From: a virus
Length of the DNA stretch: 38,516 nucleotides
Direction: 5' to 3' (one strand)
Virus record (IMG/VR): IMGVR_UViG_3300025133_000292
Coordinates: 1-38,516 of that record
The position numbers and the translations under genes were made by a program. This document shows, piece after piece, positions 1-38,516 of this stretch (its first letter is position 1; each line of letters starts with the position of its first letter). The notes under the pieces are model-generated. The model was not told where the DNA came from, did not search any database, and worked only from the letters and a program-made list of their open reading frames with translations.

Positions 1-1
1 A

Positions 2-184
2 GATATGTACATTTTAAATAACATCGACAAGATTGTTAGAGGTGTAGCTAATCAGTATAGGAGTAAAGGAACAGAGAGCGTAATTAACGAGATTAAGAAC
101 CCATCGTTTACACAAGATAAACAAGAGGCTCCTCAAAAACAAACATCAACTCTGGACCTGTTAAGAAGACAAATTCTTGGTTAG
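2..184 (+). CDS. C-terminal end of an upstream virion gene (partial)
   Basis: An open frame runs in from the left edge and stops at TAG (182-184), 39 bases before the capsid gene. The visible 60 residues are polar and charged and end in TLDLLRRQILG. An ATG at 5-7 lies in frame, but nothing before it can be judged, so the gene most likely starts outside the window. Its place just before the major capsid gene would suit a portal, scaffold or maturation protein, but the fragment shows no domain that settles this. Confidence 0.6.
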   Translation, partial: DMYILNNIDKIVRGVANQYRSKGTESVINEIKNPSFTQDKQEAPQKQTSTLDLLRRQILG

Positions 185-223
185 GAAAAAAAAATTAATT
201 ATTTATTTTAAAAATATAAAAAC

Positions 224-1642
224 ATGGCTACAGTAAGTTTAGCAGCAGGAGGCGGTAACTTTTCAGTTACTCCATCTAACGCTGCAGTTGCCACTACAAA
301 CAATTATGTTAGTTCAGTCGATCTTGTTAAAAGAATGGATGGCGGAACTACCGATGCAGGGCAAGCTTTGCATTCTCGTGATGTAGATGAGCAGCTAATC
401 AAACGATATGGTGATCAAGGTATCACTGGATTAATGGAACTTTTAGGTTCTAAAAAAGAAACTTCATCTAAAACCTATGAGCATTACGAAGAAACTCTTC
501 TTCATAATTATTTTACTGCTGTAATGGGTTCTTCAGGTGATTTTACTATTGACACTGCTTATGACGATCAAGCAGATGATACTGGTAATACTGCTTTGCG
601 AGATGGTGATATTATTATGGGTGGATCAGGTGCTTTGTACTATGTTACAGCAGCAGATGCAGCACAACCAACTGACGATTTTACAATTAAAACGGTGTCT
701 GATGGTGTTTTAGGTACTGCTACTGCAGATACAAAATTCTGTATTGTAGGTAACGCTTGGGCAGAACAAACAGATCAACCAGGTGGTATTACGCCTCGTG
801 TTCACCAATACCAAAATAGTACACAAATTATCAAGGAATCGTTTATCGTTTCTGGTTCTGAAGCAACTAACGCAGTTTATGTGAAGGTTGACGGTGGTTA
901 CTTATGGTACTTAAAAGGTGAAGCTGATACTTACCAAAGATTCCAAGATTATGCTGAATTAGCAATGATTATTGGGTCTGCTGGTGATGGTACTTTAACT
1001 AGTGCAGATACAGACACAGGTTCAAGTACAGTAACTACTACAGAAGGTCTTTTACCTTTCATTGAAAATAAAGGACAGTCTATGGATTTAGGTTCTTCTG
1101 CGATTACAATGGCTGATTTTGACGCTGCTGTTAAGTCTTTAGATAAATATCGTGGTGCTAAGGAGATGGCTCTTTACGCTGGTATTAACTTGTCTTTAGA
1201 TATTGATGACTTATTAGCGTCTCAAGGAGCTTACGCTGCAGGTGGTGCTAACTATGGTACTTTTGCTAATAACAAAGATATTGCGTTAAACTTAGGTTTC
1301 AACTCGTTCTCTCGTGGTGGTTACACTTTCCACAAGAAAACTTACGACCTATTTAATCGTCCTGACTTGTTAGGTGGTACTGGCTTTAACTACAATGGTT
1401 ACGGAATGTGTATTCCTATGGATTCACAGAAAGATGCTAAGTCTGGTGAGAAAATCCCTTCGCTACGTATGAGATACAAAGCAGCTAACGGATACTCTCG
1501 TGAGATGGAGCACTGGTTAACAGGTTCTGCAGTTCTTAAAAATCCAACAAGTACAACTGATGAGTTACGTTGTAACTATCGTACTGAGCGTGGTTTTGAA
1601 GGATTTGCTCCTAACCGTTTCTTATTGTTCAAGAAATCATAA
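224..1642 (+). CDS. Major capsid protein (probable)
   Basis: A 472-aa protein without signal peptide or membrane segment. I infer the capsid shell subunit from its length, its alanine/glycine/threonine-rich composition, its place at the head of the structural block, and the small head protein behind it. The N-terminal 35 residues are low in charge. A charged stretch around residues 50-95 (LIKRYGDQGI through YEHYEETLLHNYF) would suit an N-arm or E-loop of an HK97-type fold. A threonine/aspartate-rich part near residues 105-180 looks like a surface insertion domain. The leader is A/T-rich (ATAAAAAC before ATG) without a Shine-Dalgarno site, as usual in Bacteroidota. Fold assignment by eye is uncertain; the capsid role itself is fairly safe from context. 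Confidence 0.75.
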   Translation: MATVSLAAGGGNFSVTPSNAAVATTNNYVSSVDLVKRMDGGTTDAGQALHSRDVDEQLIKRYGDQGITGLMELLGSKKETSSKTYEHYEETLLHNYFTAVMGSSGDFTIDTAYDDQADDTGNTALRDGDIIMGGSGALYYVTAADAAQPTDDFTIKTVSDGVLGTATADTKFCIVGNAWAEQTDQPGGITPRVHQYQNSTQIIKESFIVSGSEATNAVYVKVDGGYLWYLKGEADTYQRFQDYAELAMIIGSAGDGTLTSADTDTGSSTVTTTEGLLPFIENKGQSMDLGSSAITMADFDAAVKSLDKYRGAKEMALYAGINLSLDIDDLLASQGAYAAGGANYGTFANNKDIALNLGFNSFSRGGYTFHKKTYDLFNRPDLLGGTGFNYNGYGMCIPMDSQKDAKSGEKIPSLRMRYKAANGYSREMEHWLTGSAVLKNPTSTTDELRCNYRTERGFEGFAPNRFLLFKKS

Positions 1643-1669
1643 TTATTAACTTTTTAAACAATTAAGAAA

Positions 1670-1960
1670 ATGGCGAAATTTATTAGATTTAAGGATGCTG
1701 CTGCTGATCAGCACGCTTATACAGTTGACAATATAAAAGGTGCTTACATTACTGCTGCAACTACTGTTGTGTTTTACGTATCACCTATTGATATTGCTGA
1801 CAACTCTAGCTCTAATGTAACTCTTACTGTTACCTCTGGTAAAGCTCAAGAGGTTTTGGATGAAATCCTAAAAGCTGCAGTTAAAATTGATACTGCTGTG
1901 TATGAGGTTAGTGCTTCTCACGCAGACATTTCTACAGTAGCATTTACTGAAGGAGCTTAA
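1670..1960 (+). CDS. Small head protein, decoration or head-fibre type (putative)
   Basis: A 96-aa protein 27 bases after the capsid gene and before a terminator, so the two probably share a transcript. It begins MAKFIRFKDAA and continues with alternating hydrophobic/polar strands (AYTVDNIKGAYI, TTVVFYVSPIDI, VTLTVTSGKA) and a short helix (AQEVLDEILKAAV), suggesting a compact beta-rich domain. Short proteins of this pattern, with a V-x-x-DNI segment, occur beside capsid genes in Bacteroidota phages. A decoration or accessory head role is inferred from position; no catalytic motif is visible. Confidence 0.5.
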   Translation: MAKFIRFKDAAADQHAYTVDNIKGAYITAATTVVFYVSPIDIADNSSSNVTLTVTSGKAQEVLDEILKAAVKIDTAVYEVSASHADISTVAFTEGA

Positions 1961-1985
1961 TAGGAAACTATTAATTATATTTATT

Positions 1986-2009
1986 GGAGGGGAGCAATCC
2001 CCTCCTTTT
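1986..2009 (+). terminator. Rho-independent terminator after the capsid pair
   Basis: GGAGGGG (1986-1992) pairs perfectly with CCCCTCC (1999-2005) around the loop AGCAAT and is followed by TTTT. It lies 26 bases after the stop of the 96-aa gene and would separate abundant capsid mRNA from the genes downstream. Confidence 0.85.
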
Positions 2010-2041
2010 ACCAAACTTTAAGTTAATTTTAGAAATTTATT

Positions 2042-2923
2042 ATGACAACAAAAACAAACACTCGTAAGGCGGTTACACCTCCTACGAATACTAAGGTCGA
2101 AGCTAAAGCTCCCGTAGTAGAAAAAAAATTCACTCCTCAATTTACAAACAAACAAAAAGAGTATAAACCTTCTGTTTATCATTTAGTTTCTAAAGCTAAA
2201 AAGAAAAATGGAATGCCTCAATACCCTGTAGTTTCTTTGCTAAAGGCTGAGGATATTATATTTGACCCTGAAACTGGGCAGAATAGAAAGATTAGATATG
2301 TCCCTGGAGAAGCATCTATATTTGTAGATGACCACCCAGAAACTGCAAAAATGAGAGAGCCTATTGCTTTTACTAACGGTTTTATTTTTGTAGATCACAC
2401 AAACCCTACCCTTAAAAAGTATTTAGATACGTGTAACGCTAACGGAAGTAATCCACATAGGATTAAGTCTAAGTCTATAATGTTCACTATTAAAGACGAT
2501 GAGAAGAACGCACAGGACAGAATAGCTCAGGTGGCTGATGTTATGGACGCTGTACAAAGTGCTCTTAAAATGCCTTTAAATGAGCTTGTGGGGTATGCTA
2601 AGGTGTTAGGTGTTAGTACCAACAAGAGTGTTGACGAGATTCGCTGGGACATGAAGGTTGAGGCAGAGAAGAATCCTACAGCTTTCTTAGCAGGTATGAA
2701 CGATCCTCGTACAGAAATGAAGCAACTATTATTGATGGCTCAAGAATCAGGTATCATATCTATGAAGAAGACAGGAGTAACGTGGGTATCTTCAGGTAAT
2801 ACTATCTGTGTTCCTGCAATCGGGGTAAAACCTATCGAAAGAATGGTAGATTTTTGCTCTGAAGGCGAGGGAGAACAGATATATGCTGAGATAGAGCGAA
2901 GACTCCAATCCCTTAATGGATAA
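2042..2923 (+). CDS. Virion-associated protein of unknown role
   Basis: A 293-aa soluble protein. The first 40 residues are a basic, lysine/threonine/proline-rich tail (TTKTNTRKAVTPP) that looks disordered. A mixed core follows, with segments FTNGFIFVDHTNPTLKKYLD (about residues 108-127) and helical NELVGYAKVLGVSTNKSVDEI (about 180-200). The C-terminal 60 residues form a further small domain (TGVTWVSSGNTICVPAIG). No enzyme motif is seen. It is framed by a terminator on each side, so it is a single-gene unit. By analogy with phages where a protein of this size follows the capsid gene it may be a head-associated or connector protein, but I do not recognise the family securely. Confidence 0.5.
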   Translation: MTTKTNTRKAVTPPTNTKVEAKAPVVEKKFTPQFTNKQKEYKPSVYHLVSKAKKKNGMPQYPVVSLLKAEDIIFDPETGQNRKIRYVPGEASIFVDDHPETAKMREPIAFTNGFIFVDHTNPTLKKYLDTCNANGSNPHRIKSKSIMFTIKDDEKNAQDRIAQVADVMDAVQSALKMPLNELVGYAKVLGVSTNKSVDEIRWDMKVEAEKNPTAFLAGMNDPRTEMKQLLLMAQESGIISMKKTGVTWVSSGNTICVPAIGVKPIERMVDFCSEGEGEQIYAEIERRLQSLNG

Positions 2924-2947
2924 TGATATAATACAATATATTTAATT

Positions 2948-2975
2948 AAAGGGGGCTTTATGCCCTCTTTTTTTT
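2948..2975 (+). terminator. Rho-independent terminator after the 293-aa gene
   Basis: AAAGGGGGC (2948-2956) pairs with GCCCTCTTT (2962-2970) through nine pairs including one G-T, with the loop TTTAT, and runs into an eight-T tract (2968-2975). Confidence 0.87.
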
Positions 2976-2990
2976 ATTATACCGATTTAT

Positions 2991-3003
2991 TTTGTATTTT
3001 TGC
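2991..3003 (+). promoter_or_regulatory. Promoter box of Bacteroidota type before the connector genes
   Basis: TATTTTTG at 2995-3002 matches the Bacteroidota -7 consensus TAnnTTTG. It lies between the terminator and the next start codon at 3025, which allows a leader of roughly 15 bases. No clear -33 TTG partner is present, so strength cannot be judged. The wider string TTTGTATTTTTGC resembles TTTGTATCTTTCC on the minus strand just before the start at 28883. Confidence 0.5.
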
Positions 3004-3024
3004 TATTGAATAAATATTAAGATA

Positions 3025-3750
3025 ATGACGATTAACGAAGTATACAAGTTAGTACAAATCTTTGCTAATAAGGAACAGAGAGGTTTTATAACTCCTTCAG
3101 ATTTTAATTTACTCGCACAACAAGCTGAGTTAGAGTTATACAATAAAAGGTTAGATATAGTTAAAGAGAAGTCTCAACCTAAGAAGGTTGCAGGATATTA
3201 CGCAAAAGGATTAGCCCCTGAAATAGCAGAGCAAGATTTAATACATTTTTCAAGAATAGAGGAGATAACCCTTAGTAATTCTAACGACCCTTCTTACGGA
3301 ACTTATACTGATAAGACAATGGACTATATATCTCACATCACCATAAAAAGCGATGAAGAACACAACCTTAGTACTAACGTACCTGTAGATATAGTTACTC
3401 CTGATACTGTTAATCAAATCCTTAGAAGTAGCTTAGTTAAGCCTAGTATGTCGTATCCTATAGCTTTAATTAGTGGAGCTTCATCAGGAGGTAAAAGGAT
3501 AATTTTATTTCCAGAGACTATAAGCAGGTGCGTTGTGTATTATTACAGGTATCAGAATAAACCAGAGTGGTCTTATGTTTCTGTATCTGGAAAGCCTGTA
3601 TATAATCACAGCACTTCATCTCAATTCACTCTAAGTGCAAGATGTCATGGGGAGCTAGTCGTTAAAATATTAGAATACTTAGGGGTTAATCTTAGGGAGG
3701 CAGACGTAGTACAATACGCTTCAGGTAAAGAAATACAACAAGATAATTAA
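3025..3750 (+). CDS. Head-tail connector or ring protein (putative)
   Basis: A 241-aa protein starting MTINEVYKLVQIFANKEQRG. The N-terminus forms helices with the phrase GFITPSDFNLLAQQAELELYNKR, a pattern I know from conserved structural proteins of crAss-like and other Bacteroidota podoviruses lying between capsid and tail hub. The middle is beta-rich (residues 70-200). The C-terminus returns to helix (HGELVVKILEYLGVNLREADVVQY). The stop lies two bases before the next ATG, so the two connector genes are probably translated together. The adaptor/ring role is inferred from family pattern and order; direct proof is absent. Confidence 0.55.
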   Translation: MTINEVYKLVQIFANKEQRGFITPSDFNLLAQQAELELYNKRLDIVKEKSQPKKVAGYYAKGLAPEIAEQDLIHFSRIEEITLSNSNDPSYGTYTDKTMDYISHITIKSDEEHNLSTNVPVDIVTPDTVNQILRSSLVKPSMSYPIALISGASSGGKRIILFPETISRCVVYYYRYQNKPEWSYVSVSGKPVYNHSTSSQFTLSARCHGELVVKILEYLGVNLREADVVQYASGKEIQQDN

Positions 3751-3752
3751 TT

Positions 3753-4991
3753 ATGGCAGGAATAGATTATACAAGTATAGACGAAATAGTTAATGACTTT
3801 CAATTATTGATGGATGATACTTCTTACGATAAGGAGGCTAAGATTCACCAATTAAGATTGTTAGCGTTACAAGGATTAAGAGAGTTGAAATTTGATACTG
3901 AGCAAGAAGTTAAAACAACTACACTCAACGTTATTGACTACCCCTCGGCGGCAGGTCATCTGGCAGTTCCAATTCCAGATGATTACGTTAAAGCATTAAG
4001 AATTGGATTCAAAGGTGCTGACGGAAATTTTCACCCACTCTCCTCTAATCCTAACTTAAGTCTAGATCCTAACGTGTCACCTCAAGTTAACGATGATTCT
4101 TTAAACGAAAATAACCCTTATTACCACGCAGACCTAGGAAAGAAGTATGGACAAGGCGGGGGAAATAATGATTTAGGATACTATAGAATAAATAGAAATG
4201 ACGGGAGGATTTGTTTTTCCTCGAACCTAGCTGGCAAGAGAATCTTTATGGAGTATATCTCTGATGGTATTACTGAGGTGCAGGGTCAAGACCACGTTAT
4301 AAGATTGGCATTTATGAATGGGAGTTCTGTCAAAGTGGGTGGGTCAAATAAACAAACTAAACTCATCATTCCTAATCCTGTTTATTCAAACAATACTTTA
4401 GAATTTACATTTAAATCAATAGGAGAGTTGGGGGCAGAAATTAAGGGAACTAACTTATTGAAAGCCGCAACGTATATTCCAGTGACAATCCAGACAAATG
4501 ACATTAATAGTACAGACAGCCAGATTGCAGAGGCGTTTTCTACCTTGATAAACGAGGGGCACCCCCAACATAGGGTACCCCCTTATAGTGAGTACCTTAA
4601 AGCTTCTCAGTCGGGCGAATTTGTTACTTTAACTTACTCTAATCCAGTCTTTATCCCAGTAAAAGAAAATAGTACTGAAGCTTTAGAGGCTAACTATGAT
4701 GGGTCACAGACTGAAGGTGCAAAACCTTTAGCCGCTGCGATAGAACTTGTTCAGTTAGGGGTTACAGGCTCAAAGCCAAGCGTACACAAGTTTTGCGAGG
4801 AAGCTTTGCGATGTTATGTATACTACAAGTACATCCAAAGAAAGAGGGGAGTTCCTGCTAACGAGAAGAAAATGGCTAAAAGAGCTTATTACAATGAGAA
4901 AAGATTAGCTAGAGCTAGAATGATGAATTTCAGTAAAGAAACTGCTATGCAGACTTCTAGAAAATCTTTTAAACAATCTCCAAAGTTTTAA
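3753..4991 (+). CDS. Tail adaptor/ring protein (putative)
   Basis: A 412-aa protein. The helical N-terminus (residues 8-50, SIDEIVNDFQLLMDD, HQLRLLALQGLRELKFD) is followed by TTTLNVIDYP and PIPDDYVKALRIGF. This series of an N-terminal helical part, a short beta segment and a P-D-D-Y/F-V signature is typical of a conserved structural protein of Bacteroidota podoviruses thought to sit at the portal-tail junction. A beta-rich insertion spans about residues 180-330. The C-terminal 60 residues are helical and strongly basic (YKYIQRKRGVPANEKKMAKRAYYNEKR is the character, positions about 355-400). It is six bases from the tail hub gene. The precise ring position is not determinable here. Confidence 0.6.
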   Translation: MAGIDYTSIDEIVNDFQLLMDDTSYDKEAKIHQLRLLALQGLRELKFDTEQEVKTTTLNVIDYPSAAGHLAVPIPDDYVKALRIGFKGADGNFHPLSSNPNLSLDPNVSPQVNDDSLNENNPYYHADLGKKYGQGGGNNDLGYYRINRNDGRICFSSNLAGKRIFMEYISDGITEVQGQDHVIRLAFMNGSSVKVGGSNKQTKLIIPNPVYSNNTLEFTFKSIGELGAEIKGTNLLKAATYIPVTIQTNDINSTDSQIAEAFSTLINEGHPQHRVPPYSEYLKASQSGEFVTLTYSNPVFIPVKENSTEALEANYDGSQTEGAKPLAAAIELVQLGVTGSKPSVHKFCEEALRCYVYYKYIQRKRGVPANEKKMAKRAYYNEKRLARARMMNFSKETAMQTSRKSFKQSPKF

Positions 4992-4997
4992 TAAAGA

Positions 4998-7900
4998 ATG
5001 GCACAAGATAAGAGAGTATTTACGGGTGGTATGGATAAAGATTCTGATCCACGACTTATTAAGAATGGTGATTATAGACACGCAGAGAACATTAGAAATG
5101 TAGCGTCATCTGACGGTACTTCTGGTTCTGTAGAAAACATTGAGTCAACTCAAGTTGTTCCTTTTAAGTTTATAAATGAAACTGTTGATCAGATTATTGA
5201 AATAGATGAGAACGGGTTTATAGAGGAGCATCCTCCGCAAGCAACACAATACTCTCAAGATATTTTTATTACGGTTAATAAACTAGAAGTAGGAGGAGAA
5301 GCTCAATTTACAATGTTTAACGTAAACGAGTCTAATCAGAGGGTTCCTCTGGGTCATGCTTATAGTCAAATTGAAGTCTTTAGTTCGTGGGATAATGTAG
5401 GCAATTCAATTCAGAACGAGAATACCTTTGAGATTATATATAATCTATTTAATAGCGTTGATGGGACGCTAAGTAAGAATATCCCTATTGTTGACAGGAC
5501 ATCTGGAGAATACACAACAGCATCCTCTAGTGTTGATTTCACCTTAAACACCCCTGTGGCTGCTGGAACAACGATTAAAATAACAATTACAGCAGATAAT
5601 CCAGGAATAGACTTTATCTTAGACTTTAGTTCGAAGTACTCTGGGGGGGTATTCTGGAGTTCTACAGTGGATGAGTACCCACCGTATGGGAGACTGTGGA
5701 TAGAAGGGCAAGGCAATGTGACATTAGGGTCAACAGTTTCATTTGAAGGGGTAGGAGAGGATAATGCTATTACTACTACAGACGGTAGCCCTGTGGGTGT
5801 TACTCCTACTGATGGTACTCAGGATCTAACTCAGTGGACACTTGAGTTTAACGGGGCAGAGCCAACAACGCCTCAAGACCCTACTAATGATAAATTAAGT
5901 TTATTTACCTGGACTGAACTTACAGGTGGGGGATTTGCAGTAGAACCATTCTTTGAGTTTGGTGAAAACTTATTTAATGTAGGTGACGATTTTGAATTTT
6001 CTTCTGCACAGACTAGTTTATCGACAGCCTTAGTAGATCACTTTACTAACTTTGATTCTGAAATTTTATCTCCAGGAGTTGGTGCTCCCCTTAAAACTAC
6101 TGTAACTACTCAAGGAGGAAATTTTATGACAGGATTTCCTTCTGGAACTAAGCTTAACGGTGAGTCTGTGAGTGTTTTCAATAATTCAGCTAACGCTAGT
6201 ACTGACGATTTTTATCTACTAAATAATTATCACTCAAACGATTCTTTAGGGAATTTTGTTGACTACTCTAATACTGTAGACATTCAAGATAATATTATAA
6301 CCGTTGAGGTTGGGGGTTCAATGTCCTTTGTGGGGGATGGAGATATAGTCCAACAATTTCCTGCCTCTATAAAAACTGATAGAGCCTATCTAATAACCGC
6401 AAATATATCAACCTATTCTTGGGCTAAAAATAATCCTTTTTACTTTAAGGTCGGAAATAATTTAAGTCCTGCTATAACAACAACAGATTCTGATTTTCAA
6501 TGGTTAATACCAGCAAGTGATATACCTCTTTGGCAAAACAATTTCCAGCTTATATGCGGGGATCCTGCATCCAGTGCTCCATCTCACGAGAATATACCTG
6601 TTGAGGGGGATAAACTAGTGATGGAGAACTTAACCATCTCAGAGCTTAAAGCTCCTGTTTCTAGTCTTATAGTAACTATTAGGGCAGTTAATCACTTCAA
6701 CCTATGCTTTGATGTGAGTGCAGAAAGCGTGAAAGATAAGCTAGATGCTGGAAGTCAAATAAGCTTAGTACAACAGAATTTTGTTTCTGGGGTAAAAGCC
6801 ACTCTTATATCTGAAATTCAATCTGGGGCAACATACGATAACCTGTCAGATGATAATGAAAACTTACAAGATAATATAAACGGTCTTGAAAATGATCTTG
6901 CAGCTTTACAAGATAAGCTAACCCTAATGCAGAATAGCTACAACTCTGACATAGCTCAACTAGAGGAGGCTGTAGATATGGACGCAGCAAATTCGTTAGC
7001 GATTTCAGACTCTATAAACTCCTCCAAGGATGACTTAAACACTCAGTTGAGTAACGTAAATAACCACATTGCTACTATACTTGAGAATTTACTATCTGGG
7101 CAAAGTGAGAATACTGCTGGAGAAGTTGCAGCAATGCAAGAGGAAATTAATAACCTACAAGATCAATTAGATGAAGCTCTCGCTGCTGCCTCTAATGCAG
7201 AGGCTGACTTTCAAGCTGCCCAAGAAGAGTATACGGAAGCAACTACTCAGGCTGCTGCTGATGCTGCACAGGACTTGTTAGATGCTTCTGAAGAAGCTCT
7301 GGCTTCCGAAGAAGCTGCTGTCCAGGAAGTACAAGATCAATTAGACGATTTACACGCTGCTATCTATGAGGCTGTTACTGGTGTAGACGCATCGTATGGA
7401 GTGGAGGGAGATGGTCTTACGTCTGTGAATAACTTAATTTCTGCTTGGGATACTTTGTCTAGTACTAGTAGCGGTATAGAGGATAAGGTTCAAGAGATGA
7501 TTGACAGCTTAAATCAGGCTTTCGCTTTTACTACCACTAGCGAGTTAGGAACTACTTTAGAGACTCAGTTAGATTCACTACAGAATATAGTTAGCAATGT
7601 TATAACCTTAAAGAATAACCTTGCTGACAACCCTACGTTCACAACTATGAGCGATTTTTGGACTCACGTACATGGTATTGGTGATTTTACTACAGATATA
7701 TCAAACGAAATTAATGCTATCAATGAGGCTACAACAGCTTATGCAAACGGGACTAGTGACTTATCCCCTATAGATATAGCATCCCTTTGGACGGTAGCGA
7801 CAAACAATGTTCAATCGTCTTACACAGATCTTATTAATAGCATCACTGCTTTAAAGGCTGAGGCTGAAGCTGCTTTTAACAACCAAAATACTGCTACAAC

Positions 7901-10900
7901 CCAAGAGCAGGTTGATCTAATAGCCGAACAATTAGCTGTAGCCCAAGCACTAGTTGAAGGGTTGGAGTCTCAGATAGCTGCTGGTGGTGAGGTGGCTATT
8001 GGAAATAATCTTGCTGGTGGTGTGGTGGCTGATATAGATTCCGCTAATGATCAGTTTTACGTAATCCCTTCCTCGTATGGGTATCTACACCCTGATGGCA
8101 CACATTATGGCGGTGACCATTTCCCACGAGTTGTTTGGGGGGGTGCAGATGTAGATAACGTAGAAGGGGGTACTTCAACCACAGGGGGTCAAGAATTAAC
8201 TCAGAAAATTGTCGATAGCTATGCCCAGCAAAATGATGGTGTTGAATCTGCAGCAGAGTTTTGTAATAACTACGAGGGTGGCGGTTATACCGACTGGTTT
8301 TTACCCTCTAGGACTGAATTAAAAAACATTTTTGAGAATAAAGCGTCTTTAACATCAGATAATGTTGAGTTTACTTTTATTTCACCAGCTACAGCTCCAA
8401 AAGGTACTAAATTCTGGACATCTTCCTCGCATACTAATCGAAGTTATGCTTACTTAGTTTACTCTGAAGATGCGAGTATTGTGCCTGAGGCAAAAGCAAC
8501 TATACGTAACGTTCTCCCAGTAAGGGTTGATACTATAAGTGCTTATACTAATGATGTTTTGCAAACTCAACTAGAAGATGCTCAAGCTGAGGTTGCATCT
8601 TTACAAGAAGAGTATGATAACTCTGTTGCGAACTTAGGGGATGACGGAGTCACTCAAGCTGATGTGGATGCCGTACAAGCATTATTAGACGCTGCAAACG
8701 CTTTAAATGCAGAGTTACAGGCAGATTTAGCTACAGCAGAAGCCAACGTAGGTGATGGTACTACTCAAGCAGATGTAGATGCTGCACAAGACTTATTAGA
8801 TGCTTCAGATATTACTATTGAAAATTTAGAAACTGAATTAGAAACAGCTTTAGCAAATCAGGAAGATGGTGTATCTCAAGCAGATGTAGATGCTGCTTAT
8901 GCAGATGGTGCTGCTTCAGTAACACCAGAAGATGGTATTACACAAGCTGATGTAGACGCTATACAAGCCTTGTTAGATGCTGCGAATGCTGCTGAATCCA
9001 ACGCTGGAGAGCAAGCGGTTCTTGCTGCCTCATCGGTAGAACTTCCTAACTATATTGGTAACGGTAACTTTAATGATAACAACCCTAATGGGTGGACTCT
9101 GGGTAGTAGTTGGAGTGTTGTTGACGAGAGATTAAAATGCAGTGGAACGAGTAATAGTCATACTCTTTATAGATCATCTTCAATCGACACCAATATAACG
9201 ACAACAGGAAATTACATATTTTCCTACAAAATATCAGGTGATACTACAGGGGCAAACCTACTAGTTAACTTACGTTTTGTAGATAGCGCCATTGAAATTT
9301 ATCAAAGTACTCACTTTGATACAACGAGGGATAGAACAGTCACAGAGATTGTTAATATAACGGAGATTCCTGAGGGTAATGGTGAGTTTTATATTCAAAT
9401 TAATCCTTATATACAAAACGGAAACTATTGGAACGGTACTATAGATGATATTTCATTATATAAGGTTCCTGATGACGCTGTTATTTCAGACCACGCTATA
9501 CAGCAAGCAATAGGTGGGGTATCTCTTCTGTTGTGGGATTTTAGTAATGTTGTTTCACAAGAAGGTGCAACCTTTACACAGGCTGATGTAGACGCTGCAG
9601 CCTGGGCAGGTTATTATATGGGTCTTGAAACAGGAACAGTTGCAGTTACGGAAAATCAAGAGTCAAGCTACTTAAACTACCTGCTTAGATTATTAGAAAA
9701 GATAAATACTAAATATACTGAAACTCCGACACATTACTCTCAGTGGGCTTACGATCAGGCAAGTAATTATACTATTGATTCGGCAAAAGAAGCTATTGAT
9801 GATGCAATCCAAGCCCTTATTGCTGATGGAACTTCTTTAGGTGATCTTAACAGTGAGTTAAGTTATGAGATTAGCATCCAAGAGTTTACAATAAATAATC
9901 TTAACAACACAATAGCTAATCTTAACGCTAAAAACGAACAACTTGAAATAAACTTATTAGCCTTTATGGGGGCGATAAGTGAGTTGTCTGGGTTTGTTGA
10001 TGATTTTTCTACAGGCTCAATCCAATCCGTTTTAGACGATTTGGAGTTAAACACCATTGCAACCTCTTCTTATGTAAATAGCTTCACAGAAACCTATAAC
10101 AATAACGCCTCAGAGGTTGAGACTCTTATAGATGTTTTAAAAGGAAAGCTGCAGGGTATTATAAATAATAATACGTCCTTTGAGACCGCAAAAGAAACTT
10201 ATAGGTTTGTGGTATTTGGCGAGTGGGATGATAACCTTAATATAGGTGAAAGCTTTGTACATGGAGGGCTTTTAGCTGCTTTTGGTGGCGGTAGTGCTAT
10301 GGGGGCTAGTTTATATATGCGAAACCCAGAAATTGAAGGTTATGCGTCTGAACATATGCAGGTTATAGAGTTATTAAATCCCGACTTAACTAGCGGATCT
10401 AGTCTAACTAACTGGTTACTTGTATCCTGTAATGAATTTTCTGAAGCACCGTTTATGGCAATAGGTCAGGAAGATGCTCACGAGACAATAACTACAGATA
10501 TTGACGCTGATTTGTCGGAGTTTACTCAATCCCACCTTTACCATAATCATTCTCATTATAAGATACTTCCAAATCCTGACGGGGAAGATATAGTGTTAAG
10601 GCTTACGATTAAAAACTTTGATAAATCCTCAGGGTTTCCTGGAGAGGCTATTAGTGAAGAGTTAAACTTAGTGGATATTGAAAATACTGATATAACTCAT
10701 GGGCTTGTGTTCGAGGTTTCTATTATTAGTGGACCTAAATCTAACAAGTGGGAGTTTACTATTGAATCTAAAGCCTACCTTCCCTACCCTGGTTACGGAC
10801 TTAATTTTGATGTCCTTCAAGGTAGAGCTACTCAATGGAACCTACTAGATGTCCCTGCAGTAGAAGCACCTGTTGTTACTCTTGGTGATGAAATACTTAG

Positions 10901-13900
10901 TGAGGTTAATAAAACTTTTGATGGCGGTTCGGATGATGTTACTGATCTTAATTGGTGGGGGAAAAATCTCGAATACAATTTCCCATCCAGCAACCCCACA
11001 GAAGCAGGTGGCGTAGGTTTGGAATACGTTAATTGGCATTACGTTAATAATTCTATAGATGTGCCATTTTTTAGCACTGATGCGACTATTAAACCAGACC
11101 ACGTTCTCCAAATAGCTGTTGACCTAGAGCCAAACACAGTATACGAGATAGGAATCCATGCAATGCAAAAGGAGCTCGAAGTTAACAAAACATACGCCGA
11201 TTGGTTCTTACCTTCTAAAGATGAATTAGCTAAAATATACGCTAATAGGTCTGCGATGATAGCCTCAATCGCTACAGACTCTGGCGGTACTAGTTTTGAC
11301 CCTCTTAGCGGTATGTATTGGTCTTCCTCGGAACACAATAGTTCCAACGCCTGGAGGGTTAATATGGATAACGGGATAACCTCAACCGCCATGAAGAGCA
11401 TCGTAAATCTAATACGCCCTATTAGGGTGGAAAAGGGTGCTGGAGCTAAAACTATAGGAGACTACTATAATGGTGGCTTTGTCTTCCATAATGTCGGTAT
11501 CGATGTTTATATTGTTTATTGGCATGATATAGATGGAAGTGGTGATGAAAACGGTTCGGGTAACTGGAATGGCGGTCCTTGGGATAGAAACAATCATGGT
11601 CATATAGGTACTACTGGAACTGGAATAGGAACTGGAAAGGACAATACCGATGATATTACTGATGAGTTTGGTGTAGAGTTTTCTAGGACTGAGTCGGCTG
11701 CAACCTCAGCGGATAGTTTTTCGTATAATGCTACTAGTCTGCACGACTGGTCTTCTTTACACGTAGATTTAGGGTCAGGAGATTTGACTTCTACGGTTAA
11801 TCATCCTATGAGTGGTTACTCTAATGATTTGTGGACAAACGTATCTATGGATGCAGGATCTGAATATTCTAATGGGGATTGGGGGATGTATAACTCAATT
11901 GACGGGGGTGATAAACCATTTAGAATTAGAACTGGACCATCGTATTCTTCTGGTTATTTAAGGCTTAGAGGTTCAGAAATAGCTCCTGCTGGAGGATTTC
12001 AGGGTGCTGTATACGCTGTATCACTTAAAAAGGCTGAGGGAGCACTGATGGTGGCTACAGATAGGAGCTATATTAATGTTCTAGGTGAGAAGACAATGGA
12101 GGGTCGTACTCACGAAGAAAGAAATTCAAGTCCTGTATATGGTGCTGCCCTATCAAATGCTTATAATGGAGCTGCTAGACAGATAGTTAAACATAGAGCG
12201 TCAGGTAACGCTTACACTACAACTAGAATTGCAGGTGGATATGTATGCGTAGGAGCTTACGAGGACAAACCTAAAAATAGAGTGTATTACTTTGTGTCTC
12301 ACGAAGGGGACTCTCGAAAGTATGACAGCATATTAGAATACGACCTAATGAATGATGCCATTACCACTGTTTATCAGGATGATATAGGGGCTACTAGGTT
12401 CGGCTCTAAATCAAATACTATCGAAGGTAATAGGATTTTAAATTTCAGTGAAAAACACCTAATAACAGGGGTTAATAAGGTTGATGATGTTCTTTATTGG
12501 ACTGATAACTATAATAGACCAAGAAAGTTAAATGTAGAGCTTGCAAAGGCTAACGATGAAAATATACAGAAGTGTAAATTCATATTTAAGGATTCTTATT
12601 TTCATAAACATGAAAGTACGGTATTTATTGGGGGTTCAGAAAATCACCCATTTAAAGCTGGGGATGATATATATACTCAATACCATACTACGGTACAAGC
12701 TAATTACGGGTATAATGGTTATGCTAAAGTTCTAGCGGTTATACCTAAGATAAATGACGATGTATATCTTACTGTGACAAAAGATTCCTATACCGTTACA
12801 GCTAGTGAAGATCATGGGTTAACATCTGACAATATAGGAGATTGGATAGGTATACATAATACCTCTACCTCTTTGGCTAATTACTACGAAATTAGCAATA
12901 TAAGTGGATTAACAATTACTTTAGCATCTCCATATAACCAAGATTCAAAAGCAGCAGCATACCCTTTGAGTTTTAATTCTGTTAATGTTGCTGGGATTAT
13001 AACAGATTGTCCTTGGTTTTGGAATACCACTTCCGCTACAGGACTTGTTTTGTATGCTGACCCTGAAGGGGCTTACTCTCCTTTAATTAGTTACGGTAGT
13101 GTGGAGGAGAAGTCTAAATACTTTGACGTTGTAAAACATCAACCTACACACAAACCTGATACAGAGTTAAAGCTTGACACTACTGTGGCTACTAATAATA
13201 TCCTTGATAACGTATTCCAGTTCAAGTATAGATACCACCATGTAGATGAGGAGCTTTCAGCTTATGGACCAATATCAGATATTAACATAGATCATAGCTT
13301 TGCTGCTAACTTCCCTTTAAACGCTTCTAACTATGCTGCGACAAAAAATAAGATTGAGGTTCACTACGAGGATACTATATCTGATGTAAAAAATATAGAG
13401 CTTGTAGGTAGAAAGGGTAACGATGGAAAGTTCTTTTTAATTGATTCTATACCAAATAATTTCATCAACTATCTTAAAAAACTTAAGAATGATTTAATCT
13501 TAATTCCAGAGTATGAGTATGCCAACGATGAAGTTTCTTCTAAAATAAACTTTTATAACAACGGGTCTTATCCTTTTGTGGACGCAGTAGATTCAGGAAA
13601 GTTATTTGACGCAGTTCCTAAGCTTGCTAAGGCTCAAACAATGTTATCTAATAACAGGTTAGCTTATGGTAACGTATTAGAGGGCTATGATAATACTAAT
13701 ATGGTTGTTAGTTCTGGATTCTCTGGATCTGGAGCCCCTACGCTGGAGTCAAAAACGGAAGATGTACTCTTTACTCAAGAGCCTACTTATCATCATAGTG
13801 GAGATACTTTTTGGCTTAGAGGGTCACATGAAAAGTGCCAATATAGACCTGAAATTGATTTATCTACCTTAGATTTAGACGCTACCAAGGCTCAAACTTT

Positions 13901-16900
13901 AGAACTTAACTTTAGTTTCGAGTTCTCGTGTAGATCTAGTAAGGTATCTAGTAGTAGATATCGGAGGGCTGGTAACTTCTCTGGAAGGTGGAATATAACT
14001 GGGATTTCTAGTAACGCTGAGTTAGCACAATTTATTGTTAATAGAATTGGGGCTGGGGACTTTGAGGGTGGCTGTAATAAAGTTAGATCCTTCCCTGCAT
14101 ACCTTACCAATAAGCAGCAAATTAGTGCTAGTGTAGTGGGGAATACTGGTATTATAAAGATAAAAATGGTCTCTGCTAGGGCAAACGGTAATGGCTTTAC
14201 TAACGGAGTTGTAAGTACATTATTTAATGTTAATAGTCGTACTATTGCAGGTAAATTTATCTCTGGTACGGTAGGTTTAGGGTCGTTCAAAACAGGGGCT
14301 TATCATAACTTTGGTATAGCGTACTTTGACGAAACTAACAGGTGTTCTTTTGTTAATGTGGCTCCAGATTATGGTGCGGTAGGACAAGAGATCGTTGATG
14401 GGAAGGATACAACCATCAAAACATTTAACGGTACTAGATGTTATAATAAGTTCTACTCTGAGTTAGGTGGTCCTGATTTAGGAACCTCTTCTAGTGTTAA
14501 TATTAGCATATATAATAAACCGCCAGAGTGGGCTACTAATTATCAAATATATTATACAGGGAACACAACCGTAGACGAGTTCATACAGATGACTGTTATT
14601 GATGCTGTTCGAGGGTCTGGGGAAGATGAACAGATATACCTTAGTCTTTCGTCACTGAAGGGGGAGAACTGGAGCTATAACCAGGCTAACAACTCTCAAA
14701 TAGATTATGATTTCGCTCCTGGCGACAGGGTTAGGTTTGTTAGCTACAACCCAGGGAATGGTAGAAGAAAGTACGCTGAGTATGTCGATTTAGAAATCGC
14801 AGGAGTTGATCTATATTCGTCTGGTAATGATGACCCTATAAGTGAGGACGGATATTTTCTTAGGGTAAACGACCCAAAGAACACCGCTGTAAGTGTGATT
14901 GATGGTATAGATGGTTCAACTTCAACCGTTGATATATCTCACGCTGGCTTATCAGGTGGTGAGGATGGAACAGGATACGAAGAATTAGTGGTAGAAATAT
15001 ATAGACCTAAGAAAAATATTGATGAAGACTTCTTGGTTTACTACGAAGTTGGAGATAAGATTCCTATCGCTAATGGATACCACTCTGGAGATGCCACCCA
15101 ATCGGGGTCGTTTATATTTAATCGTGAAGTTGGGTCTGAGATTTCAGAGCAACCTGCTATTGTGAATGTAAGTAGTGGAGACATATACTTCAAGCCAAGA
15201 AATATGGTTGTTAATAGTACTGGTAGTGATTCGGATACGTTCTTCCCTGAGGACTATTATCTTAACGATTTCCATAGAACAAATCACTACAGTATAGGTA
15301 GGATTAATGTTATTAATAGTAACGCTGCAGAAAGACGATTAGAGGCTTCTGTTTATTATTCAGAACCTTATTCGAGTACTGGGTCTGTAAATGGGTTATC
15401 ATCATTTAATCTAGCTAACAGCCCTTACTTTGATTACAATAAGGATTTCGGCTCTATTCAGGCTTTAAAGACAATAGATGATGATTTACTTATATTCCAT
15501 GAGAATAAGGTAGGTAGAGTTTTAGTCGGAAAAGATATTTTAAATACAGCGTCTGCAGAAGGTTTAGTATCCTTATCTACAAATGTTATAGCTAATTATG
15601 TTAATCTATACACTGGAGAGTATGGCTGTTGCTTACAACCAGAGAGTATAGTCAAATATGGTAACAAGTTCTATTTTGTAGACATCAAAAGAGGGTCTGT
15701 ATTGAGATTATCAACTGATGGTCTTACAGCTATATCTGATAACGGTATGAGAGATTTCTTTAGAGATATTGGAGAGATGTATGTTATATACGACCCTGAA
15801 TCTCAAGAGAATCAAGTCTTTAATCTTGTCGCTGGATACGACCCTAAATATGACGAGTATATAGTTACGTTACCTGCTGTTTACGAGAGGGATGAAGGAA
15901 ATTGGGATAACGAGTCAGATAGTTTTGATGAAATAGCCGATACTCCTTTAAATATACGCCCAACTAAAGTATTCTGGGCTAAAACCTTAGCCTTTAATGA
16001 GAGTACTGACAGGTGGACTTCTTTCTATAGTTTCCACCCAGAGTATTTCTCCAGGGTAGGTAAGCAATTTATAGGATTCAAAAACGGTTATTTATGGAAA
16101 CATAATATGACTGATAGGGGTTATCAAAAGTTATTTACCAATAAAGCGGTAAGCATAACCCCTGTGGGGTATAATTCTTGTTATGGTTATCAATTTAATT
16201 CTAAATTACAGTTTCCATTTAATATAGAACCTTCGTCTGTTAAGACTTATAACGCTATATCTCTAGAGAGTGACACTAAATTATTTACCTCTATGCAGAC
16301 TAATATAGGGCAAACTGCTAAAGGTCCTAACAATATTGATGGCTATGACTCCAGTATATCTACATCTATTGGGTACAGAAAAGTTGAGGGGAATATCGTT
16401 AATGGAGTTTACTCAAGTAATATCATAACAGGTTTTAACACGAGATTTTATGAAGACATTAAGAAGGGAGATTCTATAAAAATTTGGGGCAAATATCGTG
16501 GTCGGCATACTTATGTAATAAGAGTAGTGAAAGAGGTGTTATCAAATACTCTACTAAGTCTTACCGCTGTTTCTCAACTTGATTTTGATAAATCCTACAT
16601 GGAAGTTATTGATTACAAAACAAAAGAAGGGGTTCAGTATTCGCAAATACCCTTCGTGTCAAGTGTAGATAGACCAGGTGGTTACGAATTTAACACCTCA
16701 ACCCAAGGAGATGGCTCTGAAATTATTGGCGTTGGACTAGCAAGTAGTGAGAATATTTCTAAGAATGGAAATATATATAGAGTTTCAAATGAAAACCTCC
16801 CTTTAGTTGAGTTTAATAAGTCTATGTCGGTTATTGATATGACTCCAGGGGCAAGTTATATATATCACGCTTATGTAGATGGTATGTTTAACGTAGAAGA

Positions 16901-17357
16901 TATAGACCCTTTAGCTTATAGTGGTACAAATGCGGAAAAGAACGTGAAAGGGGACCAATTTATTTGTACAACTCCACCACCCGTTTCAGCCACTCAAGTA
17001 ATTCCCCTAGAGTATATGCTACACGTTCAATACGTTGACAGCGGAGAGACTTATGCTATAGGCTATCCTTGTGTTTCTGAAGTAGGCTCTCTTGCTTTCT
17101 ACCCAATTAAAGACCATAGAAGTAGATATAATACTGCTAGATTGGTGGAAACCTTAATGCGATCAACCCCTAACAGAGACTTATTCTTTTTCTTAACAAA
17201 GAATGGTCAGGTAGAGGGTGAGAAAATGAAGGGTAGCTACATGATGACGGAGCTTTCAACGTCAAACGGAGATACGGGCACTGATTTGTCTAAATACAAA
17301 TTTAATCTATATTCTGCTAGTGTAGATATAGATAAGAGCGAGTTAAGCAACAGATAA
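4998..17357 (+). CDS. Giant tail hub/stabilisation protein with adhesin-like insertion
   Basis: At 4,119 aa this is far longer than its relatives. Residues 1-55 (FTGGMDKDSDPRLIKNGDY, HAENIRN, GSVENIE) match the start of a conserved podovirus structural protein that I compare with P22 gp10-type stabilisation proteins. The characteristic continuation (VCVGAYEDKPKNRVYYFV, LYWTDNYNRPRKLNV, later FHENKVGRVLVGKDIL, GEYGCCLQPESIV, GSVLRLSTDGLTAISDNGMR) appears only from about residue 2,395. Between lie beta domains, coiled coils (about 617-790 and 1,615-1,655), two DUF1566/Lcl_C-type domains (signatures DWFLPSRTELKNIF at 1,099 and DWFLPSKDELAKIY at 2,068), QADVDA repeats (about 1,213-1,335) and a jelly-roll-like part (about 1,350-1,490). 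I infer a tail hub with built-in receptor-binding modules. No signal peptide or frameshift is seen. Confidence 0.7.
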   Translation: MAQDKRVFTGGMDKDSDPRLIKNGDYRHAENIRNVASSDGTSGSVENIESTQVVPFKFINETVDQIIEIDENGFIEEHPPQATQYSQDIFITVNKLEVGGEAQFTMFNVNESNQRVPLGHAYSQIEVFSSWDNVGNSIQNENTFEIIYNLFNSVDGTLSKNIPIVDRTSGEYTTASSSVDFTLNTPVAAGTTIKITITADNPGIDFILDFSSKYSGGVFWSSTVDEYPPYGRLWIEGQGNVTLGSTVSFEGVGEDNAITTTDGSPVGVTPTDGTQDLTQWTLEFNGAEPTTPQDPTNDKLSLFTWTELTGGGFAVEPFFEFGENLFNVGDDFEFSSAQTSLSTALVDHFTNFDSEILSPGVGAPLKTTVTTQGGNFMTGFPSGTKLNGESVSVFNNSANASTDDFYLLNNYHSNDSLGNFVDYSNTVDIQDNIITVEVGGSMSFVGDGDIVQQFPASIKTDRAYLITANISTYSWAKNNPFYFKVGNNLSPAITTTDSDFQWLIPASDIPLWQNNFQLICGDPASSAPSHENIPVEGDKLVMENLTISELKAPVSSLIVTIRAVNHFNLCFDVSAESVKDKLDAGSQISLVQQNFVSGVKATLISEIQSGATYDNLSDDNENLQDNINGLENDLAALQDKLTLMQNSYNSDIAQLEEAVDMDAANSLAISDSINSSKDDLNTQLSNVNNHIATILENLLSGQSENTAGEVAAMQEEINNLQDQLDEALAAASNAEADFQAAQEEYTEATTQAAADAAQDLLDASEEALASEEAAVQEVQDQLDDLHAAIYEAVTGVDASYGVEGDGLTSVNNLISAWDTLSSTSSGIEDKVQEMIDSLNQAFAFTTTSELGTTLETQLDSLQNIVSNVITLKNNLADNPTFTTMSDFWTHVHGIGDFTTDISNEINAINEATTAYANGTSDLSPIDIASLWTVATNNVQSSYTDLINSITALKAEAEAAFNNQNTATTQEQVDLIAEQLAVAQALVEGLESQIAAGGEVAIGNNLAGGVVADIDSANDQFYVIPSSYGYLHPDGTHYGGDHFPRVVWGGADVDNVEGGTSTTGGQELTQKIVDSYAQQNDGVESAAEFCNNYEGGGYTDWFLPSRTELKNIFENKASLTSDNVEFTFISPATAPKGTKFWTSSSHTNRSYAYLVYSEDASIVPEAKATIRNVLPVRVDTISAYTNDVLQTQLEDAQAEVASLQEEYDNSVANLGDDGVTQADVDAVQALLDAANALNAELQADLATAEANVGDGTTQADVDAAQDLLDASDITIENLETELETALANQEDGVSQADVDAAYADGAASVTPEDGITQADVDAIQALLDAANAAESNAGEQAVLAASSVELPNYIGNGNFNDNNPNGWTLGSSWSVVDERLKCSGTSNSHTLYRSSSIDTNITTTGNYIFSYKISGDTTGANLLVNLRFVDSAIEIYQSTHFDTTRDRTVTEIVNITEIPEGNGEFYIQINPYIQNGNYWNGTIDDISLYKVPDDAVISDHAIQQAIGGVSLLLWDFSNVVSQEGATFTQADVDAAAWAGYYMGLETGTVAVTENQESSYLNYLLRLLEKINTKYTETPTHYSQWAYDQASNYTIDSAKEAIDDAIQALIADGTSLGDLNSELSYEISIQEFTINNLNNTIANLNAKNEQLEINLLAFMGAISELSGFVDDFSTGSIQSVLDDLELNTIATSSYVNSFTETYNNNASEVETLIDVLKGKLQGIINNNTSFETAKETYRFVVFGEWDDNLNIGESFVHGGLLAAFGGGSAMGASLYMRNPEIEGYASEHMQVIELLNPDLTSGSSLTNWLLVSCNEFSEAPFMAIGQEDAHETITTDIDADLSEFTQSHLYHNHSHYKILPNPDGEDIVLRLTIKNFDKSSGFPGEAISEELNLVDIENTDITHGLVFEVSIISGPKSNKWEFTIESKAYLPYPGYGLNFDVLQGRATQWNLLDVPAVEAPVVTLGDEILSEVNKTFDGGSDDVTDLNWWGKNLEYNFPSSNPTEAGGVGLEYVNWHYVNNSIDVPFFSTDATIKPDHVLQIAVDLEPNTVYEIGIHAMQKELEVNKTYADWFLPSKDELAKIYANRSAMIASIATDSGGTSFDPLSGMYWSSSEHNSSNAWRVNMDNGITSTAMKSIVNLIRPIRVEKGAGAKTIGDYYNGGFVFHNVGIDVYIVYWHDIDGSGDENGSGNWNGGPWDRNNHGHIGTTGTGIGTGKDNTDDITDEFGVEFSRTESAATSADSFSYNATSLHDWSSLHVDLGSGDLTSTVNHPMSGYSNDLWTNVSMDAGSEYSNGDWGMYNSIDGGDKPFRIRTGPSYSSGYLRLRGSEIAPAGGFQGAVYAVSLKKAEGALMVATDRSYINVLGEKTMEGRTHEERNSSPVYGAALSNAYNGAARQIVKHRASGNAYTTTRIAGGYVCVGAYEDKPKNRVYYFVSHEGDSRKYDSILEYDLMNDAITTVYQDDIGATRFGSKSNTIEGNRILNFSEKHLITGVNKVDDVLYWTDNYNRPRKLNVELAKANDENIQKCKFIFKDSYFHKHESTVFIGGSENHPFKAGDDIYTQYHTTVQANYGYNGYAKVLAVIPKINDDVYLTVTKDSYTVTASEDHGLTSDNIGDWIGIHNTSTSLANYYEISNISGLTITLASPYNQDSKAAAYPLSFNSVNVAGIITDCPWFWNTTSATGLVLYADPEGAYSPLISYGSVEEKSKYFDVVKHQPTHKPDTELKLDTTVATNNILDNVFQFKYRYHHVDEELSAYGPISDINIDHSFAANFPLNASNYAATKNKIEVHYEDTISDVKNIELVGRKGNDGKFFLIDSIPNNFINYLKKLKNDLILIPEYEYANDEVSSKINFYNNGSYPFVDAVDSGKLFDAVPKLAKAQTMLSNNRLAYGNVLEGYDNTNMVVSSGFSGSGAPTLESKTEDVLFTQEPTYHHSGDTFWLRGSHEKCQYRPEIDLSTLDLDATKAQTLELNFSFEFSCRSSKVSSSRYRRAGNFSGRWNITGISSNAELAQFIVNRIGAGDFEGGCNKVRSFPAYLTNKQQISASVVGNTGIIKIKMVSARANGNGFTNGVVSTLFNVNSRTIAGKFISGTVGLGSFKTGAYHNFGIAYFDETNRCSFVNVAPDYGAVGQEIVDGKDTTIKTFNGTRCYNKFYSELGGPDLGTSSSVNISIYNKPPEWATNYQIYYTGNTTVDEFIQMTVIDAVRGSGEDEQIYLSLSSLKGENWSYNQANNSQIDYDFAPGDRVRFVSYNPGNGRRKYAEYVDLEIAGVDLYSSGNDDPISEDGYFLRVNDPKNTAVSVIDGIDGSTSTVDISHAGLSGGEDGTGYEELVVEIYRPKKNIDEDFLVYYEVGDKIPIANGYHSGDATQSGSFIFNREVGSEISEQPAIVNVSSGDIYFKPRNMVVNSTGSDSDTFFPEDYYLNDFHRTNHYSIGRINVINSNAAERRLEASVYYSEPYSSTGSVNGLSSFNLANSPYFDYNKDFGSIQALKTIDDDLLIFHENKVGRVLVGKDILNTASAEGLVSLSTNVIANYVNLYTGEYGCCLQPESIVKYGNKFYFVDIKRGSVLRLSTDGLTAISDNGMRDFFRDIGEMYVIYDPESQENQVFNLVAGYDPKYDEYIVTLPAVYERDEGNWDNESDSFDEIADTPLNIRPTKVFWAKTLAFNESTDRWTSFYSFHPEYFSRVGKQFIGFKNGYLWKHNMTDRGYQKLFTNKAVSITPVGYNSCYGYQFNSKLQFPFNIEPSSVKTYNAISLESDTKLFTSMQTNIGQTAKGPNNIDGYDSSISTSIGYRKVEGNIVNGVYSSNIITGFNTRFYEDIKKGDSIKIWGKYRGRHTYVIRVVKEVLSNTLLSLTAVSQLDFDKSYMEVIDYKTKEGVQYSQIPFVSSVDRPGGYEFNTSTQGDGSEIIGVGLASSENISKNGNIYRVSNENLPLVEFNKSMSVIDMTPGASYIYHAYVDGMFNVEDIDPLAYSGTNAEKNVKGDQFICTTPPPVSATQVIPLEYMLHVQYVDSGETYAIGYPCVSEVGSLAFYPIKDHRSRYNTARLVETLMRSTPNRDLFFFLTKNGQVEGEKMKGSYMMTELSTSNGDTGTDLSKYKFNLYSASVDIDKSELSNR
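8638..8992 (+). repeat. Coding repeat: QADVDA units inside the giant hub gene
   Basis: Four copies of [TS]QADVDA occur in this stretch (near 8650, 8760, 8875 and 8938), three of them followed by QALLDAAN or QDLLDAS. A fifth, FTQADVDAAAWAG, follows near 9577, and a degenerate TQAAADAAQDLLDAS lies near 7245. Units are introduced by glycine/aspartate turns (DDGV, GDGT, EDGV, EDGI). The DNA differs between copies, so the amino-acid pattern appears to be what is kept. It would form short helices spaced by turns, suited to a stalk or trimeric fibre. Confidence 0.7.
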
Positions 17358-17372
17358 TAGAAAAAAAATTAG

Positions 17373-17380
17373 TACATTTG
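17373..17380 (+). promoter_or_regulatory. Promoter box before the internal-virion genes
   Basis: TACATTTG matches TAnnTTTG exactly. It lies in the 37-base gap after the hub gene, 14 bases before the next ATG. No -33 element is evident. It would allow the last three structural genes their own transcript. Confidence 0.5.
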
Positions 17381-17394
17381 TAAAAATCACAGTT

Positions 17395-18483
17395 ATGAAA
17401 ATTAAAACTTATCCAAAATATAAAAAGAATAAAAAAGCTCCCAAGGCTTTTGTGGGAATGGCTACTGCTGCTCTTGGCTTAGGAAAAGCTATATACGGCG
17501 GTATTCAGGCTCGTAAAGCTAAAAAAGCAGAGAAAGCTTTTGATAAGGATAGGCTAAAGATGGGTGTTAGTTCAGCCACTCAAAAAATGGCAGAGGAACC
17601 TATATCTCAACAGTACATAGAAAACTTACAGCAACAGCAAGCTTCAGATAGAGCTTCTGCTATGGGGGCTTTATCTAAAGACCCTAGAAACGCCTTAGCT
17701 GGCGTGCAAGCCCTTGAGGGTCAAGCTTCAAAGCAGAGAACAGCACTTTTAGGGATGCAGCAGGATGCAAGAGCAGCAGCTATGGGAAAACTAGGGACCG
17801 AACAAAGGGCTGTAGAGCAGCAAAGATTAGCTGTAGCAGGAGAAGAACTTAAAGGAATTAGGGGACAGAAAGCAGCAGCAGAACAGAATATTTTTGGAGG
17901 GTTAGAAGATGTTGCTAGTGGTGTTGGAGCTATGGCAGAGAAAGGAGCAACTATTGACGCAGAAGAGGGTGGTGTTACTCCTGATGAGTTTGACCACGAT
18001 ACTAATAAGATTGATTTAGTTCAGGATGGTGAAAAGATTGGTGAGGCTACAGGTGGAGAGCTTATACTTCCCCCTGACGATGTAGAGGCTGTAAGAGCTG
18101 CACTACAGGAAGGAGATAAGGATGCTGCGTTTAAGTTGATGGAGGACTTGGTGGCTAAGTATGACGAGAACACTATAGAGGGTGAAGATGACGAAGCTCA
18201 AGATGGTGGTAAGGTGAAGAAAGTTGCTGATAGTACTACTAAGACTGATGTCTATGATCCTGCGGAGAGTAGAGCTTACCAAAATAAAAGGTTAGAAAGA
18301 ATACGTAAGGCTGAGTTTGATGACGCTTTCTCTGGAGCTCGTGCTGCAGGTAAAGATACTTTCAGCTTTAGAGGGAAAGAATACACTACAAAATTAAAAG
18401 AAGAAGCACCTAAGCTAAAAGGTGGTGGATACCTTGAAAGGGTTAAAGCACGAGTTGGGGCTTACATGAAAACAAAATACTAA
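17395..18483 (+). CDS. Internal virion/ejection protein candidate, 362 aa
   Basis: The N-terminus is very basic (MKIKTYPKYKKNKKAPK) and leads into a glycine/alanine-rich hydrophobic helix (AFVGMATAALGLGKAIYGGI, about residues 18-37). A long alanine/glutamine-rich helical part follows (about 40-160). A central acidic region contains EATGGELILPPDDVEAVRAAL (about 218-238). The C-terminus is basic (KLKGGGYLERVKARVGAYM). A membrane-active helix followed by coiled coil suits ejection proteins that leave the head with the DNA. The next gene starts three bases after its stop. The role is inferred from composition and order. Confidence 0.5.
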   Translation: MKIKTYPKYKKNKKAPKAFVGMATAALGLGKAIYGGIQARKAKKAEKAFDKDRLKMGVSSATQKMAEEPISQQYIENLQQQQASDRASAMGALSKDPRNALAGVQALEGQASKQRTALLGMQQDARAAAMGKLGTEQRAVEQQRLAVAGEELKGIRGQKAAAEQNIFGGLEDVASGVGAMAEKGATIDAEEGGVTPDEFDHDTNKIDLVQDGEKIGEATGGELILPPDDVEAVRAALQEGDKDAAFKLMEDLVAKYDENTIEGEDDEAQDGGKVKKVADSTTKTDVYDPAESRAYQNKRLERIRKAEFDDAFSGARAAGKDTFSFRGKEYTTKLKEEAPKLKGGGYLERVKARVGAYMKTKY

Positions 18484-18486
18484 GAC

Positions 18487-19926
18487 ATGGCTGGAGAGGG
18501 TTTATTTTTCACAGGTACTGTTCTTAAGAATAATAGAAACCTGTTATCTGAAGAGAATTCTAGGCAACAACTTGCCATGCAGCAGGAGCAGCTTGAAATT
18601 CAAAAGCAGGGTGCTGCTGATAAAAGAAAAGCACAAAGACAAGAGGGATTCAAGAAGTCTCAGTCTTCTTATGACCTTTCATCTATACAAGATCCTAAAC
18701 TAAGACTTGCTTTAGCTAATAAGGTTAAAGAATTAAATAAGTTCTCTGGAGATAATTGGGACAATGATGACCCTGAAGTACAATCTCAGATTCAGGATAT
18801 GCGGTCTAACATCACATCGCTTGCACAATACGCTTCACAGGTTGACACTAAGATGCAACTTTACAACCCTTTAAACGAGGAGTCTAATAACCTTAGATAC
18901 AATCAAAATGAGGATGGGAGTCGTATAATAGACTCAAACTATGACGCTATAATTAGCGAGATGGAGAGTGGTACTTTTGACCTTAACTCTAGGTCAGCAT
19001 CTTTTAAAAATGACTTTGATGGTCAGATAAAGAAGGAAGATACGATTCCTGCTTATAAAGCTTTTTTCACTGAGAATCAAGGAGATTTCTTAGGGTCTGA
19101 TAACAATACTTATCATGGCTTACTGCCTGGGTCTAAGGAGGAGTTCTTGAATGACTTTAAGAATGACCACGTAATAAACGCTTCGACTAACGATTTCAAG
19201 TCTACTCAGGCTGAGAAGACATATACTTCTGGAGAAACATTTGAAATAGATGGTCACTACTACACTGGACTAGAGGCTTACCTACTTGAGGTTGAGGGAC
19301 AGAGAAATGTTGACTCTATCAAGGAAAGTGAGTTGGCTAGATTTATACCTGGCTCTGAATCTTTTAACGAAGAAGATCATAATAAGTATGTTGACTACCT
19401 TGGTGGTAAGATTTGGGATAGAGAATCTAAGGGCATAAAGTCTAGATTAACAGGGAGAGCTAAACCTACCAAAGAAGAAAAGGATAAGATAACTCAAGAG
19501 GATATTGATCTGTATACAGGAGCTTCTAAGGATATTGTTTATTACGGTGATGTTGAGTTTAAATCTGATAACAACCTTTACCAAGACGTTACAGGTAGTA
19601 ATATTAAGGTATCTCTAACTCCTGAGACTTTAATTGAAGGGCAGGGGCAACTACAAGAAACCTTTAATGACGAGTATATATCCGATGTTAAAGAAGCTAA
19701 TAGACCAGTAGAAGGAAAGGTTCTTTCGGTTGGAATAACTTCTGATAATATGCCTGTAGCCTCAGTTGAGTATGGAAGCGGTCAATACTTAATACCTTTA
19801 TCCATAATAAGTGGGAAAAAATTCCAGGCTGGGTCTACAGCTTATAAGCTTTACCAACTAGCCAGCCAAGATATAGAACAACCAGCTACTCAAGGGGTTG
19901 GAGCAAAATATAACAAAGAAATATGA
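18487..19926 (+). CDS. Virion protein of unknown role, 479 aa
   Basis: A soluble, charged protein. Residues 20-60 are glutamine/glutamate/lysine-rich coiled coil (NSRQQLAMQQEQLEIQKQG). The remainder is mixed helix and strand rich in aspartate, asparagine and serine, with no enzyme motif I recognise. It is the middle gene of three tightly linked genes: it begins three bases after the 362-aa gene, and its TGA overlaps the ATG of the 2,593-aa gene (ATGA), indicating coupled translation. An internal-virion or ejection-complex partner is the likeliest reading. Confidence 0.45.
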   Translation: MAGEGLFFTGTVLKNNRNLLSEENSRQQLAMQQEQLEIQKQGAADKRKAQRQEGFKKSQSSYDLSSIQDPKLRLALANKVKELNKFSGDNWDNDDPEVQSQIQDMRSNITSLAQYASQVDTKMQLYNPLNEESNNLRYNQNEDGSRIIDSNYDAIISEMESGTFDLNSRSASFKNDFDGQIKKEDTIPAYKAFFTENQGDFLGSDNNTYHGLLPGSKEEFLNDFKNDHVINASTNDFKSTQAEKTYTSGETFEIDGHYYTGLEAYLLEVEGQRNVDSIKESELARFIPGSESFNEEDHNKYVDYLGGKIWDRESKGIKSRLTGRAKPTKEEKDKITQEDIDLYTGASKDIVYYGDVEFKSDNNLYQDVTGSNIKVSLTPETLIEGQGQLQETFNDEYISDVKEANRPVEGKVLSVGITSDNMPVASVEYGSGQYLIPLSIISGKKFQAGSTAYKLYQLASQDIEQPATQGVGAKYNKEI

Positions 19927-22900
19927 ACGAGGAAGCTTTAAAAGACGCACACAACCTGTTTACGAATACAGGATATAACGGAGATGTAAACGAGTTTCAA
20001 ACTTTATTATCTGATAATGCTGAGGCTTTTGCAGACTCTTATGGTTTGTTTGCTCAGTCTGGGTACAATGGTACAGAAGATGAGTACAAAGAGTTGTTAG
20101 GGTTAAAAAAAAAAGATTCTTCAGCGTTACAAAGTGCAGTCTCTCCAGAGGATACAGGGGTTACTCCATCACTATCGGAAGATGGTCAGCCTTCTTTGGT
20201 ACAACTATCTCAAGATAGCTTAGACGAAAGATTCTCTGGGTTTAAAGACCTCCCTGTAGACGAACAAATTTCCCTTATAAAACAAGAAGAGAAGAGACCC
20301 TTTTACGAGGCTAAAGGGGTAGACTATGATAAATTTTTATCTTCTCAAAAAGAAAAAGAACAGTTTGACTTAGACACCTCAAAAGAAAGTAGAGGAAGGT
20401 CTAGAGATGAGTTTGAAGTAGGGAAGTATCTTACTCAAACTGAAGATGATGCTTTTGAGGCTGAAGGGGAATATAATAAAGCTAAATACGAACAAGCTAT
20501 TGCTAACTATTCTCCAGACCAATTAGAGGAACAGCTTGAGAAAGAAAATATTGACTTAGGATATATTCCAACAGAGTTTATAAAGGTTAATGGAGAAAGC
20601 ACCAGTATTAAAGGCTTAGAGAGAAAGCTATACGATCAAGATTTCATAGACAATCTTCAAGCAGGTAACGTCTCTATAGATATAGATAACCCTCACAGTG
20701 TTGAATCTTTAGAATATTTGTCTGACCTCGCTACTAGACAGGCAGAGTCTGGTGGACAATGGGAAGATTTAGCTGAATCTTTTTACGCTGGAGCTTTAGA
20801 CTTATTAGTAGCTGGTCCTCTAGAAGTTCTTGAAGGAGTTGGTGCTTCCGCTAATCCTTACCAACAAGCTATGTATATGATGCGTGGTGGTGAGTTCTCC
20901 AGTAAAGTCCATAAATATGCTAATAAGGTTCGTGAGAAAACTAGGGTTTATAGTGAAGATGCTATAACTAAATCTCTCCTTAAGGGTAATTTCTCAAACG
21001 CCATGTTCCAGACTGGTAACGCTTTAGCAGAATCAGCTCCTTTAATCCTTTCTATGTATGCTTCTGCACCTTTGAGGTTAGGTCAACTTGCAACCCTTGG
21101 TTTTGCAGGGGCTTCCGCAGGGGGTATACAATCTCTTGAACTTAAAGAGCAGAGATTAAAGGGTGAGATTGATATATCAGATGGTATGCTTTTACTTAAC
21201 GCTGCCTTAACTGGGGCTGCTGAAGCTGTATTTGAAAGATATACTTTGGACGCTGTAAACGCTGGTAGAAAGTTATTGAAGATGGGGAAAATGGACGCAC
21301 CCGAAATAGCTAAGAAATTCGTAGAAGGATTTGGAAAGAGCTTATTTATAGAGGGGGGTTCTGAAGCTGGAACAGAGTTATCAAACTCAATCACTAATAT
21401 ACTTACTGGTACTGAAGAGTACACAGGCATAGAGGATATTGCAGTAAGATTATCTGATGCAGCCATTGTTGGGGCTATTATGGGTGGTGGTATGCACACT
21501 ACATCTCACTTAGCTAAATCTATGGCAGAGGCTAGACATAAAACATTAAATGAAAATATATCTGTATTATTTACTTTAGCGGATGGTTCAACTAAAGAGA
21601 TGAGTAGAGCTGAAGCTTTAAAGTTTGTTAAAGACCCTGAGGTGGCATCACAAGTAAGAGATAATACTATAAGCATGGATGCCTCTATTAATGACGTAGC
21701 CAAAAAAGAACTAGAAGAAATAGTTTACGGATTCTATGCTCCTGATGCTATTGCTGCTAGGGAGGTTATGTTTGATAAAGAAAAGGTTGTTCAGGATTTA
21801 GCTGACAAATTAGAAACATCTAAAGAAGTTACTCCAGAGGACGTTAACGCTTTAGCAGACGCTATGGCTGAAGTGGAGGCTGAGGGTAAGGTTAACGAGT
21901 ATAATGTTACAGATAGAACTGTTGCTACTAGGAAAAGAGTGGCTAAACTTCTTAAAGATAAAGGAGTAGAGATCGTTGACGCTGTACAGCAGCAAGATAC
22001 GTCTATGTCTGAGGTTACTGAAACAACAGATGCCAACAAGATAGACAGTAAAGAGCAGTACAGGTCTATTAAGAAACAAGTTAAAGATGGGAAAAAGAAG
22101 CCTACATTCGTTAAATCACAGAACCAGCCTGGAGTTAAGATAGAGGGCGAGAGCGTTCAAACATCTGAAGTAACTCAAGGTAGGTTTAAAAGTGTTTCTG
22201 CAGCTAGGAATGCTATGAAGGAATTCGAGCTTAAACAAAAAGCTGCTAAAGATGGTAAACTCGTATCAGACGAAGCTTTCCCAATTAATAATAAAGAGTT
22301 TATTAACACTAAAAAGGAAACCCTTGACGAGATTCCTAAAGAGGTTTTAGATAAAAACGAATACCATATAATATCCCCTAGCAAAAAGGGTCTTAACGCT
22401 CAGGAAGAAGCGTCTAGGATGGATAAACTTAAGGCTGCCTTAGATGATACTGGTGCTAAATACTACACCGTTAAAGGCGTTTATAATGGTGTTGTTGAAG
22501 AGAGTCTAGTTATTACTGGTATAAATAACGCACAGGCTTTAAGTCTGGGAAGAAACTTAGGTCAAGAGTCTGTATTCTCTTCTAAGGATGGTCTTATGTT
22601 TGGTAATGGTAGTGTAGCCCCTCTTACTGGAGATGTGGTTAAAGGACCTGAGGCTAGGAGAAGAGATAACCTTACAATAATGAATGTTGGTGGTAGAAAG
22701 GTTTCTATGCACACTGGAGTCGATAGAGCTAATATGAGTTACGGTAAAAACTTTAACTCAGATAATATACACAGACTAGACGAGAATGACCCCAACTATG
22801 ATAGTGAACTCTTTGAGGGAGTTCCTGAAGATCGCAAACGTGCTTTAGGCTTTGCCTTTAAATTACTTAGCTCTATAGGTGGTCTTAATGTTAATATTGT

Positions 22901-25900
22901 CCGTAATAGCGAGGCTATGGCTGGTCAGATGAAACAGTTAGGGCAAGACTCAGACTCTATAGCTAAAAATAAGAGAGCGTCCTTCTTTAGGGCTGCTGAT
23001 AAAACTATATACGTAAACCTTGAAACGGTTCAGGGTAACACTCTATTCCACGAGATTATACACCCTATGGTTGATTTCATTAAGAAGACAGACCCTGCGT
23101 TGTACAGTAAGATAGAGAAAGAGGTTTCTGAGAGTAACGTAAAGAGACGAGTTACTAAAGATGGTCGTAGACTGAAAGGCTCTTATATGGAGTGGGTTAA
23201 AGCTCAACCAACTTACGCTAACCTATCAAAAGAAGCTCAAATCGAAGAGGCTTTTGCTGAGATGATGGGTGACGCTGCTTATGGTCACTTCGTAAATAGA
23301 CAATCAACGCTTGGTAGGCTTAGAGAGTTAATGAAGGAAATCCTTAAAAAGATTACTCCTTTAAAATTCGATAACCCTGAGAGTGTGAGTCTAGATGATC
23401 TTTCCTTAACTGACATACGAAAGAACTTAGCTGGAGCTTTGGTTGATGGTAGAACCATTACCGTTGGTGGAGTTGAGTTTGAGGTTGGAGATATTCAAGC
23501 CGATAAAGAAAAGGTTAATGACGAGATAAGAGCTCAGGTTAACGAAATGGAACCTAATAATGATCTTGATGTTGCGGATATAGATATATCAGATGATGTT
23601 CAAACTCAGGAGATTAGATTCCAAACCCCCGAATATTACCCTAACTTTGATGTTTCAAAAGTCAATAGAGGTAGTATAAAAGAATTTAACGGTCAGAAAG
23701 CTACTCTTTTAACTATGGATAGGTCAGCATCTGGCGTGGTTGTTTCTCCAACTGGGGTTAAGCACGAGTTTAATGGTGGGGTATTTTATCCTTATCAAGA
23801 AGGTACTGGGGTGTGGGCATTTTCCACAATACAGGCAGCTTCTAAATTAATCAACAAAGCCAAGGAAAGTGACGGATTAGTATTCTTAACCGCTATGGCT
23901 CCAGGGTCTATTGATGGTAGCGTAAATATGTTTGATTACGTAATGAAGGAATTTGATCAGGCTATAAAAGATAAGAGAGCTTCTAAAAAAGAGGTCGTAG
24001 ACTTCCTTAACAAGAAGATGACTATTAAATCTTTTGATTCTAAAGCTAGAGCAGAGGGGATAAAAACAAAAAAAATAAAGTCTGTAAAAGAGTTTAGAGA
24101 CTTAGTTCTATCCTTACCTAAAGCTTTTGGTGTTAGGAAAGATATAATTAGTAAATCTATCAGGGGTAAAGTATTACCTAAATGGGGTATACCTTCTCAT
24201 AATGAAATGTATGACTTTGTAAATCAAGATATTATAAAAGATTTAAAAGGAAACCCTATAGTTGCTGCAATTAGAATTGATACAGAGGCTGGGTATATAG
24301 ACTCTAGAACTGATGATAGTATAAAGGATCACCCTACCTACCCTATCGTTGTTAAAGGAGAGCCTTTAATGATATTCGATGAGACCGTAGACGCTAGTGA
24401 TATTTGGGATGAGTTAAACCTTGCTGATAAGTTTCTAATAGATAGTAAAACAGGTGAACCTTTAAGTGAGGGGAGTACTCAATCTAGAAGACAGCAGAAA
24501 ATACTAATGGCTCAACCTGTTATTGATTTAAAATTCCAAGAGGCTACTGAGGAAGAGGTTATCTCAAACTTCTTGTCTGAGCAGAAATACTTCCAATCAA
24601 CAAACCCTCACGCTTGGGCTGTTGACGAGGTAAAGGAGGAGACTTTAAAAATCTCCCAAATTAGAGAGTTTAAAGGGACTTTTGGTGTCGTTGCCCCTAA
24701 TGGGGATATTAAAGGTGTCTTTAACCCTGGAAAGACAGGAGAGAGGGGGACACTTAAGGGTCTTATGCCTCTACTAATTAAAGCTGGGGGTAGTAAACTT
24801 GATAACTTCGATGGTGCTCTTACAGGTATGTATGAGAATCTAGGATTTAGGGTTGTAGCTAGAACCCCGTTCAACGAGGAGTACGCTCCTCCAGGATGGA
24901 TTAAGGAATTACATGGTACTCCTGATGTTGTGGCTATGATTTATGACCCGAATGCAGAGGTTGTATTCGAAGAGAAATATTTCCCTGACCCAGAAACAGG
25001 ATACGGAGAGATGATTGAGTATAGGGACTCTCACGTTAGGTATCAGACACCCGATGATGAAGGAACACATAACGTTTATAAGTCTGGATTAGCAACTATA
25101 GCTTGGGATATTAGTAAAGCTATTATAGATTCTGACTACAAAGCAGGAAGGTATTTAACCAAGTATATAGATAAAAAACAACAATACGATATACGACTAA
25201 CAACTCTTTTAGCTAAACCTTTTGGAACTCACTCTAATAAAGAGGTGAAGGAAATTATGGTTAGAAGTAAGGGTAATCTTAACGTGGAGCTACTTAGGGT
25301 AAGTGAGGCTAGTAATAAACTAAAGAAGGCTATGAAGGGTAGCAATCTTTCTGGGTCGGAAGTTAACGACCTTTTGCATAACCTAAACGAGGTTAAATCT
25401 ATGGAGGCTTCAGCCCTTAAAGAGGCTTTAATAGAGATGCGAACTCACATAGACTACTTAAGTAAGACTCTAGTAAGCGAAGGACTAGTCAAAGGACAAA
25501 CTCAATTTACGATAGATTCTAATTTAGGGGTGTATGTTACTAGGTCATATAAGCAGTTTGACGTTAAGGGCTGGACTCAGACAGATAACGACATTATAAA
25601 GAACGCAAAAGACTTCCTATATAGAGAGGCTAAGAAGGATAATCCTGAGGCTACAGAAGAAAGGCTACAGGAGATTGTTGGGGTGGCTTATAGAAAATTA
25701 ACAGAAGACAAAGAGTTTTTCAGGTCTTCAAACGGAGCTACTAATCTTGACGGTTTAACTAGGGTGAACTCTATATTTAAAGAGAAGAAAATCATACCCG
25801 AAGAGATTAGGGATTTATGGGGTGAGATTGATAACCCTTTATATAACTACAGTAATACCATCTCTAAGGTAGCTAGAACGATCTCTGCTGAAAGAATGTA

Positions 25901-27704
25901 CAAGGACCTTAACGAGATAGGTCAGGGTAAGTTTATATCAGATATTCAAACCCCTGAGACTTACAACGAGCTTGTGGGCTCTAAGTGGGGGTCTTTAGAG
26001 GGTAAGTTTGTAGATGAGGAGATGTTTGCTGTGATGAATCAAACAGTTAAAAACCTTGAGGGTAATTTGTGGTACGACTCATACATGAGGCTAGTACTCT
26101 TTAACAAAAAGATGAAGACTGTTTGGAATCCTGGGACTCACGCTAAAAACATTATAGGTAACACATCTTTTGCTATTATGAATGGTCATATAGGATTTAA
26201 CGGTGGTATGTATGAGGATGCTAAAACATCTATAAAAGCTATTCGATCCCTTAAATCCCCTGAGCTTAAAGCTCTATACTCAAAACTTGTAGCCTTAGGT
26301 GTTGTAAACTCTTCGGCTTCACTTCAAGAGATAAGAGGTATAGCTGAGGATATTAACGATACTAAGTTTGACTTGTCTGAATATTTAGATGAGAAGAGTG
26401 GTAAAATTCAAAAGCTTATGGCTAAAGCTGCAAGAGCTACAGGTAAGCCTATTAAATATCTTGATAAGAAAGCGATGCAAGCTTATCAGGCAGAGGATGA
26501 TGTTTGGAAAATATTTGGATACTTATCTGAAAAAGCAAGATACGTTAAGGCTGGGATGGATGCTAAAGCTGCTGAAGAGTTAGCTGCTAAAAATATTAGA
26601 AATCTCTACCCTAACTATAACGAGATACCTCGTATTATTAGATACTTAGGTCGTTCCCCAATAGTAGGTTCTTTCGTTGCTTTCCAGGCTGAATCTATTC
26701 GTAACGCTAAGAATACCGTTCTTTTAGGATTTGATGAACTAAGTAGTAGTAATCCTGAGATGAGAAAGATTGGTGCTCAAAGAATTGGTGGTACTCTAGC
26801 TACAATGACCCTATTAGAGGGGCTACAGCTTTACACTGCACAATTTCTAGGTGAAGCCTTGGGGTTTGGTGGAGAAGACGATGAAGAGGTTGAGGATAGA
26901 AAGATGAGGTTACTACTCCCTGAGTGGGACGCTGCAGGTAATATAGCCTATATGTTTAAAGGAAAGTTAGATTCTAAACAAGCAAAAGACAAGCAGACAG
27001 AGGGTGATCGCTATTTCGATTACATAAACTTCTCTAGTATTTCGGGTGTTGGTTACGCAAAGGATATAATTAGGTTATCCTTCTACGATCTTGACACTCA
27101 GATTGGTAAAGAGTCTGCAATGAATACCCTTAAGAAAATATACGCACCATTTCTAGGACAAGAGATGACGTTAAAGGTTATGATTGACGCTTTAGGGAAT
27201 AAGGGCGGTAAAGTATATAACCCTTCTGAAAATGGTATTAAACAAGCTATAGATATAGTGACTTTTATTGGAGAGCAGGTTAAGCCAGGAGCTGTTAAGT
27301 CAGGGTTAAGACTGAAAGAATCCATGTATGATCTTGACTCTGAATTAGTTCCAGGATACGAAGCGTTAGCTTTATTTGGGTTAAGAATTAGTAGAGTTAA
27401 CGTGAATAAAGGACTGGGTATTAAGAGTAACTTTATTTACAAAGATATGATTAACACAGTAGATAAAAGCATCTTAAGAGATAGGGCAGCTTTACTTAAA
27501 GAGGCTGAGGAAAACCCACAATTTGATGAGTATCTAAACCAAATGGCTGACCTTATAGGAGCTACTAGACTTAATAGCGTTTCTGGGGAAGATATTAAGG
27601 CTATACTGTACAACTCTAGGGTGAGCAAACCTGTTATAGAGGAAGCTTACTTGAGGTACTTAGATAGGTACTTAGAAGATGTTATTAGGGTTGATAGTAA
27701 ATAA
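19923..27704 (+). CDS. Giant internal virion protein, polyvalent type with HEIIH motif
   Basis: A 2,593-aa protein. The N-terminal 90 residues carry two short repeats (NLFTNTGYNGDVNEFQTLL and GLFAQSGYNGTEDEYKELL). Glycine/alanine-rich hydrophobic segments occur near residues 285-310, 365-405 and 515-540. HEIIH lies at 1,043-1,047, with a downstream glutamate in EEAFAEMMGD near 1,108, as in zinc metallopeptidases. Residues about 1,588-1,675 (GGSKLDNFDGALTGMYENLGF, PPGWIKELHGTPDVVAMI) resemble an acetyltransferase-like domain of large polyvalent phage proteins. WNPGTHAKNIIGN (about 2,070) and PRIIRYLGRSPIVGSFVAFQAES (split here for length; about 2,237-2,260) match the C-terminal domains of giant marine-phage proteins. 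I infer delivery into the host during DNA ejection; protease activity is unproven. Confidence 0.6.
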   Translation: MNEEALKDAHNLFTNTGYNGDVNEFQTLLSDNAEAFADSYGLFAQSGYNGTEDEYKELLGLKKKDSSALQSAVSPEDTGVTPSLSEDGQPSLVQLSQDSLDERFSGFKDLPVDEQISLIKQEEKRPFYEAKGVDYDKFLSSQKEKEQFDLDTSKESRGRSRDEFEVGKYLTQTEDDAFEAEGEYNKAKYEQAIANYSPDQLEEQLEKENIDLGYIPTEFIKVNGESTSIKGLERKLYDQDFIDNLQAGNVSIDIDNPHSVESLEYLSDLATRQAESGGQWEDLAESFYAGALDLLVAGPLEVLEGVGASANPYQQAMYMMRGGEFSSKVHKYANKVREKTRVYSEDAITKSLLKGNFSNAMFQTGNALAESAPLILSMYASAPLRLGQLATLGFAGASAGGIQSLELKEQRLKGEIDISDGMLLLNAALTGAAEAVFERYTLDAVNAGRKLLKMGKMDAPEIAKKFVEGFGKSLFIEGGSEAGTELSNSITNILTGTEEYTGIEDIAVRLSDAAIVGAIMGGGMHTTSHLAKSMAEARHKTLNENISVLFTLADGSTKEMSRAEALKFVKDPEVASQVRDNTISMDASINDVAKKELEEIVYGFYAPDAIAAREVMFDKEKVVQDLADKLETSKEVTPEDVNALADAMAEVEAEGKVNEYNVTDRTVATRKRVAKLLKDKGVEIVDAVQQQDTSMSEVTETTDANKIDSKEQYRSIKKQVKDGKKKPTFVKSQNQPGVKIEGESVQTSEVTQGRFKSVSAARNAMKEFELKQKAAKDGKLVSDEAFPINNKEFINTKKETLDEIPKEVLDKNEYHIISPSKKGLNAQEEASRMDKLKAALDDTGAKYYTVKGVYNGVVEESLVITGINNAQALSLGRNLGQESVFSSKDGLMFGNGSVAPLTGDVVKGPEARRRDNLTIMNVGGRKVSMHTGVDRANMSYGKNFNSDNIHRLDENDPNYDSELFEGVPEDRKRALGFAFKLLSSIGGLNVNIVRNSEAMAGQMKQLGQDSDSIAKNKRASFFRAADKTIYVNLETVQGNTLFHEIIHPMVDFIKKTDPALYSKIEKEVSESNVKRRVTKDGRRLKGSYMEWVKAQPTYANLSKEAQIEEAFAEMMGDAAYGHFVNRQSTLGRLRELMKEILKKITPLKFDNPESVSLDDLSLTDIRKNLAGALVDGRTITVGGVEFEVGDIQADKEKVNDEIRAQVNEMEPNNDLDVADIDISDDVQTQEIRFQTPEYYPNFDVSKVNRGSIKEFNGQKATLLTMDRSASGVVVSPTGVKHEFNGGVFYPYQEGTGVWAFSTIQAASKLINKAKESDGLVFLTAMAPGSIDGSVNMFDYVMKEFDQAIKDKRASKKEVVDFLNKKMTIKSFDSKARAEGIKTKKIKSVKEFRDLVLSLPKAFGVRKDIISKSIRGKVLPKWGIPSHNEMYDFVNQDIIKDLKGNPIVAAIRIDTEAGYIDSRTDDSIKDHPTYPIVVKGEPLMIFDETVDASDIWDELNLADKFLIDSKTGEPLSEGSTQSRRQQKILMAQPVIDLKFQEATEEEVISNFLSEQKYFQSTNPHAWAVDEVKEETLKISQIREFKGTFGVVAPNGDIKGVFNPGKTGERGTLKGLMPLLIKAGGSKLDNFDGALTGMYENLGFRVVARTPFNEEYAPPGWIKELHGTPDVVAMIYDPNAEVVFEEKYFPDPETGYGEMIEYRDSHVRYQTPDDEGTHNVYKSGLATIAWDISKAIIDSDYKAGRYLTKYIDKKQQYDIRLTTLLAKPFGTHSNKEVKEIMVRSKGNLNVELLRVSEASNKLKKAMKGSNLSGSEVNDLLHNLNEVKSMEASALKEALIEMRTHIDYLSKTLVSEGLVKGQTQFTIDSNLGVYVTRSYKQFDVKGWTQTDNDIIKNAKDFLYREAKKDNPEATEERLQEIVGVAYRKLTEDKEFFRSSNGATNLDGLTRVNSIFKEKKIIPEEIRDLWGEIDNPLYNYSNTISKVARTISAERMYKDLNEIGQGKFISDIQTPETYNELVGSKWGSLEGKFVDEEMFAVMNQTVKNLEGNLWYDSYMRLVLFNKKMKTVWNPGTHAKNIIGNTSFAIMNGHIGFNGGMYEDAKTSIKAIRSLKSPELKALYSKLVALGVVNSSASLQEIRGIAEDINDTKFDLSEYLDEKSGKIQKLMAKAARATGKPIKYLDKKAMQAYQAEDDVWKIFGYLSEKARYVKAGMDAKAAEELAAKNIRNLYPNYNEIPRIIRYLGRSPIVGSFVAFQAESIRNAKNTVLLGFDELSSSNPEMRKIGAQRIGGTLATMTLLEGLQLYTAQFLGEALGFGGEDDEEVEDRKMRLLLPEWDAAGNIAYMFKGKLDSKQAKDKQTEGDRYFDYINFSSISGVGYAKDIIRLSFYDLDTQIGKESAMNTLKKIYAPFLGQEMTLKVMIDALGNKGGKVYNPSENGIKQAIDIVTFIGEQVKPGAVKSGLRLKESMYDLDSELVPGYEALALFGLRISRVNVNKGLGIKSNFIYKDMINTVDKSILRDRAALLKEAEENPQFDEYLNQMADLIGATRLNSVSGEDIKAILYNSRVSKPVIEEAYLRYLDRYLEDVIRVDSK

Positions 27705-27720
27705 TCTTACTAACACACTA

Positions 27721-27748
27721 TAAAGTAGTAAAATAATTACTATCTTTA
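27721..27748 (+). other. Imperfect A/T hairpin downstream of the last structural gene
   Basis: TAAAGTAGTAA (27721-27731) pairs with TTACTATCTTTA (27737-27748) leaving one bulged T and the loop AATAA. Without GC it is a weak stem. The right arm also contains TATCTTTA, one base from the -7 consensus. Confidence 0.4.
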
Positions 27749-27766
27749 CAGTACTTCAAAATTTCA

Positions 27767-27774
27767 TAGTTTTG
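27767..27774 (+). promoter_or_regulatory. Possible promoter box before the terminator
   Basis: TAGTTTTG fits TAnnTTTG, but it lies only 22 bases before a strong terminator. It is either chance or the start of a short attenuated transcript. Confidence 0.25.
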
Positions 27775-27795
27775 GGTTTTTGGTTAATTGGTTTG

Positions 27796-27824
27796 AAAGG
27801 AGGGGTGGTTCCCTCCTTTTTTTT
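27796..27824 (+). terminator. Terminator closing the late operon
   Basis: AAAGGAGGG (27796-27804) pairs perfectly with CCCTCCTTT (27811-27819) around GTGGTT and runs into eight Ts. It is the strongest terminator in the window and lies 92 bases after the 2,593-aa gene, near where the two strands' transcripts meet. Confidence 0.9.
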
Positions 27825-27834
27825 AAATGTAATT

Positions 27835-27966
27835 ATGGAATTAGGATTTCAATTAGTAGAGGGGTGGTTATTAGGCATAAGACATTTTCGCCCAACAGAT
27901 GAGATGCCCTACAACGAGGTACAACTATTTATAGGATTTATGTGCTTTTATGTAATATGGGATTAA
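27835..27966 (+). CDS. Small hydrophobic protein, 43 aa
   Basis: Reads MELGFQLVEGWLLGIRHF and ends in a hydrophobic IGFMCFYVIWD. Short proteins of similar pattern (an amphipathic start, G-x-R-x-F, then an aromatic tail) occur in flavobacterial phages, which supports a real gene. A longer in-frame start at 27772 would cross the terminator and is not credible. The ATG lies ten bases after the terminator's T tract, so expression needs readthrough. Its TAA overlaps the stop of the opposing gene by four bases (TTAA). Confidence 0.45.
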   Translation: MELGFQLVEGWLLGIRHFRPTDEMPYNEVQLFIGFMCFYVIWD

Positions 27967-28286
27967 GAGTCTATACCGTATGGACAAATTCTATTAAAGA
28001 AAGATTCGTCTAACTCTTTTATTTTAGTTGCTATTACAGCCCAAGATTTCTCACCTTCACCTCTAGACTTATCATCAAGAGTTGTACCTGTCCCTAGATT
28101 GGACCAAATAACAGCGTTCTCGTGTAATAACTTATCTATCTTAACCCTTACAGACTTATTAGTGAAATAAGGGCTGGTTCCATCTTTACGTGTCTTCATA
28201 TTAACTTTTCTTTTACTCTTCCCATGAATGGGTTTTTTATTTGATTGGTATCTACGATCCACAGGCTTCGCAGTCCTCATTATCAA
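27963..28286 (-). CDS. Hypothetical protein, 107 aa
   Basis: The N-terminal 35 residues are strongly basic (KKPIHGKSKRKVNMKTRKD). The C-terminal part is an alpha-helical stretch (VRVKIDKLLHENAVIWSNLG, DDKSRGEGEKSWAVIATKI, IKELDESFF). Two candidate starts, 28286 and 28280, both lie inside the end of the preceding 52-aa gene, so it is the last cistron of a minus-strand operon. A possible -7 box TACGTTTG lies at 28338-28345. No function recognised. Confidence 0.55.
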   Translation of the reverse strand: MIMRTAKPVDRRYQSNKKPIHGKSKRKVNMKTRKDGTSPYFTNKSVRVKIDKLLHENAVIWSNLGTGTTLDDKSRGEGEKSWAVIATKIKELDESFFNRICPYGIDS

Positions 28287-28410
28287 TGTTGCAAGATTCA
28301 GGTTGATCCTGATCTTCTAGGTCTACAATCCAAGAATCAAACGTATCGTTTTGCGACTCTTCTGCTCTGTCTAAAGCTTCTTTTAAAGCTGTGTACTTTT
28401 CTTTACTCAT
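28252..28410 (-). CDS. Small acidic cysteine-containing protein, 52 aa
   Basis: Starts MSKEKYTALKEALDRAEE and ends with an acidic tail holding three cysteines (SCNIDNEDCEACGS). Its ATG overlaps the TGA of the nuclease gene upstream (ATGA), and its own end overlaps the next gene by 35 bases, which argues for a true coupled cistron. The spacing C-x6-C-x2-C could bind a metal or form a disulfide; no known family is recognised. Confidence 0.55.
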   Translation of the reverse strand: MSKEKYTALKEALDRAEESQNDTFDSWIVDLEDQDQPESCNIDNEDCEACGS

Positions 28411-28883
28411 TTCTTTTTGTTTTTTTTAAAGGAATTCCCCCTGTTTAAGATGGTATCTATTGTTGCGTCAACCTCCTTTTGATTCGATGGAATATATACG
28501 TCATAATTTTGATTAGTATCGTGAAGATACTTTAAAAACAACTTGAATCGCATCTTAAACTCAGGGGTTCTTATTCCTTTTGTTTCAATAATAAATCCTT
28601 GATCTAAATTAATAAAGTCTGGGGTGTATGATATGTTTCTAATGTTCCCAGGTTTCTCTTTAAATGTAGTCTTACCTTGTGTTTTACCCTTATCCATAAG
28701 TAATCCCTCGAACTTGAATTTCTCTACAAGCTCAAAGGTTTTTCCTTCGTATTGATTAGGGATTTTCGCTTTTTTAAGGGCTCTGTAACAGTAAAGCTCT
28801 AGACCTGAGGCAAATGTAATTCCATCTACCGTCTGCTTTTTAGCTCTCGTTATCTGTCTACCCTTTCGTCTCTTGAATCGCAT
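28407..28883 (-). CDS. PD-(D/E)XK endonuclease-like protein (DUF1064 type)
   Basis: 158 aa. The N-terminus is basic (MRFKRRKGRQITRAKK). FASGLELYCYRALKKAKIP (about residues 25-43) carries the early glutamate. Then come YTPDFINLDQ (about 86-95) and FIIETKG (about 97-103), together giving E, D and ExK in the order of a PD-(D/E)XK active site. The end is RTPEFKMRFKLFLKYL followed by a lysine tail. Small nucleases with this E-YTPDF-ExKG pattern are common in Bacteroidota phages and are compared with Holliday-junction resolvases or DUF1064. Branch cleavage before packaging is a reasonable but unproven role. On the minus strand the leader has TTTGTATCTTTCC just before the start, a promoter-like string. 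Confidence 0.65.
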   Translation of the reverse strand: MRFKRRKGRQITRAKKQTVDGITFASGLELYCYRALKKAKIPNQYEGKTFELVEKFKFEGLLMDKGKTQGKTTFKEKPGNIRNISYTPDFINLDQGFIIETKGIRTPEFKMRFKLFLKYLHDTNQNYDVYIPSNQKEVDATIDTILNRGNSFKKNKKK

Positions 28884-28898
28884 AAGGAAAGATACAAA

Positions 28899-29177
28899 TT
28901 AATCTTTCTTTTTTGCACGATTTCTTGCACGATTTTTAGATTGACCTTCTAAAACTAGCTTTCCGTTCTTCGTATGAGAAGCGTCCTTGCCATCACCCTT
29001 CTTACCTTTCTTTCTATTGAAGAGGTTTAGCTTAACACGATATTTTTTTCTTTCCTCAGATGAGGAATACTTTTTATCGTACTCAAGCTTCTTCTTCCTA
29101 GACTTCGGGTTTTTTGCGTACTGCTTGGAGCTCTTGCTCTTACCGTTTATCTTTCCTGCTAGTTTATTCCTTGCCAT
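28899..29177 (-). CDS. Highly basic small protein, 92 aa
   Basis: About one residue in three is lysine or arginine, and it is nearly free of large hydrophobic residues. The middle reads LEYDKKYSSSEERKKYRVKL, and the C-terminal part KGDGKDASHTKNGKLVLE ends in NRARNRAKKKD. The K-D-x-S-H-x-x-x-G pattern is one I associate with short basic proteins in marine phages. Nucleic-acid binding is likely from charge, but no catalytic motif is visible. It starts 33 bases after the stop of the 63-aa gene, and its leader holds TTCGTATCTTGCA, resembling the string before the nuclease gene. Confidence 0.6.
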   Translation of the reverse strand: MARNKLAGKINGKSKSSKQYAKNPKSRKKKLEYDKKYSSSEERKKYRVKLNLFNRKKGKKGDGKDASHTKNGKLVLEGQSKNRARNRAKKKD

Positions 29178-29210
29178 CTTAATATTATTTTATATCATGC
29201 AAGATACGAA

Positions 29211-29402
29211 TTATTTCTCTTCCTTGGGTGCTTCAGGTATACCAAATATGTATTTGGCTATCTTCTCAGAATTTTCTAAAAGAGATTTAACATTCTTAGT
29301 TGTTGGCAGTGAGGACGCAAGAGAAACTGATTTAGCCCTCATCTCGCAATCAAACTTCATTAACCTAACTCTTTGCTCTGTGTTCTTTTGTTCTTTGTTC
29401 AT
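29211..29402 (-). CDS. Hypothetical helical protein, 63 aa
   Basis: Mostly helical and charged: QRVRLMKFDCEMRAKSVSL, then VKSLLENSEKIAKYIFGI and an acidic/basic tail. Small phage proteins with this two-helix layout, ending in a K-x-x-x-F-G-x segment, are common, but their role is unknown. The start lies two bases after the upstream stop, so it is coupled to the 147-aa nuclease-like gene. Confidence 0.5.
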   Translation of the reverse strand: MNKEQKNTEQRVRLMKFDCEMRAKSVSLASSLPTTKNVKSLLENSEKIAKYIFGIPEAPKEEK

Positions 29403-29404
29403 GT

Positions 29405-29848
29405 CTAAAATTTAATTGTAGTTAGTAAATCTAAGTCTATATAGAATAATAATTCCCTATCCCATATAGATCCTGGTCGTGGGTTTTTCATACCGCCCCA
29501 CTCTACGGTAGCGTTTTTTATATCACGCATCCAAATATAGCCAATTCCATCTAGAAATCTCCATACTATGCACAAAGGTAGCCCCTTATGGAGGGCTTCC
29601 TTTTGGCAATGTTGTATTTTCCTTACAGATGTCCTAGCTCTTTTTACGTCAGACATATTTAGAGTCATGGTTTTCACCTCACACAATCCTGTAACCTCTA
29701 GAGTTTTGTTATCCACAATCTCCGCATCAACTGGGGCGTACTTATCCAACTGATTAAAGGTTAAGTCTCTACCCTCTAATAGGATTCGTAGGGTTTCCTT
29801 CTCCCTCTCCCTGTCAGATTCGTTTTCAAATCTAGGTTCCTGTCTCAT
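29405..29848 (-). CDS. PD-(D/E)XK nuclease-like protein, 147 aa
   Basis: The N-terminus is acidic with several glutamates (ESDREREKETLRILLEG). YAPVDAEIVD (about residues 38-47) supplies an aspartate and GLCEVKTM (about 55-62) the ExK lysine, separated by a short beta turn as in small PD-(D/E)XK enzymes. Two helices (KRARTSVRKIQHCQKEALHKG) and a strand pair ending in GIGYIWMRD follow. This is the second nuclease-like protein within 1.5 kb. It overlaps the preceding gene by 17 bases. A VRR-NUC-like or restriction-like fold is possible; substrate unknown. Confidence 0.5.
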   Translation of the reverse strand: MRQEPRFENESDREREKETLRILLEGRDLTFNQLDKYAPVDAEIVDNKTLEVTGLCEVKTMTLNMSDVKRARTSVRKIQHCQKEALHKGLPLCIVWRFLDGIGYIWMRDIKNATVEWGGMKNPRPGSIWDRELLFYIDLDLLTTIKF

Positions 29849-30233
29849 CTTCTGAGTTGTTTACAACCCACTCGTAAGTGTATCTAGTAGGGGAACCTTC
29901 CTCTTCTTCTTTGTCTGCTTCTTTAAAAGATTCTGCCCACCCTTCTCTAGGGTTTGGTTTATTCTTAACTACCTTTTTCTTTCTATCCATTTCGTCCCTA
30001 AGGACTTGAAGGAGTATAAAGTAACCTGTTAAATCCATAAGATCATTTTCACTTAGATAAGTGTTCTTGCTCTTAATCCTATTTAACTTGTCGTTTATCC
30101 TCGCTTGGATAGCGTACATAGGCTCTACCTCAAATAGAATTCCTTTGTCGAAAACTGAGTTACCATAAGACTTGTTCTTCTCTAATAATAAGTCTCTGAT
30201 CTCATCACATTTTTGTTTAATCTTGTCTTGCAT
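29832..30233 (-). CDS. Nucleotide-modification-associated protein (DUF1599/Nmad1-like)
   Basis: 133 aa. LLLEKNKSYGNSVFDKGILF (about residues 16-35) and AIQARINDKLNRIKSKNTYL (about 42-61), then NDLMDLTGYFILLQVL (about 66-81), match the conserved layout of the DUF1599 / nucleotide-modification-associated domain 1 family: N-K-x-Y-G-N, R-x-x-D-K-L-x-R and D-x-x-D-L-x-G-Y. This family is found in phages, often near nucleotide metabolism, and has a MazG-like all-helical feel. The last 40 residues are charged and probably disordered. The exact substrate is not established. Confidence 0.65.
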   Translation of the reverse strand: MQDKIKQKCDEIRDLLLEKNKSYGNSVFDKGILFEVEPMYAIQARINDKLNRIKSKNTYLSENDLMDLTGYFILLQVLRDEMDRKKKVVKNKPNPREGWAESFKEADKEEEEGSPTRYTYEWVVNNSEDETGT

Positions 30234-30244
30234 TTTAATTTAGT

Positions 30245-30532
30245 TTAAATTCTATAAGAATTGATTAGACCCATAAGTAGCTTATCTTTATTACTAATTC
30301 CGACCTCGTTTGCAATCGAAAGGTTGTACTGTTTTATGGCTTTATTTAGTGTGAATAACCTACATATGGTCCACACACCTAAGCCTCCACCAGTACAGTA
30401 ATAAAATAATTGCTTCCAACCCTGCCCCATAGAACCGTAAGACCACCCTAAGAACAGGAATAAAAGCCAAATCCTTGTTTTGTCAACGCTACGATCCTCA
30501 TAAATTGCTAATTTTCTAAGTTTTGCACTCAT
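30245..30532 (-). CDS. TM2-domain-like membrane protein, 95 aa
   Basis: A basic N-terminus (SAKLRKLAIYEDRSVDKTR) precedes two hydrophobic segments, IWLLFLFLGWSYGSMG (about residues 22-37) and LFYYCTGGGLGVWTICRLFTL (about 44-63; glycines between), joined by a short turn. This helix-turn-helix with G-W-x-Y-G at the turn and a G-x-W after it follows the TM2-domain pattern. The leader carries two copies of a 14-base repeat and a near-consensus box TAACTTTTG on the minus strand about 70 bases upstream. An inner-membrane role during infection is inferred only. Confidence 0.6.
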   Translation of the reverse strand: MSAKLRKLAIYEDRSVDKTRIWLLFLFLGWSYGSMGQGWKQLFYYCTGGGLGVWTICRLFTLNKAIKQYNLSIANEVGISNKDKLLMGLINSYRI

Positions 30533-30567
30533 AATGTTTAGTTAAATTAAAGTTAATGTTTAGTTAA
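30532..30567 (-). repeat. Tandem 14-base repeat in the leader of the TM2-like gene
   Basis: On the + strand TAATGTTTAGTTAA occurs at 30532-30545 and again at 30554-30567, eight bases apart (22-base period). On the coding strand each reads TTAACTAAACATTA, and the nearer copy abuts the start codon, so it may be a duplicated translation-initiation or regulatory sequence. The rest of the 30533-30653 gap holds only a weak promoter-like box and a 23-codon open frame on the opposite strand (30602-30673). Confidence 0.65.
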
Positions 30568-30653
30568 TACTCGTCTTAAAAATTCTTAATACTTTCACCG
30601 TATGAATAAAACTACAAAAGTTACATACGCCCTACTAATGATAGTGGTCTACA

Positions 30654-31178
30654 CTATAGCTCTCTTAAGCTAATCACTAGACTCTCTAATTTATTATAGT
30701 CTTCTATCTTGGTGTTATCATCCATGAATACGTAGAACCCATCATCATCATCAAGAGATGTTGACAGTAAAGCTACACCACACAAGTATAGAGAGTAATA
30801 CAAGTACCCTGCGTCACCGCACTCAGGCTTCTGATACTCTTCGGTAAACCCTAAATTTAAGAGGCTTACAGGCGTTATAACAGTAGGCTTAAGCTTTTGG
30901 CTATCCCCTTTGCAGTCCTTTAAGTATTCAAAATATTCGTTTATAAACTCTTTAGAATCATAATCAATAGTAGGTTCTTTGTTCCCCATGTTCTTTGAGA
31001 AATCTGCCTCTTGCCCCTCTAGGTTAGAAGAATTATCTATATCCAATTCTCTAGATAGATGAGCTACTATACGATCTCTGCTTTCAGTAAAATCTTTTAT
31101 AGCAGATTCCAACCTTTCTTTGTTAGCCTTAGATGATAAAAGGTATTCGGTCTCATCAAAGTTTTCATTACTTTCCAT
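30654..31178 (-). CDS. Acidic hypothetical protein, 174 aa
   Basis: Rich in aspartate, glutamate and serine. The N-terminal half is helical (LLSSKANKERLESAIKDF, SRDRIVAHLSREL). The C-terminal half contains AGYLYYSLYLCGVALLSTSLD, then an acidic run DDDDGFYVFMDDN and helix IEDYNKLESLVISLREL. No catalytic or nucleic-acid-binding motif is recognised. The acidity would suit a DNA mimic or an inhibitor of a host protein, which is speculation. It begins five bases after the stop of the 66-aa gene, in the same operon. Confidence 0.5.
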   Translation of the reverse strand: MESNENFDETEYLLSSKANKERLESAIKDFTESRDRIVAHLSRELDIDNSSNLEGQEADFSKNMGNKEPTIDYDSKEFINEYFEYLKDCKGDSQKLKPTVITPVSLLNLGFTEEYQKPECGDAGYLYYSLYLCGVALLSTSLDDDDGFYVFMDDNTKIEDYNKLESLVISLREL

Positions 31179-31183
31179 ATTGC

Positions 31184-31384
31184 TTAAATTTCAGTTGTTA
31201 AATTTAACTCTCCATGTTCTGATAAGTGGTTATCTATATATGCGAGGATAGCTTCCTCTACATCTTTAGTTATCCTCTTCTTCATGGCTTTCTTCTTTTT
31301 CCTTGGAAGACTATAATAAATTTGTGTGTAAGGGAGAAGTGAATTAAGAGCCTCCTTACCAAAGTGTATTTTCTTTTTCCCCAT
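31184..31384 (-). CDS. Small basic hypothetical protein, 66 aa
   Basis: The N-terminal half is strongly basic (MGKKKIHFGKEAL, LPRKKKKAMKKRITKD). The C-terminal half is an acidic helix (DVEEAILAYIDNHLSEHG). It is the first gene after the putative promoter and operator at 31466-31519, so it may lead a unit running through the 174-aa protein and beyond. A small DNA-binding regulator is conceivable from charge only. Confidence 0.5.
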   Translation of the reverse strand: MGKKKIHFGKEALNSLLPYTQIYYSLPRKKKKAMKKRITKDVEEAILAYIDNHLSEHGELNLTTEI

Positions 31385-31465
31385 AACTACTTTACTTTAA
31401 TTAGTTTTCACCGTTAATAATTGTTTTTCACCTATACTTCGCCAAATCCACCTACTATAGAAAGT

Positions 31466-31519
31466 TATGGCAGGTAATAGCCATACAAAATGGTCTCAAA
31501 CGTAAGGCTATAGCCATAC
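31466..31519 (-). promoter_or_regulatory. Promoter box flanked by a repeated operator-like motif
   Basis: On the minus strand TACGTTTG (31497-31504) matches TAnnTTTG. Just upstream lies GTATGGCTATAGCC (31506-31519), which contains the 10-base palindrome GGCTATAGCC. Just downstream lies GTATGGCTATTACC (31473-31486), identical at 12 of 14 positions and 33 bp away, about three helical turns. TATGGC/GCCATA also forms an inverted repeat (31466-31485). The arrangement looks like a repressed or activated promoter for the 66-aa gene, leaving a leader of about 105 bases. Confidence 0.5.
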
Positions 31520-31539
31520 GAGATTGTTCAGTCAGGTGA

Positions 31540-31594
31540 ACATTTGTCCAGTTTTTTGATTAATAAACTGGACATTTGTCGCTTTTTTTGCGAC
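31540..31594. other. Nested inverted and direct repeats beside the tRNA-like RNA
   Basis: GTCCAGTTT (31546-31554) pairs perfectly with AAACTGGAC (31565-31573) around ten bases. This hairpin is flanked by the direct repeat ACATTTGTC (31540-31548 and 31572-31580). A second hairpin, GTCGC-T7-GCGAC, spans 31578-31594 and lies three bases from the encoded CCA end of the tRNA-like RNA. On the minus strand neither stem is followed by a T tract, so these are more likely processing or binding sites than ordinary terminators. Confidence 0.6.
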
Positions 31595-31597
31595 AGT

Positions 31598-31762
31598 TGG
31601 CTGTAGGAGAAGGACTCGAACCTCCACGTAGCGGTTAGCTTTAAGACAGTTTTGAACCAGGGTGCTGTACAGCTTGGTGGTCAATCCCAAATATCTTAAG
31701 TTTATTCCGTTATCTACACCCACGAGACAGGTGGGCGTGTCTGCCAATTTCACCATCCTACA
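31598..31762 (-). tRNA. tRNA-like RNA 1, 165 nt, expanded variable region, loop triplet GTC
   Basis: On the minus strand: acceptor TGTAGGA (31762-31756) pairs with TCCTACA (31608-31602), followed by G and an encoded CCA. The D arm is GTG/CAC with a Leu-like loop containing GG (31745-31744). The anticodon arm is CCCAC-CTGTCTC-GTGGG, with U33 and triplet GTC, but a T where a purine is usual at 37. The T arm is GGAGG-TTCGAGT-CCTTC. The variable arm closes by TGTAG/CTACG but then holds an 82-nt loop with an inner hairpin (CTTAAGATA with TGTCTTAAAG, 31700 to 31639). The body looks class II (Leu type) while the triplet would read Asp codons. It may be a true tRNA, one with an insertion to be removed, or a tRNA mimic. 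The open frames across it are not genes. Confidence 0.6.
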
Positions 31763-31780
31763 ATATATATAGGTTTCCGT

Positions 31781-31800
31781 TTTTGTTAACGTCAACAAAA
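31781..31800. promoter_or_regulatory. Near-perfect 20-bp palindrome upstream of tRNA-like RNA 1
   Basis: TTTTGTTAAC is followed directly by GTCAACAAAA, a palindrome with one mismatched pair. On the minus strand it contains TTGAC, and TATATATATTG follows 21 bases later, right before the tRNA-like RNA. It could therefore be a promoter with an overlapping operator. Confidence 0.45.
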
Positions 31801-32021
31801 TGGTTTAACTACACTTAAATCTTTTACAAATAAGATCAATCCTTTAACTCTATTTAAACCTTTTCTCATTTTCAGCGTTTTTTCTGCGATTGTAATCACC
31901 ATATAACCTTTTTTTTGGTGAATGTAAACACCAAAGTTTACTTTTTGTAGCTCAAGCTCACTTTAATTATGGCTCATATTAAACACATTTTGAGCTTCAT
32001 TGGTGCAAATATGCACCACAT
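31801..32021. other. Non-coding gap with a hairpin beside the 140-aa gene
   Basis: No credible gene. TGGTGCA-AATA-TGCACCA (32001-32018) is a perfect 7-bp hairpin three bases past the stop codon of the 140-aa gene, without a T tract on the minus strand. AAGCTCA and TGAGCTT form a wider inverted repeat to its left. CACC and GGTG blocks alternate near 31908-31935 around an eight-T run. Confidence 0.5.
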
Positions 32022-32444
32022 TTAATTCTCGTAAATAATCTCAGCATTTTTATCCCATATACCGTATTTCTTTCTATCGTTATTTTTTCTCTTACTCTCT
32101 TTAATCTTTCCTTTAGCGTTTAAATTAATTACCAATCCCACTGATGAAATTAACGCACCAATAGCAGCACTCCTTGTCCAATTCCTTGGTCCTTTAAGGC
32201 TTTCAGTCTCTGTTAAAGCATATAAAGATATACTCGTTTGGATCAAACCTAGTAGTTGTATATTATTTCCTACCCGATGAGTTTCCGATATTCTTGTTTT
32301 AATATTTAAATTCTCCTTTAGGGTTTTAATTTCTTGTTGGTTATAATTTGTCATAAGTATTAAAGATTCAATTTTCTCAGAATTACTCTGTCCAAATCCA
32401 ACAAGTGGAACAAATAATAATAGTGTGTAAAGTAGTTTTCTCAT
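32022..32444 (-). CDS. Exported or membrane protein with signal peptide, 140 aa
   Basis: Residues 1-19 (MRKLLYTLLLFVPLVGFGQ) form a classical Sec signal peptide of flavobacterial style with cleavage likely after FGQ or nearby. The mature part is helical and charged (SEKIESLILMTNYNQQEIKTL), then has two moderately hydrophobic stretches, NNIQLLGLIQTSISLYAL (about 60-77) and SAAIGALISSVGLVINL (about 92-108), and a basic tail. The layout of export signal, coiled segment, membrane segments and basic tail could suit a lysis (spanin-like) or envelope-modifying role, but no family is recognised. The leader contains AACTAAACACTAG close to the start codon. Confidence 0.5.
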   Translation of the reverse strand: MRKLLYTLLLFVPLVGFGQSNSEKIESLILMTNYNQQEIKTLKENLNIKTRISETHRVGNNIQLLGLIQTSISLYALTETESLKGPRNWTRSAAIGALISSVGLVINLNAKGKIKESKRKNNDRKKYGIWDKNAEIIYEN

Positions 32445-32748
32445 GTTTTCTAGTGTTTAGTTTTAATTTAACTTTTCTTTATCTAGTGGTATGTCGGTAT
32501 TTCCGACTAACCTGTGCACCTAAATTTCTTACGTTGCACCCATTTTTCTTAGGTAAATGTCCCGATTATTACCTATTTTCGGTACTTATTGTGAATTTTT
32601 ACTACGATTCGTGATTCGCGTATCGCAAATTAACCTACAAGAATCACAATATGGTGTGAATTTTAACGCAATAACCCCATAAACAGCACTTAATGTATGA
32701 GTTCTCATACAATAATGTGATTTTCGTAGTAATTATATGCGGAAACAT
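32445..32748. other. 304-bp non-coding region dense in small repeats
   Basis: No convincing gene; the longest minus-strand frame is about 34 codons without a credible leader. It contains: hairpin GTCGG-TATTT-CCGAC (32493-32507); two 17-base copies with 14 matches, TGCACCTAAATTTCTTA (32515-32531) and TGCACCCATTTTTCTTA (32535-32551), exactly 20 bp apart; inverted repeat TAGGTAA/TTACCTA (32550-32575); inverted repeat TCACA/TGTGA (32644-32659); and the 18-bp palindrome TGTATGAGTTCTCATACA (32694-32711). CAAATTAACCTACAAG (32626-32641) resembles a block upstream of the RNA element at 34.6 kb. It is probably the control region of the 140-aa gene. Confidence 0.5.
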
Positions 32749-33237
32749 CTAACCTAGCCACCACAAGAAGGTCGCAAGACCTATCACGTAGCCTAAAAGA
32801 ACCAACAGGATATTAGGAAGGACATCTGCAAATGTCATCTTCTTCTCAGAATTTATTCCCTCATTTATTCCCTCACTTGTTCCCTCATTTATTCCCTCAC
32901 TTGTTCCCTCATTTATTCCCTCACGTATCTTCTTACCGCCATGGTAGTTTAAGTATTTCGCTGAGTCTGCATTCCATGACGCTTCATACATCTTTAGAAA
33001 TTCATCAAACTCTGACTTAACATCGTGTTTTTTAATGTCTTTATCTAAGTCTTGATCTATCTCGCCAAAGACTGATGTATTTATAACGACAACCTCTCCC
33101 ATGCTACGTTGGTAGTGTTCCTCTAAGTCCACAAAGGATTCTCCGCATTGGCAGTAATCCATAGACCATCTTTTAGCGCTGTCGGATGTTTGGATACTAT
33201 CACAGTATCCGCATCTCCATTCTAATAGTGTTCTCAT
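32749..33237 (-). CDS. Cys-rich N-domain, repeat linker and C-terminal membrane anchor, 162 aa
   Basis: Residues 1-35 hold CGYC and CQCG, spaced like a four-cysteine zinc ribbon (WRCGYCDSIQTSDS, MDYCQCGESF). A polar middle contains ASWNADSAKYLNYHGG (about 86-101), identical at DNA level to a piece of the next gene upstream. Next are six four-residue repeats, EGIN EGTS EGIN EGTS EGIN EGIN (about 106-129). A C-terminal membrane helix (VLPNILLVLLGYVIGLATFL) follows and ends the protein. There is no signal peptide, so it would be tail-anchored with the ribbon in the cytoplasm. Its start overlaps the stop of the upstream gene by four bases. The N-domain resembles short conserved phage proteins; the rest looks assembled by recombination. 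Confidence 0.6.
   Translation of the reverse strand: MRTLLEWRCGYCDSIQTSDSAKRWSMDYCQCGESFVDLEEHYQRSMGEVVVINTSVFGEIDQDLDKDIKKHDVKSEFDEFLKMYEASWNADSAKYLNYHGGKKIREGINEGTSEGINEGTSEGINEGINSEKKMTFADVLPNILLVLLGYVIGLATFLWWLG
32851..32922 (-). repeat. 12-bp minisatellite, six units
   Basis: On the + strand six 12-base units in the order A A B A B A, where A is ATTTATTCCCTC and B is ACTTGTTCCCTC, cover 72 bases with no other change. Unit length is a multiple of three, so copy-number change would alter the linker length of the 162-aa protein without shifting the frame. Confidence 0.95.
32936..32977 (-). repeat. 42-bp direct repeat, copy 1 (copy 2 at 33493-33534)
   Basis: The 42 bases are identical to 33493-33534, and both copies are read in the same frame, giving WNADSAKYLNYHGG in two adjacent proteins. 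Sequence similarity ends abruptly on both sides. This points to recent recombination or gene conversion, since third positions have not diverged. Confidence 0.95.
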
Positions 33238-33638
33238 TCGCTTTGTTTTACTTGATGAATTTTACTCAAAGTCCAGACGGTTGTAAACCTACCATCTATG
33301 GCGTTACCCCAGATATTGACTTTATCTTCTTTTGTATTAACGCATATTTTAAAGGCATCATGTTCAGTATAATAACAATCTGTATAGTTGTTAGGGCTGT
33401 TGTAATAAGCCCACCAAATCTTTTTCACCTTATCTTCCTCTAACTCAATAGCGATAAACTCCTTAGTGTAGGCGAACTTGGTTTTCTGCCATCCGCCATG
33501 GTAGTTTAAGTATTTCGCTGAGTCTGCATTCCATTCACGAAACTCTGAATACTGAGACTCCCATATTTTAAGGTCAGTATTTTGAGCTTGTACTAAGCCC
33601 GAAAATATAACGCACAAAATTAATAATACTTTTTTCAT
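33234..33638 (-). CDS. Secreted protein, 134 aa
   Basis: A Sec signal peptide, MKKVLLILCVIFSGLVQAQ, with a flavobacterial AQ/N cleavage site, precedes a mature domain of about 115 residues rich in aromatic residues (FREWNADSAKYLNYHGG, KIWWAYYNSPNNYTDCYY, FTTVWTLSKIHQV). Two cysteines in the mature part could pair in the periplasm. It contains copy 2 of the 42-bp repeat. The leader reads ATTAACTAAAAACTAG before the start. A role at the envelope, such as superinfection exclusion or lysis, is possible but not shown. Confidence 0.55.
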   Translation of the reverse strand: MKKVLLILCVIFSGLVQAQNTDLKIWESQYSEFREWNADSAKYLNYHGGWQKTKFAYTKEFIAIELEEDKVKKIWWAYYNSPNNYTDCYYTEHDAFKICVNTKEDKVNIWGNAIDGRFTTVWTLSKIHQVKQSE

Positions 33639-33657
33639 CTTCCTAGTTTTTAGTTAA

Positions 33658-33759
33658 TTAATCATCTAATATTACAGGGTCACAATGTTCCATACAAGCG
33701 GAACAAAGATCGGTTTCCTCTATTACTGGTGCAGTACAACAATTTGATATTATTTCCAT
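33658..33759 (-). CDS. Tiny zinc-ribbon-like protein, 33 aa
   Basis: Reads MEIISNCCTAPVIEETDLC and then SACMEHCDPV before the stop. NCC plus CSAC plus EHC gives the cysteine/histidine layout of a small conserved zinc-ribbon family that I know from Bacteroidota phages (usually NCCGA at the start and C-x-x-C-x-E-H-C later). The gene is below common length cut-offs. It starts about 25 bases from the structured RNA region, which would form its long leader, and ends 19 bases before the 134-aa gene start. Confidence 0.65.
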   Translation of the reverse strand: MEIISNCCTAPVIEETDLCSACMEHCDPVILDD

Positions 33760-33783
33760 AACTTTTTATTTTTAAGTTGTAAG

Positions 33784-33911
33784 TAATCCTTACAAGTTGA
33801 CCAAAAGTGAGCCCTGAGTAAGACATCTCCTACCCAAGAGCTTTACTTTTGATGCTAATTTTGCCTAAGCTCCCCAGCTTAGGACTTCTTACCTATTGAT
33901 TCTCATTAACA
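33784..33911 (-). other. Structured untranslated leader with a strong hairpin
   Basis: CCTAAGCT-CCCC-AGCTTAGG (33864-33883) is a perfect 8-bp hairpin with a four-base loop. A wider inverted repeat CAAAAGT (33802-33808) / ACTTTTG (33845-33851) encloses a short GC-containing segment. No gene fits. It lies between RNA element A and the 33-aa gene on the minus strand, so it may belong to the same RNA. Confidence 0.5.
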
Positions 33912-33988
33912 GGATTTTCACTATATGCCCAACTCACGCTTGGTGCTCTCGTATGATGTGCAGCACTCACGTAGCTTGCTCACGCACT
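33912..33988 (-). ncRNA. Repeated structured RNA element, copy A (no tRNA insert)
   Basis: On the minus strand it carries three CGTGAG motifs, each able to form a hairpin with a C-G-closed GTGA (GNRA) tetraloop: TGC-GTGA-GCA; AGC and AC around a bulge, with GT-GCT; and CCAA(G)C-GTGA-GTTGG. GTGCT/AGCAC brackets a short apical part, GCACATCATACGAG. Block for block it matches copy B at 34361-34580. In the first hairpin TGC/GCA is TAC/GTA in B, a compensatory change that supports pairing. The family is unknown to me, and orientation is inferred from neighbours. Confidence 0.55.
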
Positions 33989-34012
33989 AACATTCATAGG
34001 GTTAGAAATCGG

Positions 34013-34030
34013 TATTTAACAAGTTAAATA
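34013..34030. promoter_or_regulatory. 18-bp palindrome upstream of RNA element A
   Basis: TATTTAACAAGTTAAATA is an 8-2-8 palindrome lying just upstream of element A and overlapping a block (34020-34040) that resembles one upstream of copy B. It is a good candidate operator or promoter part. Confidence 0.45.
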
Positions 34031-34052
34031 TCCCCTAGAATGTCTTAATATT

Positions 34053-34136
34053 TTACGACTTATTACTACTTCTATATTCTTCGTAAGACAAATAAATAGC
34101 CAGTATTGCCATCGCAATTAAAATAAACTTATACAT
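34053..34136 (-). CDS. Tiny membrane protein, 27 aa
   Basis: MYKFILIAMAILAIYL forms a single membrane helix, followed by a charged tail (SYEEYRSSNKS). It lies five bases after the stop of the 63-aa coiled-coil gene, with the same direction. Too short for family recognition, but the composition (basic start, clean helix, polar tail) and the tight spacing support translation. Confidence 0.45.
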   Translation of the reverse strand: MYKFILIAMAILAIYLSYEEYRSSNKS

Positions 34137-34141
34137 AACTC

Positions 34142-34333
34142 CTAGCTTTTTATTTTTTTATACTCATTTACAATGCCAACCAGTTTAGCGACATTAACAT
34201 CCTTAGCGTCTATCATAGCTGTTAATTCATCTAATAATGGAGTCAACTCTTCTAGCTTACTTTTAATATTCCTAATATCAGTAGCCAATTTTAACTCACT
34301 TGTAACGTGTTTGAACTCTTTATTTTTTTCCAT
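34142..34333 (-). CDS. Small coiled-coil protein, 63 aa
   Basis: Almost entirely heptad-like helix: ELKLATDIRNIKSKLEELTP, LLDELTAMIDAKDVNVAKL, VGIVNEYKKIKS. There is no cysteine, signal or membrane part. It follows RNA element B by about 27 bases, so B may act as its leader. Function unknown; a small oligomeric regulator is plausible. Confidence 0.5.
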   Translation of the reverse strand: MEKNKEFKHVTSELKLATDIRNIKSKLEELTPLLDELTAMIDAKDVNVAKLVGIVNEYKKIKS

Positions 34334-34360
34334 CTTGGTTTAAGTTACTGTAAGATTTCT

Positions 34361-34580
34361 GGATTTTCATTGTATGCTCCACTCACGCAGGAAGCTCTCG
34401 TTGTCAAGGAGGCAGGACTCGAACCTGCACGAAGGACATCACAGCCTTTATGTGGACTTGTACCACTTCCGAACCACCTAGCTCCATACGGTTAATTACT
34501 CCGACTCTAGATAAGAAATTCTGCGTTTACCGTTTCGCCACTCCTTGGTGTGCAGCGTTCACGTAGCTTACTCACGTATT
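34361..34580 (-). ncRNA. Repeated structured RNA element, copy B, carrying a tRNA-like insert
   Basis: The outer blocks 34361-34400 and 34551-34580 align with copy A (33912-33988): shared strings on the minus strand are GAAAATCC, GCATA, GCGTGAGT, CGAGAGC, GCTGCACA, AAGCTACGTGA, CGTGAG and AAGC. Where copy A has only TCAT between GCTGCACA and ACGAGAGC, copy B has the complete 144-nt tRNA-like RNA 2. The conserved outer stems would present the tRNA-like part as a domain of a larger RNA, or act as its processing signals. Confidence 0.55.
34404..34547 (-). tRNA. tRNA-like RNA 2, 144 nt, no standard anticodon arm
   Basis: On the minus strand: acceptor CAAGGAG (34547-34541) pairs fully with CTCCTTG (34411-34405), with A at the discriminator and CAA rather than CCA after it. 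The D arm GCG-AAACGGTAAA-CGC is Leu-like. The T arm GCAGG-TTCGAGT-CCTGC is perfect. Between position 26 and the T stem lie 94 nt instead of the 30-40 expected. GAATT can pair with GGTTC (34521-34517 and 34475-34471), enclosing ATCTAG/CTAGGT. GTGG-TACAAGT-CCAC makes a hairpin with a seven-base loop but no U33. Its 3' half shares blocks with tRNA-like RNA 1. No anticodon can be named with confidence. Confidence 0.6.
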
Positions 34581-34671
34581 AACTCACTAGATTGAGACAA
34601 ATTAAATTAACCTAGCAAGGGTTGAGACTAGACGATAATTAGGTTGCAGTATCACGTACTACGAATAGCCT

Positions 34672-34863
34672 CTAAAATTTTCCTCTTATTCTACCTCCTG
34701 GTCTCTTGATGATCCCTCCAAGACCACCATTCTCCTTTATAGTATCCATATACTCGTCACAGCACGTAGCCTCAGGAGATACAATACTTCCATCAACAAC
34801 CTTAATACTATGCTTTGTTAGTTCTAACTCTTTGTCGCACTTACTACATTTAAACTTTGCCAT
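34672..34863 (-). CDS. Zinc-ribbon protein, 63 aa
   Basis: CSKC at residues 6-9 and CC at 34-35 give a likely zinc ribbon around KELELTKHSIKVVDGSIV. The tail is glycine/arginine-rich (GGLGGIIKRPGGRIRGKF) and basic. Short proteins starting MAKFKCSKC and ending with a G-G-I-x-R-x-P-G-G tail are widespread in phages of Bacteroidota; their role is unknown, nucleic-acid or ribosome contact being the usual guess. It starts three bases after the preceding stop. Confidence 0.65.
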   Translation of the reverse strand: MAKFKCSKCDKELELTKHSIKVVDGSIVSPEATCCDEYMDTIKENGGLGGIIKRPGGRIRGKF

Positions 34864-34866
34864 ACC

Positions 34867-35130
34867 TTAGTGAACATCGTGGGACATACATAAATAATCA
34901 TGCTCTACAATCCCTGTTATTTTTATCTCTACTTCGTTTGTTGACTTACACCTCAACCTTAAAGTACTCATCAAATGATTAATTTTACTAACCTCTTCGG
35001 GAGTTCTACCAGTTGTACAGGTAGTATACTTAGACTCCTTCCATTTTTTTGATGGCTTTGCCACCCCCTTTAGGTATCGTATAGTCCTCCATTTGTAATA
35101 GATCGTGCTGTGATATATTCCCTTTTTCAT
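34867..35130 (-). CDS. Hypothetical protein, up to 87 aa, start uncertain
   Basis: From the ATG at 35130 it would overlap the preceding gene by 101 bases, which is unusual in this tightly packed but otherwise little-overlapping operon. The part beyond the overlap (WKESKYTTCTTGRTPEEVS, INHLMSTLRLRCKSTNEVEI) looks gene-like, ending in an amphipathic strand and HDYLCMSHDVH. A GTG at 35061-35059 would shorten the overlap to about 30 bases and may be the real start. No family recognised. Confidence 0.45.
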   Translation of the reverse strand: MKKGIYHSTIYYKWRTIRYLKGVAKPSKKWKESKYTTCTTGRTPEEVSKINHLMSTLRLRCKSTNEVEIKITGIVEHDYLCMSHDVH

Positions 35131-35518
35131 CTCTAATGATTTCTATCAACCTATCAAGCCTTGTGTCAACCGATACGGTTGAGTTCTTAATTATAGAAAT
35201 TAAATGCTTTCTAAGTCTCATGTTATTACTGTCATCTATAGCGTCTATCCTTGTTTTAAAAACCCTAATATCCTTATCGTATTCAGCGTTATTTACTACG
35301 TACTTATAGGAGTATATCGCTGATGCGTGGTTCATATTAAGCATATTAGCCATAACAGTCCAACCCATGTTATACTTATCCCTAAGGAAGTATATCAGTA
35401 TCTTTCTAGCGTTAACATTAATCCTATATCTGTTCTTGGACAGTATATCAGTTTTTGATACACCAGTGATTTCGCTCACCGTTTTAACAGCCTCTTTAAA
35501 AATACCTTCTCTTGTCAT
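35030..35518 (-). CDS. DnaA C-terminal-domain-like protein, 162 aa
   Basis: Residues 1-100 follow the DnaA DNA-binding domain pattern: a first helix ending in VSEITGVSKTDILSKNR, then NARKILIYFLRDKYNMGWTV, then MANMLNMNHASAIYSYKYV, which aligns with the DnaA signature R-x-x-x-x-Y-L, G-x-x-x-x-G/A and H-x-S/T-V/I. The AAA+ part of DnaA is absent. The C-terminal 60 residues are charged and helical. Directly downstream of the helicase gene, it may recognise the phage origin, or compete with host DnaA. The start overlaps the stop of the 27-aa gene (ATGA). Confidence 0.7.
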   Translation of the reverse strand: MTREGIFKEAVKTVSEITGVSKTDILSKNRYRINVNARKILIYFLRDKYNMGWTVMANMLNMNHASAIYSYKYVVNNAEYDKDIRVFKTRIDAIDDSNNMRLRKHLISIIKNSTVSVDTRLDRLIEIIRDEKGNISQHDLLQMEDYTIPKGGGKAIKKMEGV

Positions 35519-35598
35519 AATGTCTCTATTAATTCTTTAATAACCCATAGGATAAAGAAAAACCCTATTAAAAAATGTACTACTGAGTCGAAATCCAT
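35515..35598 (-). CDS. Tiny membrane protein, 27 aa
   Basis: MDFDSVVHFLIGFFFILWVI forms one membrane helix and is followed by KELIETL. It starts two bases after the helicase stop, and its TGA overlaps the start of the DnaA-like gene (ATGA), so it is placed as a coupled cistron. A membrane peptide between two replication genes might tether the replication complex, which is only a suggestion. Confidence 0.55.
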   Translation of the reverse strand: MDFDSVVHFLIGFFFILWVIKELIETL

Positions 35599-35600
35599 AA

Positions 35601-36923
35601 CTAAAAAGATTCGTTTGGTTGAGCTGCTATAAACTTCTCCTCATAATCTTGAGGATCACTAAACTTAGTGAACTCCTTCTTAAACTTAAGCGGTAAAGTA
35701 CCAGTACCTATATTCCTACCCTTCGCAAAGATTAGGTCTACTAAGCCCTCCGTTGATTGACCACTATCATCAGCCATAATCCCATAGTATTCGGGTCTAT
35801 ATACTAACATAACAATATCAGCAGCCTGTTCAATTTCACCACTCTCTCGTAGGTCAGACAGGCTAGGTCTACAACCGTCCCTTCGCTCTACACCTCTACT
35901 CAACTGAGATAGGGCTACCACCGTTACATTAAGCTCTTTAGCTATATTCTTAAGCTCACGAGCCACTACCGCCACCTCTTGCTCTCTTGATGATCCAGCA
36001 GCTTTAACTAACTGCAAGTAATCAACTAAGAAAAACTTAACATCTTTTGTTATAACGTACTGACGGATTTTATTAAGTAGGTATCTGAGCGAAGAATCCT
36101 TACACTCATCTATAAACAGGGTGGTATCCTCTAATTTACCTATAGCTCTATCAACCCTCTTAAGCTCACTAGATTCTAGTGTCCCCTTCATTATATATCG
36201 GTTGTTAACCTCACTCTCTAGGGAAACAAGTCGTTGTAGTAATTGGGTATCCCCCATCTCGTAAGAGAATACTGCAGATGGTATCCCTTCTTTCGCACAG
36301 TTATAACAGAACGATAGACCTAATGATGTCTTACCCATAGAAGAAGCCCCACCGATGACTATAAGATCAGTTTCCTGCCACCCCCCAGTAAACTTATCGA
36401 CTGATTGGAAACCTGTAGGAAGACCGATCATATCATCTGAGTCCATCCTCCTTCTTATGTCATCGTGTAGAACTTTAAGTTGTTTCTTTATATCGGGAAT
36501 ATCACTACCCCTAATGTCTGATATAGGTTTTAACTCCCTATCAATAAACTCAAGTATCTCAAAAAGATCAACACCCTTGTTAATCTTATTATTTGTTATC
36601 TCTACTAACTTCTTTAACCTTACCTTCTTCTCTTCCTGAGATAAGAATAAAATCATGTGTTCTGTAATGTAGTTACTATGATTACCGCTATAGCATTCAG
36701 CAACCCTAAAGTCTATTAGAGGGTCTTTAATCTTGCTACATACAATTAGCATATCAACCTTCTCCCCTCTATCTAACCTATCAGCAACTACCTTATATAT
36801 CTTCCTATTTAATGGGTCTGAGAATATATCCTCAGACATTAAGCTATGGCAGTCATAATAATCTTTAGGGTTCATCATTATCCTACCAAGAAGCCCCTTC
36901 TCCATCTCTATATTATCTTTCAT
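35601..36923 (-). CDS. dnaB: Replicative DnaB-type helicase
   Basis: 440 aa, close to the usual length. The N-terminal domain (residues 1-110, EKGLLGRIMMNPKDYYD) is the primase-binding type. LPTGFQSVDKFTGGWQETDL precedes Walker A GGASSMGKTS at about 192-201. Walker B is FFLVDYLQL at about 299-307. Then come VALSQLSRGVERR, the DLRESGEIEQAADIVML region (about 373-390) and the arginine-finger-type end IFAKGRNIGTGTLPLKF. It unwinds DNA ahead of the phage replication fork. The start overlaps the end of the loader-like gene by 11 bases. The phage polymerase is not in this window. Confidence 0.93.
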   Translation of the reverse strand: MKDNIEMEKGLLGRIMMNPKDYYDCHSLMSEDIFSDPLNRKIYKVVADRLDRGEKVDMLIVCSKIKDPLIDFRVAECYSGNHSNYITEHMILFLSQEEKKVRLKKLVEITNNKINKGVDLFEILEFIDRELKPISDIRGSDIPDIKKQLKVLHDDIRRRMDSDDMIGLPTGFQSVDKFTGGWQETDLIVIGGASSMGKTSLGLSFCYNCAKEGIPSAVFSYEMGDTQLLQRLVSLESEVNNRYIMKGTLESSELKRVDRAIGKLEDTTLFIDECKDSSLRYLLNKIRQYVITKDVKFFLVDYLQLVKAAGSSREQEVAVVARELKNIAKELNVTVVALSQLSRGVERRDGCRPSLSDLRESGEIEQAADIVMLVYRPEYYGIMADDSGQSTEGLVDLIFAKGRNIGTGTLPLKFKKEFTKFSDPQDYEEKFIAAQPNESF

Positions 36924-37407
36924 CGTCTATGTATTTTGGTTTAACGTATCGGTTTGTGGCTTTTTTATCAACTTTAATCTCACTCTCCCAACCCTTATTG
37001 TTTAACCAAGTAGTGGGCATCTTTCTGTACTTCTTGTCGGGTGTAGAATCAACATAAGCCTTAACACCCTCAACTGCTGCGTACATATCTTTTAGAGGCA
37101 TATTCATAAAGGCTTTCCTTGCCCTACCTTTGTCTACCCTCTTATCGTATAGACTCCAAAACATTTCAAAGCCTTTTTCTTTTCTCTCATCCTCTGTAGC
37201 CTTAGCTTCTTTAGTCTCGAACCTAACATCTGTAACTACCATACAAGCGTTCATATTATTGAATACGCATTGAGACTCTAAGTCATTATTAAAAATAGAT
37301 TGGTGGGTCTTATCTCCAAAATGAAAGAATATAGACTCTCCATCAATCTCAACAAAATCTAATCTGTCGGTAATTACTATGTCTGTATCTGATACTCTTA
37401 ATTTCAT
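36913..37407 (-). CDS. Helicase loader / replication initiation protein candidate
   Basis: 164 aa. The N-terminal 65 residues are a beta-rich domain (LRVSDTDIVITDRLDFVEID). Residues about 80-150 contain FEMFWSLYDKRVDKGRARKA, then VKAYVDSTPDKKYRKMPTTW and LNNKGWESEI, the pattern F-W-x-x-Y-x-K-x-x-x-K-x-x-A and P-x-T-W-L-N-x-x-x-W-E known from phage DnaT/DnaC-type loaders and replication proteins. It sits directly before the DnaB gene and overlaps it. No Walker motif is present, so it is not an AAA+ loader. Confidence 0.65.
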   Translation of the reverse strand: MKLRVSDTDIVITDRLDFVEIDGESIFFHFGDKTHQSIFNNDLESQCVFNNMNACMVVTDVRFETKEAKATEDERKEKGFEMFWSLYDKRVDKGRARKAFMNMPLKDMYAAVEGVKAYVDSTPDKKYRKMPTTWLNNKGWESEIKVDKKATNRYVKPKYIDDER

Positions 37408-37426
37408 AATGGTCTGGTTAAGGTTA

Positions 37427-37485
37427 AAGAAAATACAGGGGAGTAAATTGGGATCGAAATCCTCGTTACGATTACCCCCCTATAT
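37427..37485 (-). terminator. Large hairpin between the DLPF-tail gene and the loader gene
   Basis: ATACAGGGGAGTAA (37433-37446) pairs over 14 bp (two G-T) with TTACCCCCCTATAT (37472-37485). Inside, GGAT-CGAA-ATCC (37451-37462) makes a second hairpin, TTCG-looped on the minus strand. On the minus strand TTTCTTT follows the stem. It could be a terminator or attenuator that lowers expression of the loader, helicase and downstream genes. This gap (37408-37495) holds no gene. Confidence 0.65.
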
Positions 37486-37495
37486 TTAACTTATA

Positions 37496-37765
37496 TTAAA
37501 ACGGTAGGTCAGAAGACTCTTGAACCTCAGCTTTTTTAGTCTCAGGTTTAAATGTATCTACCTCAATGTAATGAGTCTTACCATACTCATCAGCACCATC
37601 ACGTTTTCTGACAACTTTTAACTTAATGTACTTGTCTCCGTTGTACTCAAAGAAGTGATCCTTTGCTTCACTACTTAGTTTAGATAGGTTTAGTGAGAAC
37701 TCTACCAATCCACCATCGAACTTCTCAGTTCCGTTTCCAATGTAAATTTTCTCTGTTTTACTCAT
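37496..37765 (-). CDS. Small protein with SSB-like DLPF tail, 89 aa
   Basis: Residues 1-70 form a beta-rich domain (EKIYIGNGTEKFDGGLVEFS, YNGDKYIKLKVVRKRDG, GKTHYIEVDTFKP). A polar linker (ETKKAEVQESS) ends in DLPF at the C-terminus, like the acidic tail of single-stranded-DNA-binding proteins (D-x-P-F/I-P-F). Compact proteins with this layout accompany phage replication genes in Bacteroidota. It overlaps the HTH gene by eight bases. SSB-like function, or recruitment of the host partners that bind SSB tails, is inferred. Confidence 0.55.
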   Translation of the reverse strand: MSKTEKIYIGNGTEKFDGGLVEFSLNLSKLSSEAKDHFFEYNGDKYIKLKVVRKRDGADEYGKTHYIEVDTFKPETKKAEVQESSDLPF

Positions 37766-37967
37766 AGCTTTCAGCTTGTTTAAAAAAATTAATTATTGCT
37801 TCCCTTTCTGTCATGTCTAAATACTTTGCGATTCTCCTAGCGTGTTTAACTTTAAACTCGTCAGGTTTGTCTAAGTATTTATATAGGGTAGGTCGGCTAA
37901 CCCCTATTCTTTCGGATAACCACGTTACGTTGATACGTTGTTCCCTTAGTTTTTCTCTTAATGTCAT
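37758..37967 (-). CDS. Small helix-turn-helix protein, 69 aa
   Basis: TWLSERIGVSRPTLYKYLDK (about residues 14-33) is a clear HTH of the Cro/C1 or XRE kind, with A/S-x-x-x-G-V-S at the turn. Two further helices follow (KHARRIAKYLDMTEREAIIN). Length suits a Cro-like regulator. Its ATG overlaps the TGA of the nuclease gene (ATGA). It could act on the palindromes elsewhere in the minus-strand region, but no site is assigned. Confidence 0.7.
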   Translation of the reverse strand: MTLREKLREQRINVTWLSERIGVSRPTLYKYLDKPDEFKVKHARRIAKYLDMTEREAIINFFKQAESYE

Positions 37968-38516
37968 ATCAGTGTATCCATTACAAGGTGTTCTTCAACA
38001 ACCTCTTCGTTATCAATAAAGAACCTTCTGTAAGTGTCTAGCAAGTACTTGTACTCACCTCTACCTCTTTGTAGGAATTCTTCTCCTGCGTAGAATATAG
38101 ACACATTATAGGGTTTCTCCTTTTCTTGAGTTATAAACACAAACTCATCACAATCGAAACCATCCATATAGAAGGCTGATTGTCTATCGTACCCATACTT
38201 TCTACAAGAGCCTGAGAACCCATACAAGCTACCATCACCAGTAGTCTTAAGGTCTATTAAGGTTGAGCCATTACGGTAGTCAGCCTTACCCTTACAAAAC
38301 ACACCAGTATCCTCATCTTGCCAAGCGTTAGCTACTTCCCTCTCCCCTTCGGGTTGGAGTAAGTCATTCACTTCGTTATGAGAAAACAACACATCTTGCA
38401 TCCGCATAATTCTGTCGTACTCCTTAGTAAGAATGATAGTGGGTATATCGGGGTTATTAACCTTAAATTCCTTGTACCCTTTAGTGGTTCTTGTGGCTGA
38501 GTTAAATACTTTAACC
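37964..38516 (-). CDS. RecB/Cas4-type exonuclease domain protein (partial)
   Basis: The frame is open through the right edge, so the start is outside; the internal ATG at 38407 is not taken as the start because coding pattern continues upstream (ATRTTKGYKEFK, then IPTIILTKEYDRIM). Visible motifs: GVFCKGKADYRNGSTLIDLK gives the D...DxK core, and the lysine/threonine after it and YGYDRQSAFYMDGF fit the Q-motif of PD-(D/E)XK exonucleases related to RecE/YqaJ-like enzymes (DUF3799 group). It likely resects DNA ends in phage recombination or replication. It is the first visible gene of the replication operon. Confidence 0.7.
   Translation of the reverse strand, partial: VKVFNSATRTTKGYKEFKVNNPDIPTIILTKEYDRIMRMQDVLFSHNEVNDLLQPEGEREVANAWQDEDTGVFCKGKADYRNGSTLIDLKTTGDGSLYGFSGSCRKYGYDRQSAFYMDGFDCDEFVFITQEKEKPYNVSIFYAGEEFLQRGRGEYKYLLDTYRRFFIDNEEVVEEHLVMDTLI

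Follow-up and report, generated by a model that had tools for sequence, protein, structure and literature searches.

A repeated 28-nt RNA module, found with structured surroundings in more than 100 contigs of uncultured phages, was identified as the building unit of a structured element in phages of Bacteroidota. Sequence comparisons support a compact H-type pseudoknot as its fold. RNA-level pairing, modular architecture, junctions with tRNAs and genomic position of the element are demonstrated here. As to its role, it is tentatively regarded, at a probability not far below even, as a cis-acting structured leader of an early transcript that is able to host a tRNA as cargo.

Module copies in the window

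The window, i.e. the whole stretch of DNA analysed, is an IMG/VR virus record of 38.5 kb. The virion protein family phrog_13704 and tblastn matches (about 28% identity) place it near Flavobacterium 'elemo', Cellulophaga and Maribacter phages. Genes for a DnaB-type helicase, a DnaA-C-terminal-domain protein and a replication initiation protein are located at its right end (28-38 kb, minus strand), and the element is sited in minus-strand intergenic space of this replication region. The structural half of the genome harbors two giant ORFs on the plus strand, 4998-17357 and 19923-27704, specifying 4119 and 2593 aa. At the start of ORF 33234-33638, a 64-nt stretch (33600-33663, minus strand) shows 81% identity to Tenacibaculum phage pT24.

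A preliminary description of this DNA had reported two minus-strand copies sharing a series of blocks with three CGTGA motifs each, and this was borne out. The block CGTGAGNAAGCTACGTGARYGCTGCACAYCA is present at two sites only, 34546-34576 and 33954-33984 (minus strand), and was contained in none of 100 shuffled sequences; three CGTGA and one CGAGAG are present in each copy. While the duplication is real, the repeated unit is the 28-nt module and not the whole region of 77 or 220 nt. Four modules arranged in two pairs are present on the minus strand, at 34578-34551, 34402-34375, 33986-33959, and 33953-33926. Copy 1 reads module-CATCA-module and copy 2 module-tRNA-module. In copy 2, the tRNA occupies the site of the 5-nt linker CATCA, at a distance of 3 nt from the first module and 1 nt from the second. 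The following parts were assigned, with the basis of each assignment in brackets:

34579..34672, minus strand: 5' domain of copy 2, with a stem GAGGCUA/UAGUCUC (34672-34666 with 34630-34624), the hairpin AGUACGUGAUACU and a second stem-loop (sequence)
34551..34578, minus strand: predicted pseudoknot module 1 of copy 2, TACGTGAGTAAGCTACGTGAACGCTGCA (sequence; covariation in the family)
34404..34547, minus strand: 144-nt tRNA-like domain between the modules of copy 2 (Rfam RF00005, 35.5 bits; ARAGORN; fold)
34375..34402, minus strand: predicted pseudoknot module 2 of copy 2, AACGAGAGCTTCCTGCGTGAGTGGAGCA, 1 nt past the tRNA discriminator base (sequence)
34053..34136, minus strand: tiny membrane protein of 27 aa, MYKFILIAMAILAIYLSYEEYRSSNKS, located between copy 2 (upstream of it) and copy 1 (downstream of it) (sequence reading)
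33987..34044, minus strand: 5' domain of copy 1, stem-loop CATTCTAGGGGATATTTAAC...GAATG (fold)
33959..33986, minus strand: predicted pseudoknot module 1 of copy 1, TGCGTGAGCAAGCTACGTGAGTGCTGCA (sequence)
33926..33953, minus strand: predicted pseudoknot module 2 of copy 1, TACGAGAGCACCAAGCGTGAGTTGGGCA, after the CATCA linker (sequence)
33891..33915, minus strand: hairpin 1 of unit B, AUCCU...AGGU (covariation, 48 arm pairs)
33863..33885, minus strand: hairpin 2 of unit B, GUCCUAAGC GGGG GCUUAGGC (covariation data for unit B)
33797..33858, minus strand: unit C, UUAGC followed by a long hairpin (CAAAAGU...ACUUUUG; AGCUCU...AGGGCU) (sequence)

The first base of the 5' domain of copy 2 is the final base of the stop codon of ORF 34672-34863. 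This domain also precedes the modules of three relatives (L006, L033, L053), where the joint is without a tRNA, and the 5' domain of copy 1 was detected in L031, L047, L050, and L053. The counterpart of unit C in relatives consists of UCAGCG and a hairpin.

Fold of the module

The consensus of the 28 nt is W-A-C-G-W-G-A-G-Y-N-[NNN]-W-R-C-G-U-G-A-R-Y-[N'N'N']-G-C-A, with conserved GAG, GA, and GCA segments. In the predicted pseudoknot, ACG at positions 2-4 pairs with CGU at 16-18 (helix a), and positions 11-13 pair with 23-25 (helix b, up to 5 bp). Over 58 distinct modules, these crossing helices were paired in 97.1% of the cells with 72 double-change cells, and the covariation score was 0.563 compared to at most 0.106 with slid partners. 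In helix b both sides vary at all three pairs, and in helix a a change from C-G to A-U occurs at 3-17. The latter pair was tested further by scans leaving positions 1-3 free and fixing either U17 or G17. Of 12 distinct sites with U17, 11 had A at position 3, while the 47 sites with G17 had C in 44 and U (wobble) in 2 cases. The crossing pair was thereby confirmed with its partner base free (Fisher p = 5e-10, an optimistic value because related contigs are not independent). Among newly found modules, helix b extends to 5 bp with compensation (GUGAC/GUUAC, GUAAC/GUUAC, AUAAC/GUUAU), and pair 9-27 forms only where 10-26 also pairs. Folding energies of single sequences were no better than those of shuffles. 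The pairing data show that the module functions at the RNA level. To our knowledge, it is among the smallest covarying pseudoknot modules.

Strong covariation upholds the earlier view of a structured RNA, but not the GNRA-capped hairpins proposed for it, since the bases of the CGTGA loops pair with the upstream ACG. A GNRA double hairpin was rejected, with 81% of cells paired overall and 67.2% in the first hairpin versus 97% for the pseudoknot. The stem 1-3/8-10 around the GNRA sequence is not kept by compensation in relatives, pair 2-9 being unpaired in 32 of 58 modules. Likewise, the compensatory change TGC/GCA versus TAC/GTA exists in the two window copies, but relatives pair this hairpin in 67% of the cells. 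The sequence AGUACGAGAG presumably resembles the sarcin-ricin loop of 23S rRNA; helix a uses those same bases. A CRISPR-repeat mimic was also considered and dropped, the stems varying freely.

Distribution in phage genomes

Viral contigs were first scanned for exact matches to an 18-base pattern, which yielded 54 contigs. Inspection of the sequences flanking these matches, together with 97 stretches obtained with another pattern, established the unit length of 28 nt; chance matches to the latter pattern (L061, L064, L067, L073, L095, L107, L110) were left out. Altogether, the count reached 179 modules at 130 loci, a small number of them chance matches; reversed sequence contained none. Contigs of 60-96 kb contain a single cluster of one to four modules. 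The arrangement is no one-off frame of two copies: the module recurs in more than 100 contigs, mostly without a tRNA. The virion protein of the window is present in some of the long module-bearing contigs and absent from others, and the best named matches of the helicase of one 96-kb contig (L012) are Cellulophaga phi14:2 (Crassvirales) and Flavobacterium psychrophilum phages. Because of these two observations, the element is assigned to at least two lineages of Bacteroidota phages.

Searching eight named phage records with a model of the module gave nothing convincing (best 14 bits), and blastn matches in isolate and GenBank phages were only chance or unrelated ones. In bacterial genomes, the module was absent in two strict pattern scans. 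When the window and its relatives were compared to Rfam 15 with gathering and E-value thresholds, tRNA was the sole family listed, and the covariance models of GOLLD and ROOL found no match; that the element belongs to no known family, as suggested before, agrees with this check, in which only the tRNA part was matched. A description of the element was not found in the open literature, subscription papers and preprints being outside the scope.

Exchangeable domains between the modules

The domains separating successive modules are closed, each by a terminal helix of about 7-9 bp. In most phages these are hairpins (38-78 nt in L040, L069, L074, L080, L083, L089, L092, L112, L115), in others tRNAs or oversize tRNA-like RNAs. 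tRNA-like domains with short A-rich linkers on either side are found in the window, L037, and L079. The exchangeable cargo suspected from the window alone is thus seen among relatives as tRNA, oversize tRNA-like RNA, and hairpin domains. Past the last module, the order is hairpin unit B (GUCCU...AGGC), often a second small hairpin, a UCAGC block with the long hairpin C, and a start codon. For unit B, the first pair (G-C/A-U) and inner pairs covary over 48 arm pairs. Judged by sequence, the smallest elements are a lone module (28 nt) or about 130 nt long. In four loci (L120:1349-1376, also L059, L108, L114), the module contains the UGA stop codon of the preceding gene (...FERE FPA UGA), and a decayed module at L040:1961-1988 has its 3' half incorporated into the end of a coding sequence (...GAGTTAAATC).

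The cargo of the window (34547-34404, minus strand) had been described as a complete tRNA-like RNA of 144 nt restricted to copy 2, and this was confirmed: it matches RF00005 with 35.5 bits (gathering threshold 29), an 83-nt middle part being unmodelled, and takes the place of the CATCA linker of copy 1. Like phage tRNA genes, it has acceptor (7 bp), D (with GG), and T (GGTTCGAGTCC) arms that match the model. It differs from them in its length and in three hairpins between the D and T arms, which replace the normal anticodon/variable region and leave no clear anticodon. ARAGORN made no call unless an intron was allowed, and then proposed a doubtful Thr(ggt) whose intron would be 50 nt long; the fold shows extra hairpins. 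A second version of this cargo is present in L079 with 93% column identity. A tRNA 3' end, of one of several tRNA types, coincides with the module start (-1 to +2 nt) in 16 of 135 cases, and a dedicated scan detected tRNA-module junctions in 23 contigs. The junction tRNA of L144 is an ordinary one, while L137 and L139-L143 contain an oversize tRNA-like RNA of about 147 nt just before the module, which ARAGORN does not report. Besides the one in the window, several unrelated oversize tRNA-like RNAs (about 140-160 nt) with normal acceptor, D and T arms and a long extra region recur in these phages (L080:728-1070, L091 around 13125-13290, L137, L139-L143).

Gene neighborhood

The element is intergenic; only two of 106 modules overlap an ORF of at least 100 aa, both in antisense orientation. 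The modules are co-oriented with up- and downstream genes in 84-85% of cases, and 35 of 84 non-redundant loci have a DnaA-like gene some 0.9 kb upstream. Many elements start within 2 nt of the upstream stop codon or overlap it. In 31 of 64 loci (48%), the first ORF downstream codes for a tiny membrane protein with a single helix, compared to 5.7% of control ORFs (p = 9e-20); in roughly the other half, a different gene follows. Usually, about 10-20 nt separate the end of the whole element from the start codon of the membrane-protein gene; the median distance from the last predicted hairpin to the ATG is 14 nt (49 loci). A lone module in L158 and L079 precedes this ATG by just 28 or 32 nt. The membrane proteins following the element in the 49 loci are diverse, single-helix proteins of about 23-98 aa, many with a Lys-rich tail.

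In the window, the membrane protein (34053-34136, minus strand), which had no Pfam match, directly follows neither copy: copy 1 precedes a cysteine-rich ORF of 33 aa and copy 2 a coiled-coil-like ORF of 63 aa. ORF 34672-34863 (minus strand) encodes a zinc-ribbon-like protein of 63 aa (CxxC, CC, basic glycine-rich tail), which adjoins many copies of the element, up- or downstream. It was considered as a fixed RNA-binding partner and rejected; though neighboring many loci, it was found in none of the long contigs searched, a search that had no positive control.

No promoter enrichment was detected at module starts. Between element and gene, a strict promoter match is absent in most loci. In one clade (L001, L024, L028, L044), a Bacteroidetes-type -7 box (TAnnTTTG) lies between the element and the membrane-protein gene, and promoter motifs are located 110-257 nt upstream in the tRNA-bearing clade.

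Possible functions of the element

The placement in operons right before small genes and the leaders consisting of a lone pseudoknot favor a cis-acting leader with optional tRNA cargo. Because most loci are without a strict promoter match between element and gene, the element is probably part of the leader. It would be a multi-domain structured RNA in an early (replication-region) transcript of Bacteroidota phages, presumably transcribed as one RNA, with the pseudoknots as compact joints between independently closed domains, and hairpins B and C following. Because each joint would isolate its neighbors, a tRNA could sit in the leader, fold alone and be excised by ordinary tRNA processing with the rest undisturbed. 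The element may thus act as 5' leader and processing region setting the expression of the downstream small gene. Against this reading, the -7 box in the clade mentioned above would take the element out of the membrane-protein mRNA, the window copies are not directly before the membrane protein, and about half of the loci have another gene downstream.

The main rival, not likely although it carries real weight, is an autonomous, trans-acting ornate phage RNA like GOLLD or ROOL, which folds and may multimerize, with a tRNA in its linker and small genes adjacent by chance. One RNA gene would give the single module cluster per long contig, and the elaborate multi-domain architecture with pseudoknots, large in some phages, the upstream promoter motifs of the tRNA-bearing clade and the embedded or adjacent tRNAs also fit. 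GOLLD is a large structured phage RNA with pseudoknots near tRNAs and sometimes carries tRNAs within its linker region; ROOL is phage-encoded, has multiple pseudoknots and is often near tRNA islands. RNAs of these families comprise several hundred nucleotides and form discrete, abundant transcripts and homo-oligomers. The element differs from both by the missing Rfam match and by its size, the minimal forms of 28 to 130 nt being far below that of GOLLD or ROOL, and from GOLLD by the repeated H-type pseudoknot, the variable cargo and the usual position before a tiny membrane-protein gene. We know of no comparable repeated module in ROOL. Starts at or overlapping upstream stop codons fit an operon-internal element, and by eye no terminator-like end was seen ahead of the next start codon. 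Compared to known structured phage RNAs near tRNAs, the repeated minimal pseudoknot and the exchangeable cargo are new. A more general reading, rather unlikely in our estimate, is a modular RNA architecture in which the minimal pseudoknot is a general joint. On its repeats, phages would line up folded domains that can be swapped (tRNAs, oversize tRNA-like RNAs or hairpins), and evolution would assemble and re-assort this chassis, which is perhaps cut at the joints.

Cutting is central to another proposal, that of a processing signal in which the pseudoknot is a nuclease site or a tiny self-cleaving motif separating tRNAs or other domains. Theta ribozymes of Bacteroidota and Bacillota phages have their cleavage site at tRNA 3' ends (PMC10879173), a parallel to the tRNA 3' ends that meet the module almost without a gap. 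This theta-like position is the one seen in 16 of 135 modules and in the 23 contigs of the dedicated scan; the majority of modules are without an adjacent tRNA, and the tRNA-module linker varies from about 1 to 5 nt. A theta/HDV-like fold comprises a P1 of about 7 bp starting at the cleavage site, P2, P3, P1.1, and a catalytic C in J4/2. By eye, the 7 nt after the tRNA are without a complement at the required place, and there was no HDV-type match in Rfam. Theta ribozymes of gut phages and the module are alike as small pseudoknotted RNAs directly at tRNA 3' ends, but the module has an H-type topology with two short helices instead of the nested double pseudoknot, and its cleavage is putative. 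A processing signal is considered quite unlikely. At the start of an operon segment, the element might also act on RNA polymerase as a nut/put-type antitermination signal; as would fit such a signal, it is small, structured, co-oriented and present at one locus per genome in the early region. No terminators were mapped behind it, and a pseudoknot retained amid freely varying stem sequences is not specific to this function. Such a signal appears very improbable. Finally, the DnaA-like gene upstream of many loci could indicate a DNA-level element, e.g. an iteron-bearing replication origin, in which inverted repeats give a false impression of RNA pairing. RNA is favored by the crossing covariation, which includes G-U pairs, by the placement on a specific strand and in a leader position, and by the tRNA domains. 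In addition, the GC-skew of the window is unchanged at 34 kb, and a DNA-level element is considered extremely unlikely.

Implications

The element constitutes a well-supported structured RNA family, not contained in Rfam, which occurs in at least two lineages of Bacteroidota phages and in which the swapping of cargo between modules is visible. It lends itself as a clean system for studying the embedding of tRNAs in mRNA leaders by phages, and it ties a conserved RNA to a class of uncharacterized tiny phage membrane proteins.
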